Source: Persicobacter psychrovividus | GTDB taxonomy: Bacteria; Bacteroidota; Bacteroidia; Cytophagales; Cyclobacteriaceae | Reading direction: 5' to 3' | Assembly (NCBI RefSeq): GCF_036492425.1 | Contig: NZ_AP025297.1 | Coordinates: forward strand, 1-64,000 | DNA length: 64,000 bases | Part shown: piece by piece, positions 1-64,000 of the stretch | How positions within the stretch are numbered: the first letter of the stretch is position 1 | Layout of the letters: each line of letters begins with the position of its first letter | The notes under the pieces: generated by a model | What the model was told of the DNA's origin: nothing | The model's database searches: none | The model's input: only the letters and a program-made list of their open reading frames with translations | Program-made: the position numbers and the translations under genes

Positions 1-1055
1 GCACCATAAGCAGCGTCTGCTCGGCAATTAACAACCGTTCCGAAACCTGGGGAAAAACCAAACTCACACCCTAATAAGGTAACATTTTCAACATATTGAT
101 TGCCAGAGGCCAATCGCAATGAAACTCCTCCCCTCACATTCTTTACAGTAGAATTGAGTACTGTAATATCACTTGCACCTCTACTTTTGATATATTTACC
201 ATCGACAATCGTTTCTCCAGCATTATAGGATCGGATGCCTTCCTCACAAAGTGCATACATGTAGCCCGGAGGTACTTTGTAACCCCATACGGTTTCCATA
301 TCGAGTACATCAGCAATACTTCCGGTACCTGCCTCCGCTAAAACTTCATCAGTTGATCGCATTTCCCCCTCAATGTAACAACCATCAATAGTGGGTCTAA
401 CAGCCGCTTGCATAAACACACAATGACCGTAAGCGCGCTGAATTAGTGTCGTATTTTTTAGTGTATTATCTTCTCCCCTGATCAGGATACCACTGTGTTT
501 CTTATGATTCACAAAATTTCCACCGCCGCCTTTTCCAAACATATCGCCATAAGCATATGGGAAAGAACCCTTTGCGGTTACATGAAAACCATCAATGACG
601 TTTTGTTTACCATCAATAACAACATTGCAAACACCACGCGTTGGGGCATCATCGACCGAGCCATCATCAATAATAGTAAGCCCTTTCAAAACATTGTTAT
701 TACCAATAACCTGTACCTCCCATAGATCCACATCACCAAAGGCTGTAAATAGATCTGTATTCATCTTAATGGTAACATCGGTAAAATCATAGGTACTATT
801 GCTACCCTCAAATAGCATTAAAGCCATTGCATAAGTTATTTCAGGGTGAACAATATACCCCCAGTTACCATTCCAAAAATCTTCCTTCGTGATGGAATAA
901 GTTCCTGGGGCAACCTTAACATTGACATTATCTTTCGCCATTAAAGGTTTAAGTTCCTCCAGGGAATTGACAACGGTTTGTGCTTGCACATTATTGGCGG
1001 CAAGAATGAAGGCTATTGCCCAAGCAACCCCAAAAATATGGTATAATGTTTTCAT
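1..1055 (-). CDS. Secreted parallel beta-helix protein, N-terminal part (runs off left edge)
   Basis: This reading frame is open from the ATG at 1055 to the window edge, so only about 351 N-terminal residues are visible. A signal peptide (MKTLYHIFGVAWAIAFILAA, then NNVQAQ) is followed by a repeat-rich beta-helix. The helix has the blocks GTYSIT, STYDFTDVTIKM, SFPYAYGDMFGKGGG, HKKHSGILIRGEDN, RAYGHCVFMQ and GCYIEGEMRSTDEV. These blocks recur in the proteins at 1406-3739 and 30171-32678, and this copy is closer to the latter. The function is not established. Right-handed beta-helix folds are typical of polysaccharide lyases and some glycosidases, and the PUL context favours a lyase or hydrolase. 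Its C-terminus, which would show any sorting or binding modules, is outside the window. The 350-bp gap before it suggests its own promoter or weak read-through from the SusC operon. Confidence 0.8.
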   Translation of the reverse strand, partial: MKTLYHIFGVAWAIAFILAANNVQAQTVVNSLEELKPLMAKDNVNVKVAPGTYSITKEDFWNGNWGYIVHPEITYAMALMLFEGSNSTYDFTDVTIKMNTDLFTAFGDVDLWEVQVIGNNNVLKGLTIIDDGSVDDAPTRGVCNVVIDGKQNVIDGFHVTAKGSFPYAYGDMFGKGGGGNFVNHKKHSGILIRGEDNTLKNTTLIQRAYGHCVFMQAAVRPTIDGCYIEGEMRSTDEVLAEAGTGSIADVLDMETVWGYKVPPGYMYALCEEGIRSYNAGETIVDGKYIKSRGASDITVLNSTVKNVRGGVSLRLASGNQYVENVTLLGCEFGFSPGFGTVVNCRADAAYG

Positions 1056-1405
1056 AAATTAAAAATTGAAAAACTCCTAAAAATATAATTCTTTGACACT
1101 ACATCATTGCACACAATACCAACCGAAAAACTGTATGTCAATACATTAAAAAATAAATAAAATCTATTCCAAATTTTAAATAAAAAACTAACCCCTTCCT
1201 TGTTTTCATCAATAATAAATACAGTCAATTTGCAAATTGAATTTATAGTAACAAGATGGTCACCCACTTATCATTTCATTAATTTATCCTACCTAAAAAT
1301 TTAACAAAAGGCTTTGTCGAATCATGGAAATTGGATAATCATATTTTATATCAGGGCTTGATATTGTTTTGATGAAAACAAGTTAGAGGCAGTATTTAGA
1401 CAAAC
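1056..1405. other. Intergenic spacer between two beta-helix genes
   Basis: AT-rich spacer with no convincing ORF; the 71-codon minus frame here is low-complexity. It contains a perfect 7-bp stem with a 4-nt loop at 1364-1381, just past the stop codon at 1406. The stem lacks a clear T-tract, so it may be an mRNA 3'-end hairpin rather than a full terminator. The upstream region of the 1055 start should lie here, but I see no promoter I can defend. Confidence 0.4.
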
Positions 1406-3739
1406 TTACGGAGCTACTTTTAGGATTTTATTGGCATAAATTTTATTTACAGAAGACAAGTGAACAAAATATAACCCTACTGGAAGTGTAGAAACATCCA
1501 ATGCAACATCCGCCTTAACTCCCCGCGAGATAATTCTATTTCCATTTACATTGTAGATGACCACCTTCAAATCTCCCGCATTTTTTAATGCCTGTGGTAC
1601 GTCGATATATAGACGATCTTTCACTGGATTTGGCGAGGTGAAATTTTCAAAAATCAATTTTCCCGTAACAGAGCTGACAATCTCCTCTTCTTCTCCATCA
1701 CCTGGTTCACCCTCTCCAGGCTCTTCACCATCTTCTTCAAAATGACAATAGAAACTCAGCCTTTCAGACGTTTCTGAATTTTCTTTTGTCAGCGACAGCA
1801 TATCTACATTCTGGTATTGTAGGTATTCTACTCGAATCTTGTGAAATCCTTCTTCAAGACAAACAATTTCACTTAACTCTACCAAATCCTGGCGAACACC
1901 ATTTTCAATGATTAATTCATCATTAATATAAAGGTTCGAACCATCACTTGAGGCAAGGTTAAATCGATAAGGCCCAGTTTCGCTGATCTTAAAGTATCCA
2001 TCAAACTCAAAAGCATACTTCTCTCCATCTTCTTTCTCATGCAAATTTACCCCATCTGCAAGACCTTCCTTAACGGGTGTAATACTCTCAAAATCAGGAA
2101 TGTTAACAAATGCTCCCTCGTAATACTTATAATTGATTCCCTTTACAAGTTCCTCTTCATTTTCTACAGTTATGGCTTCAATAATATTATCACCACAATC
2201 ATAGTCGGCTACCGCCTCAATCAAGGAGTTATTCGTTCCTAAATCTTCTGCTTCTCCCAAAGTCAGGTATTTATTGTCAGCAGATTTATCCCCTAAAGCC
2301 ACTGGGGCATGTGTATAATTTTTCACCGTTGAGTTTGTTACAGCATAATCCTTATCTCCGTAAACATGTCTCCATCCACGTCTGACGCCTGCAATTCGGA
2401 TGTCATAGGGTGGTGCGGCATCTTCAGAAAATTCCTCTCCCTCAGCATACTTGAAGGTAAAATTATGGTTACTACCCGAAAGCCATGCCATCATATCATT
2501 ATACTTGCCCTCATCCTCCTCGTGTTCACTTTTTAAAAGTTCTAATTCTGCATATCCGTTACGGTCATTTGAATATTCATGGACGATCAATGGTCCGTTG
2601 GTTGCATCCCCCTTACTATCAACCACAACTCCTGTACCCATACTATAGGCGGTCTCGCAACCAATAGAAACACATCCTTCTGCATATTTTACACCTGAAG
2701 CATGAGTAATCACCACTCCTGACCGGAAATTTTTCACCGTACAATTTAAAACCGTCATATTGGTGGTTCGCTGATGAGTCGTTGTCTCCTGCTCCCTTTC
2801 ATGATCCCAAACAGGACCGCTGGTATAGGCACGTATTCCATCTTCCTGACAACTGAAACGCCATCCTCTTTCCAAACCAAGCTCTTCAAAATCAGGATTA
2901 TCTTCATTATTCTGAGCCATATTGCAGTCATTGGATGTTCTGAAATAGCCATATTGCTGATACACCTTATCAGCAGGTGAATTAGTGCCTATCTCATCAT
3001 AAACTTCATCTGTAGTACGTAGCTCCCCTTCAATATAGCAACCTTCAATTATGGTATCTATTCCGCCCTGCACAAATATCCCGTGCCCATAAGCACGGCT
3101 ATAGAGTTCACAATTCAGAAGGTGGTTTCTTTCACCACGGATCAAATAACCGCTGTGCTTACAGTGCCCAATTTGGTTACAGGTTCCTGCTTTCCCAAAA
3201 ATATCCCCATAACCATATGGAAAAGATCCTCGAATCGTCAACTTGAAACCTTCCATCAGGTTGTCGTTCCCATCAAATTTAACGCCTAAAGCACCACCAA
3301 AAATAGAGCAGTCCAGGCTATTAACATCAGCAATAATGTCCTCAATTTCAAGGTTCTTAAAAACATTGTTGCTCCCCGTGTTATGAAAATTAATTATTTC
3401 TGCTTTGGGGACCATTTGAAAGAAGGAATCAAAATCCACTTCGATCTTTACTCCTGTAAAGTCATAAGTATTATTTGATCCAGAAATTCTCAAGACAGTT
3501 CCTGACCACTTATACTTATCAGGCCTGCTCAGCATATTGGATTGATTCACAACATAAACGCCGGGAGTCATCACCACTTCCTGATCCGATAATGCTGATA
3601 TTTCCCATAATTCCTCCATAGAACTTACAGTAACGACTTCCTGCGCAATTGATGGAAGTTGTAAAAATAAAAGCGTGACACAAATCAAACATAAATGTTT
3701 GATTGAATTGGTTATACTAAAATTGTAGGGTAGTTTCAT
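1406..3739 (-). CDS. Secreted parallel beta-helix protein with PA14-like domain and T9SS sorting domain
   Basis: 777 residues. Layout: signal peptide (about 1-32, ending SIAQ); parallel beta-helix (about 35-530) with the paralog blocks TYDFTGVKI, SFPYGYGDIFGKAG, HSGYLIRGERNHLLNC, RAYGHGIFVQGG and GCYIEGELRTTDEV; a PA14-like domain (about 535-655, core EFDGYFKISETGPYRF and SSDGSNLYINDELI); an acidic Glu/Gly/Pro linker (about 663-687); and a type A T9SS sorting domain (about 700-777, SPNPVKDRLYIDV). This predicts type IX secretion and display at the cell surface. It is probably the last gene of the SusC-SusD-SGBP operon, starting 74 bp after the lipoprotein gene and behind a hairpin. A role in cutting or binding the polysaccharide is inferred; no catalytic family could be named. 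Conserved Lys, Arg, His and Tyr in the shared blocks would fit a lyase. Confidence 0.85.
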   Translation of the reverse strand: MKLPYNFSITNSIKHLCLICVTLLFLQLPSIAQEVVTVSSMEELWEISALSDQEVVMTPGVYVVNQSNMLSRPDKYKWSGTVLRISGSNNTYDFTGVKIEVDFDSFFQMVPKAEIINFHNTGSNNVFKNLEIEDIIADVNSLDCSIFGGALGVKFDGNDNLMEGFKLTIRGSFPYGYGDIFGKAGTCNQIGHCKHSGYLIRGERNHLLNCELYSRAYGHGIFVQGGIDTIIEGCYIEGELRTTDEVYDEIGTNSPADKVYQQYGYFRTSNDCNMAQNNEDNPDFEELGLERGWRFSCQEDGIRAYTSGPVWDHEREQETTTHQRTTNMTVLNCTVKNFRSGVVITHASGVKYAEGCVSIGCETAYSMGTGVVVDSKGDATNGPLIVHEYSNDRNGYAELELLKSEHEEDEGKYNDMMAWLSGSNHNFTFKYAEGEEFSEDAAPPYDIRIAGVRRGWRHVYGDKDYAVTNSTVKNYTHAPVALGDKSADNKYLTLGEAEDLGTNNSLIEAVADYDCGDNIIEAITVENEEELVKGINYKYYEGAFVNIPDFESITPVKEGLADGVNLHEKEDGEKYAFEFDGYFKISETGPYRFNLASSDGSNLYINDELIIENGVRQDLVELSEIVCLEEGFHKIRVEYLQYQNVDMLSLTKENSETSERLSFYCHFEEDGEEPGEGEPGDGEEEEIVSSVTGKLIFENFTSPNPVKDRLYIDVPQALKNAGDLKVVIYNVNGNRIISRGVKADVALDVSTLPVGLYFVHLSSVNKIYANKILKVAP

Positions 3740-3761
3740 CGCATGTATGATTTAAAAAAAT

Positions 3762-3797
3762 AGCTAAAACAAGCAGGCCTTAAAAAAACCTGCTTGC
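3762..3797 (-). terminator. Intercistronic hairpin with T-rich tail (attenuator or terminator)
   Basis: Inverted arms of 8 bp at 3770-3777 and 3789-3796 (CAAGCAGG/CCTGCTTG) enclose 11 nt. On the minus strand the stem is followed by TTTTAGCTATTTTTTT. It lies between the stop of the IPT lipoprotein (3814) and the start of the beta-helix gene (3739). Partial termination here would lower expression of the enzyme gene relative to SusC/SusD. Confidence 0.55.
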
Positions 3798-3813
3798 TAA
3801 TTATTGAGCAATA

Positions 3814-5529
3814 CTAATTTCCATTAGCTAAGTATTCCTGTAGCGCTTGAACCGATTCAAAAGTAATGAACCAATCCATTTCCCAGACATCTCCAGCGAC
3901 ACCGTTTGCATTAAATTTGTTCATATCCCAAATTGCAGTTCCCTGACGACCAGTAAGGTTATCAGTCATCATCTCAGTAGCGGTTACTTCCTGGCTCATA
4001 TCCCAATAGAATACCACATCGTCTCCATCAACAGGAATATAGGTACCCGTATCTTCACCTCTTTGCTCTTCAATATGTACAGAGTTTAGAATATGGTCAT
4101 TACCACCAAATCCACGCTCTGATTTATAGAACTTAGCAAGGCGTTGATCGTCTCTTGCGAATTTGGCACGAACGGCATAAATCGGATAATCAGGGTGATA
4201 CACCCAGTTATCTACCCAGTCAGGCGTACCTGGAACGTTTTGCCCGCCAGTAGAGTTTTTACCATTTTTCCAGTTTTGACAAAGGTCTAATCGATCCTCG
4301 CCAAGTGTAGAAACAAATCTACTGTTTTTCTGTACAGCAGTAGTTGAAGATCTATGATCTGTCCAGTCACAGAGTGCCTTTTCAGATACGTTCTTATCAA
4401 ACTCCCAAACGTATTTACCATTAGGCATTGCTGCCTCTGTATATTCCTCAAGCTTGGCCATATTCTCAAAAGAGCGAATATAGTTTACTTTAATACCTTC
4501 AGCAATATTGGAATTAAAATTGAAGCGAATCAGCTCCGTGATATTATCTGCTCCGGCCTCAAAAGTAGTTCTGTTGCCATTCTCGTCGACGAAAGCACCG
4601 TCAGTCAAATCCCAGAAATAGACATCGCCATGTAAAACTCCTGTGTAATTGAAAGAATTATACTCTGGGGCATCCTGCTGGAATTTACCAAAGTCAGTTT
4701 CAAATGTTAAGTCATAATCCTTAACACGGGTTACCTGCACAGCCAAAATAGGATAAGTCGCCACATCAAAGTTAATGGCTTGCTCATATTTAATCGCTGA
4801 TGCTCCACCACTCAAGGCTACATTCAAGAAACCATCCGCAGCGACAGCCGTCCCAACCACAGGTTGCCAGCCGTTTTCATCTTCGGCAAAATCAGATTCA
4901 ATACCCGTAAATGGGAAAGTGAATTCAGGACCATCAATGACTTGTGGCCCATGGTGAATGATCAGGTTTCCAGAAATTCCACCTGCGGGAACACGCACTT
5001 CCACTTCTGTTTCAGTTACCGAGATAATCTCTCCGATTGCTCCACCGTCATTGGATTCAAACAATACAGCAATCACTTCAGAATCCTTGAAGTTTTCTCC
5101 CTTAATCACGACCACATCACCGGCAACCCCAACATTGGGGCTTACGCTTGCAACCTTAGCCCCTGGAATAACCACAAACTCTTCCATATCAATGACTTGA
5201 GTAAGGTATTTTACTTGTAGCAAACCTGTACTTGCATCTGTTGGAACAGGTACAAGTAATTCGGTATCGGTTACCTGTATGGTGGTTTTATCTACTTCTA
5301 CCCCATTAAATGTAATGAAATAAGGGTCAGCAAATTCGCCCATACTTTCCCCCTGTATGGTTACCATCGTAGAAGGAAGTCCCGTTTTGGGAGAGAAATC
5401 ATTAAGCGATATTTCCCCAAACTCTGGGATCGTTGGTTCATATTCATCTCTGTCGAAACACGATGAGAGTGCCATGCCCACAAACAAAATCATAAGTAAG
5501 GCATACTTATTAGATATATATTTTTTCAT
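3814..5529 (-). CDS. IPT/TIG-domain surface glycan-binding lipoprotein (SusE/F-position SGBP)
   Basis: About 571 residues from the ATG at 5529, chosen over an upstream GTG because it gives a clean SPII signal: MKKYISNKYALLMILF with lipobox ALSSC. Two IPT/TIG immunoglobulin-like repeats follow (about 40-115, SLNDFSPKTGLPSTMVTIQG, and 120-205, VASVSPNVGVAGDVVVIKG). The rest, about 215-570, is an all-beta region with aromatic-rich stretches that I take as the carbohydrate-binding part. Surface glycan-binding proteins with TIG spacers are the usual third gene after susC-susD; they hold the polysaccharide at the outer membrane. It starts 83 bp after SusD, behind an intercistronic hairpin. It is non-enzymatic by inference and the ligand specificity cannot be read from sequence. 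Confidence 0.85.
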   Translation of the reverse strand: MKKYISNKYALLMILFVGMALSSCFDRDEYEPTIPEFGEISLNDFSPKTGLPSTMVTIQGESMGEFADPYFITFNGVEVDKTTIQVTDTELLVPVPTDASTGLLQVKYLTQVIDMEEFVVIPGAKVASVSPNVGVAGDVVVIKGENFKDSEVIAVLFESNDGGAIGEIISVTETEVEVRVPAGGISGNLIIHHGPQVIDGPEFTFPFTGIESDFAEDENGWQPVVGTAVAADGFLNVALSGGASAIKYEQAINFDVATYPILAVQVTRVKDYDLTFETDFGKFQQDAPEYNSFNYTGVLHGDVYFWDLTDGAFVDENGNRTTFEAGADNITELIRFNFNSNIAEGIKVNYIRSFENMAKLEEYTEAAMPNGKYVWEFDKNVSEKALCDWTDHRSSTTAVQKNSRFVSTLGEDRLDLCQNWKNGKNSTGGQNVPGTPDWVDNWVYHPDYPIYAVRAKFARDDQRLAKFYKSERGFGGNDHILNSVHIEEQRGEDTGTYIPVDGDDVVFYWDMSQEVTATEMMTDNLTGRQGTAIWDMNKFNANGVAGDVWEMDWFITFESVQALQEYLANGN

Positions 5530-5553
5530 TATAGTAAAAAATAATTGGTGAAT

Positions 5554-5586
5554 CAGCAACAACACCTCATAGAAATGCTGTTGCTG
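5554..5586 (-). other. Intercistronic hairpin between susD and SGBP genes
   Basis: Perfect 8-bp inverted arms at 5554-5561 and 5579-5586 (CAGCAACA/TGTTGCTG) lie just after the SusD stop. No T-tract follows directly on the minus strand, so it is more likely an mRNA processing or stability element than a terminator. Confidence 0.45.
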
Positions 5587-5612
5587 AAATTAAACCTCCC
5601 TGACATAAAAAA

Positions 5613-7427
5613 TTAATAACCAGGGTTTTGCTTTAAGTTGGTATTCAACAAAATCTGACCCGAAGGAATTGGATTTAAGTAATGAGCCAACTTGAAGTAA
5701 CGATCGGACTCCTTAGCACAAACAATTGTTTTCAAAGTCTGCCCGTTAGGCAAAGTATAATCAACCGGGTCATTTGGATAGGCATCTTTTTGATAACGCT
5801 CGGGATCATTTTCAAACGCCGTACCTTCTACCACCATACCTAAAATTGGCTCTCCCAACGCTTGTTCTGCGATTCCCCAACGCTTGAGGTTATTGAATCG
5901 GTGACCTTCTGCATAAAATTCTATGGCCCATTCTCTGCGAATTTCTTCCCCAATATTCAACCCATTTGCAGCTATAAAGGAATTGGTAAGTGCAGGTAAT
6001 CCAGCACGCTCGCGGGTTTTATTGATTGAAATGTTCAAATCCTCATCCGTAACACTTCCTCTCAACTCATATACTGCTTCGATATAAGTGAGATACATTT
6101 CTGCCAGTCGAAGGAATGGCATATCTGTACCACCATTAACAACTACATCCTGTGTTTCACCTTGTCCGAATTTGGTGAATTTATGACATTGATAACCACC
6201 ACCAGCATCTGCATCATTAAAACCAAGCAATCGAACATTGGAATTATTCATTACTCCGGATGTCAGATCAGTATAATTTCCATATAAGAAGTAAGAAGAA
6301 AAATATCCTTTCATACGATAATCACGATTGATGTACTCATCTCCTGCATTGGTATAGCCCTGGAAGAGGGAACTTTTTTCTATCGGCAAGCCATCAGAAC
6401 AAAGGATCATATCCATCATTTTACGACTCGGAGCCAATCTACCATACTGCGAGGGGTTGCCATCGTGGAAAAGATTCATATCATGCTTACGCGAAATGAT
6501 AAACTCTTTATTGCTGGTTTTGTCAAGACCAATAGGATTTGGATTGGAAATAGGATCCAGATTAAAGAGAAAGAAATGACTCATATTACTTACCTGATCG
6601 TTATAGTTAAACAACTCATAGGTAGGGTCATCGATGACCTCTTTGGCCAATTGCACTGCTTCCGTCAGATAGATATTGATGTTGGCTTCGTCACGTCCTG
6701 CGGTTCCTGCTCCAGTAGCCGATCCGTCACCATCGGTTTTTGTTCCTACATATTTCATCCAGGTTGCTTCATGTAAAAGCACTCTTGCTTTATATGCCTT
6801 TGCTGCTTGTTTGCTAATTAATCCTTTGTAGGAATTCGGAATATTGCCCTCGAGCGGTAGTCGTTCAATCGCCATTTCCAAATCAGCTAAAATCTGAGCG
6901 GTAACTTCATAGCGACTATTCCGAGGTGCTGTAAGCTCTTCAGAGTCCGTCTCAAGCACTCGAGTAACTATCGGCACGCCTCCTAAATGTTGCATTAAAG
7001 CAAAATGATTATATGCTCTAAAAAAATAAGCCTCTCCTACATTCTGAGTAATGTCTTCTGGATCTCCTGGGTATTTTTCCGCAAGTTCCAACAACTTATT
7101 TACTGATCTTAAACTGGCATAGCGACCATTCCAAATATCATCAGAAATGGGAATTGTAATAATTCCATAGGCGTAATTGGCGTCACCGCTATTAGGGGTC
7201 GTCATGAGGTCATTCCCGTAGTTGAAGAAATCACGATATTTACGTGATTTATCTCTAAAACTCGGCAATGCATTATACAGTTCATTTGCGGCCTCCCTGA
7301 ATTGATGGGGTTTGGTGAAATAACTGTCTTCTGTTACATTAGCGGGATCATCAAGATCCAAAAAGTAACCCGTACAACTGCTTAATAGCAGAATAAAAAA
7401 TAGGGGAAAAATATTATTAAACTTCAT
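5613..7427 (-). CDS. susD: SusD/RagB-family glycan-binding outer-membrane lipoprotein (PUL1)
   Basis: 604 residues. The signal MKFNNIFPLFFILLLSSC is a typical lipobox. Next comes the SusD start pattern (FLDLDDPANVTEDSYFT), TPR-like helices (YGNDLMTTP, the AYFFRAYNHFALMQHLGGVP block around 140-160) and the C-terminal EEIRREWAIEFYAEGHRFNNLKRWG block around residue 510. All are hallmarks of the family. SusD proteins form the lid on the SusC barrel and capture oligosaccharides for import. The gene starts 14 bp after SusC and is certainly co-transcribed with it. Length is in the upper normal range. Confidence 0.96.
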   Translation of the reverse strand: MKFNNIFPLFFILLLSSCTGYFLDLDDPANVTEDSYFTKPHQFREAANELYNALPSFRDKSRKYRDFFNYGNDLMTTPNSGDANYAYGIITIPISDDIWNGRYASLRSVNKLLELAEKYPGDPEDITQNVGEAYFFRAYNHFALMQHLGGVPIVTRVLETDSEELTAPRNSRYEVTAQILADLEMAIERLPLEGNIPNSYKGLISKQAAKAYKARVLLHEATWMKYVGTKTDGDGSATGAGTAGRDEANINIYLTEAVQLAKEVIDDPTYELFNYNDQVSNMSHFFLFNLDPISNPNPIGLDKTSNKEFIISRKHDMNLFHDGNPSQYGRLAPSRKMMDMILCSDGLPIEKSSLFQGYTNAGDEYINRDYRMKGYFSSYFLYGNYTDLTSGVMNNSNVRLLGFNDADAGGGYQCHKFTKFGQGETQDVVVNGGTDMPFLRLAEMYLTYIEAVYELRGSVTDEDLNISINKTRERAGLPALTNSFIAANGLNIGEEIRREWAIEFYAEGHRFNNLKRWGIAEQALGEPILGMVVEGTAFENDPERYQKDAYPNDPVDYTLPNGQTLKTIVCAKESDRYFKLAHYLNPIPSGQILLNTNLKQNPGY

Positions 7428-7441
7428 GATAGTTTCCTGTT

Positions 7442-10400
7442 TTAGAATGTAACATTAAGCCCAAAAGCCCAAGTTCTGAAAAATGGATATTGGTTATCCA
7501 ATGATGAGCCATACTCTGGATCCCAACCATCAAGCATGGAAGAGAAGGTCAGCAAGTCATTACCGGTGAAGTACAATCGCAAACGATCAATATTAAGTTT
7601 TTTCAACTGTTCCTTGTTGAAAGTATAACCGAATGAAAGATTCTTTAATCGCATGTAACGGCCGTTTGACAACATGATATCAGTGTACTGGTAATTCCAA
7701 TCAGCTAAGGATGCCCAACCTGAAACCCGAGGAAATTCTGCGTTTGGATTCTCAGGAGTCCATGTTAAACCATCGTAGGCAGTGGTTTGATTGGTAAAAT
7801 GACCACTCCTTGGGTAAGCTGCCTGACCTGAACGGTACATGTTTTGCTGAAGAACACCCTGGAAGAAAGCGCTGAAATCCCAATGCTTGTAATTGAAGCC
7901 TAAGTCAATACCAAAAGTATAATGCGCTTGGTTATCGCCCATAAATTTCAAATCTCCAGTATCACCATTACTTGGGTCTCCGATCGGATCGATGTATCCG
8001 TTACCGTCACGGTCAATGATTCTGATATCACCTGCTCGGAGTGTGTTCGGATTAGTAGGTAATCGTCCGATGGTTCCTCCTTCACTGTATTTGGCGTAAT
8101 ATTCCTGCGCTTCTTCTGGACTTGAGAACATCCCATCAGTTTCATACAAGAAATAAGAATTCAATGGATACCCCACACGCTGTTTAACAAGCCCCTCTTC
8201 GAAGGATTCTTTACCTTCCATAGAAAGCAATTTGTTGTTGTTATCGGAGATATTGAAACCAATGTTATAGTTGAAATCGCTACCGATCTGATCCCTCCAG
8301 GCAATTTGGAATTCCCAACCTTTCGTTTCCAATTTACCGTGGTTGGTTGTTTTGGGGCTGCCACCCAAAATTGATGGATAAGTTACACCGATCAACATAC
8401 CGTCGTTGATCATTTTATACAATTCCACAGTACCACTCAGTTTGCCCTCAAGAAAGCCGAAGTCCATACCCACGTTTTGTGTTGTAATTACCTCCCAGGT
8501 TCTTTCATTAGTCGTAATCACATTGGCCGTAGCACGTAAGTATTGCGCGATATCTTGTTGGCCAAAGTACATGAAATTACTTCGGTCGATTGGAGAGGCA
8601 TAATCATGGTTACCAATACCCCCCTGATTACCCACAGCACCATATCCTGCACGTAATTTCAAAAAGCTCAGAGTGTTATTTCCTTTTAAGAAATTCTCCT
8701 CAGAAATAACCCAACCACCGGATACACTACCGAAATTCTTCCACTTGTGTCCTTTCGCAAATTTAGAAGAACCATCTCGTCTTCCCTGAAGCTTTAAAAG
8801 GTACTTGTTGTTGTAATCATAGTTTATAGCTCCTAACAAAGACATCAAGCCCCAATTAGATCCACCACCTTTAATCTCAAATCGGTCTTCCACACTTCCC
8901 ATACCTAAATCTGGCACACCTAAATCCTCAAATCCCCATAATTTGGCAGACATTTCATCAGCGGTACGCTTTTCTGCCGTACCACCACCGGTAATATTGA
9001 TGGAGTGTTTCCCAAACTTATTATTGTAGTTGAAAATACCCTGATAAGTTTCATGTCGATCAATCCCCGAAAATTCATAAATGTAATTATTGTTTTGATT
9101 GATTTTAGCCACTGCTGGGGTATTATTCCAGGAGTAGGTAGGTACTTCAGAAGTATACTGCTGATTGTTTCTCCAAGCATTATCAAGCGCAACATCGGCC
9201 GTAAAAGTTAATTGCTCAAGAAGCTTAAAGGTCGCACTTGCCTGCGTTCTTAACTCCTGTCGGTTATTATTTCTTCTACCTCCATCAACCATTTCAGCCA
9301 TTCTATTAATTCCCCCACCCTGCTCTCCAAAGTTAGCACTCCAGTTACCGTAAGGGTTTGTAACAGGAAACAGAGGAATCTCATTGAAGGCGCGGAAACC
9401 ACTATAAGTAGGACCGGATTGGTTGCGATTGAAATACGAAATACTTGTTTTGATATCTAACCAACGATTGACATTAAAATTATAATTTGATCGGATATTA
9501 TAACGCTTTAGTCCATCATAAGTAGGTTTAACGGGACCCACTTCTTCATTATAACCCAAAGAAACCCTAAAATTACTTTTCTCATCACCTCCTGAAATAC
9601 TGGCTGTATTTTGAGTTGAAAAGGAATTACCGTACAAATCGTCGAATTGAAGATTATCTCCTATCCAAACATTTCCCCAATAGGGCGTTTGCATATAGCC
9701 TGGAGTTCCCCGGGCCATCCAGTTGAGTTGATCTTCTGTCCAGGCCCAATAATAGGTATCCAAGCCTGCCAATTTATCCTGCTCGCCATAGCCCAACCAA
9801 GCATTTGCATACTGTTGAGGGCCATCTGCTAAAGAAAAACGCATAGAAGGCGTGTTTACATTCAACTGACTTGAAATGTTCACCTTGACTTTACCGTCCC
9901 CTTTTTTGGTGGTTACCAAAATCACACCATTGGATGCCCGCGCACCATAAATCGCTGCTTCAGCATCCTTCAAGATCGACATCGTCTCGATGTCATCCGC
10001 ATTCAAGGAAGTAAAAGCTGTCGTTCCCAAAGTCGCTACCCCATCAATAATGATCAACGGCGTGCCGTCACCATTAATGGAATTTGAACCACGAATACTG
10101 ATGTTCAGACCTTCATCCCCTGGTCGAGAAGAAGATCGGGTAACATTCAAACCAGGTGTCTGACCTTGCAAAGCCAATGCTGGGTTGGCTACTGCGCGGC
10201 TTTCAAAAACTTCCGATTTAATGGTTTCAACGGCTCCAGTAAGCGTCGCCTTCTTTTGTTGGCCGTAACCGACAACTACTAACTCTTCCAATTGAATAAG
10301 GTCAGTATCCAACACCACGTCAATCGTTTTTTGGTTACCAACAACCACCTCTTTGGTTTTGTAGCCAACAAACGAGAACACCAACACATCAGTTGGATCA

Positions 10401-10672
10401 TTTACGGTAAGCGTATATTTACCTTCGAAATCCGTAATTGTCCCGATGGTTGTTCCCTTGATCATTACAGTTACACCAGGTGAAAAATCATCAGATGTAG
10501 TTACTTGACCAGAGACTTCAAACCCTTCCTGAACATCATTTAATCCAGGTTTGCCACCATCATCCCGTATGGCAGCATTGACCCCAGGGTTCATCATGAA
10601 AAGCAGTGCCATAATAGCAAGGCAAATTCCCCGCTTAGCATGCTTAAAAATAGTAAAAGATACCTTTGTCAT
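7442..10672 (-). CDS. susC: SusC/RagA-family TonB-dependent oligosaccharide transporter (PUL1)
   Basis: About 1076 residues from the ATG at 10672; a longer frame beginning with TTG at 10702 gives no better signal peptide. Layout: signal peptide (MTKVSFTIFKHAKRGICLAI, cleaved near NPGVNA); carboxypeptidase-D-like regulatory domain (FEVSGQVTTSDDFSPGVTV to KTIDVVLD); the LEELVVVGYGQQKKATLTG linker; plug domain (NSINGDGTPLIIIDGVA, ETMSILKDAEAAIYGARAS); and a 22-stranded barrel ending in a C-terminal Phe. It imports oligosaccharides across the outer membrane using TonB energy. First gene of the operon SusC-SusD-SGBP-beta-helix. The 1.3 kb upstream is gene-free and must hold the promoter. Confidence 0.97.
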   Translation of the reverse strand: MTKVSFTIFKHAKRGICLAIMALLFMMNPGVNAAIRDDGGKPGLNDVQEGFEVSGQVTTSDDFSPGVTVMIKGTTIGTITDFEGKYTLTVNDPTDVLVFSFVGYKTKEVVVGNQKTIDVVLDTDLIQLEELVVVGYGQQKKATLTGAVETIKSEVFESRAVANPALALQGQTPGLNVTRSSSRPGDEGLNISIRGSNSINGDGTPLIIIDGVATLGTTAFTSLNADDIETMSILKDAEAAIYGARASNGVILVTTKKGDGKVKVNISSQLNVNTPSMRFSLADGPQQYANAWLGYGEQDKLAGLDTYYWAWTEDQLNWMARGTPGYMQTPYWGNVWIGDNLQFDDLYGNSFSTQNTASISGGDEKSNFRVSLGYNEEVGPVKPTYDGLKRYNIRSNYNFNVNRWLDIKTSISYFNRNQSGPTYSGFRAFNEIPLFPVTNPYGNWSANFGEQGGGINRMAEMVDGGRRNNNRQELRTQASATFKLLEQLTFTADVALDNAWRNNQQYTSEVPTYSWNNTPAVAKINQNNNYIYEFSGIDRHETYQGIFNYNNKFGKHSINITGGGTAEKRTADEMSAKLWGFEDLGVPDLGMGSVEDRFEIKGGGSNWGLMSLLGAINYDYNNKYLLKLQGRRDGSSKFAKGHKWKNFGSVSGGWVISEENFLKGNNTLSFLKLRAGYGAVGNQGGIGNHDYASPIDRSNFMYFGQQDIAQYLRATANVITTNERTWEVITTQNVGMDFGFLEGKLSGTVELYKMINDGMLIGVTYPSILGGSPKTTNHGKLETKGWEFQIAWRDQIGSDFNYNIGFNISDNNNKLLSMEGKESFEEGLVKQRVGYPLNSYFLYETDGMFSSPEEAQEYYAKYSEGGTIGRLPTNPNTLRAGDIRIIDRDGNGYIDPIGDPSNGDTGDLKFMGDNQAHYTFGIDLGFNYKHWDFSAFFQGVLQQNMYRSGQAAYPRSGHFTNQTTAYDGLTWTPENPNAEFPRVSGWASLADWNYQYTDIMLSNGRYMRLKNLSFGYTFNKEQLKKLNIDRLRLYFTGNDLLTFSSMLDGWDPEYGSSLDNQYPFFRTWAFGLNVTF

Positions 10673-12000
10673 AAGAAATAAATTATATAAAAATACGTGC
10701 AACTCACTCGAGCTACTTACAAAAAAATGTATTCAAAGACCTAATAAACATATGGTAAAAAGATGTGCTATATCTTCTACATAGATTGAAGATATTAAAA
10801 AAATAGCGCATCAATTTTGAAAATTATGATTTCAAAAATTTTACCAAAAATAGACCAAGACCTTCCTCAATGACATTGTAGTATTAAATTATATCAAAAT
10901 AATTTAATAGCCAAAATAAATCTAATATTTCTACTGCCTTTAAGTACTTATCGTCTTTTTATGTTCATAACTTCTACTAAAATAACACTAAAGTTAAATC
11001 AACTTTAAAAATTTATTATATCGTAGAACTTATTGATGAATCATTTTGTGCCATTGAAAATGCCACACACCAGAAGTGTTTAGCTTCACGAACAAAAATC
11101 ATCATATGGTCAACCTCTAATATTTAAGGAACATCATCGCTCCTCAATCAGAATATAAAAATCCACAATACATTATATAAAATATACATAGAAAATACCC
11201 CTTCCCATTCCATGGGAACCATTCAGGCAAACGGGCAATTCAAAATTACAACCACCTTATTTTCACCATTTTAACAATATTTAAGTTACGAATTAACAAA
11301 TCCTTTTTTGATTGAAAGCAATACAATACACAATCCCCAATAACAAGAACTACTGGGCAAGCTGTAAATATTTATCATCATTCTACCGCCCAGATAATTA
11401 ACTTTGGCATAAAATGTATGCATCAAACAAAAAAATTACTGAAATAAATTGTGAAAAATTATACAATAAATACACATCAACATACGTATGGCAATAGCTA
11501 TATAACTTTACAGATGAAAGCGATATATTTCTCTTCACACGGTCACCCAGTGAATAGGTTTACCCAATTCATATTCCTTGTACTTTATAAAAAATAATTT
11601 TATACTAATCCAATTACACAAAACTTCTCATCACGTGAAATTTTGAATAAACATGATCACCTATTTTGGAATATAATCTTCATTAATTTGCAGATAATGC
11701 AGTTTGCATATCGTTTCAAAAATGAATTAAAATATAACCCTATTAAAATAAGAGATCATTAGCTTGGCTAAGTAAAAATTTTTGTATCTGAAAAAATATA
11801 AGTTCGGATTTAAATCCGTTGCAGGCTTACTTTATAGTAATTATTCTATATCATATATTTCAAGTTAGTTAAGTATAAGGAAAGGAGCGTCCATTTACGA
11901 TTTCCCCTCCCTTCCCCTATCATCAATCAAACAATATGGATTCTTAGAAATCCACTTCCAGTTATTATGTTAAACTACCGATCAGTAAAATCGGAGCTCA
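10673..12000. other. Gene-free AT-rich region upstream of susC
   Basis: About 1.3 kb with no credible coding frame on either strand. It contains the promoter region of the SusC operon on the right-to-left strand and the 3' end of the GH88/fucose operon. A purine/pyrimidine-rich imperfect hairpin around 11878-11922 could be the 3' end of the fucose operon, but it has G-U pairs and no T-tract. I see no regulator gene, RNA gene or transposon remnant that I can support. Confidence 0.4.
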
Positions 12001-13254
12001 TTACATCGACCCAGTATTCAACCGCTTTAGCCTTATCAAAGCCTCAACATAATAATAGTCGGCATAATTTATCGAAGCGTCAATTTCCGAACCAGCAGGA
12101 AAATGCCCTGTTGAATGCAATAAAAAGGCATTATTTTCTGCTCTGCTTTGGTATCGCTCCGAAGACAGCTCCTCCAGCATAACTTTTGCCGACTGCAAAT
12201 ATTCTTCCCTTTTATCCCCTTTCACAAAGGTCGCTAACTCCAATAATGCAGATGCTGTAACAGCTGCAGCAGAGGCATCGCGCGGAGTATCTGCATTTAC
12301 TTTGGCACTAAAATCCCAATATGGTATTTTATCTTTCGGTAAACGGCTCAGATACACGTCAGTAACTTTTTGAGCAAAGTCAAGGTATCGTACATCACCC
12401 GTCATTCGATACATTAAAGTATAACCGTAAATTGCCCACGATTGACCTCTTGCCCACATACTATCATCCGCCAATCCTTGATGCGTTACTCCTTTGATTT
12501 TCTCCCCAGTTTCTCGGTCATAAATAACAACGTGGTAAGAAGTGAAATCGTCTCTAAAATGATTATTCATTGTCGTCTCGGCATGGTCAATGGCGATTTT
12601 CCTAAAATTTGGGTCACCACCATTTTCAGCACTCCAGAGCAGCAATTCCAAATTCATCATATTATCCATGATCGTATTGTGGTGTGGCCACTCCATATTC
12701 GGCACCTCACGAGGCCAGCTCAAAATTGTTCCAACATTCTTATTGTAAAGCGTGGTCAGTTGTTTTGCTGACTTATTAATAATCTCTTTATACTCTGGAT
12801 TGCCTGTCAGGCGGTATCCATTTCCAAAACTGCAAAACATTTGAAATCCTATATCATGGTCCAAAGGAGGGTTTTGTGATAACGAAGTTAAGAATCGTGA
12901 ATATCGATCCGCTTGCGCCCTCCATTTTTCATCTTTAGAATATTCATAGAGGTACCAAAGTGTCCCTGGCCAAAACCCACTGGTCCAATCGTCCTTTTCC
13001 ACGAACCGCCATTGGGTGCTCCCCTGGTTTATAGTTCTTGGAAACAAAGAATCTTTGGGGATCATTGCCAGGGTTTTTTCTGCTTGGCTTAGGCAATAAT
13101 CCAGCTGAGCATCCACATTAAATGTTGATGCTTTTTCCACGGTAGTATTATGCTTTGAACCACAGCTAATTAGCCCTATGATTAACAAAGCAAAAGCACT
13201 TAAATTCAAAAATCTCATCGTTCTCACGTACATATGCTTAAAAAATTTCATCAT
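12001..13254 (-). CDS. GH88-type unsaturated glucuronyl hydrolase, lipoprotein
   Basis: About 415 residues. The start is ambiguous: ATGs at 13263, 13254, 13251 and 13218. The last leaves a clean lipoprotein signal (MRFLNLSAFALLIIGLISCG). The (alpha/alpha)6 barrel carries GH88 landmarks: DDWTSGFWPGTLWYLYE, LDHDIGFQMFCSFGNGYRL, HHNTIMDNMMNLELLLW (with the likely catalytic Asp), ARGQSWAIYGYTLMYR, PYWDFSA and RDASAAAVTASALLEL. GH88 enzymes hydrate the double bond of 4,5-unsaturated uronic acids left at the non-reducing end by a polysaccharide lyase, which releases a keto-uronate. This is the strongest sign that the locus uses a lyase on a uronate-containing glycan. It is the last gene of the fuc operon, 23-32 bp after the aldolase. 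Confidence 0.92.
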   Translation of the reverse strand: MMKFFKHMYVRTMRFLNLSAFALLIIGLISCGSKHNTTVEKASTFNVDAQLDYCLSQAEKTLAMIPKDSLFPRTINQGSTQWRFVEKDDWTSGFWPGTLWYLYEYSKDEKWRAQADRYSRFLTSLSQNPPLDHDIGFQMFCSFGNGYRLTGNPEYKEIINKSAKQLTTLYNKNVGTILSWPREVPNMEWPHHNTIMDNMMNLELLLWSAENGGDPNFRKIAIDHAETTMNNHFRDDFTSYHVVIYDRETGEKIKGVTHQGLADDSMWARGQSWAIYGYTLMYRMTGDVRYLDFAQKVTDVYLSRLPKDKIPYWDFSAKVNADTPRDASAAAVTASALLELATFVKGDKREEYLQSAKVMLEELSSERYQSRAENNAFLLHSTGHFPAGSEIDASINYADYYYVEALIRLKRLNTGSM

Positions 13255-13286
13255 TGAAACCATGTGTCGGTTGGTTTAAACAGCAA

Positions 13287-14093
13287 CTAAAGCAGTCCCA
13301 TCTCAACCATTAGCACTTCGAGTTCTTCCATTTGATCATCCAATAAACCGATTGGGTCAAATCCCGCAGACCATGCTGTCAATAATAACTTTGCACCTTT
13401 ATTGGCCACATCCAGATAATCAAAAGCGGTCTCTACATCGCTTCCCGTTGATAAAGCACCGTGCTTCTCCCAAAGGATAACATCCCTGTTTTTCAGCCCC
13501 TCAATCGTAACATCAGCTAAGGCTTCCGTTCCCGACAAAGCATAAGGCGTACAATCCACTCCTTTGGGTACAAAAACCCGTACTTCAGGACACATTTTCC
13601 AAAGGCTATGATTAAACTTATCTTCTTCTTGAAAGATGGGATGATGACTCATCACAATCAGCTCAGTTGGATGCGTATGAACTATCGCTTTATGTGTTGG
13701 GTTCGCCCCTCTATTGAACAGGTGAATTTTTACGTGTGAAATCAATTCCGAAGTAGGACGAAAATCTACCTTTTCGCCACCCCAAACGATGGCGTAACCT
13801 GTCGCCTCTAAATTCACTTTCAGAATACAGGCCACCTCTTTCACTCGATCCACTAAATGGCGCAGATGACAACCCGTTCCAGTAACAAACAACACCATAC
13901 CAGCTGCTTCTTTAGGTAAGGGAAAAGCAATCTCCTCACTTTTGACTGACATGGACTGATCATCAAATAAATGCGTCATATCAATCGATATATTTCCTGC
14001 ATTTCTTTCTGCCCACTCACGCTGCCATAAATAGCCTGCGATCTGTGAAACTTTATTGATCTCGCTTTGAGCGTTTATTGGTAACTTTTCCAT
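13287..14093 (-). CDS. Class II (RhaD-type) aldolase, probable L-fuculose-1-phosphate aldolase
   Basis: 268 residues, zinc-dependent class II aldolase/adducin fold. Visible blocks: WAERNAGNISID, LFVTGTGCHLR, GYAIVWGG, PTSELISHVKIHL, AIVHTHPTELI (two zinc-ligand His) and ILWEKHGALSTG (third His). Length and order match rhamnulose-1-phosphate aldolase (RhaD) better than the roughly 215-residue FucA. Its neighbours are all fucose genes, so I infer that it splits L-fuculose 1-phosphate into dihydroxyacetone phosphate and L-lactaldehyde. Activity on L-rhamnulose 1-phosphate is possible too. It sits 18 bp after fucP and just before the GH88 gene. Confidence 0.88.
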   Translation of the reverse strand: MEKLPINAQSEINKVSQIAGYLWQREWAERNAGNISIDMTHLFDDQSMSVKSEEIAFPLPKEAAGMVLFVTGTGCHLRHLVDRVKEVACILKVNLEATGYAIVWGGEKVDFRPTSELISHVKIHLFNRGANPTHKAIVHTHPTELIVMSHHPIFQEEDKFNHSLWKMCPEVRVFVPKGVDCTPYALSGTEALADVTIEGLKNRDVILWEKHGALSTGSDVETAFDYLDVANKGAKLLLTAWSAGFDPIGLLDDQMEELEVLMVEMGLL

Positions 14094-14111
14094 TTTTTAC
14101 TTTGATCAGTT

Positions 14112-15413
14112 TTATTGATTTAATTTTTTATGGCTCTGGTAACTTCTGTGAGCAAACAGCGCAATCACCACAAAGCATATCAGTGGCAACAGGAAGGATA
14201 AATTCACGGCAGGAAAGCCATTAATTACCTGCAAATCTATGATTGCCCCTTGCAAGGGCGGCATCAATGCACCTCCAACAATGGCCATCACTAAACCTGC
14301 GGCTCCCAGGGTGGCATCTTCTCCTATTCCTTCAAGAGCGATTCCATAAATGGTGGGAAACATCAATGACATAAAAGCCGAAGTGGCTACCAGACAATAC
14401 AGTCCAAATATGTTCTGCGAAAGAATAACACCGGAAATAGTAACCAAGGCGCCAATAGCAAAAACCAGTAACAACAACCTTGAATTGATGTACTTCATCA
14501 AAAAGGTACTCAAGAAGCGACTTCCGAGAAAAATCCCCATAGCCACAATATTATACATCTGTGCTGTTGCTTTATTTAATCCCAAATTTTCTGCATAGTG
14601 AATAATAAATGTCCAGCACATGATTTGTGCAGCCACATAAAACACCTGAGCAATCACCCCTTCTCTGTAGGTAATATTTTTGACTAACCGGTTGAAGGAC
14701 TTCAGTGGATGGATTTTGTTAACCTGCCCAAGTTGCGGCATATTTACCAGCGCAATGACAATCAACATTAAAAAAACCACTAGTCCCAGGGCGACATATG
14801 GATTTCGGATCACCATCAGATCATGCGCACGGATGACCGCTTTGGTTCCCTCATCCAGGCTCGAAAATATCAGCTCACCCGCAGCATTACGCTGCTTATC
14901 AGATTCTAAGGCTGATAATACAATCTGGGAAGCGACAAACATCCCCAGCAATGATCCCATGGGATTGAAAGCCTGCGCGAGGTTCAACCTGCGAGTAGAA
15001 GTCTCCACACTTCCCATCGATAGGATGTAAGGGTTTGAGGTTGTTTCCAAGAAAGCCAAGCCAAATGTGAGTACATACAAAGACAACAAGAAGAACCCAA
15101 ACATCTGATATTGAGCCGCTGGCCAGAACATCAATGCTCCTACCGCATACAATGTCAGCCCTAAAAGAATTCCTTTTTTATAACTGTACCTTTGCACAAA
15201 AAGCGCTGCAGGGATGGCCATCGTTGCATATCCTCCATAAAATGCAAATTGCACTAAAGATGCCTTCGCATTGGAAATCTCCATGACTGTTTTAAAGGCC
15301 GCCACCATTGGGTTGGTAATATCATTTGCAAACCCCCAAAGTGCAAACAGACTGGTTATCAAGATAAAAGGAAGAATATATTTCCTTTCTACTACTTTCA
15401 CTTCACTATTCAT
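14112..15413 (-). CDS. fucP: L-fucose:H+ symporter, MFS
   Basis: 433 residues with 12 predicted membrane helices. It follows the FucP pattern: [14 protein letters not shown] in helix 1, [18 protein letters not shown] in helix 2, [25 protein letters not shown] and the [16 protein letters not shown] stretch of helix 5. It moves L-fucose across the inner membrane with protons. It overlaps the upstream fucU gene by 8 bp, so translation is coupled. Related Bacteroidota permeases carry other hexoses, but the neighbours make fucose the clear choice. Confidence 0.92.
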
Positions 15414-15864
15414 AACTTTCGGCCTTTAGGGTGAAAACTGGAGTAACTCCTTTTTTCAGAATAATATTACCATACTTTGCCAACTCGCCCGTTATGACAA
15501 TCGCAGCGACACCTTCGACTCTTTTATAAAAGTCGAACCGTTCCATCTTTTGAATTTTAAAATCCTCAGAGGTCACCGTTTCCATACTTTTTCGGTAACG
15601 AAACTCGACTAATGGATCTAAGGTATCTCCGGCAACGGCATCCATCATCACCAATGGAAATTCCGCATATTGATCCAACTCAAAAAGTGGCAAAATGCCC
15701 AACATTAAATCATCGATGTTGATTCCGTCAGCACGTAAGACCTTGGTTTTATAATTCAGCGACGGAAAATGAGCATCGGCAAGTAATATCTCGTCGCCGT
15801 GTCCCATTTCACACAAAACCGAAAGTAACTCAGGGCTAAGAAGAGGTGAAATTCCTTTTAACAT
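15406..15864 (-). CDS. fucU: L-fucose mutarotase
   Basis: 152 residues of the RbsD/FucU fold. It opens [20 protein letters not shown], followed by [15 protein letters not shown] with the family His and Asp, and includes [13 protein letters not shown]. It interconverts the alpha and beta anomers of L-fucose so the isomerase receives the right form. The start overlaps the fucK stop by 7 bp and the end overlaps fucP by 8 bp, so it is embedded in the operon. Confidence 0.94.
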
Positions 15865-17354
15865 GTCGTATGCTTTGAATGAACACTTTTTAATTGCAGA
15901 TAATCTTGATACAACTGTTCGTAAATCCTGCTATTTGCTGACGGATAAACAACCTTTGCATTGTATGGAATATGCTTTCTTGCTTCTTCCGGAGAATCAT
16001 ATAATCCCGCTCCCGCAAAAACAAACATCGAAGCCCCCAGTACCGTGGTCTCTTTTTGGTCAATCAGCTGTATTGGCACCTGACAAATATCAGCTCGCAA
16101 TTGGTTCCATAATCGGTTCTTTGAACCACCACCAACGCAAATGATTCTTTCTGCATTGAAGGCTCCTGCGGATTCTAAAGCCTCAAGTCCTTCTCTGAGC
16201 CTAAAAGCAAGGCTTTCGAGAAAAGCACGATAAATCTGCCCGCGCCTCGTTCCGATAGACAAGCCTTTTATGAGCCCCAAATTGGGACTACTTCCATCTT
16301 CATAAAAGGTGGCATCAACCTGTACACCTTCCGCTCCGGGACACTCCAATTCCGCATCCCTGATCATTTTTTCATAACGATCGTCCCCTTGATAGTCACG
16401 ATAAAAATACTTGGCAAACCACTCCAAAACTCCTGAGCCCAACCAATTTTGTCCGATATTGTAGACACCGGATATGGCGTCAAATTCTGTGGTGATATTT
16501 TTAACAAACTCCGAAGAAGTCAGCGAAAACGCATTGCTTCTTGTCATCAAAATCTCCCAAGTACCAGAACTCAAAACCGGCTGATTTAATTCTGCTCCTG
16601 AACCAAAAATAGCAAACTGAGTGTCATGTCCAGCCAAAAAGGTTTTTGTCCCTTCAGGAATACCTGTTTGTGCTGAAGCGAGGAGTTGTACTTCACCTGC
16701 CAAGCTTCCAGGTTCTTCCACTTTACCAAAAACATCCTGTGACAGTGGAATGTGGGACAACAATTTTTCTGACAGATTTCGAGTATTGATATCAGAGACC
16801 ATTGAGGTCCCCACCATGGTGGCCTCATTCATAAAGGCTCCAGTCAATTTATTCACCAAAAGTGATGGGATAAACAAAAACCGGTGCGCTTGATCGATCA
16901 CTTCAGGTTTATTTTCCCTGAACCAAATTAATTTATTTATAGTATTGAAGGCGTAAGGAAAAACACCACTTGTTTTATATAATTCCGCCATAGGCATATA
17001 AGCCTCGATATTGGCCATTATCGCATTGGTGCGCTCACACTGCCAAGAGATTACCGGGTAAAGCATCTCTCCATGTTCGTTTACAAATGTTCCATCAACA
17101 CCAAAAGTAGTCACCGTAACGCCGGCAATCCGATCTGGGTCTACGCCATCCATTACTATACGGGAACATTCACACAGTTTATCCCACAGCTTTTCTAAAT
17201 CCCAAATGCGACCTCCCACGCATTGGTGATCTTCATCAGTTTGATTAGGCATCGAATGACTGCCCACCACGCCACCAACTTTGTTGATGGCGATTACTCG
17301 GACATTAGTGGCGCCGCAATCAAAAACTATTGCAATATCTTTGTCTTGCATCAT
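15858..17354 (-). CDS. fucK: L-fuculokinase
   Basis: 498 residues, FGGY sugar kinase. The N-terminal phosphate-binding loop reads [15 protein letters not shown]. Blocks shared with E. coli FucK include [51 protein letters not shown] and, near the C-terminus, [20 protein letters not shown]. It phosphorylates L-fuculose to L-fuculose 1-phosphate in the cytoplasm. The start is one of two adjacent ATGs (17354 or 17351). It lies 64 bp after fucI and overlaps fucU. Rhamnulokinase is the main alternative, but the DCGATNVR form and the neighbours favour FucK. Confidence 0.95.
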
Positions 17355-17418
17355 AAAAAATTAAAAAAGGCGTTAAAAAAATGCTCAGCAGGTTTATAGA
17401 ATATTAAAGCTCAACATC

Positions 17419-19206
17419 TTACCCCATCCCATACAATGAACCATAAGTTGAACATGCTCTGTAATCTGCTCCCTCCTGATCCTCACCAAAAGCTGACCAG
17501 GCACTTGGACGAAAAACTTTTTCCGCATCAACATTGTGCATATTTACCGGAATCCGTAACATGGACGCAAGGGTAATTAAATCCGCTCCGATATGCCCGT
17601 AACTAATGGCTCCATGATTTGCTCCCCAGTTCGCCATCACGGTATATACATCTTTAAAAGCCCCTTCTCCGGTAGTTTTAGGCACAAACCAGGTGGTAGG
17701 CCAAGTAGGATTGGTTCTTTCATCCAAAATTTTGTGAACATTTTCAGGTAACTCAACCGTCCAGCCCTCAGCAATTTGGAGTACAGGCCCGAGCCCTTTG
17801 ACTAAATTTACCCGACACATGGTTACCGGCATTTGCCCTTGGGTTTTAAATAAGGAAGAAAACCCCCCTCCTCTAAAATATCCTCGGTCTGCGGGAGGCC
17901 AAACAGTATTGTCCAAACATTGCTGTGCCTCTGCCTCAGAAATTTCCCAATGAGGCTTCATCGCCGGCTCTCCTGCCGCATTTCGCTGTTGTGCTGTAGC
18001 ATCCAGCGTAGTAGAGCCTGAATTAATCAGGTGAATCACACCCTCTTTAGCGATTCCCGAAAGTGATTGACCTGTAACGCGCTTAACTGCTTCCGGGCTC
18101 CAATAAGTTCTAACATCTGAAAAGATTTGAGCTGTATTTGTTAACAGGTGACCAAACAACATCGACACGCCATTTAAACAGTCATTCTCTGTGGCAAAAA
18201 CAAAAGCCTGTCGGATGCCATTCCAATCAAAAGACGAATTTAAAATAGCTTCCGTAAAATCAGCATTAGGCTTATAATCTGTCCATTGGCGCTGCCCCTG
18301 GAAGCCTCCAAAAAGTGCATTACGGCCCAAGCCTTCCTCACGAAATCCCTTCTCTACCAATCGCTCATTACCAATCATCATATCACGGCAGATGAGGGTC
18401 ATTTTAATCACCGTTTCCCATTCTAACTGCTTTTGAGCCTCATCAACCTGCTCTTCTTTTTTATTGATATCCTCTCCCTGTCGGCAATTTTGCTTGGTCC
18501 ATGCCAATGCTTTTTGGTATTCGTCTTGATCATAAATACCTTCATCGATACGGCGAAGGATTTCTACAGACTCGACAAACTCAGTCCGAACGCCCAGATA
18601 ATCTTGCAAAAAATTCACATCAACCATTGAGCCCGCAATCCCCATGCTACTGTACCCAATAGACAAATAGGATTTATCTTTCATTTGTGCCACCGCAAGT
18701 GCCGACTTCACAAATCTTAATACTTTTTCCTGTACATCCGCTGGAATACAAGTATCACCGGCGTCCTGCACATCGCGGCCATAAATTCCAAAAGTAGGTA
18801 AGCCCTTTTGCGTATAGCCAGCTAATGCCGCCGCCAGATAAACAGCCCCGGGGCGCTCGGTACCATTAAATCCCCATACCGCTTTCGGCATTAACGGATC
18901 AGTATCCATCACCTCCGTACCATAACACCAACACGGTGTAACCGTCAGTGAAACTCCAACCCCTTCTTTTCTGAATTTCTCAGCACAAGCCGCTGCTTCA
19001 GCATTTCCGCCAATACAGGTATCAGCAATAACACACTCAACAAAATCGCCATTAGGAAACCGCAAGTTTTCAGAAATAAAGGAAGCGGCAGCATTTGCCA
19101 ATGCCATTACCTGATCTTCCAAAGATTCTCTTACTCCGTTTTCTCTTCCATCAATTACTGGTCGAATTCCTACTTTAGGAACATTACCTATATTTCGGTT
19201 AGACAT
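17419..19206 (-). CDS. fucI: L-fucose isomerase
   Basis: 595 residues, about the length of E. coli FucI (591) and visibly similar throughout: [156 protein letters not shown] and [20 protein letters not shown]. It is a manganese enzyme that converts L-fucose to L-fuculose. It is the first gene of the operon fucI-fucK-fucU-fucP-aldolase-GH88. The 415-bp gap upstream should contain the promoter. Confidence 0.97.
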
Positions 19207-19622
19207 ATATTATCGATCTCTATGTTTTCAATTAAAATTAACTAAGACAAATATGTCCCTTTTTAGAATCGAATAAAATGTATAGATTTTTCAATTTTAT
19301 GCTCATTTTAAACATCCCTATTGCCAATTTTTCACAAGGCTTGATTTGATTAATAATTTTCGTAAATCGCCCTGTTCCCATCAGCCAATCGAAGGGTCGC
19401 ATTCATCAACTTGTTGCTAAGTGATCCTGATAAAACTGACCTGAATTGAAGTAGTTGATTTTTAAACAGCAGGAGGAGTGATGAAAAATATTTAGGTAAG
19501 ATCAGTTGTAGCACAGATCAGGTGCGCGATTAAAAATAACCCCTGATACATGACTGACCATTCGTGTCCGGTGGTTAGGAAGATTCCGCAGACCGACCAT
19601 CAGCTACCGCTTGCCGGCTTCC
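19207..19622. other. Intergenic region between sulfatase and fucI
   Basis: 416 bp with no ORF. The first 130 bp beside fucI is very AT-rich and is where its promoter should lie. The part beside the sulfatase stop (about 19570-19622) can form an imperfect GGAAG/CTTCC stem without a T-tract. No tRNA, operator or remnant gene is recognised. Confidence 0.35.
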
Positions 19623-21419
19623 TTAAGAACCAACCACCTTCTCTATATAAACATAATAGGCTGGATGAACTCTGCCCAAATCATCTATGATCTCAGCCTC
19701 AAAATCGTACTTTCCAACCGGTACCTTGCAGGTGAATGTTACCTGTTGATCATCTGCTGCAATTTTTTCTGACTTGGTAATGCCTGCTACATACATGCGG
19801 GCCTCTGCAAAATTATTTTTTGTGCTTGCTGGAGCCGTTTTATCCAATTCTTCCCTATGCGGTTGTGCCGGAAATACGGCGTTAAAACCCAAATTACTCT
19901 CCTTCGGAAATCTTCGTAATGTAATATTGTAAGTACCTGTTTCTACGAACTCAATTTTCCATTTCCCCGCAGCCTGTTTTCCTTCAATTGCTCCATTCTG
20001 ATGCCATACGTCGTAATATCTGCCAGTCAGTAAATCATGGGAGGAAATTTTGGTGGGATTTTCATATGGGGTACCCACCTTTATGTAGGCATATTTTTGA
20101 TCTGCCCCCTCATCAATAAAGGACTGCCACCAACGCTCATAGCCTTGCTGTAACCTTCCTGCGACTTCGGGATGTTGTTCAATGACATTCACCTTTTGTC
20201 CTCGGTCTTGATCCATATCATATAGCTTTGTCCCATCGATCAGCCTCCAGCGTTCATCCATGACGGTATATTGTTTATACTTGATCAGGTTTTGTTCCCT
20301 TTGGGTATCCATATATAAAATACGGTTGTCCCACTGATAATCTTCTGAGGTTAATAGCGGTTTGAAGCTTTTGCCATCAAGCTTCTTTGAGGGGTTGAAA
20401 TCCAAACCCAAAAGATCAGCCAAGGTGGGTAAAAGGTCATAATGCGCTGTCAATTGATCAATATCTTTCCCCCCTGTGATTTGCCCATCGGGCCATCGTA
20501 TAAAAAACGGTACACGGTGTCCTCCATCATATTGACTTCCCTTTCCACCTTTTAAGCCGGCATTATAGACGTTTTTACCTGCTGATGTTCCATTATCAGT
20601 GGTGAAAATCACAATGGTGTTTTCCTTGATATTCAAGGCTTCAAGGGTTTGTTCAAGCCGATTGAAGTTATCGTCAATATTGGAAATCATCCCATAAAAC
20701 CTGCGGCACCTCGGATGAATATCCTCAAATTTTTTCCCTTGATACAAGTCAATATATTGGGTGGGCAGATTGTATGGAGCATGCGGAGCATTGGTTGCCA
20801 AATAGCAAAAAAAAGGCTGATCTTTATTCTCTTGAATGAAGTTAATGGCCTGATCAAAAAAGACGTCAGTGCAATATCCCTGATATTTTTCTGCCTGCCC
20901 ATTATGCATGTAGTAATCATCAAAATACTCATTCATCCAGTAGTCAGGGCCTTGACCTATTCCCCCAGCTCCATGCCGAACAACTTCATGAAAACCTCTA
21001 TCTTCTGGCCTATAGGGGTAATTATCTCCCAAGTGCCATTTACCAAACATTGCATTGGTGTAACCATTCTGAGCAAGCACCTGAGGTAGGATAACCTCAT
21101 CCTCTAACAATAATGACCGCCCTGCAATAGTATGATAAACATTGACCCGGTTACAATGCCTTCCGGTCATAAGTGAGGCACGTGTTGGCGCACAGGTGGT
21201 GGATACGTGATAGTTGGTCAATCGAACGGATTGTTCATAAAACCGGTCAATGTGCGGGGTCTTCACAAAGGGGTTTCCCGTACAACCAAGATCACCCATC
21301 CCTTGATCATCTGTAATGATAAAAATAATATTGGGCTTTTCTTTCGCAATCAACCCTTGTTTTCCAAGGAGCATGAAGGAAAGAGAAGTCATCATCACTT
21401 TATAAAAAATACGTTTCAT
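19623..21419 (-). CDS. Type I (formylglycine) sulfatase with C-terminal extension
   Basis: About 598 residues from the ATG at 21419 (a TTG directly before it is an unlikely start). Signal peptide about 1-25 (FMLLGKQGLIA). The metal site begins NIIFIITDDQGMGDLGC. The formylglycine motif is CAPTRASLMTGRHCNR, where the Cys of C-x-P-x-R is converted to formylglycine. GKWHLGD and VIFTTDNGTSAGKN complete the active site. After the alkaline-phosphatase-like domain (to about 450) there is a beta-rich extension of about 140 residues. The active-site Cys requires an FGE-type maturase not in this window. It removes sulfate from an oligosaccharide, presumably in the periplasm. It is the second gene of a sulfatase pair, 20 bp after its partner. 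Confidence 0.93.
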   Translation of the reverse strand: MKRIFYKVMMTSLSFMLLGKQGLIAKEKPNIIFIITDDQGMGDLGCTGNPFVKTPHIDRFYEQSVRLTNYHVSTTCAPTRASLMTGRHCNRVNVYHTIAGRSLLLEDEVILPQVLAQNGYTNAMFGKWHLGDNYPYRPEDRGFHEVVRHGAGGIGQGPDYWMNEYFDDYYMHNGQAEKYQGYCTDVFFDQAINFIQENKDQPFFCYLATNAPHAPYNLPTQYIDLYQGKKFEDIHPRCRRFYGMISNIDDNFNRLEQTLEALNIKENTIVIFTTDNGTSAGKNVYNAGLKGGKGSQYDGGHRVPFFIRWPDGQITGGKDIDQLTAHYDLLPTLADLLGLDFNPSKKLDGKSFKPLLTSEDYQWDNRILYMDTQREQNLIKYKQYTVMDERWRLIDGTKLYDMDQDRGQKVNVIEQHPEVAGRLQQGYERWWQSFIDEGADQKYAYIKVGTPYENPTKISSHDLLTGRYYDVWHQNGAIEGKQAAGKWKIEFVETGTYNITLRRFPKESNLGFNAVFPAQPHREELDKTAPASTKNNFAEARMYVAGITKSEKIAADDQQVTFTCKVPVGKYDFEAEIIDDLGRVHPAYYVYIEKVVGS

Positions 21420-21439
21420 CAATATAATTTTTAATTAAT

Positions 21440-22969
21440 TCAATGTGCTTTGCTGGCTTTTTTGTGCGCTTGTTCATAAAGCTGATCGGTGCGTTTACGC
21501 ATTTGCTTCAACAGTTCAAAGTAGGCTGAATTGTGCGCCAAATTATTTTGTTCGAGCGGATCCTCCTGCAAATCATATAGTTCCTCGATCACCGGAAAAT
21601 GCTCGTAATACCGAAAATATTTGTACCGGCCTGTCCGAATACCATGGCTTCGGTAGGACTTGTTGTTTTCAATAAGCCGATCGTTAATCAAATCCACCTG
21701 TTCATTGTATCGCTCGTTAAATAGCTGGGCAACGAACAGATCTTCAAAGAATACCGCATCCCGCCAATTAGACCGGTTTTGCTGCCCATTCATCAATCCG
21801 CTGAAATCTCTTCCCTGCATCGAAGCAGGAATTTTCAGACCTGCGAGCGAGAGCATCGTTGGGGCAATATCAACCGAGGAAATCAGTGCTGAATCACGAT
21901 AAGGCCGAACGGTTGCTCTGCCGTCATAGACAATTAAAGGGGCTTTAACGGACTCATCATACAGTAAGCATTTGTCAAATAAGCCATGCGCCCCCTGAAA
22001 ACGACCATTATCACTGGTATAGATAATGATGGTATTCTCAAGGAGATTTTGCTTCTTCAGATAATCCACCAACTTGCCCACCTGCGCATCAACACTGTAG
22101 CCCTGAGTGGCAAAACGGCGCACCAACCGCTGATATTTTTCCGGTGTAGAAGATCGCTGTTTGTGCAAACGCACACCCCGTGCATTTTCCCTGACCACTT
22201 TGGGGAGTACCTCATTTTCAACCACCCAATTATCAGGAACAGACATTTCAACACTTTCAAACTGCTCATGATGCGGCCAATAAATATGGCTGTCGTGGTC
22301 GTGTTTTACGGCATAAAAACTTACTGATAAACAGAAGGGTTGATCCTGCGGCTGTGTTTCGAGGAAGCGCAACATCGCCTCACCCGTCCTTAGGGTACGA
22401 CCCGAATTTTTTCTGTTGGTATCATAAATCTGCTTCAGCCCGGCGTCATTTTCTGGCCAAATCACATGTCCTTTGGTCTCGGTAGTTTCACTACCTGCAA
22501 AAAAATCAAATACCTCTCCCATCTGCTGCTTGTAATAATGCTTGGTGGGCGTACTCGGCCTTTTTGCCTGTTCGGTTACTGTAAAACCCACTTTACCAAT
22601 GAATCCGGTTCGGTAACCTGCTTTTTTAAATTGTGCCGGATAACTGTTTTGAAAGTCCTTTTGAGATAAGGTATAATCTGTTGGCGCTACAAAACCCACC
22701 TGATGGTTCGAATTATATCGTCCGGTCATCATCGTTACCCTGCTCGGCATGCAGATCGCTACGGCATAATAGGCTTTATCGAACACCACTCCTTTTTCTG
22801 CCAAAGCATCAATATTGGGGGTAACAAATTCTTTTTTTCCATAACACCCCAGATTGTCCCATCGCTGATCATCCGTCATTAAAAAAATGATGTTCGGTTG
22901 CTCCTGAGCGTGAGCATTGATCAGTAAACTGAGAAATAGAGGGGTCAATAGATATTTGATGACACTCAT
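21440..22969 (-). CDS. Type I (formylglycine) sulfatase
   Basis: 509 residues. Signal peptide MSVIKYLLTPLFLSLLINAHA. Metal-site block NIIFLMTDDQRWDNLGCYG; formylglycine motif CMPSRVTMMTGRY; later YKTGFIGKVGF-like (seen as YRTGFIGKVGFTV), VKHDHDSHIYWP and IIYTSDNGRFQGAHGLFDK. It belongs to a different subfamily from its neighbour at 19623-21419: the proteins differ in length and in the region after the motif. Two dissimilar sulfatases suggest sulfate at two positions or on two sugars of the substrate. It is first in the pair, and the GH31 gene upstream is separated from it by a strong terminator, so it needs its own promoter. Confidence 0.93.
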   Translation of the reverse strand: MSVIKYLLTPLFLSLLINAHAQEQPNIIFLMTDDQRWDNLGCYGKKEFVTPNIDALAEKGVVFDKAYYAVAICMPSRVTMMTGRYNSNHQVGFVAPTDYTLSQKDFQNSYPAQFKKAGYRTGFIGKVGFTVTEQAKRPSTPTKHYYKQQMGEVFDFFAGSETTETKGHVIWPENDAGLKQIYDTNRKNSGRTLRTGEAMLRFLETQPQDQPFCLSVSFYAVKHDHDSHIYWPHHEQFESVEMSVPDNWVVENEVLPKVVRENARGVRLHKQRSSTPEKYQRLVRRFATQGYSVDAQVGKLVDYLKKQNLLENTIIIYTSDNGRFQGAHGLFDKCLLYDESVKAPLIVYDGRATVRPYRDSALISSVDIAPTMLSLAGLKIPASMQGRDFSGLMNGQQNRSNWRDAVFFEDLFVAQLFNERYNEQVDLINDRLIENNKSYRSHGIRTGRYKYFRYYEHFPVIEELYDLQEDPLEQNNLAHNSAYFELLKQMRKRTDQLYEQAHKKASKAH

Positions 22970-23075
22970 AAGCTTGCTGTTGAGTAATAAAAAATAGAAA
23001 TAGGAGTTTACAGCGCCCCTTGGAGCATGTCTAAAAACTTTCTTTCATGCCGTAAATTCCACACACTCATCATGA

Positions 23076-23137
23076 AAAAAACAGGTGAATGGTGATTATT
23101 TGGGTTGATCTCCAGTGCACCACCACTCACCTGTTCA
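23076..23137 (-). terminator. Intrinsic terminator after the GH31 gene
   Basis: Arms 23082-23096 and 23123-23137 pair over 15 bp with one mismatch (AACAGGTGA core). On the minus strand the stem ends in a run of seven T. It lies 13 bp past the GH31 stop and separates the GH95-GH31 unit from the sulfatase unit. Confidence 0.8.
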
Positions 23138-23149
23138 GCAGGTTTCCTA

Positions 23150-25792
23150 TTATAATGTAACTTGCGTTTTTTGACCATTAAACATCAACTGCTGAGCAGA
23201 TCCTCCGACCTTCTCAATCTTCAGCTTAATAGGGTTAGCTGTCAGGTTCAGGTATTGATCGTTACCCTTGTTAATGCTGAGCGTGTTTTGCTGATCGTTA
23301 TAGCTGAATTCTATTTCCGAATATTTCCCTTTTTCATAATCGTTGCTTTCGTTATCATCCAGGTACAAAACATATTGCGCATCTTTGCCAGGATAAATTC
23401 GGATGGTCATTGGCTCATCAGTTGGCTGGGTAGCATATTGCACTTTTGGACCCGTGGGCAAAATCGTTCCTGCCTTTACAAAAATCGGTGTTTCATCCAA
23501 TGGGGCATTTACCTCAACAGATTTATTTCCTTGCATTTGCTCATTCGTCCAGTAGTCGAACCACTTCCCTTCTGGCAAATAAACTGTTTTTGATCGTTGT
23601 TGATAATTCGTTACAAAAGCCACCATCATAGATTCCCCGAAAAACAGCTGATCCTTGATATCCCATGTTTTCTTATCATTTGGATAATAATAAGCCAAAG
23701 GACTCATCAATGAGTGGCTGTTCTTGGTTACTTTCCATGCTTCAGAATAAATATATGGCATTAATTTGTATCGAAGATCGATGAATTTTCGGGCGGTGTT
23801 TTCAAAGGCTTGATCATATCTCCAAATCTCCGTTTCTGAAACGTAACCATGAATGCGGAAAATTGGGCTGAAGGCACCAAACTGAAACCATCGCGTTAGC
23901 AGTTCAATAAACTCAGGGTTCGTGTACTGACTGTCATAAATGGGGTTCATTGACTTGGAATCACGGAAGAATCCACCAATATCATGCGTCCAATAAGGGA
24001 TACCCGCCATGGTAAAATTCAGTCCTGCAGGAATTTGTTCTGCAAACTGTTCCCAGGTTGCCTGAACATCCCCTGACCATGAAGTTGCGCCGAATCGTTG
24101 CTGCCCAGCATAAGCTGAACGGGTTAAGTTAAATACCCTTTCATTAGGATACTCTTTACGTTTACCCTCATACATTGCTTTGTTCACAACGAGCGAATAA
24201 GCATTTGAAACTTCATCAAATTGACCAATGGCCGTCATGGCATCTGCTGATGGTGGGCTTGCGGGCTCGGTTCCATCCAACCAGATCGATTTCACCCCAA
24301 AATGGAACATACTGTCACTTAACATTTTGTAATAACGATCACGCACCCCTTGATCATAAAAGTCAAGGTTATGGTTTCTCTCCCCCATTTTATTCCCCAA
24401 CAAATTGTACTTTTTCAGCAGTGGATCATTGTTCACCATCGGCCATACCGAAACCATCAGGTTCATATTTAGCCCCTCAAGTTCATCAGCCATTGCTTTG
24501 GGATTAGGATATTTTGCTCTGTCCCACTCAGGGCCTTTTGTTCCCTTAGGCCAATAGAACCAATCCTGCACAATATTATCCACTGGAATTTGGCGTTTTC
24601 TAAGCGCTCTTGCGTTGGTCAATAATTCTTCCTGATCATGATAACGCTCACGACACTGCCAGAAACCATATGATTTCTTAGCGAACATTGGGCTCTTACC
24701 GGTCAGTTGCTGATATTTTGCCAAAACTTGCTGAGGATTCTTTCCATGCACAAAATAGTAATCGATTGCCGATCCTTTTTTACTACTGAAAACGGTCTTG
24801 TTGAAGTCCGGCTCATTGTACAATAAGCGACCAGCCATTTTTCTCGAACCGGTATTCTGCAATACGACCTCATATTCTTTTCCTGCCTGAAGAACCTTAG
24901 AACCGGAGTGGGTTGTCGGTACCCAAATCGTTTTATAATTGATGACCGTATCCTGATCGATCAACAAACGAATCTCTCCTCTCATACGCTCAGACTTATC
25001 ACTTTCAATCATGAAACTGTAAGCGCCCGTTTTCTTTGGCGTAAAGGTGGTTACCCGAATGTTGCGCTCTTTGTTTTCCTCTATTTTGTGCTTGATTACA
25101 TTCTCAGCATCCTGCCCCAAATCCTGATCTTGCTTCTTCACAAAAGCGAGCATTTTTTCTTTATCGAACTCAATTTCATGTTGTGGCTCGTTAAAATCTG
25201 TTACACTGTAATTGTGCCAATAGATACCATATTGGTTGGTGGACATCAGGAACGGAACAACAATTTCCTGATTGAATTGCTCCATGCGATTGGATTGCCC
25301 TCTCCAGTTCAGAATATTGCTTTGATATTGACCCAAACCATAGAGCGCCTCATCACCTGCCACAAATGCCTGAGATACTTCCCGCTCAGCACCAGGCTTC
25401 ACGTAGGTCAAATCATTGGTTTCTGCCACCAAATATTTCCCTTCTGCATCTTGATACTCAATATTTCCATCATCGGTAATCATCACTGCCACCGATTCGG
25501 TGGACAATTTGATTTCCCCTTTTGACTCGCGGACTTTAAAAGGAACAGCAACATCAGCAGCCTTGAGTACAGTAACATAATCAGGCTTGGCTTCTGCGCT
25601 TGTATTCGGAAGATACTTCTGAACATGCACAATGGATTCGTCCAAAACCTGAATATCCAAGATCATGTCCCCCATATCTACGGAGATACCATGTTTATTT
25701 TCCTGAATCTTAAATTTTGAATGACCGCAAGAGAACAGCAATAATGCTAATCCCAAGCAGAACGGATTAAATAAGCTCTTTAGGTTATTCAT
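23150..25792 (-). CDS. GH31 family alpha-glycosidase, lipoprotein
   Basis: 880 residues. Lipobox LALLLFSCG. An N-terminal galactose-mutarotase-like domain is interrupted by a PA14-like insert at about 225-330 (TFTPKKTGAYSFMIESD, IWVPTTHSG). Then comes the GH31 barrel, with nucleophile block SIWLDGTEP near residue 502 and acid/base block TSWSGDVQATWEQF near 571, plus WLPEG-like C-terminal sheets (KTVYLPEGKWFDYWT). Family members are alpha-xylosidases, alpha-glucosidases and alpha-galactosidases; the PA14 insert is common in Bacteroidota alpha-xylosidases. The true linkage here is unknown. It lies 37 bp after GH95, in the same transcript, and ends in a clear terminator. Confidence 0.92.
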   Translation of the reverse strand: MNNLKSLFNPFCLGLALLLFSCGHSKFKIQENKHGISVDMGDMILDIQVLDESIVHVQKYLPNTSAEAKPDYVTVLKAADVAVPFKVRESKGEIKLSTESVAVMITDDGNIEYQDAEGKYLVAETNDLTYVKPGAEREVSQAFVAGDEALYGLGQYQSNILNWRGQSNRMEQFNQEIVVPFLMSTNQYGIYWHNYSVTDFNEPQHEIEFDKEKMLAFVKKQDQDLGQDAENVIKHKIEENKERNIRVTTFTPKKTGAYSFMIESDKSERMRGEIRLLIDQDTVINYKTIWVPTTHSGSKVLQAGKEYEVVLQNTGSRKMAGRLLYNEPDFNKTVFSSKKGSAIDYYFVHGKNPQQVLAKYQQLTGKSPMFAKKSYGFWQCRERYHDQEELLTNARALRKRQIPVDNIVQDWFYWPKGTKGPEWDRAKYPNPKAMADELEGLNMNLMVSVWPMVNNDPLLKKYNLLGNKMGERNHNLDFYDQGVRDRYYKMLSDSMFHFGVKSIWLDGTEPASPPSADAMTAIGQFDEVSNAYSLVVNKAMYEGKRKEYPNERVFNLTRSAYAGQQRFGATSWSGDVQATWEQFAEQIPAGLNFTMAGIPYWTHDIGGFFRDSKSMNPIYDSQYTNPEFIELLTRWFQFGAFSPIFRIHGYVSETEIWRYDQAFENTARKFIDLRYKLMPYIYSEAWKVTKNSHSLMSPLAYYYPNDKKTWDIKDQLFFGESMMVAFVTNYQQRSKTVYLPEGKWFDYWTNEQMQGNKSVEVNAPLDETPIFVKAGTILPTGPKVQYATQPTDEPMTIRIYPGKDAQYVLYLDDNESNDYEKGKYSEIEFSYNDQQNTLSINKGNDQYLNLTANPIKLKIEKVGGSAQQLMFNGQKTQVTL

Positions 25793-25829
25793 AAAAATTA
25801 CTAAATAAAAAAATGATAATATATACGCT

Positions 25830-28331
25830 TTATTCTTTAACCAATAATGTAAATACCTGACCTACTTCGGTTTCCACATCATACATGAAGCTATTTGGCA
25901 GCTTGAAGTCGCCAATATTAGCTGCGTCAGAAAGTAGCGGTTCTTTGATCGAGGGCTGTTTAAAAAATGGGTTTGTATTTGCGCCCTCAGCAATGGTTAA
26001 TTTACTGCCCGAAGCAGCTTTCAACTCATTATAAGCCCTAAGTCGGCATAATCCTCCAAGATGAGATTTTACCTTTACCTTTTTCAGTTGGCCATCCTCC
26101 CAGATCATTTCCTGAATTTCGAAGCCTCCCCGTGCGCGAAGTCCTTGCACACTGCCATTCTTCCAATTATCGGGTAGTGCCGGAATAAGGTGCACGGCCC
26201 CATCGTGACTCTGCATCAGCATTTCAGTAAGTCCGGAGGTGAAGCCAAAGTTTCCGTCGATCTGAAAAGGTGGATGTGCATCCAGCATATTGGGATAGGT
26301 ACCACCACCCTTAGGGGAATCTGGTCTTCCGACAAGTTTGATCTGATCGGTCATCAACTTATAGGCGTGGTTACCATCTAACAAGCGAGCCCAAAGGTTG
26401 ATTTTCCAGTTCATCGACCAACCCGTTGAAGGGTCCCCTCTGTAAATCAGTGAATTTTTTGCAGCCTGAGTCAATAGCGGATTACGGTAAGGAGAAATCT
26501 GATTGGAGGGGAACAAACCATACAGGTGTGATACATGACGGTGTTTATCTTCCGGGTCATCCCAGTCGTACATCCACTCCTGCAATTGTCCGTGCTGTCC
26601 AATTTGCATTGGCGCAAGTTGTGGAATGGTTTGATTAATTTTAGTAATCAGTGAATTATCAACATTCAACAACTTTGCTGCTTCAGCAACTTTTGTCAAA
26701 ATATCCAGCACCAACTGATTGTCCAATGTTGTCCCGTAAGCCTCGTTAACCATGTTTGGATGATGGGCTGGTCGGTTCTCTGGGGAGGTGGAAGGAGTAA
26801 TCACCATCCAATTGTTTTCTGGAACAGGCACAATGAAACTCAGGCAAAACTCAGCAGCTCCCTTCATCGCCGGGTAAACAGACTTCAGGTAATCAAGGTC
26901 TCCATTATAAAGATATTTCTCCCATAAATGCTGACTTAACCAAACACCGCCCATCGGCCACATTCCCCAGGTTGAGCCATCTACAGGACCACATATCCGC
27001 CAAATATCAGTATTGTGGTGGGTTACCCAACCATCTGCGCCGTACATCACCTTCGCCGTTTCTTGACCTGCGGAGGATAGTTCTTGAATCAGCTGAATCA
27101 AGGGCTCATGCATTTCAGGCAGATTTGTTTTTTCTGCCGGCCAGTAATTCATTTCTGTATTGATGTTGATGGTATAGGCGCTCTTCCAGGGAGGCGTCAA
27201 CTCATTACACCAAATCCCCTGAAGGTTGGATGCCTGCCCACCGGGCTGTGAAGAGCAAATCAACAGGTAACGGCCATACTGAAAATATAGCATCGCCAAG
27301 GCGGGATCTTCCGTGGTGCTGAAAGCCTTGATCCGCTGATCAGTCGGTAAATTTGCTGCTTCGGTTTGTCCCAAATCCAAACTTACGCGCTTGAATAAGT
27401 TTTGATAATATTGTATGTGTTCCTTTTTCCTCTTTTTGTAAGCAGTCTTCTGCGCTTTGTCGATATACGATTGAGCCAAACGATGAGGGTCGGCACTGAT
27501 GTCCTGATAATTAACAAAGTTAGTGGCCGTGGTAACATAAATCGTAACGCTGTTGGCATTGGCAACCGTTAGCTGTTGCCCATCAGAAGATACCTGCCCT
27601 CCCTGCGCATCTATCTTCATTCGTGTTTCAAACTTCACACGCCCTTCAATCGCTTTGGCATCCCTTGGCAGGCGCTTGTTTTTGTTGTCCAATGAATAAC
27701 CCGTCATTGTCAGCAGGTCATTTGCAGGGGTTTCCACCTGAACTTCTGCCGGTGCTGGTCGAGTAGCAGTAGTCGAAAAACTGATCTTACCTTTTTCACT
27801 GGCAGTCAAACGGATTGTCATCACCTGATCGGTAAATGAGGAGAAAATTTCCCGCTCATAGACCACGCCATCTACCGTATATCTTGTCTTACCTATTGCG
27901 TTTTCAATGTCCAGTTCACGATAATAGTTGCTGTAATGTGCGTGTTGTGGCATATTGATATGGATATTACCCGCCGTCTCATAGTTCATCCCATGCGACG
28001 TTTTGGAAATAAATTTATCGTTCGCCAAGCGATGCGCCTCAGCATATTGATCATTGAATAATAACGATCGCATCTGTTCCAATGCTTCTTGAGCCGCTGG
28101 ATTATCATTCCTGTGTGGTTTACCCGACCATAAAGTGGCCTCGTTTATCTGAATATTTTCATGATCAGGGATACCATATACCATTGCGCCTATCCGCCCA
28201 TTTCCGATCGGTAAAGCCTCGTTCCAATTATTGGCTGCCTTATCATACCACAGCTTTAACTGCGCCTGGCCGAATAAGGGAGTAAAAAGAATGAATAATA
28301 AAAAAATAATTTGCTTCATCAGTTTATTCAT
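25830..28331 (-). CDS. GH95 family alpha-L-fucosidase (or alpha-L-galactosidase)
   Basis: 833 residues; a start at 28319 (MKQIIFLLFILFTPLFGQA) gives a tighter signal peptide. The mature protein opens with the family pattern LWYDKAANNWNEALPIGNGRIGAMVYG and INEATLWSGKPHRND. Further blocks are NLQGIWCNELTPPWKSAYT, INTEMNYWPAEKTNL, HHNTDIWR, WLSQHLWEKYLYNGD, ITPSTSPENRP and DGNFGFTSGLTEMLMQSHDG. GH95 are inverting exo-enzymes, most often alpha-1,2-L-fucosidases. With six fucose-catabolism genes nearby, release of L-fucose is the natural reading. It follows a small frameshifted gene with almost no gap and precedes GH31 by 37 bp. Confidence 0.94.
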   Translation of the reverse strand: MNKLMKQIIFLLFILFTPLFGQAQLKLWYDKAANNWNEALPIGNGRIGAMVYGIPDHENIQINEATLWSGKPHRNDNPAAQEALEQMRSLLFNDQYAEAHRLANDKFISKTSHGMNYETAGNIHINMPQHAHYSNYYRELDIENAIGKTRYTVDGVVYEREIFSSFTDQVMTIRLTASEKGKISFSTTATRPAPAEVQVETPANDLLTMTGYSLDNKNKRLPRDAKAIEGRVKFETRMKIDAQGGQVSSDGQQLTVANANSVTIYVTTATNFVNYQDISADPHRLAQSYIDKAQKTAYKKRKKEHIQYYQNLFKRVSLDLGQTEAANLPTDQRIKAFSTTEDPALAMLYFQYGRYLLICSSQPGGQASNLQGIWCNELTPPWKSAYTININTEMNYWPAEKTNLPEMHEPLIQLIQELSSAGQETAKVMYGADGWVTHHNTDIWRICGPVDGSTWGMWPMGGVWLSQHLWEKYLYNGDLDYLKSVYPAMKGAAEFCLSFIVPVPENNWMVITPSTSPENRPAHHPNMVNEAYGTTLDNQLVLDILTKVAEAAKLLNVDNSLITKINQTIPQLAPMQIGQHGQLQEWMYDWDDPEDKHRHVSHLYGLFPSNQISPYRNPLLTQAAKNSLIYRGDPSTGWSMNWKINLWARLLDGNHAYKLMTDQIKLVGRPDSPKGGGTYPNMLDAHPPFQIDGNFGFTSGLTEMLMQSHDGAVHLIPALPDNWKNGSVQGLRARGGFEIQEMIWEDGQLKKVKVKSHLGGLCRLRAYNELKAASGSKLTIAEGANTNPFFKQPSIKEPLLSDAANIGDFKLPNSFMYDVETEVGQVFTLLVKE

Positions 28332-28336
28332 AAGAT

Positions 28337-28929
28337 TTAAAAATTACGCTCTTCTCTAACTTTTCGAACATTTAAACATTCAGTAACCTTGACCTTTCCA
28401 TCAGCCTGCACACCATAAAAATCACTGATCTGGATTTCCTGTCTCCTGCCGTCGGTCAATGCTACGATCAGGTGGTTTTCGTTCTTAGCCTCTACACTTT
28501 TAATTTAATACCCAGTGCCTTTCTTCTCGCACTTTCATCTTCCAAAGGAAAATCATCTCCAATTTCGCCTGAAGCCTTTGTGCCTTTACCCCGTGTTTCG
28601 ATGATTGCCGTGCTCCGTGGATTTACCACATCAATTGAAATCAACGCCTTATAATCTACATTTTCCTTCAAAACCAATTCAAATGCAAGACCATCATAGA
28701 GGCTCCAGTCGGCGGCATAGTTTCTTATCGCTTTAAATCCATGATATTCAAAATCACCCGCGGGGTATTGATATTTAATAGAAGCCCCAGAGGCAAAAGT
28801 GGCTTCGTCATGCTTTGATTTATCAATAGTGGTCCAATCTGAAAAATCAGCATTACCGACTTTCAGGACAGCTTGCCCGAAAGAAGTCTGCGCTATAAAA
28901 AAGAAAATAAAGGCGATGATACTTCTCAT
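28337..28929 (-). pseudogene. Frameshifted secreted protein of unknown function upstream of GH95
   Basis: From the ATG at 28929 a signal peptide (MRSIIAFIFFFIAQTSFGQ) leads into a beta-rich domain (LKVGNADFSDWTTIDKS, YPAGDFEYHGFKAIRNYAAD, YDGLAFELVLKENVDY) that stops at TAG 28492-28494. One extra base in the AAAA run at 28498-28501 would join it to a second open frame that reads SVEAKNENHLIVALTDG, then QEIQISDFYGVQADGK and a Cys-containing tail ending at TAA 28337-28339. The restored protein would be about 197 residues. The second frame is coding-like and ends 6 bp before the GH95 ATG. This is either a recent pseudogene or a sequencing error. I do not recognise the family; it resembles a carbohydrate-binding beta-sandwich. 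Confidence 0.7.
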
Positions 28930-29031
28930 GATGCACAAAAAAAATGTAAAGCTCGAATTAAAAATTTCGTCGTTCAGTACATGTAATTTAGCCGATGAGT
29001 TCCTCAAAACAGGGACAACAGAGGTGATTTA

Positions 29032-29090
29032 TAGGTATACTCAGGTATCAATTCAGGGGTAATCATGTAACCTACCACTGATTATCAGTC
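29032..29090 (-). promoter_or_regulatory. Inverted-repeat operator, copy A
   Basis: TAGGTATACTCA at 29032-29043 and ATGTAACCTACC at 29065-29076 are separated by exactly 21 bp. TAGGTATAC and GTAACCTA are near-perfect inverted half-sites. The same element with the same spacing recurs at 29982-30040. Copy A lies about 100 bp upstream of the start at 28929, so it probably controls the GH95-GH31 unit. The binding protein is unknown. Confidence 0.5.
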
Positions 29091-29204
29091 ACTTACAAAA
29101 ACACTATTTTACCCCATTACAGGTTAAAAGATAAATACATTGGCGGAGTCAATGAGTGTCGCTACAAAATTAAGTCAACCAGTCCACAGTTGCGCAACAA
29201 AAAA

Positions 29205-29232
29205 AAGAGCCTTAAAAATAAGACTCTTCACA
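29205..29232 (-). terminator. Intrinsic terminator, orphan (no gene in front of it)
   Basis: On the minus strand a short stem (AAGAGTCTTA pairing with TAAGGCTCTT) is followed by a run of eight T. There is no intact minus-strand gene between it and the next terminator at 30086-30118, so it looks like the 3' end of a lost gene. Confidence 0.55.
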
Positions 29233-29239
29233 ACTTCCC

Positions 29240-29970
29240 TTCCTTTTTTGGCAATATGATTGGAAGGTTTATAACAGCATGAGATTTGCAGTGCTCTACT
29301 TTTTTTTATTTAAAGCTCTAAGTTACTTCACACTCACTGAGCTTAACATTTGACTGTTGAAATTTTTGCACCTATCGGTACCAAGGTTGCATACAGCGTC
29401 CCTACGATGGTAAAAATCATGTTTTTGAGTGGGGTGCTGGCCTATTTTCGACAGGATAAACTAATGGGAATCCGCAAGTCTTATTGATTTTCACCCATGA
29501 GACTCCTCCAAAACATATAAAATGCAGAGGAATTTTTTTCAACCGTAAGATAAGTAAACCAAAATTACTTTTCACATCCCCCAAAAGTCACCTCTATAAC
29601 CCAAAAATATTAATTAGCACACAAAAACTTTAACAGTCATCTTCACGGGAGAATACATCTTTCACAAATAAATAAATTTTTCATACCAATTATTCAAAAT
29701 TAATATAATTTTATCACTCTTTTAATGTAACATAACCTACATTGGTTACCTATTTAAAGTTCAATTACAATAGCACACCAATTAAATAAACACAAGTATT
29801 CCAATCCTTTTGACAACAATCATAAGGACTCAAATAACTACCAATATATACTGTATTTGTTAAAAATTTAATTCCATTTAATATTACTGAATGGTGATGA
29901 CCTTGAGCAAGTAATCTTCACTACCCAACATTTTCAAATTAACTTCTTAGTTCGCAAAAACATAAAATTT
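29240..29970. other. Gene-free stretch between two similar regulatory/terminator blocks
   Basis: About 730 bp, AT-rich, with no full-length gene. A short plus-strand open stretch at about 29353-29486 (reading APIGTKVAYSVPTM) is too short to assign. The layout of operator, gap, then terminator on the minus strand is what a deleted or decayed gene would leave. Confidence 0.35.
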
Positions 29971-29981
29971 AGCATCATTTG

Positions 29982-30040
29982 TAGGTATACTCATATACAA
30001 AAATGGGGGCACTGATGTAACCTACCGCTGAATATCAACA
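29982..30040 (-). promoter_or_regulatory. Inverted-repeat operator, copy B
   Basis: Half-sites at 29982-29993 and 30015-30026 are identical to those of copy A, with the same 21-bp spacing. The flanking CTGAATATC on the right also resembles copy A (CTGATTATC). No gene now starts downstream on the minus strand, so the copy may be a relic of a duplicated promoter. Confidence 0.5.
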
Positions 30041-30085
30041 AATAAAAAACACCGCCACGCTTTTAAACTACCCACTATATCTGTT

Positions 30086-30118
30086 TCAAAAAAATAAAGA
30101 GCCCAAGAATAGGCTCCT
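30086..30118 (-). terminator. Intrinsic terminator after the F-type-lectin beta-helix gene
   Basis: Minus-strand stem GAGCC/GGCTC with a 7-nt loop, followed by TTTATTTTTTT, about 55 bp past the stop at 30171. Confidence 0.75.
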
Positions 30119-30170
30119 TATTATTCCACTTCTAATTTTGCCAATAAGCAGTGGTAGTTTACTAAAAATT

Positions 30171-32678
30171 TTACTTTTTGATTATTTTGTAATTCCTTAC
30201 TTTTTGCCCCTCAACGAGATTTACATAAATTAGCCCACTACTTATACCACTTAGGTCAAGCGTTGCATCTTTCGGTAAATTTCTTTCATCCATTAATAAA
30301 ACCCCTGTAGGGCTATAAATTTTCATGGAGGCGCCGGAATTGTTAGATAAATGCAATTTATCTATTACCGGATTCGGGTACAACTTTACTCCTGTGAGTG
30401 ATTCAGCAGATAAAATACGCTGGTTGTTCTCCTCCAAATTATCTATTTCAAACCAATTAAAATTCCACCCATCGCGATTTGAATACACCCTAAGTGTATT
30501 TTTCCCTTCAGTCAGTTGGGCTACCGACGAAACTGTCTGCCAATTTTGCCACCCTCCCGTAGCACCAAATACCGCCTGATCTACCTGCTGACCATTAACC
30601 AACAAACTCAAATCGCCACCATTCGCCAAGCTGGCGATCCGATAATGCAAATTGTAAGTACCCGTTGTCGGAATCTCAACTTCATAGTCCATCCAATCTC
30701 CATCATTAATCCACCCAACATTTTCACCACCATCCTGGTCGGTTGTTGTCTGAGCCTGAATTCCATTCATTTGGACATAATCTTCCGCCTCTACCCTTAC
30801 ATATACCCGATCACTTTGAAATACTTGTACCTCTGCTAAACTGAGCGTTCCAGTGCCATTAATTTGGATCTTAACCGTTCTACCTGTAACACCTCCTGCA
30901 TCTACAATTAGGCTTGGGTCAGGTGTACCATTGTTATCTTGACTAAAAACAACATTTCCATTAATATCCAATACTGAAACGGTATAATTAGACAACCTGC
31001 TTTTGCAACAATTGTCCGTCCGGTTATAAATAACGATTTCCCCGACACTAATATTTCTCGCTAATTCAACTTGCCACCATGGGCTCTCGGTATCACCTGC
31101 TGTATGGGTCACAGAACCATGACTAAAATTACCAGCTGTATTGCCATCAATTGCATAAGCTGCTAACCCTCCATAGCCTGTAGAGGACTGACTTGCTGTG
31201 CCGCTAAGGGCGACATTGTAAGTACAGCCCTCTGTATTCAAGACCGTTGTGGAAGTACCATCATCGATCACTTCACTGCAACTTTCAATGGTTAGACCTG
31301 TGGCCTGATTCCCCACATAAACGGGGTACTTTGTATTATTAATAAACAACAAGTTATTTGCAGCATAATTTAATGGCGCACTGGTCGATCCTTCGAGGAA
31401 TCTGTGCGCCAACCGCTTTCCTCCCAAAACAATATCGATGTTATCTAACTGTGTACTCGTGGCATCATTCAATACCACTTCATGCCCAGACCCAGCATAA
31501 TATACTGCCGTAACTTCACCATCTAAAGGCTCTACAAAGTTATCCAAAAGAGTCAGTTCTATTTTTGAATTACTCCGACCAACATCTTCAGATAAAAGCG
31601 CACCGACTGAAGCATCCCCTTTACAATTCACGATTTCTGAGTCCCCTCCAATCCAATAAGCTGTTTCACAACCAAGCATTGTGGAATTTTCGACATACTT
31701 AAATCCCTGAGCCCAACCAATACTGACACCCGTTCGCATTTTTTCTACTCGACAATTTAATATCGTCGCATTCACAACTCCCCTACTATACTCAACCCCA
31801 TCAATAACGGTCTCACCGGCATTATAAGATCGAATCCCTGCTTCCTGCAAACTAAAGTAATAATCCCCTTGTACATCCCTTAAGTTGAATCCAAATATGG
31901 TTTCAAAATCTACATTATCTGCCGGGCTCCCGGTACCATCCTCTGCCAAAACTTCAGAAACCTTTCTCAACTCCCCCTCAACAAAACAGCCCTCAACCAT
32001 GGGGTCATTGGCTCCCTGAAAAAATATCCCGTGTCCATAATTTCGACAGATAAAGGTGCAATCCTTAACTTTATTAGAATTACCCCTGATCAAACAAGCA
32101 CTTCTCTTTTGGTGACTGATAATGTTACTTCCTCCCTTCCCGAAAATATCTCCATAACCATATGGATACGACCCTTTAACCGTAAAATGGCAGCCCTCCA
32201 AGAGATTCTGCTCGCCGTCCATGACAATATTTGTTGCCCTGAAAGAAGGAGCATCATGCTCAGAGCCATCATCCACCATCGTTAAGTTCTGAATTGTATT
32301 CTGGTTGCCAATGATTCGTATCTCGTGAAAATCAACCCTTCCTGCTGACTGAGCCGTCATTGTTGAGACATTTATGGTTACATCTGTGAAATCATACGTG
32401 CTGTTATTTCCTTCAAACAGAAAGAGATTATACGTATTCCCAAGATGCTCAGATCCCGACCAATAACTCCCAATGCGACCGTCGATAACATCATCAGCGG
32501 TAACAGCATAGGTGCCCGGAGCCAGCTTAACACTTACATTACTTTGTTTCAAATACGGCTGCAAGTCTAAGAGTGAATTAACGGTAATTTGACCATATAC
32601 ATTCTGAGAAATCAGCAGTAAACAACAGACAATCAGAGTATAAAAGGAATTACCAAAATATTTTAAATGATCTTTCAT
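30171..32678 (-). CDS. Secreted beta-helix protein with F-type-lectin-like domain, CBM6 and T9SS domain
   Basis: 835 residues. Signal peptide to about 30 (ISQNVYGQ). Parallel beta-helix about 35-480 with the paralog blocks STYDFTDVTI, SYPYGYGDIFGKGG, SACLIRGNSNKVKDC, RNYGHGIFFQGANDPMVEGC and VEGELRKVSEV. A discoidin/F-type-lectin-like domain at about 487-622 (YNVALSGTASQSS, AIDGNTAGNFSHGSVTHT, PWWQVEL, YNRTDNCCKSRLSNY) has His525, Arg553 and Asp555 close to the fucose-binding motif. A CBM6 domain follows at about 627-747 (VEAEDYVQMNG, WINDGDWMDYEV, GWNFNWFEID), then a type A T9SS sorting domain at about 762-835 (LYPNPVIDKLHL). It is therefore exported by the type IX system and probably anchored or released at the surface. 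Fucose-binding by the lectin-like domain is inferred; the beta-helix activity is unknown. Confidence 0.87.
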   Translation of the reverse strand: MKDHLKYFGNSFYTLIVCCLLLISQNVYGQITVNSLLDLQPYLKQSNVSVKLAPGTYAVTADDVIDGRIGSYWSGSEHLGNTYNLFLFEGNNSTYDFTDVTINVSTMTAQSAGRVDFHEIRIIGNQNTIQNLTMVDDGSEHDAPSFRATNIVMDGEQNLLEGCHFTVKGSYPYGYGDIFGKGGSNIISHQKRSACLIRGNSNKVKDCTFICRNYGHGIFFQGANDPMVEGCFVEGELRKVSEVLAEDGTGSPADNVDFETIFGFNLRDVQGDYYFSLQEAGIRSYNAGETVIDGVEYSRGVVNATILNCRVEKMRTGVSIGWAQGFKYVENSTMLGCETAYWIGGDSEIVNCKGDASVGALLSEDVGRSNSKIELTLLDNFVEPLDGEVTAVYYAGSGHEVVLNDATSTQLDNIDIVLGGKRLAHRFLEGSTSAPLNYAANNLLFINNTKYPVYVGNQATGLTIESCSEVIDDGTSTTVLNTEGCTYNVALSGTASQSSTGYGGLAAYAIDGNTAGNFSHGSVTHTAGDTESPWWQVELARNISVGEIVIYNRTDNCCKSRLSNYTVSVLDINGNVVFSQDNNGTPDPSLIVDAGGVTGRTVKIQINGTGTLSLAEVQVFQSDRVYVRVEAEDYVQMNGIQAQTTTDQDGGENVGWINDGDWMDYEVEIPTTGTYNLHYRIASLANGGDLSLLVNGQQVDQAVFGATGGWQNWQTVSSVAQLTEGKNTLRVYSNRDGWNFNWFEIDNLEENNQRILSAESLTGVKLYPNPVIDKLHLSNNSGASMKIYSPTGVLLMDERNLPKDATLDLSGISSGLIYVNLVEGQKVRNYKIIKK

Positions 32679-33191
32679 ATCAAAAAATTTAATAGTTCAT
32701 TAAGTGGGTTAGTAATAGGATAAATAATACTCCGGAGTAGCTATAACAATTTAGAAACAATTCAGATAACTATCCTTCCTGCCTATTTGGTTTTTGGTTA
32801 CCCATAGGAATCAAATAAGGGTAACAATAGTAACATCTCCCTCAAAAAAATTGAACTAAAATAATTACTCGATCCTTTTTTTGCCTTTTTACGAGGATAT
32901 CGCGGATTATCTTGCCCCCCATATAAACCCACCCAATAACCTCCTCATTATCAACACTAAATTAGTTCCCATACTTGTAAAATGAGTGCACTTTATTGGA
33001 CACGCAAAAATTTAGGACAAGACCCATGCGCCTCCTTAAGATAAAAGCGCTATATCTATTTGATCAGCACTTGTTTTGAAGCCAACTCCCCTGACTATTG
33101 TAAAATACTATTTGGGGATGATCATAGAAGAAAATACCATCAAGCCAATTGATAAATAACCTACTCCTCGCGCTCATTTAAATGCCCACGA
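32679..33191. other. Intergenic upstream region of the lectin/beta-helix gene
   Basis: About 510 bp without genes, expected to hold the promoter for the 30171-32678 gene. It contains the inverted repeat listed at 32797-32825. Confidence 0.35.
32797..32825. promoter_or_regulatory. Candidate operator, GTTACCC/GGGTAAC inverted repeat
   Basis: Perfect 7-bp inverted arms at 32797-32803 and 32819-32825 with a 15-bp spacer, about 120-150 bp upstream of the start at 32678. The half-site shares GTTAC with the operator copies at 29032 and 29982, but spacing and flanks differ. Binding protein unknown. Confidence 0.35.
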
Positions 33192-33225
33192 CAAAAAAAA
33201 GTGTACAGTAAAAACCGTACACTCT
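33192..33225 (-). terminator. Intrinsic terminator after the aldehyde dehydrogenase gene
   Basis: Perfect arms AGTGTAC (33200-33206) and GTACACT (33217-33223) with a T-run of eight on the minus strand. It lies about 150 bp past the stop at 33376, so the transcript has a long 3' end. Confidence 0.75.
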
Positions 33226-33375
33226 TAAATTTCTTCTAATTATCGAAAACCACTAATAACTAATTGTTGACCCTTACAATACTTCCATTACCCTTTGTTT
33301 ACAAACGGTCGGAAATTATTGTTATATTACAATTTTTCACTTTGAAGAATATTGTAACAAGTCACCTCAAAATGA

Positions 33376-34839
33376 TCAGTTCTGCTGAATATACATCACC
33401 TTTGTTTGCAAATATTCCTCCAATCCATGCTTACCATCAGCCCCGCCGATCCCAGATTTACGGAAACCGGCATGGAATCCCTGTATTGCCTCAAAATGCT
33501 CACGGTTAACATACGTTTCCCCATATCTCAATTCTTTGGTTGCACGCAAAATCTTGTTGATATCGTTCGTGAAAATAGAAGAGGTTAAGCCGTATTCACT
33601 GTCATTTGAATAATCGAGTGCCTGATCAAATGAACTTACTTTCATCACCGGTAAAATTGGGCCGAAAGTTTCCTCTTGCATGATTTCAGAGTCTTGAGCG
33701 ACATCCACAATCAAGGTAGGCTCAAAATAGAACCCCTTCTCAAAGGTTTTGATACGGTGCCCTCCGACTAAAATTTTCCCTCCTGCTTCCACAGCACGAT
33801 TAACCATTCCCTCAATTTTATTGAGCTGACTTTCATTAATTTGCGCGCTCATCTCCGCATTTTCATCCGTAAGTGCATCACCAACATGAACCGCTTTCAT
33901 CGCTGGAATCAACTTTTCCATAAATGCATCATAGATTTCTTCCTCAACATAAACACGCTCAGCGCAATTACATACCTGCCCACTGAAAATCACCCGCGAA
34001 TCGATAATCGCTTTTACTGCCAAGTCTAAATCAGCATCCTTGCAAACTATTGCCGGGGCCTTTCCTCCAAGCTCCAAAGAAACTTTGGTAATATTTTTTG
34101 AAGCAGCTTCCATCACCTGTTGCCCAGCTGACACTGAACCTGTCAAACTGATGATACCTACATCTGGGTGTTCTGCCAAAGCTTGTCCTACCTCACTACC
34201 AAAACCTGAAAGGATACTTAAAATACCCTCAGGCAAGCCAATGTCAGCAATAAGGCTGGCAAATTCCAGGCAAACTACTGGCGTTTCTCTGCTCAGCTTT
34301 ACGATACATGCGTTTCCGGTTAACAAGGAAGGAGCGATCTTTCTCGCCATCACAAAAAATGGAAAGTTCCACGGACAAATCCCCACAGCGATACCAATTG
34401 GCAGCTTATGCAACATTATTTGCTCATTAGGACGGTCACTTTGAATAATTTCGCCTTCATAAGAGCGTGCAAGGCCGGCATAATAATCGAAATATACTGC
34501 CGTAACATCAATCTCTACCTGAGCTAAACTTAGAACTTTAGCCTGCTCAGTGGCCAACGTTTTAGCTAAAAAAACTCGATGTTCTCGAATAATTTCAGCC
34601 ATTTTTTTTAGATATTCTGCTCTTTGAACAGAGGGCAAAAGCCCCCAGCTCACCTGAGCTTTTTTCGCCAACGAAACGGCCATTTCTGCATCCTGCTTAG
34701 TCGCTCGAGGCGCCATAGCAATCACCTCCTCTGTACAGGGGTTTAATACTTCGAAATGTTCAGCGGTGCTTACTAATTTACCCGCGAGAAAATTTTGATA
34801 GGTTTTTACATCGGTACCTACCATAGTTTGATTCAACAT
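33376..34839 (-). CDS. aldA: L-lactaldehyde dehydrogenase (AldA-type)
   Basis: 487 residues. Visibly close to E. coli AldA over the full length: YEGEIIQSDRP, PWNFPFFVMARKIAPSLLTG, SLTGSVSAGQQVM, NITKVSLELGGKAPAIV (catalytic Glu), DSRVIFSGQVCNCAERVYV (catalytic Cys), EETFGPILPV, YVNREHFEAIQGFHAG, RKSGIGGADGKHGLEEYLQT. It oxidises L-lactaldehyde, the aldolase product, to L-lactate with NAD+, so it completes the fucose pathway although it is 14 kb from the other fuc genes. It is transcribed alone, with its own terminator. Confidence 0.94.
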   Translation of the reverse strand: MLNQTMVGTDVKTYQNFLAGKLVSTAEHFEVLNPCTEEVIAMAPRATKQDAEMAVSLAKKAQVSWGLLPSVQRAEYLKKMAEIIREHRVFLAKTLATEQAKVLSLAQVEIDVTAVYFDYYAGLARSYEGEIIQSDRPNEQIMLHKLPIGIAVGICPWNFPFFVMARKIAPSLLTGNACIVKLSRETPVVCLEFASLIADIGLPEGILSILSGFGSEVGQALAEHPDVGIISLTGSVSAGQQVMEAASKNITKVSLELGGKAPAIVCKDADLDLAVKAIIDSRVIFSGQVCNCAERVYVEEEIYDAFMEKLIPAMKAVHVGDALTDENAEMSAQINESQLNKIEGMVNRAVEAGGKILVGGHRIKTFEKGFYFEPTLIVDVAQDSEIMQEETFGPILPVMKVSSFDQALDYSNDSEYGLTSSIFTNDINKILRATKELRYGETYVNREHFEAIQGFHAGFRKSGIGGADGKHGLEEYLQTKVMYIQQN

Positions 34840-35867
34840 AAAAAAATAAATTAAAAAGTTAAAATTTGATTGAGGGATTTAGGGTCAGATCATAATTTTC
34901 AGATCAGCCAAATTCAAAGGTGGCATATCCCCTACAAGTAGTGAATAATAATATACCAATAAAATATTAAATTTCGAAGGCTTATGTAATGTTGAAATAA
35001 ATTGAAGTCTTAATTTTTCATTTTAATGAAAATACTCAGGCCAAATATCAGCCCGCTAAAAAATAAATCACTTATTTGCAGATACACCTTACCCCCCACC
35101 ATACATTTATCATCAGTTTATATTCGTACATAATAAGTGCAAAAAATCATCTGTCTTCATTATCGATAGAATAAAAAAAGGTAAATATCTCTAAGGAAAA
35201 TAAAATCTGAGAATACAGATATAGGTTACCATCATGTTTTCCATTTGAATAAAGCACAAACCTTTACAAAAATTTTCCTAAACAAAAAGAAAGCCTCAAT
35301 AGGCTGAAAATATGATGCTATAAAAAAGAACTGAGCAAGGGTAACAGTAATCACGAGCGGTGATATCTAATTTTGCCTTAAAACCATTTATCCTTATCGA
35401 GAGATAACTTACCTGGGGCACAAAATTATTCGACAGCCCAAAGATCACTCATTTGGTTCGTCGCAATGATTTTTGACAGGTGGTTGCCACCATACTTATT
35501 TTGGGAGGTGCATTTTCTTATTCCTTCTTTTAAACCTGATTGGTTCATTTCAATTATAATGAACAACAAAAAGGGATCATTCTTCTAAAAGACAGCTTTG
35601 CTTTGTGTACGTTTCGGGTCGTAAGGAGCTCTTCCACGCTACACCTCTGGCTACTGATCCAATAACCACAGTCATAAATCAGAAAAAATTCACCGAAAGC
35701 GCGCTATCAAACACGCTCCTTAACTCTTGGGTCTTGTACTGCTCACTCTATTAGCTACAAGAATTCATAAGCGAAAGCGACGCCGGGAAACATGATGAAG
35801 TTGAGTTTAAAATCATCATCCAACCTGGCCATTGTCGCTTTGAGAAATTAAATTTCTATGACTCCCT
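34840..35867. other. Gene-free region between aldA and the kduD-like gene
   Basis: About 1 kb. The left part is the upstream region of the dehydrogenase gene. The right part (about 35320-35867) follows the SDR gene and has only scattered short frames, one of about 40 codons on the minus strand near 35445-35564 with no recognisable family. It may hold debris of a lost gene, since the nearest terminator is more than 550 bp past the SDR stop. Confidence 0.35.
35284..35314 (-). terminator. Short intrinsic terminator downstream of the kduD-like gene
   Basis: Minus-strand stem AGCCT/AGGCT with a 4-nt loop and the tail TTCTTTTTGTTT. The stem is only 5 bp (7 with flanking pairs), so confidence is moderate. 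Confidence 0.5.
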
Positions 35868-36641
35868 TTATCGCCCCATCCAGCCGCCGTCCACCAACAT
35901 GATTGATCCGTGCATATATGCCGACGCTTTCGAGGCAAGGAAGACCACCGGCCCTGCAAAATCCTGAGGTGTCCCCCATCGGCCAGCCGGAATACGGCTC
36001 AATATTGACTCCGAACGATCTTCATCATTGCGCAATGCTTCCGTATTATCAGTGCTGATATAGCCCGGAGCAATGGCGTTCACATTCACGCCCTTGGCTG
36101 CCCATTCATTGGCAAAGGCCATCGTTAACTGCCCAATGGCCCCCTTACTCGCGGCATATCCAGGAACTGTAATTCCCCCCTGAAAAGTCAAAAGGGAAGC
36201 GGTGAAAATTATTTTTCCCGACCGGCGTGCGACCATTTCCTTGCCGAACTCACGCGTTAAAATAAACTGGGCATTCTGATTCACTTCCACTACTTTGTCA
36301 AACATCTCATCAGGATGCTCAACTGCTGGCGCTCTCAAAATTGTCCCTGCATTGTTCACCAGGATATCCACCTGCGCAAAGTCTGTTTTTACCGCTGCAA
36401 TAAATCGATAGAGCGATTTACGATCTGAAAAATCACACTGATAGGCTGTGAAGTTTCTGCCACGGGCTTTCACAGCCTGTTCAACTTCGCTCCCTTTGAG
36501 TTCCAGGGTGGCGCTCACCCCGATGATATCCGCACCCGCCTCGGCAAGTCCCTCTGCCATCGCTTTACCAATACCGCGTTTGCAGCCTGTAACAATGGCT
36601 ATTTTCCCATCCAATCGGAAATTATCAATGATATTATTCAT
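35868..36641 (-). CDS. kduD: KduD-type 2-dehydro-3-deoxy-D-gluconate 5-dehydrogenase (SDR)
   Basis: 257 residues, classical short-chain dehydrogenase. NAD-binding GIGK variant in IAIVTGCKRGIGKAMAEGLA; DILVNNAGTILR; catalytic Ser in FTASLLTFQGGITVPGYAASKGA with Tyr and Lys of YxxxK; NEWAAKGVNVNAIAPGYISTDNTEALR; SRIPAGRWGTPQDFAGPVVFLAS. These blocks line up with E. coli KduD (SFQGGIRVPSYTASK, IPAGRWGLPSDL). KduD reduces the ring-opened product of unsaturated uronates toward 2-keto-3-deoxygluconate, which links it with the GH88 enzyme. No kduI or kdgK is present, so the later steps must be encoded elsewhere. The family also contains other sugar dehydrogenases. Confidence 0.85.
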   Translation of the reverse strand: MNNIIDNFRLDGKIAIVTGCKRGIGKAMAEGLAEAGADIIGVSATLELKGSEVEQAVKARGRNFTAYQCDFSDRKSLYRFIAAVKTDFAQVDILVNNAGTILRAPAVEHPDEMFDKVVEVNQNAQFILTREFGKEMVARRSGKIIFTASLLTFQGGITVPGYAASKGAIGQLTMAFANEWAAKGVNVNAIAPGYISTDNTEALRNDEDRSESILSRIPAGRWGTPQDFAGPVVFLASKASAYMHGSIMLVDGGWMGR

Positions 36642-37034
36642 GGTTTATTCGCTATAATTTTTTTTAGTTTGACTACAATCAATATAACTCATCTCTCCTG
36701 AATAATTGTGATTGGTTTAAAAAATTATCCCGGTTTCATCCCATGAAACAACCTGGGCATAGATAGGCCGAAACTAAAAGGGGGGCTTTGTATCTACCGC
36801 TGTTCGATTACCCGCAGCCTCCGCCTATTGGTCTATATTAAAATGCGGATAATGTTTTTTGGATAATCTAAACGGGCATCACGTCAGTATACCCCACCAC
36901 CACACAAATCTATCCCCCCCTATCAATTGCAAAGGGTAGTAATACAGATAAATTATATCGGATCCAATCCCGTAGTTTAAGTGTACTATTTTTCAGACTG
37001 CTTTATGAAAGCATCTATTTCCTTCATGCGTTAA
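36642..37034. other. Gene-free region between kduD-like gene and IS21 remnant
   Basis: About 390 bp. Contains G-runs and C-runs and no frame that resembles a known protein. It probably includes the kduD promoter and the eroded left end of the IS21-type element. Confidence 0.3.
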
Positions 37035-38455
37035 ATGCATCATCAACGCCCAAATTTAGGCTTAGCACACCTTCCAACAGACCGGTTTTATATTGCGTAT
37101 GCGGGTGCGACTTTACCCAATATCAATTCTGAAACAGGTAAGACTACCGATTCCCAAGTTTTGTATCTACCTTTTCTATCTGGAGTGCTGTTTCAACATG
37201 GCCATTCCGAAGGCATTTGTACCGAATAATCTGAAGGCAATAGTGGCTCAAACCAACCGTTGGAAGCTAAGATGAACAAGAGGAATTGGAGGGTATTACG
37301 AACAATTGTGGTACCGTGGTGAAGCCTTCACGGCCATGAAAGCCGCAGAACAAGGCTTTTGGAGAAGCAGGTCAATCTAATCTATCAGCGGCCTTATGCC
37401 AAAATGCGTCATCAGCAATATTTTAGACCACAGGAATTTAATAATACCCAATTTTTTTACCTCGTCAAACACCGCCAAATATGGATGCAGAAACCTGATC
37501 ACTGCCTAACAGAGTCGTTTGTTTCCAAAGAAAAACCGCTGATCTATCCGCTTCCCAAGCAACCAATGGAGATTAAATATTATCGAAATTACACCAATGC
37601 ATAGAATCACCGAGTGTTGATGACCATCAAAGCAGAATAATACAGCCATGCTTTTGTCTATAATTCACAACTAAATAATACCTATACCAGCAGCAGTCCA
37701 CAACTTCAGTCACCGCTACCCCAACATAAAAACACCATGGAAAATCTCATTCCAAATAAACCAACAATATGAATTCATTAGATTAAAAAACAACCATCAA
37801 AGGTATAATTCAAAAAATGGACCTGCAATAGAAGGTCCTCCGGATAAGTAAATAGCTTCATAATATGCCTTAACGACGGGCTGAATTTGCTACTTGAGGC
37901 AGAAGATTACCATTCACAAACCTACAGTAAAAACGTCTTATATTTACATCGTACTTTTACCTTCAAGCCACCATCATCAAACTTCACTTTGACAACAACA
38001 AAGGGCAATTTATGTAATTTCATCAGGAGTATACAGGAAAAGGATATTCGTAATTCTAACCGTTACTACCATATACGAATAAATAATTATGGCCTCAGCA
38101 ATAGGCTACCAGTTATATCACCGAGGAAATAGCGGTCTATATTTTAACTTCTAAAAGCTGATGGCCAACGGAAGGTTGCTCGAAACGAATGTTCGATTGT
38201 CAAATTATTGTCAAGCTTACCAAAGCCAACCTCTTGATTATTGATGACTTCAGACTGCTACCATGACAATCAACAGCAAGAAGATCTGAGGAAAGTAATT
38301 GAAGACCGCTATGCTCGAAATTCTACCATTATCATCATTCAGATTCCCGTAAGTAACAGGTGGAATCATCAACAAACGCACTATCGCCGATGCAACTCTG
38401 AACCGTTTAGCACATACCACAGTATCGAATTGGAAGGCGAAAGTAAAAGAAAATT
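37035..38455 (+). mobile_element. Decayed IS21-family element (istA and istB remnants)
   Basis: Shifted fragments on the plus strand match the order of an IS21 transposase operon. istA part: about 37035-37240 reads AHLPTDRFYIAYAG, then in another frame AIPKAFVPNNLKAIVAQTNRW, like the catalytic domain of IstA; 37359-37604 resembles its C-terminus. istB part: about 38095-38160 reads IGYQLYHRGNSGLYFNF, then 38205-38450 reads KANLLII in one frame and NQQQEDLRKVIEDRYARNST, IPVS and SIELEGESKRK in others, the typical end of the IstB ATPase. Stops and frameshifts are many and most of the N-terminus of istA is gone. No clear terminal inverted repeats were found. It is inactive and its right end lies inside a FecR-like gene. 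Confidence 0.75.
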
Positions 38456-38738
38456 CTTTTTTGGCTTGCTCAATTTCCGTTTGCTGTTCAGCAATGATAG
38501 AAGATTGCAAGCGCGACCATACCCGTGATTTTTCTGCTTCAAACGGCCCTTCAGGCATCGCCAAAAGTCCGTGAATATTTTTCGCACGCTCTATTTCCTG
38601 TCTTTTTTCAGGATGTAGCGCGACCCACTGGGCCCAAAAACGAATGTCCTCCGTTGCACCATCAGGGTGCTTGACCCAATCCACAAAGCCCTCTTCCTGT
38701 AGGAAATCCGTCGCCTTATATGCTTCAAATTTGTTCAT
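38250..38738 (-). pseudogene. FecR-like anti-sigma protein, truncated by the IS21 remnant
   Basis: From the ATG at 38738 about 94 residues look genuine: MNKFEAYKATDFLQEEGFVD, then WVKHPDG, FWAQWVALHPEKRQEIERA, and on to QTEIEQAKK. This is the cytoplasmic N-terminal region of FecR-family anti-sigma factors, which control TonB-dependent transporters through ECF sigma factors. From about 38455 the frame runs antisense through the istB tail to a stop at 38250, so the membrane and periplasmic parts are missing. The insertion thus removed the 3' portion. No sigma factor gene is adjacent. Confidence 0.65.
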
Positions 38739-38820
38739 TAATAAATAGATAAAATAAAAACCGGTTTTCATTGATATAAAGAAAAGGCATCCGGTTTTTA
38801 ACTCAGTTGGCGGATCTTTT

Positions 38821-39276
38821 TTATAATTTAATTTTCTCAAGTGTTACCTGCTGACTGAAATAGGGGTGAGGGTATTGCAATAGGTGAGTGGTGGGTGTAA
38901 ATTCCAAATGTTGTTCATTCATCCCAAGCACAAAAATCTCAATCGTTTTCCCCTGATACACCGCAGGCATTGGGAAGAAGAAGGTATAATTGGCGTCCAT
39001 CGGCTTTACACGATACTCCCATGGCACCACCGAAAAAGGTTGCTTTGCACCTGCATCCAAAGCGTAGATGTCAAGCTGCATACCATAGCTTTTATTCATC
39101 CATTCAAAAAATGATAGGTTGGCTAAAGTTTGCGCCGCCGAGGGACCTTCATTGGTATAATTGATCCAGCTGAAATATTCCGAGACACTTGGGGAAGAGT
39201 TGGTATAATTGCGCTGTCCAAAGGTGATGCTGGAGAAAAAAATATGCAGTAAAAGGAGTGTGAAAAGTCTTCGCAT
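38821..39276 (-). CDS. Small secreted protein of unknown function
   Basis: 151 residues with a clear signal peptide (MRRLFTLLLLHIFFSSITFG). The mature part is rich in aromatic residues and beta-prone (YFSWINYTNEGPSAAQTLAN, WEYRVKPMDANYTFFFPMPAVYQGKTIEIFVLG). I do not recognise a family. It lies 82 bp upstream of the FecR-like fragment on the same strand and may once have shared its transcript. Confidence 0.55.
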   Translation of the reverse strand: MRRLFTLLLLHIFFSSITFGQRNYTNSSPSVSEYFSWINYTNEGPSAAQTLANLSFFEWMNKSYGMQLDIYALDAGAKQPFSVVPWEYRVKPMDANYTFFFPMPAVYQGKTIEIFVLGMNEQHLEFTPTTHLLQYPHPYFSQQVTLEKIKL

Positions 39277-39620
39277 TTTATTTTATAAAAGGCGGAGAGG
39301 AGGGGTTTTAACTCATTCAATGTCACTTTTAGCATTTTGATCGCTTCAAATGACATCTTGATAATTAGTCGAATTTTCGATCAGACAGCCCTTGATATCA
39401 TGCCTCTTCAAAGACCATGATAATCAAACAGTGGGGTAGGGTTTATTTCAGAGCAGGAATTGTTTCCCTAACCGAGTTCATAAATCCTCGGTTTGTTCCT
39501 TTATCATGGGCTATGTATTACTTAATGAAATAGTTCGCAAGTATCTGCTGTACTATAATATGGCGTAGGTTTTCCTATTTTTTGGTAGACAAAAAGCTAC
39601 CGAATAAAAATCAACAAGCA
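39277..39620. other. Gene-free region between the small secreted protein gene and the par operon
   Basis: About 340 bp with only short frames. It must hold the upstream region of the 39276 gene. Nothing else recognised. Confidence 0.3.
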
Positions 39621-39660
39621 AAAAAAACGCTCTGCTGCTTTCTTCAGCAACAGAGCGTTT
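39621..39660 (-). terminator. Intrinsic terminator of the parA-parB operon
   Basis: Long stem AACGCTCTG..CAGAGCGTT (arms about 39625-39639 and 39644-39660, one mismatch) with a run of eight T on the minus strand, 6 bp past the parB stop. A run of A on the other side makes it partly bidirectional. Confidence 0.88.
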
Positions 39661-39666
39661 AAAAAA

Positions 39667-40656
39667 TTAAAATTGTTCTTTCAAGTGATTTAAAAGGCTT
39701 TCCATTTCCTTGAGTTGTTTTTCAGCCTGCTCAATAACGGTCTGCCGGTCCTCTATACTTGCCTGCTTTAAGGCTTTCAGGAAACTCTTATCTGTAAATG
39801 CCTTGGCGGGACGTTCGAAGGTCTTTACAAATTTATCAAAAACAGGAATGACCGATGAGGTTTTGGCTTTGCCTGATTTTGTTGTGGCCTTGCTTGTCAT
39901 TGGAGACTGTACGGTCAACCATTGGTCAAAATTAAATTCATCATCCTCAGCAAGCAGCTTCCCCAAAGTTCTCAGCTGACCAATTCCCATATCAGCAATT
40001 TTTTGACTCCGTTCATCAAGCTCTGCCTTATCCACCGTTTCGGGGTGAAGGAGAATATGCATATATGCGGCATCCTTTTTGGAAAGAAAATCAATCGCCA
40101 CATAAAGCATCTTGTCGTTTCTAAGCGTTCGATCTGTTACCGAAAACATCGCCGAAATAACCTTTGCGGCCTCTTGGGTTTCCTTTTTCAGCTCTTCTGC
40201 ATAGCGTCTTCCTCGAAGGAAAGAAGCAAAAACGATATTGATGTTACGTCTGCCTAATTGGTTTTTAAGCATCCACTCCTGAACATCGTCAATATTGTCG
40301 AGTCCCTGGATCTCAACCACCGGAACCAGTTTTGTGCCTGCTTCAATAGCTGCTTTTCTTCTATGGTGCCCATCGATCAGGATTTGCTTGTCATCAAATG
40401 ACCACACTTTCAATGGGTCATATACACCATTGGCACGAACAGATTCCAATAATAAATCGAATTCGTTATCCGATAGGGGAGCGATATATTTTTCAATAGA
40501 AGCAATCGTCTCAATCGTATTGGGATTACTCAATTTGATTTTTTCCTGCAATAGATTTTCCTGCTGAATCGCTTTGTTCGTAACCGAGGGATGCGAAATC
40601 GCTCCGCTGCCGTTCGGACGATTCGGCCGAAGGGGTCTGTTTGGAATTTTAGCCAT
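39667..40656 (-). CDS. parB: ParB-family partition protein
   Basis: 329 residues. ParB/Srx-like domain about 50-130: SIEKYIAPLSDNEFDLLLES, NGVYDPLKVWSFDDKQILID, GHHRRKAAIEAG (the GxxRxxA-type box), then WMLKNQLGRRNI. A helix-rich DNA-binding part and a Lys/Glu-rich C-terminal tail (about 290-329) likely used for dimerisation follow. It binds centromere-like sites and works with ParA to segregate the replicon. The start codon follows the parA stop by 1 bp, so the two are coupled. Its binding site was not identified; the inverted repeat upstream of parA is one candidate. Confidence 0.9.
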   Translation of the reverse strand: MAKIPNRPLRPNRPNGSGAISHPSVTNKAIQQENLLQEKIKLSNPNTIETIASIEKYIAPLSDNEFDLLLESVRANGVYDPLKVWSFDDKQILIDGHHRRKAAIEAGTKLVPVVEIQGLDNIDDVQEWMLKNQLGRRNINIVFASFLRGRRYAEELKKETQEAAKVISAMFSVTDRTLRNDKMLYVAIDFLSKKDAAYMHILLHPETVDKAELDERSQKIADMGIGQLRTLGKLLAEDDEFNFDQWLTVQSPMTSKATTKSGKAKTSSVIPVFDKFVKTFERPAKAFTDKSFLKALKQASIEDRQTVIEQAEKQLKEMESLLNHLKEQF

Positions 40657-40657
40657 C

Positions 40658-41719
40658 TTAAATAACCGTTTTCAATTCTGTAAATAAAGCCACGAAATCA
40701 TCATAAGCGGTCAAACACGTTTTTGCTTCTCGCTTAAAATTAGGCTCCAGTCCTTGGTTGATGCGGTGCCCGAATGTCACAGGATCATAGAAATTCTTGA
40801 TCGATTTCTGAACACCAGATAAATCCCTGACAATATTTTCAAAAGTAAATACGCCATATTCCGCCAACAAATCCTGTGTTTCCTGAACAGCAGAAATGTC
40901 CTCTTTCTTGCTCAATTTGATCTTATTGAAAAAGGCACCTCCAATTTTTAGTGATGGATTATCACTCTGCAATTCCTGCAAGTAAGGAATCGACTTCCCC
41001 AAACCATTCAGTGCGTACTTTCCGGCATCCAATGGCAGGAACACATAATCGGTCGCCAACAGTGGGGCATAGCTGAAAATCGTGCCGATATCCGGACGCA
41101 TATCTAATATTATATAATCATAATCTCGGCTACACCGTTCAATGATCTTCTTAAAACACTGTAGCTTCGCCATCGGAGATAAAGCCGGGTGATCCTTAAC
41201 CAATTCAAGCAATTCTCCCCAGTTGGGTAAAACATGGTAGTTTTCAATATCCTCAACAGGTTGCACAACCGCCTCTTCAAACAAGTTCACATCCACCAGT
41301 ACGTCCATCAACGATTTGACCTCTTCGCCAAAATCCTCTTTACTCAGCCCGTAAGTGGTCATCACATTCCCCTGGTAGTCGGCATCGATCAGTAATACCC
41401 GATGACCTTCATGGGCAAAAGCTGATGCCATCGAAATCGCAGTGGTGGTTTTGCCAACCCCTCCCTTTTGGTTCCAGAAAGCAAGTACCTTCGCAGGCGG
41501 ATTGATTTGATCGAGCAGTTTTGCTTCAGAAAGGCCGTAATTTTCCGCCAAAAATGGATAAATCTTCTCATATTGTTGCGTACTGATACTTGCACCTTCA
41601 TTGATCAACCTGTGCAGGGTACTCCGGCTAACGCCCGTTTCCTCGGTCATCACAACAAGATTAATGATCTTTTTCTTTTGTTGCAGCCACTGCCCAAGGG
41701 CTTTTTGTAAATCTTCCAT
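40658..41719 (-). CDS. parA: ParA-family partition ATPase with N-terminal HTH
   Basis: 353 residues. N-terminal helix-turn-helix region about 15-70 (VVMTEETGVSRSTLHRLINE). Deviant Walker A KGGVGKTTTAISMASAFA at about 90-110, Walker A' LLIDADYQGNVM and Walker B YDYIILDMRPDIGTIF. The N-terminal DNA-binding region is typical of type Ia plasmid ParA proteins, which repress their own promoter. Upstream lies a long inverted repeat that is a good operator candidate. First gene of the operon with parB. Confidence 0.93.
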   Translation of the reverse strand: MEDLQKALGQWLQQKKKIINLVVMTEETGVSRSTLHRLINEGASISTQQYEKIYPFLAENYGLSEAKLLDQINPPAKVLAFWNQKGGVGKTTTAISMASAFAHEGHRVLLIDADYQGNVMTTYGLSKEDFGEEVKSLMDVLVDVNLFEEAVVQPVEDIENYHVLPNWGELLELVKDHPALSPMAKLQCFKKIIERCSRDYDYIILDMRPDIGTIFSYAPLLATDYVFLPLDAGKYALNGLGKSIPYLQELQSDNPSLKIGGAFFNKIKLSKKEDISAVQETQDLLAEYGVFTFENIVRDLSGVQKSIKNFYDPVTFGHRINQGLEPNFKREAKTCLTAYDDFVALFTELKTVI

Positions 41720-41730
41720 ATCTTAAAAAT

Positions 41731-41845
41731 CAGCGGAAACCATTTCCGTTAATGAAACAATTATGTGTCAAATATAATCATAATAAATGCACTTGGAAAT
41801 ATTATGACACATTTTTGTTTCATTAATTCGATTCCATCGGAAACA
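41731..41845 (-). promoter_or_regulatory. Inverted repeats upstream of parA (autoregulatory operator or parS)
   Basis: Two 22-bp arms, 41749-41770 and 41805-41826, are inverted repeats matching at 20 of 22 positions (TTAATGAAACA and ATGTGTCA cores) with a 34-bp spacer. A smaller palindrome, CGGAAACCATTTCCG, sits at 41733-41747, 14 bp from the parA ATG. This layout fits ParA self-repression or a ParB centromere. Confidence 0.6.
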
Positions 41846-41878
41846 GCATTCATATCGACAGAAAACTTATTAACAATA

Positions 41879-42270
41879 ATGCCGTAAATTTTGCGTTTTT
41901 AATCCCCAACGTTATTGCCTGTGGCTGCGCCAAAATGATATAAAGCTTGCCGATGCCGTAAATTTTGCGTTTTTAATCCCCAACGGTCTTGCCTATGGCT
42001 GTGCCAGAATGATACAAAGCTCGCCGATGCCGTAAATTTTGTGTTTTTAATCCCCAACATTCTTGCTTATGGCTGCGCCAAAATGATACAAAGCTCGCCG
42101 ATGCCGTAAATTTTGTGTTTTTAATCCCCAACGTTCTTGCCTATGGCTGCGCCAGAATGATACAAAGCTCGCCGATGCCGTAAATTTTGCGTTTTTTAAT
42201 CCCCAACGTTCTTGCCTATGGCTGCGCCAAAATGATACAAAGCTTGCCGATGCCGTAAATTTTATGTTTT
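41879..42270 (+). repeat. Tandem 74-bp iterons, five full copies plus a partial sixth
   Basis: Copies start at 41879, 41953, 42027, 42101, 42175 and 42250, so the period is 74, 74, 74, 74 and 75 bp. Each begins ATGCCGTAAATTTTG, continues through AATCCCCAAC and TTGCC.ATGGCTG.GCC and ends AAGC.TGCCG or AAGCTCGCCG. The copies differ at a few positions only. The TGCCGTAA core is shared with the second array and with the site next to the rep start, so these are very likely Rep-binding iterons for origin function or copy control. Confidence 0.88.
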
Positions 42271-42550
42271 TAAAAAACATCGCTACGTTTTGAAATTTAA
42301 GTAATTTTTTGACCGTCAGCTTATTAATAATCTGTACAGTACCGTTAATGTTGGTCTTTTTTCCATCGCTAAATTTTTGTTCCCTAATGAACTGCTATAA
42401 ATCTCAAGGCCTATTATTTATAGCAGCTTTAATTATGGTTAATTTCAAAAATAAAATCAAATATCGATTTAGATCTTTTATTTCTTTATCTATTTAAGAT
42501 TTAGGCCCCTTGTAACTCTTTGATGTAGAATGTAGTACAGATGATTTCGC
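42271..42550. other. AT-rich spacer between the two iteron arrays (candidate unwinding region)
   Basis: About 280 bp, strongly AT-rich, flanked by iterons that point toward it from both sides. This is the expected position of a DNA unwinding element of an iteron plasmid. I found no consensus DnaA box in it, so the assignment is inference. Confidence 0.45.
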
Positions 42551-42555
42551 CAACA

Positions 42556-42703
42556 AAATTACGGCATTCAGCGACAGAATTACGGCATTCGCCAACAAAA
42601 TTACGGCATTCAGCGACAGAATTACGGCATATTGCCGACAAAATTACGGCATAACAAACAGAATTACGGCATTCTATTCTTAAGGCGGCAAAATTACGGC
42701 ATC
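42556..42703 (-). repeat. Second iteron array, seven copies at about 21-bp spacing
   Basis: The motif (A/G)AATTACGGCAT occurs with its ATTACGG at 42559, 42580, 42601, 42622, 42644, 42664 and 42694: spacings 21, 21, 21, 22, 20 and 30 bp, close to two helical turns. Read on the minus strand it is TGCCGTAATT, in the orientation opposite to the 74-bp array. The neighbouring bases alternate between two forms (GCCAACA and AGCGACAG) in the first four copies. Confidence 0.88.
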
Positions 42704-42835
42704 TTGATGGTGTCGCCGATATTCGACGGATAAATTAAGCAATAAAGAGCAGAATCTACCAAAAATAGGCAAGCTAAGTCTTATAATATCAGTGATTAGT
42801 GATTTATAGACTCCTAATCAGGTGACCAGGCCCAT

Positions 42836-43031
42836 TGCCGTAAAAAATGTGTTTTTGATACGATAGGTCTTATCTCGGCAGCCCGATATTGAATTATTTG
42901 TTTTTTAAATGAAGCCATGCCGTAAAAAAGAAGTTTTTATTCATTTGTTCGTTAAACCGACAAAATTACGGCAGTTTCACTTGCATACTATTTGTCAATA
43001 TGGTTATTTGTGAGATATTTTTATGCCGTAA
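42836..43031. promoter_or_regulatory. Additional TGCCGTAA sites in front of rep
   Basis: Isolated cores at 42836-42843 (+), 42918-42925 (+), 42966-42973 (-) and 43024-43031 (+). The last is 12 bp upstream of the rep ATG at 43043, where bound Rep would block translation-start DNA or the promoter. This fits the autorepression seen for Rep_3-type initiators. Confidence 0.65.
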
Positions 43032-43042
43032 ATCTGTCATTT

Positions 43043-44617
43043 ATGATTGAAGAAGATAAGTCCTCTGAGTTAGAGGTAGAGTCCATAACCTCAGACAGTG
43101 ACATCACCCGGTTGAACTTGGTGATTCGCAAAGACAATGAATACATTCAGGGGATGCATCACTCTTTATCGGTAATTCAGCACCGTATTATTTTGGATGC
43201 TGTCTGGAAGTCGATGCTGTGCGAGCAGGGGGAAATGACCTATGATTATCCTGTCGATGACGGTTTTCCTTATGTTAAATTGGATTTGAAATTTATCTCC
43301 GGTCTCGACAGTTTGCATGAACTTTCGGGAGCGGCGAAGCGAAGTATCCGCACCCAACTTGGTGATCTGACTCGTACCTCTTTCAATCTGAAATATCGGA
43401 ATAAAAAAAATGGCAAAGACTTTTCAGCAGATTATCCAATAGCCACAGGTGTGGTGGGTGAAATTGGTAGGGGGAAAAAGGCAGATTACAATGGAGGGGA
43501 TATTTATATCCGTTTGAATGAGGTGCTGATCAATCGTTTCAAGCCTAATTTTGATAAGGGGTATTTTACCCAATACCGTTTGCAAAATGTTTACAATTTA
43601 TCGAGAGGCCATTCGTGGGCTTTGTATGACCTTTTGCGGCAGGAACTGAATAAGCGGCGCGTTGCTTATGCGGAGCTTGTTTATGAACTGGAATATTTGG
43701 TGGAGAACCTGAGCAAAGGAAAATACCGGAAGAAAAATGGGAATATAGATTTTAATGCTTTCAAGACGAGGGTACTTTTGCCAGCGGTGGACGATATCAA
43801 TGCAGCGGATAAATGTGATTTGATAATTCGTGGCCTGAACTTCATTAAAAGTGGCAGAACAGTCTCGCAAGTGAAGTGGTCCATTGAAGATAAAACCTCT
43901 GCCATTGCAAATAAAGATGCGACGGTTGCAGGCGTTGAGGCTTTGGAAGTGCACCATAATAAAAAGGATAAATCTGCCGCAGGATTGCCTGAAGCCATTT
44001 TTAATCAGTTATCGCTTTTGTTTCAGGATGGAAATTATGGGCGCAAAAGTTTAACCAATAATATCAAGAGTTTGCTGCTTCAGCATACCGATCCGGAGTG
44101 GATTGTGGCAGTGTTGATGCGAATGGTGGAAAAACGAGACGAGATAAAGGCCAAGGCGGCATATTTCAAAAAATCATTTGCCGCAGAGAAAGCCATAAGG
44201 GAAGGTAAAGGCTTGCAAGGCCAAATGAGTTTTTCTCCACAGGAGAGCACTAAGGTTACTGAGAAGAATACGCCTCAAAATTATTCATCCACGCAAGGAA
44301 CCATGGAGCGTTTACAGGAGCAAGAAGAACGTGAACGTTTCGCGTCTATGTACAATGAAAAGCTGAATCAGCTGAAAATGAACTATATTTTTGAATATAT
44401 GGTTGAAAAAGTAGCTGATTATGTTGATTATTTACAAACAGACAGTCCTGTTTTCGAGCGTAAATTCTTCAGTGAGTGGGAAGCCAAGAAGCCCTCGGAA
44501 CAAGCTAAACGTTTCTTTGGGACTTGGTTGATTCGAAATTTTGGCACAGCAGAGGACAAGGAATTCCTGGCCGAAGGTTTGGATGGATTTATTCAGCGGC
44601 AGGTAGTATTGGCTTGA
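43043..44617 (+). CDS. Rep_3 (RepB)-type replication initiator protein
   Basis: 524 residues from the ATG at 43043; a TTG start at 42992 would place the coding region across an iteron and is less likely. Two winged-helix regions are visible: about 20-150 (ITRLNLVIRKDNEYIQGMHH, LSVIQHRIILDAVW, FNLKYRNKK) and about 150-270 (GGDIYIRLNEVLI, YFTQYRLQNVYNLSRGHSWA, LYDLLRQEL). This is the pattern of plasmid Rep_3 initiators such as RepE and Pi. The C-terminal half (about 300-524) is charged and longer than the classical initiators, with no recognised domain. It binds iterons and opens the origin. It is divergent from the parA operon, with the iterons in between. Confidence 0.88.
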   Translation: MIEEDKSSELEVESITSDSDITRLNLVIRKDNEYIQGMHHSLSVIQHRIILDAVWKSMLCEQGEMTYDYPVDDGFPYVKLDLKFISGLDSLHELSGAAKRSIRTQLGDLTRTSFNLKYRNKKNGKDFSADYPIATGVVGEIGRGKKADYNGGDIYIRLNEVLINRFKPNFDKGYFTQYRLQNVYNLSRGHSWALYDLLRQELNKRRVAYAELVYELEYLVENLSKGKYRKKNGNIDFNAFKTRVLLPAVDDINAADKCDLIIRGLNFIKSGRTVSQVKWSIEDKTSAIANKDATVAGVEALEVHHNKKDKSAAGLPEAIFNQLSLLFQDGNYGRKSLTNNIKSLLLQHTDPEWIVAVLMRMVEKRDEIKAKAAYFKKSFAAEKAIREGKGLQGQMSFSPQESTKVTEKNTPQNYSSTQGTMERLQEQEERERFASMYNEKLNQLKMNYIFEYMVEKVADYVDYLQTDSPVFERKFFSEWEAKKPSEQAKRFFGTWLIRNFGTAEDKEFLAEGLDGFIQRQVVLA

Positions 44618-45020
44618 TGGTTCTAAATGATGTAATCAGCAACTAAAAGTAGGCCGCCTATCCATCAAAAAGTGCACGAATTCACCGATCTCATTTTTTA
44701 AAGGATTGAATATTACTTGATGATTTGTAAAAATTAGATACCGGTAGTTTTGCGATCATAAGAACAGTTTTAAGTTGCCCGAACCGATGAACGGGCATTC
44801 TTCCATGACCCAAAGTGGAGAGGGCGATGGCGTTAGTCATGGCGGTAATCACGTTACGGTGGTGACGATGATGGCGATTTTTTTAAAGAAGAGGAGTAAA
44901 CTTCGAGCGATGGATTTGGGATGGGGGTGTAGGTATAATTCATCATTCAGGAATCGTAACGACATCATTTCCCCAAAATTCAGTATCTTTAAGCACCATA
45001 CAAAAAATTTGGATAATCCC
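44618..45020. other. Gene-free region between rep and the AAA/PD-(D/E)XK gene
   Basis: About 400 bp. A 6-bp hairpin TGCCCG/CGGGCA at 44776-44797 followed by TTCTTCC may be a weak rep terminator. The frame open upstream of 45021 has no signal of coding, so the first ATG of the conserved protein is used for the next gene. Confidence 0.35.
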
Positions 45021-46610
45021 ATGAGCCAAAGACAAGCATTGCCGATCGGAATACAGACCTTTGAAAGCCTTAGATCTTCTAAGGATGATTTTTTGTATAT
45101 CGATAAAACAGCGGAGATTTACGAAATGACCAAGCTTAGTGTTGGTTATTACTTCCTTTCCCGCCCTCGCCGGTTCGGTAAGTCGATGTTGTGCTCAACT
45201 TTGCAATCCCTTTTTGAAGGAAAGCAAGAACTGTTTGGAGGTTTGTATATCCATGATAAATGGGATTGGTCGGTGAAACTCCCTGTGGTAAGGATTGATT
45301 TGAGTGCGGCGAATTATAAAGATTTGGATGCTGTTGAAGCAAGGGTTTGGATTAACCTGAATAGAAATGCTGAATTTCATGGGGTTGAACTGAAGATTGT
45401 AGATAGCTTAGGTGGAGCATTTGAAGAATTAATCTTGAGAATTTATCAAAAGTATGATAAAAAGGTAGTGGTCTTGATCGATGAGTATGATAAACCTATT
45501 CAGGATACGCTATCGAATGACGATGACTTGGCTTCAAAATCGTTGGATGTTCTTCGTGGATTTTATTCAGCCATCAAAGCCTCAGATCAGTATATCCGGT
45601 TTTGCTTCATGACGGGTATTACCAAATTCACAGGAGTTGGATTATTCAGTGGAGCGAATAATTTTGAGGACATTACCCTTGATCCTCAATATGCGTCGAT
45701 CTGTGGGTTTACACAACAGGAGCTGAATACTTGTTTCGGTGATTATTTCGACGGGATAAATATGGCCGAAGTACAGGCGTGGTATAATGGCTACAATTAT
45801 CTCGGCGACAGGGTTTACAATCCGTATGACATTTTATTGTTTCTAAAAAAACAAGGTAAGTTTGATAACTACTGGTGGGACTCTGGTCAGCCTTCTTTTT
45901 TGACCAAGATGTTTGAGAAAGGAGCGTATGAAACGTACGATCTGGAAAATTTGGAGTTATCTTCCCAAGAGTTAAAACAGTTTACACTCAGTAATTTGAA
46001 CTTACCCTCTTTGCTCTGGCAGGCAGGCTATTTGACGATTACCGAAGAGATTCAGGAGCCTTTTGGCGGGAGTAGTTATGTGCTTGCTACCCCAAATCGT
46101 GAAGTTCGAATGACGTTGAATATGCTCTTTTTGATTAGCCTGACGTCGATAGAATCCAGCCGTGTTTTGAAACGGAATGAAGCTGTTCGGAGCTTATTTA
46201 AGAATGATTTGGATGGATTCGAAGCCAGTGTCCGTGCGATGTTTGCTGCCATTCCTTTCAATAATTATGTGCAGAACAATATTCAAAAATACGAGGGGTA
46301 TTACGCTTCGGTGATGTTCAGTTTTTTGGCCGGGCTTGGGCTAAAATGCAAAACGGAAGAATCCATCTCCACAGGACGCATCGATATGGTGATGGAAAGT
46401 CCAACGCATATTTATGTGATTGAATTTAAAGTCAATGCACCAAAACCTGAAGGTGATGAAAGAGGCGAGGCATTGAATCAGATTCATAAGAATAAATACT
46501 ATGAGCCCTATCTGAATGATGACCGTAAGATTGTATTGATCGGGATGCATTTTAGCGAGGAGAAAAGGAATTTGGATTGGTTTGAGGATGAGGAGTTGAA
46601 AATAGATTAA
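45021..46610 (+). CDS. AAA-ATPase-like / PD-(D/E)XK nuclease-like protein
   Basis: 529 residues from the ATG at 45021 (MSQRQALPIGIQTFESLRSS), the usual start of the family. The AAA-ATPase_like domain covers about 5-290, with IDKTAEIYEM, the Walker-A-like RPRRFGKSMLCSTLQSLFEG and VVVLIDEYDKPIQD. The C-terminal PDDEXK_9-type domain covers about 410-525: YYASVMFSFLAGLGL, GRIDMVME and YVIEFKVN, with Asp and Glu-x-Lys at the catalytic positions. These proteins are abundant and often multi-copy in Bacteroidota; their function is unproven. Transposon-like spread or a defence role has been suggested for relatives. It is transcribed alone with a strong terminator. Confidence 0.88.
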   Translation: MSQRQALPIGIQTFESLRSSKDDFLYIDKTAEIYEMTKLSVGYYFLSRPRRFGKSMLCSTLQSLFEGKQELFGGLYIHDKWDWSVKLPVVRIDLSAANYKDLDAVEARVWINLNRNAEFHGVELKIVDSLGGAFEELILRIYQKYDKKVVVLIDEYDKPIQDTLSNDDDLASKSLDVLRGFYSAIKASDQYIRFCFMTGITKFTGVGLFSGANNFEDITLDPQYASICGFTQQELNTCFGDYFDGINMAEVQAWYNGYNYLGDRVYNPYDILLFLKKQGKFDNYWWDSGQPSFLTKMFEKGAYETYDLENLELSSQELKQFTLSNLNLPSLLWQAGYLTITEEIQEPFGGSSYVLATPNREVRMTLNMLFLISLTSIESSRVLKRNEAVRSLFKNDLDGFEASVRAMFAAIPFNNYVQNNIQKYEGYYASVMFSFLAGLGLKCKTEESISTGRIDMVMESPTHIYVIEFKVNAPKPEGDERGEALNQIHKNKYYEPYLNDDRKIVLIGMHFSEEKRNLDWFEDEELKID

Positions 46611-46641
46611 GATCGGTATCAATTAACAAAAATTTGTTACT

Positions 46642-46700
46642 AAAAAATCCCTGCTATTGTTTTGCCTTCCAGCAATGCACAGCAGGGATATTTTTTTTCC
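46642..46700 (+). terminator. Intrinsic terminator of the AAA/PD-(D/E)XK gene
   Basis: Perfect 9-bp arms ATCCCTGCT (46647-46655) and AGCAGGGAT (46681-46689), loop of 25 nt, then a run of eight T after one A. A run of A before the left arm gives a possible terminator for the opposite strand as well. Confidence 0.8.
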
Positions 46701-46733
46701 GTTCGTTATCATTCAAGCGGAAGCATAATCAGT

Positions 46734-46930
46734 ATGAAAGCCGTCATCTACACCTAAGTATCGACCACGGACAATCCACTACCCAACAGATGCAGGGCAA
46801 GCTCATTCCGAGATCAATGGCCTGAAGCTGCGCGAGATTTCAAGGCTTGGGGACCAAATACGCTCGATGTACGGTTACTAACTAAGCACCTGAAAAGGGG
46901 GCAGGCTTTGAATGCAATGGTCAGTAATAG
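46734..46930 (+). pseudogene. Serine recombinase (resolvase) remnant
   Basis: The ATG at 46734 reads MKAVIYT, a stop codon, then VSTTDN; a shift to a second frame continues GQSTTQQMQGKL. Together this is the N-terminal catalytic start of a serine resolvase, where the stop replaces the Arg of YTRVST. Further on, LLTKHLKRGQALNAM resembles the C-terminal HTH region. The middle, including most of the catalytic domain, is deleted. It is a dead fragment, but it shows past recombinase activity at this plasmid-like region. Confidence 0.6.
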
Positions 46931-46970
46931 TTTAGCCATTTTTTCATTTTTCAATCTACCAATACTTCCC

Positions 46971-49900
46971 TCAAGAGGTTTTCGCAGGTTTTTTCTTGTA
47001 TTCGGCAGGGCTAATGCCAAAAGTCTTTTTAAAAGCTCGGAAAAACTGTAGTCGATTGCCATAGCCAACCTTTTCAAATACTTCATTGATGGGCAATTTC
47101 TCTTCCAAAAGCTGAGTTGCCAATTGCATTCTTTTTTCAGTGATGTATTGAAGTGGCGTGCAGTTGGCTTGTTCTTTTACCAATTTATGCAAATGAGATT
47201 TACTGATATTCATTTGCTCAGCCCATGTGTCAAGGGTTAAAGTCGCATCGTCGAAATGCTTGTTTGGATATTCGAACAGCGGAAATTCCCCACTTGCAGG
47301 AAGGGGGATTTTTTCTTTTTGACTTGAAGTTTGCTGGGCGGCCTTATTTTTAAGCAGGGAGGCCACTCGGATTTTCAGATGCTTGGGATGGAAGGGTTTC
47401 GGAATAAAGGAATCAACGCCTATCTCCAAAGCGGCCATACGGATTTCATCCTCCTTCTTGTCAGAGAGCTGTATAATCGGGATGGCATTTGTTTTATGAT
47501 GATTTTTTATTTTTTTAATGGTTCGATGAATGATTTTATCATTATGATTGGTGTCGAAAATGATCAAATCAACGGTTTTGTGGGTGAAAAATTCAAGCAC
47601 TTCTTCGGGGATCACTCGGCGATACAGGCTGCAATCAAGCCCGATAATCTCTTTGACCAACAATAAAATATCATTGGAAGGGGTGATGAGCAACACTTTT
47701 TTATCGCCACTGCCTTTAAAATCATTTTGTATTCCAATAAATGGCTGAATGACATTAAATTCTTCAGGGTCAAACTTTTCACTAAACGCTTGTTCCTCCC
47801 CATTAATGTCTTTTTCTGTGGCGAATTCCAGGCAAATCTTCAAATGCGAGTCCGTAAAATCTATATTCGCTTTCCCTCTGTTTCTGCTCGCCAGATTGTT
47901 GATCAAATCATAGGTGTGTCCCTGAGGTCTGAGGTGCTTTTTTATTTCGCTGTTCAGCGTTGCGATGCCTACTTCAAAGCCAATTTTGACCATATCTTCA
48001 ACCATTTCAAGTTGGATAGCGATATTCATCACTTGTTGCTGATGCTTAATGACCTCACTGATAATTTTAAACGTGATTCTGCGCAACAGCTTCTCATTGG
48101 TATAGCCAACAGCGGAGGCGCTGAGCTGCAAATTAAAGAATAAATGCGGCAGATGGGTAAAGGAGCAAATGACCTCATTCAGGACGGTGGAAAAATCTGT
48201 CCAGTGCTGATGAACCACCAGGGTTTCCCGTTTCAGCTCACGCCTTTCCTCCAGTTCAAGGTAAATATTCTTTAACAGCTTTGTGTTTTCCAGAATGGAA
48301 TTGATGATTCGTTGATTCGCAGGAATATGGTTTTTATCATGCAGGATAGTTGCCGCAGGAAGCAGTAAACTGACAGGTTCCTTCACCTCATCAATAATAC
48401 TGCGGTACATATTGACCATCTCGTCGATGGATTTTTGCTGCGCAGCATCTTCGGATAGTTTCAATCGTTCTTCGCCCTTTTTACGCTCCAGGGAAGCGAA
48501 GAGATAAATCCCCGAAATACTTGAAAACAGAACCAACAGCCCATAGATCACCTTTGCAAGTGGGGTGCTGTACCAAGGAGGTTGCACATCGATTTTCAGA
48601 TGCGTACTCACCGATGACTGCGGACTGCTCTGTCGGTATGCTTTGATCACAAGGTCATATTTTCCTGCGGGTAAATTGGTGTATCTAATGGTATTGGTCG
48701 AGGTGGAAGTATAGCTATTTTCCAGTCCTTTGAGGGTGTACTCAAACCGGAAGTCATGATAGAGCATATTGAAAATAGGCACCTGAAAATTAACTGAAAA
48801 CGAACGTTCCTCGAATGGAAGTTCGATGGCGGGGGTGTTGGGTTGTAAATGGTAGGTGGTATCCTGAGTGCTGAGGTTTAGCACCTGTAAGTGGAATTTC
48901 GGATTCTTTTTCTTTTGTATTTCTGAAGGAAAAAACTGTTCAATGCCTTTAGACCCTGCGGCAAGCACCCCAAAAGTTCGGTTGTAGGCAATGGCACCAT
49001 CATTAAACTCAACATTGTATATACCATCTTCATGAGTATAGTTCTGAATGGCATGGGATTCAAGATCAATAACTGAAATACCCGTGTTGGTGGTCACCCA
49101 GGCTTGCTGATCATCGTCGAGGGTTACCGCATGAATATTATTATTATCGAGCCCATTGGATTTATTGTAGATCTGATCCTCAAAAAATTCCAATCCGTTG
49201 AATCGAATGATATAAAGGCCATTGGTTGTGGCCAGCAGCAACTGCCCAGTAAGCGGGTTGAGTTTAATCTGAATAACGTCGAGGTAATTGTTCGCTCCAA
49301 TGTAATTGTTAGTCATCTGATGTTTCAGTGCATTATAGCGAAAGATGCCATTACCGCGGGTAGCAATCCAATAAATGTTCGGTTTTTCCTCGATAATACT
49401 GTATACCACAGTATTTGTCAATCCTTGCGCTTGGGCAATTTGTTCTACTTTATCAACCGTAAACTGATGCCCCTTTTGGGATATTTTCAGGTGAAAGACG
49501 CCCTTACCGCTTGTGCCAAGCCACAAATCGCCACGGAAATCCTCCGTAATTGCATAGACATGACCAATTTTTTGAAGGAGGCCTTCATCTTCTTTGGAAA
49601 AGGAAAAATCTTCAGGGAAACGATATTTACGTCCATTAGGAGCGTACATTAGCATGCCCGGGCTGTCGGTGCCCACCCAAAGATTTTGGTGTTGGTCTTT
49701 GAGCATTTTTAGGGTTTTCTCATCGCCCGTGGCGATACTTTTCATCGGTGTATCTTCTTTGAAAACCTTGATTCCATCGTTATTAGTGCCCAGAAATAGG
49801 TTTTTCCCATCCACTAAAATGGCGCGCGTGGAGTGGTTGAGGGCTTGCTGATGATCTAAATAATTGAAAGCATAGGGAGAGTTATTGACAATATAAAGCC

Positions 49901-50918
49901 CATCGCCATCGGTAGAAACCAGCAGGATATTCCTGTTCACCTCACGTACTTCCCATATTTTTGCCTTAATATGCCTGATTTGATCCAGGCATTTGGTCAT
50001 GTTTCTTACTTTCCATTCACCTGTAGTCAACAAGCATTGTTTTAGTTCTCCTTGATCACTGCCAATCCAAAAACCATTTTGTGACCGGTTAATCGTCGAA
50101 GTATTTCCTATTCCCGAAATAATTTGGTTTTGATTCGTTTCGCAATTATAAATTTGCAGCTGATGATTTTTCAGTTGCCGTATAAGTATAGTGCTATTAT
50201 TAAAGTTGAGGAGTTTCTCGTAAGAACTTTGACCATGAAGGAAAACGTCATCAATTTTTTCCACATGCTGACCAAGGCTTAAAATGGTCAGCTTTTGTTT
50301 TTCCTGATCAAACAAGTAAAGTAAATTTTTTCGCACCATAAAGGTGTACTGATCGGAGAGGTCGTATTGCCCCAGCTTTTGCTTGGGCAAAATCAGTTCA
50401 AATAGATCTCTTTTCGGATTATATCGGCCAATTCCCCAAGAGGCAATGCTCAGCCAAATATCCTTGCCTGCCCTGAAGAACTTCATTTTGGTTTCATCGA
50501 AAGCGGGGATTGGCAATTGCTGAAGGTAATTCTTTGCCTCTCCATTGGCGGTGTTGATACAGCTTACTCCTCGTTTGGTCAGAAGCCATAAATGCTTATC
50601 CCCAGGTTGGGGAGGAAGAATTCTTACGATAATATTATTGGGTATCGAGTAGGGGTTATCGTGATTGAAAGTAAAGGTGGTAAGCCGTTTTTCCGTGAAT
50701 TTATTCAGCCCATCCCAAGTTCCCAGCCAAATGTTACCGTTCGGATCGATGACCGAAGAAGTGATGGCGGCATTTGAAATCCCATTGGTCTTATTGATGT
50801 TGAACGATGGGAAATTTTGGGTAAATTTCAGACTTTGTGCCTTTGTTTCAAATACTATTATTTGAAAAAGTACGATAAATAGGTTGATAATCAATTTTTT
50901 ATGATTGAAAAATTTCAT
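46971..50918 (-). CDS. HTCS-type PUL regulator with degenerate kinase and receiver
   Basis: 1315 residues. Signal peptide (about 1-27), two seven-bladed reg_prop propellers (about 35-690, repeats such as ITSSVIDPNGNIWLGTWDGL), Y_Y_Y domain (about 715-785, GLENSYTSTSTNTIRYTNLP), one membrane helix (about 792-812) and a kinase-like region 816-1040. In the latter the H-box reads YRSIIDEVKEPVSLLLP, with Asp at the place of the phosphorylated His (near 843), and the N-box reads FKIISEVIKH without Asn; glycine boxes are not visible. The receiver-like region 1073-1195 keeps Asp1122 and Lys1174 but has LITPSND in place of the acidic pair. The AraC HTH at 1225-1312 is intact. It is divergent from the PUL2 operon and presumably activates it. 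Confidence 0.88.
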   Translation of the reverse strand: MKFFNHKKLIINLFIVLFQIIVFETKAQSLKFTQNFPSFNINKTNGISNAAITSSVIDPNGNIWLGTWDGLNKFTEKRLTTFTFNHDNPYSIPNNIIVRILPPQPGDKHLWLLTKRGVSCINTANGEAKNYLQQLPIPAFDETKMKFFRAGKDIWLSIASWGIGRYNPKRDLFELILPKQKLGQYDLSDQYTFMVRKNLLYLFDQEKQKLTILSLGQHVEKIDDVFLHGQSSYEKLLNFNNSTILIRQLKNHQLQIYNCETNQNQIISGIGNTSTINRSQNGFWIGSDQGELKQCLLTTGEWKVRNMTKCLDQIRHIKAKIWEVREVNRNILLVSTDGDGLYIVNNSPYAFNYLDHQQALNHSTRAILVDGKNLFLGTNNDGIKVFKEDTPMKSIATGDEKTLKMLKDQHQNLWVGTDSPGMLMYAPNGRKYRFPEDFSFSKEDEGLLQKIGHVYAITEDFRGDLWLGTSGKGVFHLKISQKGHQFTVDKVEQIAQAQGLTNTVVYSIIEEKPNIYWIATRGNGIFRYNALKHQMTNNYIGANNYLDVIQIKLNPLTGQLLLATTNGLYIIRFNGLEFFEDQIYNKSNGLDNNNIHAVTLDDDQQAWVTTNTGISVIDLESHAIQNYTHEDGIYNVEFNDGAIAYNRTFGVLAAGSKGIEQFFPSEIQKKKNPKFHLQVLNLSTQDTTYHLQPNTPAIELPFEERSFSVNFQVPIFNMLYHDFRFEYTLKGLENSYTSTSTNTIRYTNLPAGKYDLVIKAYRQSSPQSSVSTHLKIDVQPPWYSTPLAKVIYGLLVLFSSISGIYLFASLERKKGEERLKLSEDAAQQKSIDEMVNMYRSIIDEVKEPVSLLLPAATILHDKNHIPANQRIINSILENTKLLKNIYLELEERRELKRETLVVHQHWTDFSTVLNEVICSFTHLPHLFFNLQLSASAVGYTNEKLLRRITFKIISEVIKHQQQVMNIAIQLEMVEDMVKIGFEVGIATLNSEIKKHLRPQGHTYDLINNLASRNRGKANIDFTDSHLKICLEFATEKDINGEEQAFSEKFDPEEFNVIQPFIGIQNDFKGSGDKKVLLITPSNDILLLVKEIIGLDCSLYRRVIPEEVLEFFTHKTVDLIIFDTNHNDKIIHRTIKKIKNHHKTNAIPIIQLSDKKEDEIRMAALEIGVDSFIPKPFHPKHLKIRVASLLKNKAAQQTSSQKEKIPLPASGEFPLFEYPNKHFDDATLTLDTWAEQMNISKSHLHKLVKEQANCTPLQYITEKRMQLATQLLEEKLPINEVFEKVGYGNRLQFFRAFKKTFGISPAEYKKKPAKTS

Positions 50919-51044
50919 ATCCTATGATGTAAATTCGAAAAACTAAATCGTATAATATGATGCAAAAGTAATAGGATTTGTCGTGTGAGCAATAGATTGA
51001 CCGCTGATATTGCTGAAAATTTTTTAAGACACAAAAGTAACGAC
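50919..51044. promoter_or_regulatory. Divergent promoter region between HTCS and GH130 genes
   Basis: The only spacer between the minus-strand regulator and the plus-strand operon. It must carry both promoters and probably the AraC-domain binding site. I cannot identify the direct repeats with confidence. It includes an open frame from GTG 50985 that would extend GH130 by 20 residues. Confidence 0.4.
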
Positions 51045-52091
51045 ATGGATATTGCGAAGAGAGAAAAACAAAATCCACTTTTAGGACCAAATGACTTCAC
51101 ACCACTTTTAGAGAACAGTAAAATTGAGTGTCTATTAAATCCGGGGGTGTTTGAATTTGACGGAAAAGTTGGCTTGTTGTTAAGAGTTGCTGAACGGCCA
51201 CAGCAGAGAGAAGGAGAAATATCGTTCCCTGTTTTAAATGAAGAAAACAAGATTGAAATCTTAACTTTTCCTACTGACCATCCAGAAATTGACCTCACCG
51301 ACCCACGGGTAATATTATACCAGGGCAAAAATTACTTGACCACCCTCTCTTATTTACTTCCTGTTTTCAGTGAGGATGGCATCAATTTTAAGGCGGATCC
51401 AGCCTTCCCTGCGGTATTGCCGAGTGGAGCAGATGAGGCTTTTGGTATTGAAGATTGCCGAGTTTGTTTCATGGAAGGGAAGTACCACCTGACCTTCACA
51501 AAGGTAAGTTCCACGGGTGTGGGCGTAGGATATATGACCACCTCCGACTGGAAAAATTTTGACCGACACGGCATGATTCTGCCAGCTCATAATAAAGATT
51601 GTGCAATTTTTACGGAAAAAGTGGGGGAGAAATATTACCTCCTGCACCGACCAAGCAGTCCTGAAATTGGCGGCAACTATATCTGGACCGCAGAATCCAT
51701 GGATCTTTTGCACTGGGGAAATCATAAATGCATTGCACAGACGAGAAAAGGCATGTGGGATGAAACCCGCATTGGTGCAGGTGCCGCCCCAATCAAAACG
51801 GCAGAAGGCTGGCTGGAGATTTACCATGGTGCCAATGCCGATCACCGTTACTGTTTAGGTGCGTTGTTATTGGATTTAAACGATCCCACCAAGGTGTTGG
51901 CACGTTCTACAACGCCTATCATGGAGCCTGTGGCGGAATATGAGTGCACCGGATTTTTCGGAAACGTGGTTTTCACCAATGGGCACCTTGTTGAAGGGGA
52001 TAAATTAATCATGTATTATGGCGCCAGCGATGAGGTGGTGTGTCGTGCAGAATTTTCTATTGATCAGATTTTGAATTCGCTTAAAGACTAA
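51045..52091 (+). CDS. GH130 family beta-mannoside phosphorylase (putative)
   Basis: 348 residues from the ATG at 51045; a GTG at 50985 is an alternative start. Five-bladed beta-propeller of the GH130 type: NPLLGPNDFTP, CLLNPGVFEFDGKVGLLLRVAE, the catalytic block IEDCRVCFMEGKYHLTFTKV (with the family Asp), HNKDCAIF, WDETRIGAGAAPIKTAEGWLEIYHG, LLDLNDPTKVLARS and NVVFTNG. GH130 enzymes use phosphate to cleave beta-mannosides and give mannose 1-phosphate; some members are hydrolases. There is no signal peptide, so it acts in the cytoplasm on an oligosaccharide brought in by the next gene. It leads the PUL2 operon. Confidence 0.9.
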   Translation: MDIAKREKQNPLLGPNDFTPLLENSKIECLLNPGVFEFDGKVGLLLRVAERPQQREGEISFPVLNEENKIEILTFPTDHPEIDLTDPRVILYQGKNYLTTLSYLLPVFSEDGINFKADPAFPAVLPSGADEAFGIEDCRVCFMEGKYHLTFTKVSSTGVGVGYMTTSDWKNFDRHGMILPAHNKDCAIFTEKVGEKYYLLHRPSSPEIGGNYIWTAESMDLLHWGNHKCIAQTRKGMWDETRIGAGAAPIKTAEGWLEIYHGANADHRYCLGALLLDLNDPTKVLARSTTPIMEPVAEYECTGFFGNVVFTNGHLVEGDKLIMYYGASDEVVCRAEFSIDQILNSLKD

Positions 52092-52095
52092 TCTG

Positions 52096-53376
52096 ATGAA
52101 AGAAAAGATCTTGAACGAATGGAAGGCCTTTAAGAGCCTTCCAAAACAAGTACGCGTATTGCTTGAAACCAATATGATGTACGCTTTTGTATTGCCGATT
52201 GTAGAGCTTTTTGTGGGGGCTTATATCATGAGGAGCTCCTCGAATCCTACTTTGGTGATCAAATATCAAATGGCCTTGTACACGGGAATTCCCATCACTT
52301 TTTTGCTGAATGGGTATCTTCTCCGTTATGTGGATATTAGGAAATTGTATTCAGTAGGGATGTTGCTCAGTGGGGTTTCCATGACCGTCATGATGCAATT
52401 GAAAGAAATGAATACCACTGGCATTATGATGGCCGGTTTGATTATGGGTTGTTCCTATGGATTGTTTTGGTCCAACAGGGACTTTCTGGCCCTTGAAACC
52501 ACCAACGACGACAACAGAAACTACTATTATGGGATTGAGACCTTTTTCTATACCATTTGTTTTATTGTTGTTCCAGCGGTAATTGGTGCATTTTTAGGGC
52601 AAGCAGAGCAGGGCTTGCTTGGAAGTATTGATATTCAGACTGGTTATCACCTGGTTACAGGTCTGGTATTCATATTGACAATCATTGCAAGTATTGTGAT
52701 TCACGCTGATAAGTTCCACAACCCCAAGCAAAAGCGGTTCATTTATTTTAAATTTGAGAAGCTCTGGAACAAGCTGTTATTGCTTTCTGGCTTAAAGGGT
52801 TTGGTGCAGGGATATTTGGTGACGGCTCCTGCAATTTTGATCATGAAACTTTTGGGCGATGAGAGTACATTAGGTACTGTACAGGCTTTCAGTGGGATTG
52901 CCACGGCTATTTTGCTGTATTATTTGGGCAGAAAAACCAAACCCAAACACCGTTTGATCATCCTTAGCGTTGGAATTATGATCTTCTTAGTGGGGACACT
53001 TTTTAATGCTTACTGGTTTTCAGGCTTTGGGGTGATTGCTTTTGTATTGTGTAAAGTATTGTTCATGCCTTTGCATGATATTGCATATTTCCCTATTCAA
53101 ATGCGCGTTATCGATGTGGTTTCTGCCAAAGAGAAGCGTAACGAGTTTGCTTATATTTTTAATCATGAATTTGGCCTGTATATCGGGCGTATTTTTGGAC
53201 TTGGAATGTACATCGTTCTGGCCACCTATGTGTCAGAGAATTTTGCACTGAGATATGCCTTGGTGGTCGTTGCCGCAATTCAGGTATTGTCAATCCCAAT
53301 GGCAAAAAATATCATTAAAGATTCCAAGAGTTCCGATCAGGAAAAATTAGTTCAGTATGAAGAAGAGACTATTTAA
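52096..53376 (+). CDS. MFS transporter (probable oligosaccharide importer)
   Basis: 426 residues with about 12 membrane helices (MYAFVLPIVELFVGAYIM, MMAGLIMGCSYGLFW, FYTICFIVVPAVIGAFLG, VFILTIIASIVI). It has the DxR-type loop after helix 2 (YVDIRKLYSV). It starts 4 bp after the GH130 stop and overlaps the next gene by 20 bp, so it is firmly in the operon. Pairing with an intracellular GH130 phosphorylase suggests import of a short manno-oligosaccharide. The substrate cannot be read from sequence. Confidence 0.85.
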   Translation: MKEKILNEWKAFKSLPKQVRVLLETNMMYAFVLPIVELFVGAYIMRSSSNPTLVIKYQMALYTGIPITFLLNGYLLRYVDIRKLYSVGMLLSGVSMTVMMQLKEMNTTGIMMAGLIMGCSYGLFWSNRDFLALETTNDDNRNYYYGIETFFYTICFIVVPAVIGAFLGQAEQGLLGSIDIQTGYHLVTGLVFILTIIASIVIHADKFHNPKQKRFIYFKFEKLWNKLLLLSGLKGLVQGYLVTAPAILIMKLLGDESTLGTVQAFSGIATAILLYYLGRKTKPKHRLIILSVGIMIFLVGTLFNAYWFSGFGVIAFVLCKVLFMPLHDIAYFPIQMRVIDVVSAKEKRNEFAYIFNHEFGLYIGRIFGLGMYIVLATYVSENFALRYALVVVAAIQVLSIPMAKNIIKDSKSSDQEKLVQYEEETI

Positions 53377-55090
53377 TATTGTATTAGTCGCTGCAATTTT
53401 TGGTGGCATCACGGCTTGTAACAAAGCCGAGCAAGCCACACCTGTAGCACAAAAAGGCATTCACAAAGTGACTAAAATGCCACAGCATCCGAAGCCTTAC
53501 CATATGATTAACTGGAAGGAAAAGGCGCAGGATTTTGATAAATATGTTTACGACTGGCACGCCAAAGGGCCTTTCAAACCATTTATCTGGAAGGATACCT
53601 CGCACCGAAATATGGACCAGGATACTTATGGTTTATATACCGTAGTGGGAGATGTTCGCCAGGGGGGTAATAAAAATGGCGGAGAGTTTCATGAATCTCT
53701 TTGCTCGCTTGGATCATTGCTTGGAGCCGGATTGGTGGGCATCGACAAAACCCATCAGGACGGAAACAATTATGTTAAAATGGTGCAAAACTATTTTAAC
53801 TCCGATAATGGCTGGAACATCATGATGAACAATACCAGCCCTAAAATTGCACAATTAGGGGGCGGTTACGGTCGCGACTGGTGGTATGATGTATTCCCAA
53901 ATGTATTGTATTATGCCGTTGCTGATGTATTCCCTGGGGTAAACCACCAGGATCAGCTTTTGCATACCATTGCCAATCAGTTTTACAAAGCGGATTCCGT
54001 ACTGAACGGCGATTACGATTATTCTTATTTCGATTACTCGAAGATGAAGGGCTTCAAGACCCACATCCCTCATCAGCAAGATGCGGCGGCAGGACACGCT
54101 TATGTGTTACTAAACGCCTATCATAAATTTGGCAGCAAAAAATACCTCAAGGGAGCAGAGTCAGCCCTTCAGGCTTTACTTGCGCAAAAGGAAAGTCGCT
54201 TTTACGAAGTGCTGATGCCTTTTGGCGCTTTGGTAGCGGCCCGCCTGAATGCGGAAGAGGGAACGAATTACGATTATCAGCATATTCTTGACTGGACTTT
54301 TGATGGCTGTAAGGCCAAGGACGGACGTACAGGCTGGGGAATCGTGAATGAAAAATGGGGGAAATTTGATGTTGCCGGTTTGCAGGGAAGCCTCACAGAT
54401 GGCGGCGGATATATGTTCCTGATGAACACCATTGATATGGCCTGGCCATTAGTGCCTATGGTGCGCTACGACACCCGCTACGCCAATACCATTGGTAAAT
54501 ATATGCTGAATGCCACCAATGCAGCGCGTTTGTTCTATCCTTACGAGATGCCTGACAGTAACCAGTGGCTGCCGAAACGCAAAGAGATTTCCAACAATGT
54601 GATCGCTTACGAAGGGATCAAGAAGCATGATATGTACAATAAGAAATCGCTCAAAGGGGTAACACCGGTAGCATTGGGTGATGGACCAAACTGGCAGCTG
54701 AATCAGCCGGAAATTTCAATGTTCAGTATCTACGGATCAGCACATGCAGGAATTTACGGAGCGATTATCGAACAGACTGACGTGCCAGAGATTTTGAAAC
54801 TCAACTGTCTGGCGACTGATTTTTACCGGAACGATGCCTTCCCAACCTATCTGGTTTATAACCCTTATCAGCAGAGCAAAACAATAACCTACAATGCCAA
54901 GTCTGAAGGAGCGATTGATCTTTACGATGCGGTGAACCATACTTTGGTTGCTGAAAATATCAACGGGAAAGGGAAAGTGGCTTTGCCGGCTCAGGCATCC
55001 CGTGTACTTGTGGAGATTCCTCACGGACAAAAAATCACCAAACAAGGCAAGCATTATGTAGCAGGTAAAACTGTGGTAGCATTCATGTAA
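53357..55090 (+). CDS. Lipoprotein of an unrecognised family (possible alpha-helical-toroid CAZyme)
   Basis: 577 residues, lipobox FGGITAC. I do not recognise the family. Helix-rich blocks recur in order with a paralog at 62419-64000: LGAGLVGIDKT, GRDWWYDVFPNVLYYAVAD, AGHAYVLLNAYHKFGSKKYL, RLNAEEGTNYD, GWGIVNEKWGKFDVAGLQGS, DGGGYMFLMNTIDMAWPLVP and MVRYDTRYANTIGKYML. The pairs of helices with conserved Asp, Glu, Arg and Trp are like an (alpha/alpha)n toroid followed by a beta-sandwich (about 490-577), a layout common to lyases and glycosidases such as GH88, GH95 and heparinase-like enzymes. A catalytic role is inferred from this and from the PUL position. Its start overlaps the transporter gene. 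Confidence 0.85.
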   Translation: MKKRLFNIVLVAAIFGGITACNKAEQATPVAQKGIHKVTKMPQHPKPYHMINWKEKAQDFDKYVYDWHAKGPFKPFIWKDTSHRNMDQDTYGLYTVVGDVRQGGNKNGGEFHESLCSLGSLLGAGLVGIDKTHQDGNNYVKMVQNYFNSDNGWNIMMNNTSPKIAQLGGGYGRDWWYDVFPNVLYYAVADVFPGVNHQDQLLHTIANQFYKADSVLNGDYDYSYFDYSKMKGFKTHIPHQQDAAAGHAYVLLNAYHKFGSKKYLKGAESALQALLAQKESRFYEVLMPFGALVAARLNAEEGTNYDYQHILDWTFDGCKAKDGRTGWGIVNEKWGKFDVAGLQGSLTDGGGYMFLMNTIDMAWPLVPMVRYDTRYANTIGKYMLNATNAARLFYPYEMPDSNQWLPKRKEISNNVIAYEGIKKHDMYNKKSLKGVTPVALGDGPNWQLNQPEISMFSIYGSAHAGIYGAIIEQTDVPEILKLNCLATDFYRNDAFPTYLVYNPYQQSKTITYNAKSEGAIDLYDAVNHTLVAENINGKGKVALPAQASRVLVEIPHGQKITKQGKHYVAGKTVVAFM

Positions 55091-55102
55091 AATTTTAGAC
55101 TC

Positions 55103-58100
55103 ATGAAAAAACAATTATTTTTTGTAGCATTATTTATTGGACTTTTTTCACTCCAATCTTTTGCACAGAGCAAAACAGTCAGTGGAACCATCACTGACAA
55201 ATCCGGGGAGGGTCTCCCCGGTGTCAACATTATTTTAAAGGGAACAGATACCGGGACGATGTCCGACATGAATGGAGATTATCAGATCTCTGTCAATGGA
55301 AAGGACGCCCAGTTGCAGTTTACTTTTATTGGTTACAAACCACAAACAGAAACTGTGGGGGGCCGTTCCAAAATCGATGTTTCACTTTCTGAAAATGTGG
55401 AGCAATTGCAGGAAGTGGTAGTGGTTGGTTATGGTGTTCAGAAAAAATCAAGCCTGACAGGTGCGGTAAGTGAGGTGGGAAATGCCAAGCTTACGCAGGT
55501 ACCAACGCCAAGCCTTGACCAGGCCCTTCAGGGACGTGTTTCTGGTGTTAATGTAACCGCCAATACTGGGGCTCCTGGAGAAGGGGTATCGGTTCGTATT
55601 CGCGGGGTGGGTTCGATCAACAGTAACAACGACCCACTTTATATTGTGGATGGTGTTCCTACCAAAGATGCTTTTAACACGATCGCTCCTCAGGATATTG
55701 AAACGGTTTCTGTATTGAAGGATGCCGCTTCAGCAGCAATCTACGGATCACGTGCCAACAATGGGGTGATTTTGATTACGACCAAAAAAGGGAAAGCAGG
55801 GAAATCTTCGGTGTCTTTTACGGCCGAAACAGGTATCCAGCGCCCAAGCAATACCTTGGCAATGGCCAACCGCGACCAATATGCTGAAATGTATAACGAG
55901 GCTGCCCGTAATGATAATGAAGGCGTAACGGATCCGATCTTCATGCGAAAATTAATGACCCCTGAATATATCGCCCAACACCCAGATGTTGATCAGCAAA
56001 AGGAAATTTTCCGTCAGGGAATCATGATGAATTACAATATGAACGTTTCTGGTGGTACCGACAAACTGACTTACTCGGTGGGAGGAAACTACTTCCGTCA
56101 AGAGGGGATCATTCATAACAGTGATTTTGAAAAGTACAATGGTCGCATCAGTTTACAGTCGCACTTGAACGACCGCGTTAAGTTAGGCTTAAACTTCAAT
56201 GTTTTGCGCTCAACACAGGAAATGGTTGCGTCTTCAGGTGACGGACTTAATGGCGGCGGTGGCTCAGTGGTGAGATATGCCCTATTCCGCACACCAGGTA
56301 TTCCTGTTTATGATGAAAATGGGGATTATGTGGATATGCCTAAAGATCCAAACTTTTGGGGTGATGGCTATAACCCGGTAGGTGTTGCCAACAATGCCTA
56401 TAACAACAAGGTGATTAATCAGTATTTCGGGGATTTGAACCTGAGCATTGACTTGGGCCATGACTTGTTCTTCAGCTCAAAATTAGGACTGGACAACAAT
56501 TCTTATGAGCAACGCTCCTTCGATAAAACCTGGGGAACCAACGACCGAATCAACAACCCGAATACCTTGACGATTTTCAACGGCCGTTCCACAACGATCT
56601 CTTTCTCGAATACCCTTTCTTGGGACAAATCGATCGGAGACCATAACCTGAACTTGATGGCAGGGACAGAGGCTATTGATAATAATGGCTTCAACAACAA
56701 TGCCTCTCAAAAGGATTTTGCAGATCAGGACCTAAGCCTTGTTTATATGGGTAATGGCCGTGGGGAAGTCAGAGCTTTTGAATCCAAATACGGATACAGC
56801 CTCCTTTCATTCTTTGGCCGTGCCAATTACGATTACAATGGCAAATACCTGGCTTCAGCAACGATCCGTCAGGATGGATCTTCCCGCTTTGCACCTGAAA
56901 GCCGCTGGGGAACCTTCTACTCTGGTTCGTTGGGCTGGAGATTGGACAAAGAAGGCTTCATGCAACAGTTCTCAAAATTGGACATGTTGAAAATCCGTGC
57001 AGGTTACGGTAAAATTGGTAATCAGGATGTTGGCTATTATGCTTATTCAGATGCTTACGGACTGAACGTCAACTATCCTTTCGGGGGAACCAATACCAAT
57101 GGTTTGGCTTTGACAACTTTAGGCAACAGCAAAATTCAGTGGGAGTCGTCTCACCAACTGGATTTGGGGGTTGATTTCAAATTCTATGAAGGCAAAATCC
57201 ATGGTACTGTTGATTTCTTCAACAAAGTAACTTCCGACATGCTGACCAAAGAGTCTATCCCACCATCAAATGGTAATGCGAATCCTTCTTGGGTGAACAA
57301 CGGAAGTGTTTTGAACCGTGGTATTGAGCTGGAATTGGGAACCAATCAAAAAGTAGGTGACTTCACGTTCTTTGCAGATGCAAACGTAACCTTCCTTCAT
57401 AATGAGGTGCTTGACCTGGGCAACCCAATCTATGGTGGACGTATCGACAATGGGGTAAACATTACCAAAACAGAAGTTGGTTACCCTGTGGGTTCTTTCT
57501 TTGTTTATGAGATGGATGGGATCTTCCAGAATAAATCGGAAATTTTGACCTCAGCATTCCAGGGCAAAGATGTCAAACCTGGTGATGTCAAGTTTGTCGA
57601 TCGCAACGGGGATTCCAAAATTGATGAGAACGACCGCTACCATGCAGGTTCAGCAATTCCTAAGTTCACTTACGGATTGAACCTTGGCGCGGCTTACAAA
57701 AACTGGGATATGAATGCTTTCTTCCAGGGAGCAGGCGGGCATAAAATCTATTCTCAGATTAATACCGACATTGAAGGTTTTTACCGTCCGTTTAACGTTA
57801 CCAAGCGCTATTACGACGAGCGATGGACTGGCGAAGGCACAAGCAACACCCAGCCAAGAGCCTCATGGAAAGGCAAAGCCAACAATACTTTACCTTCGAC
57901 AAGATTCCTTGAGGATGGCGATTATTTAAGACTGAAAAACATTCAAATCGGCTATACTTTCCCTAAAGCAACATGTGAGAAAATGCACATCAGCCGCCTG
58001 AGAGTATATGCTTCTGCCAATAACCTTTTCACCATCACAAAATACTCAGGGCTTGATCCTGAAATGACCGTGAGCAGAAACAGTGCTTCGGAAGGCGATA

Positions 58101-58174
58101 TCGCTGCAGGTATCGACTGGGGAACTTATCCTACTGCAAAGTCATTCGTATTTGGTGTTCAACTTGGATTCTAA
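55103..58174 (+). CDS. susC: SusC/RagA-family TonB-dependent transporter (PUL2)
   Basis: 1023 residues. Signal peptide MKKQLFFVALFIGLFSLQSF. Carboxypeptidase-like regulatory domain (VSGTITDKSGEGLPGVNIIL to KIDVSLSE), the LQEVVVVGYGVQKKSSLTG linker, plug (NSNNDPLYIVDGVP, ETVSVLKDAASAAIYGSRAN) and barrel ending with FGVQLGF. Imports the PUL2 oligosaccharide across the outer membrane. It starts 12 bp after the lipoprotein gene and is followed by SusD after 6 bp. Confidence 0.97.
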   Translation: MKKQLFFVALFIGLFSLQSFAQSKTVSGTITDKSGEGLPGVNIILKGTDTGTMSDMNGDYQISVNGKDAQLQFTFIGYKPQTETVGGRSKIDVSLSENVEQLQEVVVVGYGVQKKSSLTGAVSEVGNAKLTQVPTPSLDQALQGRVSGVNVTANTGAPGEGVSVRIRGVGSINSNNDPLYIVDGVPTKDAFNTIAPQDIETVSVLKDAASAAIYGSRANNGVILITTKKGKAGKSSVSFTAETGIQRPSNTLAMANRDQYAEMYNEAARNDNEGVTDPIFMRKLMTPEYIAQHPDVDQQKEIFRQGIMMNYNMNVSGGTDKLTYSVGGNYFRQEGIIHNSDFEKYNGRISLQSHLNDRVKLGLNFNVLRSTQEMVASSGDGLNGGGGSVVRYALFRTPGIPVYDENGDYVDMPKDPNFWGDGYNPVGVANNAYNNKVINQYFGDLNLSIDLGHDLFFSSKLGLDNNSYEQRSFDKTWGTNDRINNPNTLTIFNGRSTTISFSNTLSWDKSIGDHNLNLMAGTEAIDNNGFNNNASQKDFADQDLSLVYMGNGRGEVRAFESKYGYSLLSFFGRANYDYNGKYLASATIRQDGSSRFAPESRWGTFYSGSLGWRLDKEGFMQQFSKLDMLKIRAGYGKIGNQDVGYYAYSDAYGLNVNYPFGGTNTNGLALTTLGNSKIQWESSHQLDLGVDFKFYEGKIHGTVDFFNKVTSDMLTKESIPPSNGNANPSWVNNGSVLNRGIELELGTNQKVGDFTFFADANVTFLHNEVLDLGNPIYGGRIDNGVNITKTEVGYPVGSFFVYEMDGIFQNKSEILTSAFQGKDVKPGDVKFVDRNGDSKIDENDRYHAGSAIPKFTYGLNLGAAYKNWDMNAFFQGAGGHKIYSQINTDIEGFYRPFNVTKRYYDERWTGEGTSNTQPRASWKGKANNTLPSTRFLEDGDYLRLKNIQIGYTFPKATCEKMHISRLRVYASANNLFTITKYSGLDPEMTVSRNSASEGDIAAGIDWGTYPTAKSFVFGVQLGF

Positions 58175-58180
58175 GAAACT

Positions 58181-59668
58181 ATGAAAAAGGTAATTAAATT
58201 ATTGATCATTGTTGCGCTGGGATTCGGAGCAACAAGCTGTTCAAACTTTTTAGACAAAAAAATGGAAGGTGTTTATAACTCTGACACCTTCTTCAAAACG
58301 CAGGCACATGCCGAAGCCGCTCTGGCTGGAGCATACAATAGCCTGTTGTACAATAACTCCGCGAACGCCCTTTGGGTGTTCGGAGATATTGCCTCTGATG
58401 ATGCCGTAAAAGGTGGATTACCTGGAGATCAGGCGGATATTGAGTTCATTGAAAAACACCAGGTACTGCCCAATAATGGTTATGTGGAGCTGTACTGGAA
58501 ACACTGCTATGAAGGTATCGCCCGAGCAAATAATGTGATTGCCCGCACACCTGCGGTAAAAATGGACGATACGGATAAAGCACAGATTATTGCTCAGGCA
58601 AAATTCCTGAGGGCTTATCAGTATTTCAATTTGGCTCGGGTTTATGGGGCTGTGCCATTAAAATTGCAACCAGCAGACAATCCCGAGGAAGTGCACACGC
58701 CACTAAGTGCTATCGATAAAGTTTATGCGCAAATCGAGCAGGACCTTATGGAAGCCAAGGATGAGCTGCCAGAAAGCTGGCCAGGTGCACAGCTTGGCAA
58801 AGTAACCAAAGGTGCTGCATCGGCACTTTTGGCAAGAACATTCCTCTATGAGAAAAAATGGCAACAAGCTTATGATGAAGCCGCTGCCGTTGAAGGAATG
58901 GGCTACCAGCTTGAGCAAGTTTATGGTGATAATTTCAAGGTAAGCCACGATAACAATCAGGAATCCATTTTTGAAGTTCAGCAGGTTGCTGGCATGAATC
59001 CAATGATGGGAAATATCCTGAATCAGTGGTTCGCCCCTCGCGACGAAAATGGTTACGGTTTCAATACCCCTACCAAGAATTTTGTTGATGAGTTTGAACA
59101 AACGCCTGACGGTGTGGCAGACCCTCGCCTTGATTATACCCTTGGTCGTGATGGCCAGAAATGGTTCGATGGCGTGGACTTTGACCCTTCATGGTCGGCT
59201 ACAGGTTTTGTAGGTAAAAAATTCTTGCAGCCATTGAGTGAAATTCCAAAAGGAACCAAGCAGGACGCTGATCTTGATGTGAAGCTGATCCGTTTGGATG
59301 AAGTGATTTTGATCAAAGCCGAAGCGGCAAATGAGCTGGGCAAAATAGCCGAAGCGGCAACGGAATTGAATAAGCTCCGAAAAAGAGCCCGCGAGGCATA
59401 TTTATTCGATGAGAACCTCCCTAACCATGGCGCGGTACCTTCGAATCTTTTGCCTGATGTGGTAGCTTCTTCACAAGAGCAAATGCGTGAAGCTATTCGC
59501 CATGAAAGACGTGTGGAGCTCGGAATGGAGTCGCAGCGTTATTTTGATTTGATGCGCTACGGAAAAGACTATGCAGAAAAAGCCCTTGGCGAAAATCAGT
59601 TCAACTTTGAAAAAGACCGCTATATGCCGATTCCACAAAGTGAACGTGATTTTAACAATAATATTTAA
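58181..59668 (+). CDS. susD: SusD/RagB-family lipoprotein (PUL2)
   Basis: 495 residues. Lipobox GFGATSC, then SNFLDKKMEGVYNSDTFFKT, the AQAKFLRAYQYFNLARVYGAVPL TPR block around 130-150, LIRLDEVILIKAEAANELGK and the C-terminal REAIRHERRVELGMESQRYF and RYMPIPQSERDFN. This is the canonical SusD pattern; it forms the lid of the adjacent SusC. It is shorter than the PUL1 SusD by about 110 residues and belongs to a different subgroup. Confidence 0.97.
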   Translation: MKKVIKLLIIVALGFGATSCSNFLDKKMEGVYNSDTFFKTQAHAEAALAGAYNSLLYNNSANALWVFGDIASDDAVKGGLPGDQADIEFIEKHQVLPNNGYVELYWKHCYEGIARANNVIARTPAVKMDDTDKAQIIAQAKFLRAYQYFNLARVYGAVPLKLQPADNPEEVHTPLSAIDKVYAQIEQDLMEAKDELPESWPGAQLGKVTKGAASALLARTFLYEKKWQQAYDEAAAVEGMGYQLEQVYGDNFKVSHDNNQESIFEVQQVAGMNPMMGNILNQWFAPRDENGYGFNTPTKNFVDEFEQTPDGVADPRLDYTLGRDGQKWFDGVDFDPSWSATGFVGKKFLQPLSEIPKGTKQDADLDVKLIRLDEVILIKAEAANELGKIAEAATELNKLRKRAREAYLFDENLPNHGAVPSNLLPDVVASSQEQMREAIRHERRVELGMESQRYFDLMRYGKDYAEKALGENQFNFEKDRYMPIPQSERDFNNNI

Positions 59669-59700
59669 TTCAATTTTTTTAATTTTAAATAATCAATACA

Positions 59701-60720
59701 ATGAAAAATTTATTTTTCGCTTTTATCGCCCTCATGTTTGTTGTGGCAGGATGTTCAAAGAGTGACGATGCTGCTCCAGCGCCTAAAGCCGACAAAACCG
59801 AATTGGCAAAAACCATTGCTACTGCTCAGGACCTTTATGACAATGCCGTTGAAGGAAACAAAGAAGGAGAGTACATGAAAGGATCCAAGGACGAATTGAA
59901 TGCCGTTTTGGAGCCAGCAAAAGAAATCAATGCCAAAGAAGACGCTACGCAAGCTGCAGTTGATAACATGGACACCAACTTGAAGGCTGCCATCGAGGTT
60001 TTCGAAACTAAAAAAGTTCAGCCAATCGCTGCGGAGGATTTGGTAGCTTACTATACTTTCGACCAGGGTGAAGGCACCACGGTAAAAGACATGTCTGGTA
60101 ACAAACATGACGGTACATTCCAGGTAGGACCAAAAAAATCAGGTGAAGGTACAGTACAATGGGCGGAAGACCACAATGGTGAAGCTGGTAAAGCGGTATC
60201 TTTTGATAAAGGTGCCAACATTACAGTTCCTTACAGCACATTGTTGAACCCTAAAGAAATCACAATCTCTATGTGGGTAAAATATACTGAAAGTGCACCA
60301 AGTAACTACCTTATTTCTTTGAACCGTTGGAATGGTTACAAATTTCAGTTGCAAGAAGCCAACAAGCCTTTCTTTACACCAGCAATTGAGCCAGAAGGTG
60401 CCATTGACAAAGATTCTGAATCTATCACTTTGGAAAAAGATACTTGGTACCAAGTTGCAGTAACTTTCGGCGAGAATGGAATGGTATTCTATGTGAATGG
60501 ACAGGAAGCTAAAAACTGGACAGATGCTAAAGGTGTTTTGAGAACTTTGAAAGAGCAAAAAGACCTTATCATTGGTCAGGATATGCTTTCAAGTGAAGTT
60601 CAGGCAGACGATAACTCTACTGGCGAGGCTTACTTCCGTGGATCTATGGACAATATCCGTATCTACAAAAAAGTATTGACAGCCGCTCAGATCGATCAAA
60701 TTTACAATACAGAAAAATAA
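59701..60720 (+). CDS. LamG-domain surface glycan-binding lipoprotein
   Basis: 339 residues. Lipobox MFVVAGC. An N-terminal helical region (about 30-110, FIVAR-like: ATAQDLYDNAVEGNKEGEYM, LNAVLEPAKEINAKEDATQ) is followed by a concanavalin-A-like/LamG_3 domain (about 115-335: LVAYYTFDQGEGTTVKDMSG, ITISMWVKY, WYQVAVTFGENGMVFYVNGQ, YFRGSMDNIRIYKKVLTAAQ). Such proteins are the extra glycan binders beside SusC/SusD. It may bind the polysaccharide at the surface; no catalytic residues of a GH16 kind are seen. Followed by two hairpins. Confidence 0.85.
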   Translation: MKNLFFAFIALMFVVAGCSKSDDAAPAPKADKTELAKTIATAQDLYDNAVEGNKEGEYMKGSKDELNAVLEPAKEINAKEDATQAAVDNMDTNLKAAIEVFETKKVQPIAAEDLVAYYTFDQGEGTTVKDMSGNKHDGTFQVGPKKSGEGTVQWAEDHNGEAGKAVSFDKGANITVPYSTLLNPKEITISMWVKYTESAPSNYLISLNRWNGYKFQLQEANKPFFTPAIEPEGAIDKDSESITLEKDTWYQVAVTFGENGMVFYVNGQEAKNWTDAKGVLRTLKEQKDLIIGQDMLSSEVQADDNSTGEAYFRGSMDNIRIYKKVLTAAQIDQIYNTEK

Positions 60721-60776
60721 GCATCGCTGATGCTTTAAATATAGCGCAGTCAGTAGAATGGCTGCGCTTTTTTTAT
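60719..60776 (+). terminator. Two hairpins between LamG and GH13 genes, the second an intrinsic terminator
   Basis: First stem AAGCATC/GATGCTT (60719-60735, 3-nt loop) begins at the stop codon. Second stem AGCGCAGTCA/TGGCTGCGCT (60743-60768, one wobble) is followed by a run of seven T. It would act as a partial terminator inside the operon, so GH13 and the last gene should be expressed less than the SusC/D genes. Confidence 0.75.
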
Positions 60777-60791
60777 TTAAACGGTTAATCA

Positions 60792-62426
60792 ATGAAAAAG
60801 CCTGCTCTACTATTTTTTGCGTTGCTCCTGATTTCTTTTTCAGCCATGGCGCAACATGAACCGTGGTGGAAGTCCACTGTTTTTTATGAAATTTATATGC
60901 CCAGCTTCAAGGACAGTAACCATGATGGCAAAAGTGATTTTAAAGGCATGACCTCCAAGCTTGACTACCTGCAGTCGTTGGGGATCAAAGGGGTGTGGCT
61001 TACCCCATTTCTTAAAAGCCCAAAGGTGGATAATGGCTATGATATTGCAGATTATTACCAGATAGACCCTGATTACGGTGACCTGAAGGACTTCAAAAAC
61101 TTCATTAACGAAGCACACCGCAGGAATATTAAGGTGATCATGGACATGGTGATCAATCACACCTCAACAGAATGCAAATGGTTTCAGGAATCCCGAAAGT
61201 CGAAAACAAACCCCTACAGGGATTACTATATCTGGAGTGATCAGCCCAACAACTGGGACTCCTTTTTTGGAGGCAAGGCATGGGCTTATGATTCCACAAC
61301 TCAGCAATACTATTATCATAAGTTTGCAAAAAAAATGGTGGATCTGAACTGGGCAAATCCCAAGGTTAAAACCGAGGTGGCCAAGGTTTTGAGGTTTTGG
61401 TTAGAGCTGGGGGTAGATGGCTTCCGCATGGATGTTATCAATTTTCTTTCCACTGACCCTGATCGTAAAGATAACCCTGTTAAAAAAGGGCAGCAGGTGC
61501 ACAAATTCGATGTGGATCAGAAGGGAGTGAAAGAGGCGATCGGCATGATAAAATCGGTATTGAATGAATATCCTGACAAGTTTTTGGTAGGAGAAGTAGG
61601 GAGTGATCAGCTAAAAGTCCTCAAACAATACCAGTCGCCGAAAATGCTTGATGTGCCCTTCAATTTCAATTTTGGCAGTATTCCCCACTTTGATGCCCAC
61701 CGTATATTTCGGGAGCTGAAGGATATGGAACGGCAGATGCCAGGGTACCCCACCTTGTTTTTTGGCAGCCATGATATGCCTCGGTTAATGAGTCGCCTTG
61801 CCAATAATGACCCTGACCGTGCGAGTTGCCTTGCCGCTCTGATGCTTACAGCCAAAGGCGTACCCTTTATTTATTATGGTGAGGAAATCGGCATGACCAA
61901 CATTATCGCCAAGGACACCACGGAAATCAGGGATATTCAGGCCATGACGCACTACCATTTAGCACGCAGCGCAGGTAAAAATGAAAAGGAAGCCATGCAA
62001 GTGGCCAACGACAACAACAGGGACAAATCCCGCAGCCCAATGCAATGGAATGATTTTAGCCATGCAGGCTTTTCAGATCATACCCCCTGGATTAAAGTGG
62101 GGCAGGATTATCGACACACCAATGTAGCGGAAGAGGAGCGAAATGAGCAGAGTCTCTTGCACCAGTATAGACAATTACTTCAACTGAGGAGTAATCATAA
62201 AGCATTACAGTTCGGCGAGTATAAATACCTCAAAATGAATGCTGATTGTATTCTTTTTTCAAGAGAATACCAGGGGGAAACCATTCAGGCAATTTTTAAC
62301 TTTTCTGATCACGCCCAGTCGATCAACATTCATCATCAAAAAGTGCTCATCGGAAAAACTGACCTTCAGCCAAATACTTTTTTAATCATTCAGGGAAATA
62401 AAAAAATAAAATTTAATCATGACTAA
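60792..62426 (+). CDS. GH13 family alpha-glucosidase-like enzyme, secreted
   Basis: 544 residues. Signal peptide MKKPALLFFALLLISFSAMA. The TIM barrel carries all four conserved regions: DMVINHTS (I), GVDGFRMDVINF with the nucleophile Asp (II), KFLVGEVGS with the acid/base Glu (III) and FFGSHDMPR (IV). The variant with VINHTS and WSDQPNNWDSFFGGKAW resembles oligo-1,6-glucosidases, trehalose-6-phosphate hydrolases and sucrose-type enzymes of GH13 rather than long-chain amylases. A signal peptide suggests the periplasm, so it acts on short alpha-glucosides released from the substrate. The last codons overlap the next gene by 8 bp. Confidence 0.92.
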   Translation: MKKPALLFFALLLISFSAMAQHEPWWKSTVFYEIYMPSFKDSNHDGKSDFKGMTSKLDYLQSLGIKGVWLTPFLKSPKVDNGYDIADYYQIDPDYGDLKDFKNFINEAHRRNIKVIMDMVINHTSTECKWFQESRKSKTNPYRDYYIWSDQPNNWDSFFGGKAWAYDSTTQQYYYHKFAKKMVDLNWANPKVKTEVAKVLRFWLELGVDGFRMDVINFLSTDPDRKDNPVKKGQQVHKFDVDQKGVKEAIGMIKSVLNEYPDKFLVGEVGSDQLKVLKQYQSPKMLDVPFNFNFGSIPHFDAHRIFRELKDMERQMPGYPTLFFGSHDMPRLMSRLANNDPDRASCLAALMLTAKGVPFIYYGEEIGMTNIIAKDTTEIRDIQAMTHYHLARSAGKNEKEAMQVANDNNRDKSRSPMQWNDFSHAGFSDHTPWIKVGQDYRHTNVAEEERNEQSLLHQYRQLLQLRSNHKALQFGEYKYLKMNADCILFSREYQGETIQAIFNFSDHAQSINIHHQKVLIGKTDLQPNTFLIIQGNKKIKFNHD

Positions 62427-64000
62427 ACGTTTATATTCTACCATCGCTTTGGCTTGCCTTGGGTTTTCCTGTTTTGCTCAACAGATTGATATCAATAGGA
62501 TTGAACAATTTCCTAAAGCAAAGATGACCCCCTACCTGAGTAGGGACTGGAAGCAGGTGAGCAAAAATTATGACCACCTCGTTTTTGACCTTCAACAGTC
62601 GGGCCCATATCTGCCTTTGTCGTCGGTAAAAGGCACAGGTTATAATTTCCCTGATATTTCACCCATTTATTTGGATACTTACGTGGGGTCGAGCCATCAG
62701 GGGGAACAGGCCGAAGCCATTAATATTTTACCAGCCGTGGTTGGGGCCTCATTGGTGGGCATCGATAAGTCGGCGAGTAATGGCATAGACTGGGTATCGA
62801 AAACCAAAGAGTTTTTTAATGAGAAAAACGGTGAATACGTTTACCTGAATAATTATGCATCAAACAGTGGGCATGATTGGTGGTATGAAACCATGCCCAA
62901 TGTGTTTTTTTACCAGCTATATGATCTTTACCCTGAAGATCAATCAAAATTCAGCACTCAGTTTACGGATATTGCAGACCAGTGGTGTTCGGCAGTGTCC
63001 GCTTTGGGCGGAAAATATCTGCCGCAATATAAAATTCCTGATATGGACTATCGGGCGTATAACCTGAAAACCAAGCAGCCTTTGCACACGGGTGTCAAAG
63101 AACCAGAATCAGCAGGGGCAATTGCCTGGATTTTATATAATGCCTATCACCAAACGCATCAGTCAAAATATAAAAATGACGCCATGCTGGCCATGGATTT
63201 TTTGAATCAATACAAGGGGAATCCTTCCTATGAAATTCAGTTGCCTTATGGGGTTTATACGGCTGCACGGATGAATGCCGAGGAAGGTACTCATTACGAC
63301 ATTGAAAAGATGGTCAACTGGTGCTTTGATCGGGGACCCTTGCGTGGTTGGGGATGTATCTCGGGTGTTTGGGGCGACTATAATGTTTCTGGATTGATAG
63401 GAGAAGCCAACGATGGAGGTGATGACTATGCCTTTGTAATGAATGGTTTTCAACATGCTGCCGCATTGGTGCCCATGGTGCGCTACGACAAACGCTTTGC
63501 CAAAGCAATTGGTAAGTGGGTATACCATCTTGCACATGCCTCGGCACTGTTTTACCCGACCATCATGAAGGCACAAAATAATGAATCAGCTTCTTTGGCG
63601 TGGTCGAAATCACATGATTTTTCGGCAGCTATTCCATATGAATCTATTAAGGAACAGTGGGGTAGCCAATCGCCACTTGCCATGGGAGATGCCATAAAAG
63701 GCGGATGGGCAAAGACCAATTTATCCTTGTACAGTGGGTCAAGTGTTGGCTATTTGGCTGCGGTACTCAGTCCTTCAACTGTTGAGGGAATCAATATCCT
63801 GAATTTGAACAAAACGGATTTCTTTACGGATACCAAGTTTGAAAGTCGATTGATTTACAACCCCTTCGGAACAGAACAATCCATCACTGTTAATGTGCCT
63901 CAGCCTGGCTCATTTCAGGTTTATGATGCCATTTCGGAAAAGTTCATCGCTAAACAGGTCAGCGGCAACATGCAAATTAACCTTCAGCCGGACCAGGTGG
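62419..64000 (+). CDS. Second paralog of the unrecognised toroid-like family (runs off right edge)
   Basis: About 527 residues visible, open to the window end. Start ATG at 62419 inside the last codons of GH13. Signal peptide MTKRLYSTIALACLGFSCFA without an obvious lipobox, so it is probably periplasmic or secreted, unlike the lipoprotein at 53357-55090. Shared blocks: GASLVGIDKS, GHDWWYETMPNVFFYQLYD, AGAIAWILYNAYHQTHQSKY, RMNAEEGTHYD, GWGCISGVWGDYNVSGL, DGGDDYAFVMNG and MVRYDKRFAKAIGKW. Similarity is clear but not high, so the two probably have different specificities on the same glycan. Confidence 0.85.
   Translation, partial: MTKRLYSTIALACLGFSCFAQQIDINRIEQFPKAKMTPYLSRDWKQVSKNYDHLVFDLQQSGPYLPLSSVKGTGYNFPDISPIYLDTYVGSSHQGEQAEAINILPAVVGASLVGIDKSASNGIDWVSKTKEFFNEKNGEYVYLNNYASNSGHDWWYETMPNVFFYQLYDLYPEDQSKFSTQFTDIADQWCSAVSALGGKYLPQYKIPDMDYRAYNLKTKQPLHTGVKEPESAGAIAWILYNAYHQTHQSKYKNDAMLAMDFLNQYKGNPSYEIQLPYGVYTAARMNAEEGTHYDIEKMVNWCFDRGPLRGWGCISGVWGDYNVSGLIGEANDGGDDYAFVMNGFQHAAALVPMVRYDKRFAKAIGKWVYHLAHASALFYPTIMKAQNNESASLAWSKSHDFSAAIPYESIKEQWGSQSPLAMGDAIKGGWAKTNLSLYSGSSVGYLAAVLSPSTVEGINILNLNKTDFFTDTKFESRLIYNPFGTEQSITVNVPQPGSFQVYDAISEKFIAKQVSGNMQINLQPDQV

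Follow-up and report, generated by a model that had tools for sequence, protein, structure and literature searches.

The window analysed here, 64,000 nucleotides of Persicobacter psychrovividus DNA, lies at the beginning of contig C6 (206,276 bases; genome 6.1 Mb). A preliminary description had grouped three of its proteins, here called P1, P2 and P3, as a three-member family of secreted beta-helix proteins. P3 (30171..32678, minus strand, 835 aa) is a predicted secreted lyase of the FdlA type, judging by its match to FdlA, its type IX secretion (T9SS) tail and its structural model. Its putative catalytic beta-helix domain (31242..32588; aa 31-479, aligned to 20-455 of PDB entry 7xzf) is followed on the same strand by an F5/8-type C, F-type-lectin-like domain (30867..31157; aa 508-604; PF22633, 4.4e-15), a CBM6 (30441..30791; aa 630-746; PF03422, 3.4e-24) and a type IX secretion sorting domain (30183..30383; aa 766-832; Pfam/NCBIfam). 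The PDB matches of the F5/8-type C region include the fucolectin-related protein 2j22 (2.5e-25). P2 (1406..3739, minus strand, 777 aa), likewise a predicted FdlA-type lyase, carries a PA14 domain (aa 569-643) and a T9SS tail (aa 703-772). That is, Pfam and PDB searches found the accessory modules as first noted. P1 (3..1055, minus strand) does contain the family's blocks, but the stretch originally listed is only the N-terminal 351 aa of a predicted 842-aa FdlA-type lyase that runs off the window and crosses the contig ends. Its remainder follows in frame from C6 position 206276, at the far end, to 204803, and the alignment to FdlA passes through the join. Nor does the family have three members: a fourth copy, P4 (1339 aa, three CBM6 matches), adjoins P1 at 203 kb of the contig. 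P2, P1 and P4 are three neighbouring genes on one strand, and a type IX secretion sorting domain terminates all four proteins.

Four sequence blocks had been described as shared, in the same order, by P1, P2 and P3. They are, and the same order is found in FdlA and in P4. In P3, the block SYPYGYGDIFGKGG (32130..32171, minus strand; aa 170-183) contains D177 and K181, equivalent to D137 and K141 of FdlA, and the block RNYGHGIFFQ (32016..32045, minus strand; aa 212-221) contains H216 and F219, equivalent to H176 and F179. A fifth block, E-x-G-I-R-x-Y, was absent from the earlier list and contains three FdlA residues, Glu236, Arg240 and Tyr242 (the last proposed as the acid); in P3 it reads EAGIRSY (31824..31844, minus strand; aa 279-285), with E279, R283 and Y285 at these positions. 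Since the four domains are 32-48% identical in pairwise comparison (468-510 columns) and each window protein matches FdlA with an E value of 2e-84 or better, the shared blocks are not due to chance.

The genes upstream of P2 and P1 encode a TIG-domain protein, SusD and SusC (3814..10702; Pfam). They are joined, all on the minus strand, by a GH88 unsaturated glucuronyl hydrolase, the expected consumer of the lyase products (12001..13263), by an aldolase (NCBIfam: rhamnulose-1-phosphate aldolase), fucose permease, fucose mutarotase, fuculokinase and fucose isomerase (13287..19206; Pfam/NCBIfam), by two sulfatases (19623..22969; Pfam) and by a GH95 protein (25830..28331; PF22124, 2e-178), a fucosidase family. 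The cluster also holds GH31, an aldehyde dehydrogenase and a KduD-like dehydrogenase that scores just below its curated cut-off. The GH88 protein, the only one compared in this way, resembles solved unsaturated glucuronyl hydrolases, most closely 3wiw (2e-87). No polysaccharide lyase family was assigned by Pfam in the 32 of 37 ORFs of at least 150 aa that were scanned, in line with the remark that the window contains no other lyase. Three ORFs (28492-29007, 171 aa; 38250-38840, 196 aa; 38821-39276, 151 aa) gave no Pfam match at 0.001.

Genes for a ParB-like protein (below the Pfam cut-off, minus strand), a ParA-like protein (minus strand) and a Rep3-type initiator (plus strand) lie at 39667..44617 and are of the plasmid replication type. 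The contig ends appear to join through P1, which is indirect evidence of a circle, and the contig has replication and partition genes of its own; together, the in-frame join and this gene content indicate that C6 is a circular 206-kb plasmid or secondary replicon. A gene for an AAA-ATPase-like and PDDEXK_9 protein (44775-46610) adjoins the initiator gene. Further along the window (46971-62426), a second polysaccharide cluster comprises a hybrid two-component regulator, GH130, an MFS transporter, SusC, SusD and a Laminin_G_3 protein, then an alpha-amylase family protein; the ORF 53357-55090 (577 aa) had no Pfam match at 0.001. Elsewhere on the replicon, a 1176-aa protein (C6:193520-197050; L012:3521-7051) matches Alginate_lyase and Hepar_II_III_C weakly in Pfam and nothing in a sequence search of the PDB. 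It is a second, unrelated lyase candidate, with 80% identity to a Persicobacter plasmid across the matched stretch.

In a sequence search of the PDB, FdlA was the match of P3 (E 1.4e-117), P1 (3.2e-112) and P2 (2e-84). Identity to FdlA is 57% for P4, 51% for the joined P1, 45% for P3 and 39% (38.5%) for P2. Homology extends over the whole catalytic domain in the window proteins; for P1, read across the contig ends, the alignment spans 27-470. The structure search proposed in the preliminary description for 30171-32678 gave a strong match to one solved lyase only: the AlphaFold model of the N-terminal catalytic domain of P3 (mean pLDDT 87.2) aligned in Foldseek with 11 FdlA rows at E values of 4.8e-40 to 7.5e-38 (TM 0.82-0.84 by query length, 0.92-0.95 by target length), and the next row stood at 8.6e-06. 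The P3 model thus shows a right-handed beta-helix fold like that of 7xzf. The lyase idea was to be abandoned if the proteins clearly matched a characterised family other than lyases; the match obtained is to a lyase. Since Pfam and NCBIfam recognised no named catalytic domain in the lyases except a generic Beta_helix (1.2e-05 in P1, 0.29 in P2), the preliminary description could place them in no family. A CAZy family number for FdlA, PL43 included, was not found in our literature search, and FdlA is given as unclassified in CAZy as of July 2022 (PMC9410043).

FdlA and FdlB of Flavobacterium sp. SA-0082 were reported as lyases in 2003 (PMC6267234), and FdlA was crystallised in 2022 (PMC9410043). 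FdlA is described as cleaving the Man-alpha1,4-GlcA bond of sulfated fucoglucuronomannan by metal-free beta-elimination, and a 232-nm signal and a mass spectrum identified its product as the unsaturated glucuronyl-(3-sulfofucosyl)-mannose trisaccharide (PMC9410043). Activity was almost completely lost in D137A, K141A, H176A, F179A, E236A, R240A, Y242A and Y242F; N243A was active, R272A lost little, H279A kept about 65% and Y322A nearly full activity, and Tyr242 and Lys141 were proposed as acid and base, respectively (PMC9410043). Subtracting 17 from the PDB chain position gives the FdlA residue number; with this offset, the letters of all 11 mutated residues came out correctly. In our alignment, D137, K141, H176, F179, E236, R240 and Y242 are kept in P1, P2, P3 and P4 (in P3 as D177, K181, H216, F219, E279, R283 and Y285). 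Among the positions that tolerate mutation, P2 keeps Arg272 and has Thr for Asn243, His279 is replaced by Trp in P3 and by Leu in P1, and Tyr322 by Val in P3. Lys, Arg, His and Tyr of the four blocks had been put forward as catalytic candidates. The choice was right for Lys and His, which correspond to the essential K141 and H176, but not for Tyr and Arg: those of the four blocks differ from the residues mutated in FdlA, where Tyr242 and Arg240 belong to the fifth block.

We conclude with considerable confidence that P1-P4 are FdlA-type fucoidan lyases (sulfated fucoglucuronomannan lyases), predicted to be secreted by the type IX system. FdlA homology, the fold of P3, the sorting domain and the nearby GH88 gene together support the earlier proposal of secreted right-handed beta-helix lyases that act on a polysaccharide containing fucose and uronate and have a GH88 partner. 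What does not hold is the idea of a new, unnamed kind of enzyme, as the proteins are homologues of FdlA and FdlB; in place of an unnamed lyase there is now a known enzyme family with structure, product and mechanism. By analogy with FdlA, the branched sulfated chain would be bound in the beta-helix groove and a basic pocket, the uronate carboxylate would be neutralised by Arg240 and His176, a basic residue would take the C5 proton, and Tyr242 would protonate the leaving oxygen, so that the Man-alpha1,4-GlcA bond is cut. The expected product is an unsaturated glucuronyl-(sulfofucosyl)-mannose trisaccharide, released without need for a metal, as in FdlA. Sulfatases, GH88 and GH95 would then dismantle it, probably in that order, and the fucose genes would use the fucose set free. 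The gene set of the cluster fits such a product, with removal of sulfate, unsaturated uronate and fucose and use of the latter; that is, identification of the family predicts what the whole gene cluster eats.

An alternative is that these proteins are endo-fucan hydrolases, or combine both activities, and cut fucosyl rather than uronate bonds. Recombinant FdlA and FdlB degraded fucoidans without a known Man-GlcA backbone and gave no 232-nm absorbance, from which cleavage of alpha-1,4-fucosyl bonds was suggested (PMC6267234). However, the later work on FdlA found the 232-nm product, the mass spectrum of the unsaturated trisaccharide and the loss of activity in Y242F and K141A (PMC9410043), and the replicon has a GH88 gene in the same cluster as the lyases. 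We weigh the 2022 mass-spectrometric product (PMC9410043) higher than the fucosyl-bond proposal (PMC6267234) and regard a hydrolase as improbable. Even less credible, to our minds, is a non-catalytic binding protein that has retained the fold: several binding modules are present and binding outlasts catalysis in FdlA mutants that have lost it (PMC9410043), but all residues essential in FdlA are kept in all four copies.

A further alternative concerns the substrate. One or more copies, P2 first among them, might use the same fold and chemistry on another sulfated uronan, which would be compatible with the sulfated fucoglucuronomannan lyase reading for the other copies. The four copies fall into separate clades, a division forced by the starred branches of the tree; P2 is just 38.5% identical to FdlA, and the accessory modules differ. 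On the other hand, the seven essential residues and Arg272 are kept in P2, and the neighbouring genes suit release of fucose, sulfate and unsaturated uronate. We consider a different uronan a serious possibility for some copy, if one that we would on the whole bet against. Under the preferred reading of all four as FdlA-type fucoidan lyases, the differences in binding modules probably mean that the copies act on parts of the polymer with different decorations.

Since flanks of about 6 kb proved too short for assessing a link between GH88 and FdlA-type genes, positions in whole records were used. In the short flanks of 72 relatives, tblastn found a sulfatase like that of the replicon in 40, GH95 in 14, GH88 in 3 and the replicon's fucose genes in none. 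The whole-record comparison covered 39 records with FdlA-type genes, namely the P. psychrovividus genome, one plasmid and 37 genomes hand-picked via the 72 loci. Nine of 150 PF07470 rows fell below the cut-off and were dropped, as was the P1 piece of the P. psychrovividus genome. The remaining 141 PF07470 genes were divided, with a split set after seeing the list, into 63 strong (4e-54 and stronger) and 78 weak matches (8e-30 and weaker); the window GH88 belongs to the weak class. At least 30 of the 78 weak genes (in at least 22 records) have an FdlA-type gene no more than 40 kb away, versus at least one of the 63 strong genes. Among the matches listed, 48 of the 78 weak genes had no FdlA-type gene at that distance on their contig, and four of the 39 records had no PF07470 match at all. 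The clustering points to a standing partnership of the weak class with FdlA-type enzymes, which in turn supports the lyase reading. That it is nearly only the weak class that clusters in this way (39 records, matches listed) is a side observation on the model itself: PF07470 may mix two functional families, presumably GH88 and GH105.

Two patterns, G[NS]N[SN]TYDF and PY[GA]YGD[IMA]F, served to collect relatives. Since both favour the Lys141 type, members without Lys141 are under-sampled. Relatives were encoded on 91 stretches, of which the best 80 were kept, equal to 72 loci. In total, 78 loci (72 from genome contigs, five of the near relative G008 and one plasmid) yielded 126 near-complete domains, 123 of them distinct, which together with the four of this replicon and FdlA made 128 rows. 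Only identical rows were removed, and a few rows may represent one gene fetched twice; the tree was built by a quick method and has several long branches. In it, P1-P4 stand in four separate clades: P3 with Reichenbachiella and a Puniceicoccaceae contig, P2 with Flammeovirga, P1 with G008 and Marinoscillum, and P4 with the Persicobacter plasmid. A recent tandem duplication as origin of the four copies is ruled out by this separation; with relatives of each in other genera, P1-P4 are old paralogues, and their age suggests different preferences. They are four natural variants with different binding modules, usable for making defined fucoidan oligosaccharides.

The family is rare, not widespread, in the phylum sample. 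Two of 395 phylum genomes matched (at most three candidates scored per row listed), the P. psychrovividus genome and one with a weak, short match (7e-07), and among 39 near relatives the P. psychrovividus genome and G008 did so. Outside Bacteroidota, the family was found in Verrucomicrobiota and Kiritimatiellota records. In Tamlana sedimentorum (L033:122-2131) an FdlA-type domain is fused to a GDSL lipase/esterase domain, with a sister row in L069.

The same 128 rows bear on the catalytic base. His176, Glu236, Arg240, Tyr242, Arg272 and Lys151 are invariant (128/128) and Arg198 is conserved in 127, whereas position 141 is Lys in 112, Ile in 11 and Leu in 5. Lys141 is missing from 16 rows, which derive from 13 loci, form two divergent groups and have Ser, Asn or Tyr for Asp137; each locus also has a copy of the Lys141 type. 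These rows require two changes on the tree, although they may have a single origin. Two of the proteins match FdlA in the PDB (E 5e-27 and 7e-36), and the modelled catalytic domain of one (mean pLDDT 82.3) has FdlA as its sole strong fold match (TM 0.77-0.78). Lys141 can therefore not be the base throughout the family, unless these branches are inactive or work differently. We suggest, tentatively and at a little under even chances, that the Lys141-less branches are lyases with another base or uronate, or that all members use a base other than Lys141 (Tyr242 in both steps, Lys151 or His176). Against this doubt, K141A abolished FdlA activity and left the active site almost unchanged (PMC9410043). 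Nor need an invariant residue be catalytic: Arg272 is invariant here, yet R272A is active (PMC9410043). Lys151 and Arg198 are outside the 11 mutated residues and go unmentioned in the main text of that study (PMC9410043). The conservation across 128 sequences thus questions the base assignment in FdlA, which deserves a retest, and draws attention to Lys151. It is this clue on Lys141 and Lys151 that is new here; the enzyme family itself was already known.

Among known enzymes, PL6 (alginate lyase, chondroitinase B) has the right-handed beta-helix and beta-elimination in common with the FdlA type, but its catalytic residues differ from those of FdlA (PMC9410043). Membership of PL6 was rejected: PL6 rows reached Foldseek E values of 8.6e-06 or weaker with TM below 0.5, and PL6 was not among the Pfam matches. 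With FdlA (AAO00510.1, PDB 7xz7-7xzf), P1-P4 share the catalytic fold (modelled for P3), 39-57% identity and the seven essential residues, and P3 and P1 also have its F5/8-type C domain and T9SS tail. They differ from it in their CBM6 or PA14 modules, in occurring as four copies per replicon and in the divergence of P2. Plasmid 4 of Persicobacter sp. JZB09 (CP012862.1, 395 kb) has at least four FdlA-type matches, one of them in a gene that pairs with P4 (support 96), and in the best matched piece, identity to this replicon's counterparts is 71-85% for its GH97, its heparinase-like protein and its aldehyde dehydrogenase. In contrast, a 41.8-kb stretch of that plasmid gave no tblastn match (E 1e-8) to the SusC/D, GH88 and fucose genes of this replicon; a GH88-family match lies elsewhere on it. 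Fucoidan-degradation genes on megaplasmids have been described for Verrucomicrobiota isolates (PMC8857213), so a fucoidan locus borne on a replicon of this sort is of no new kind.
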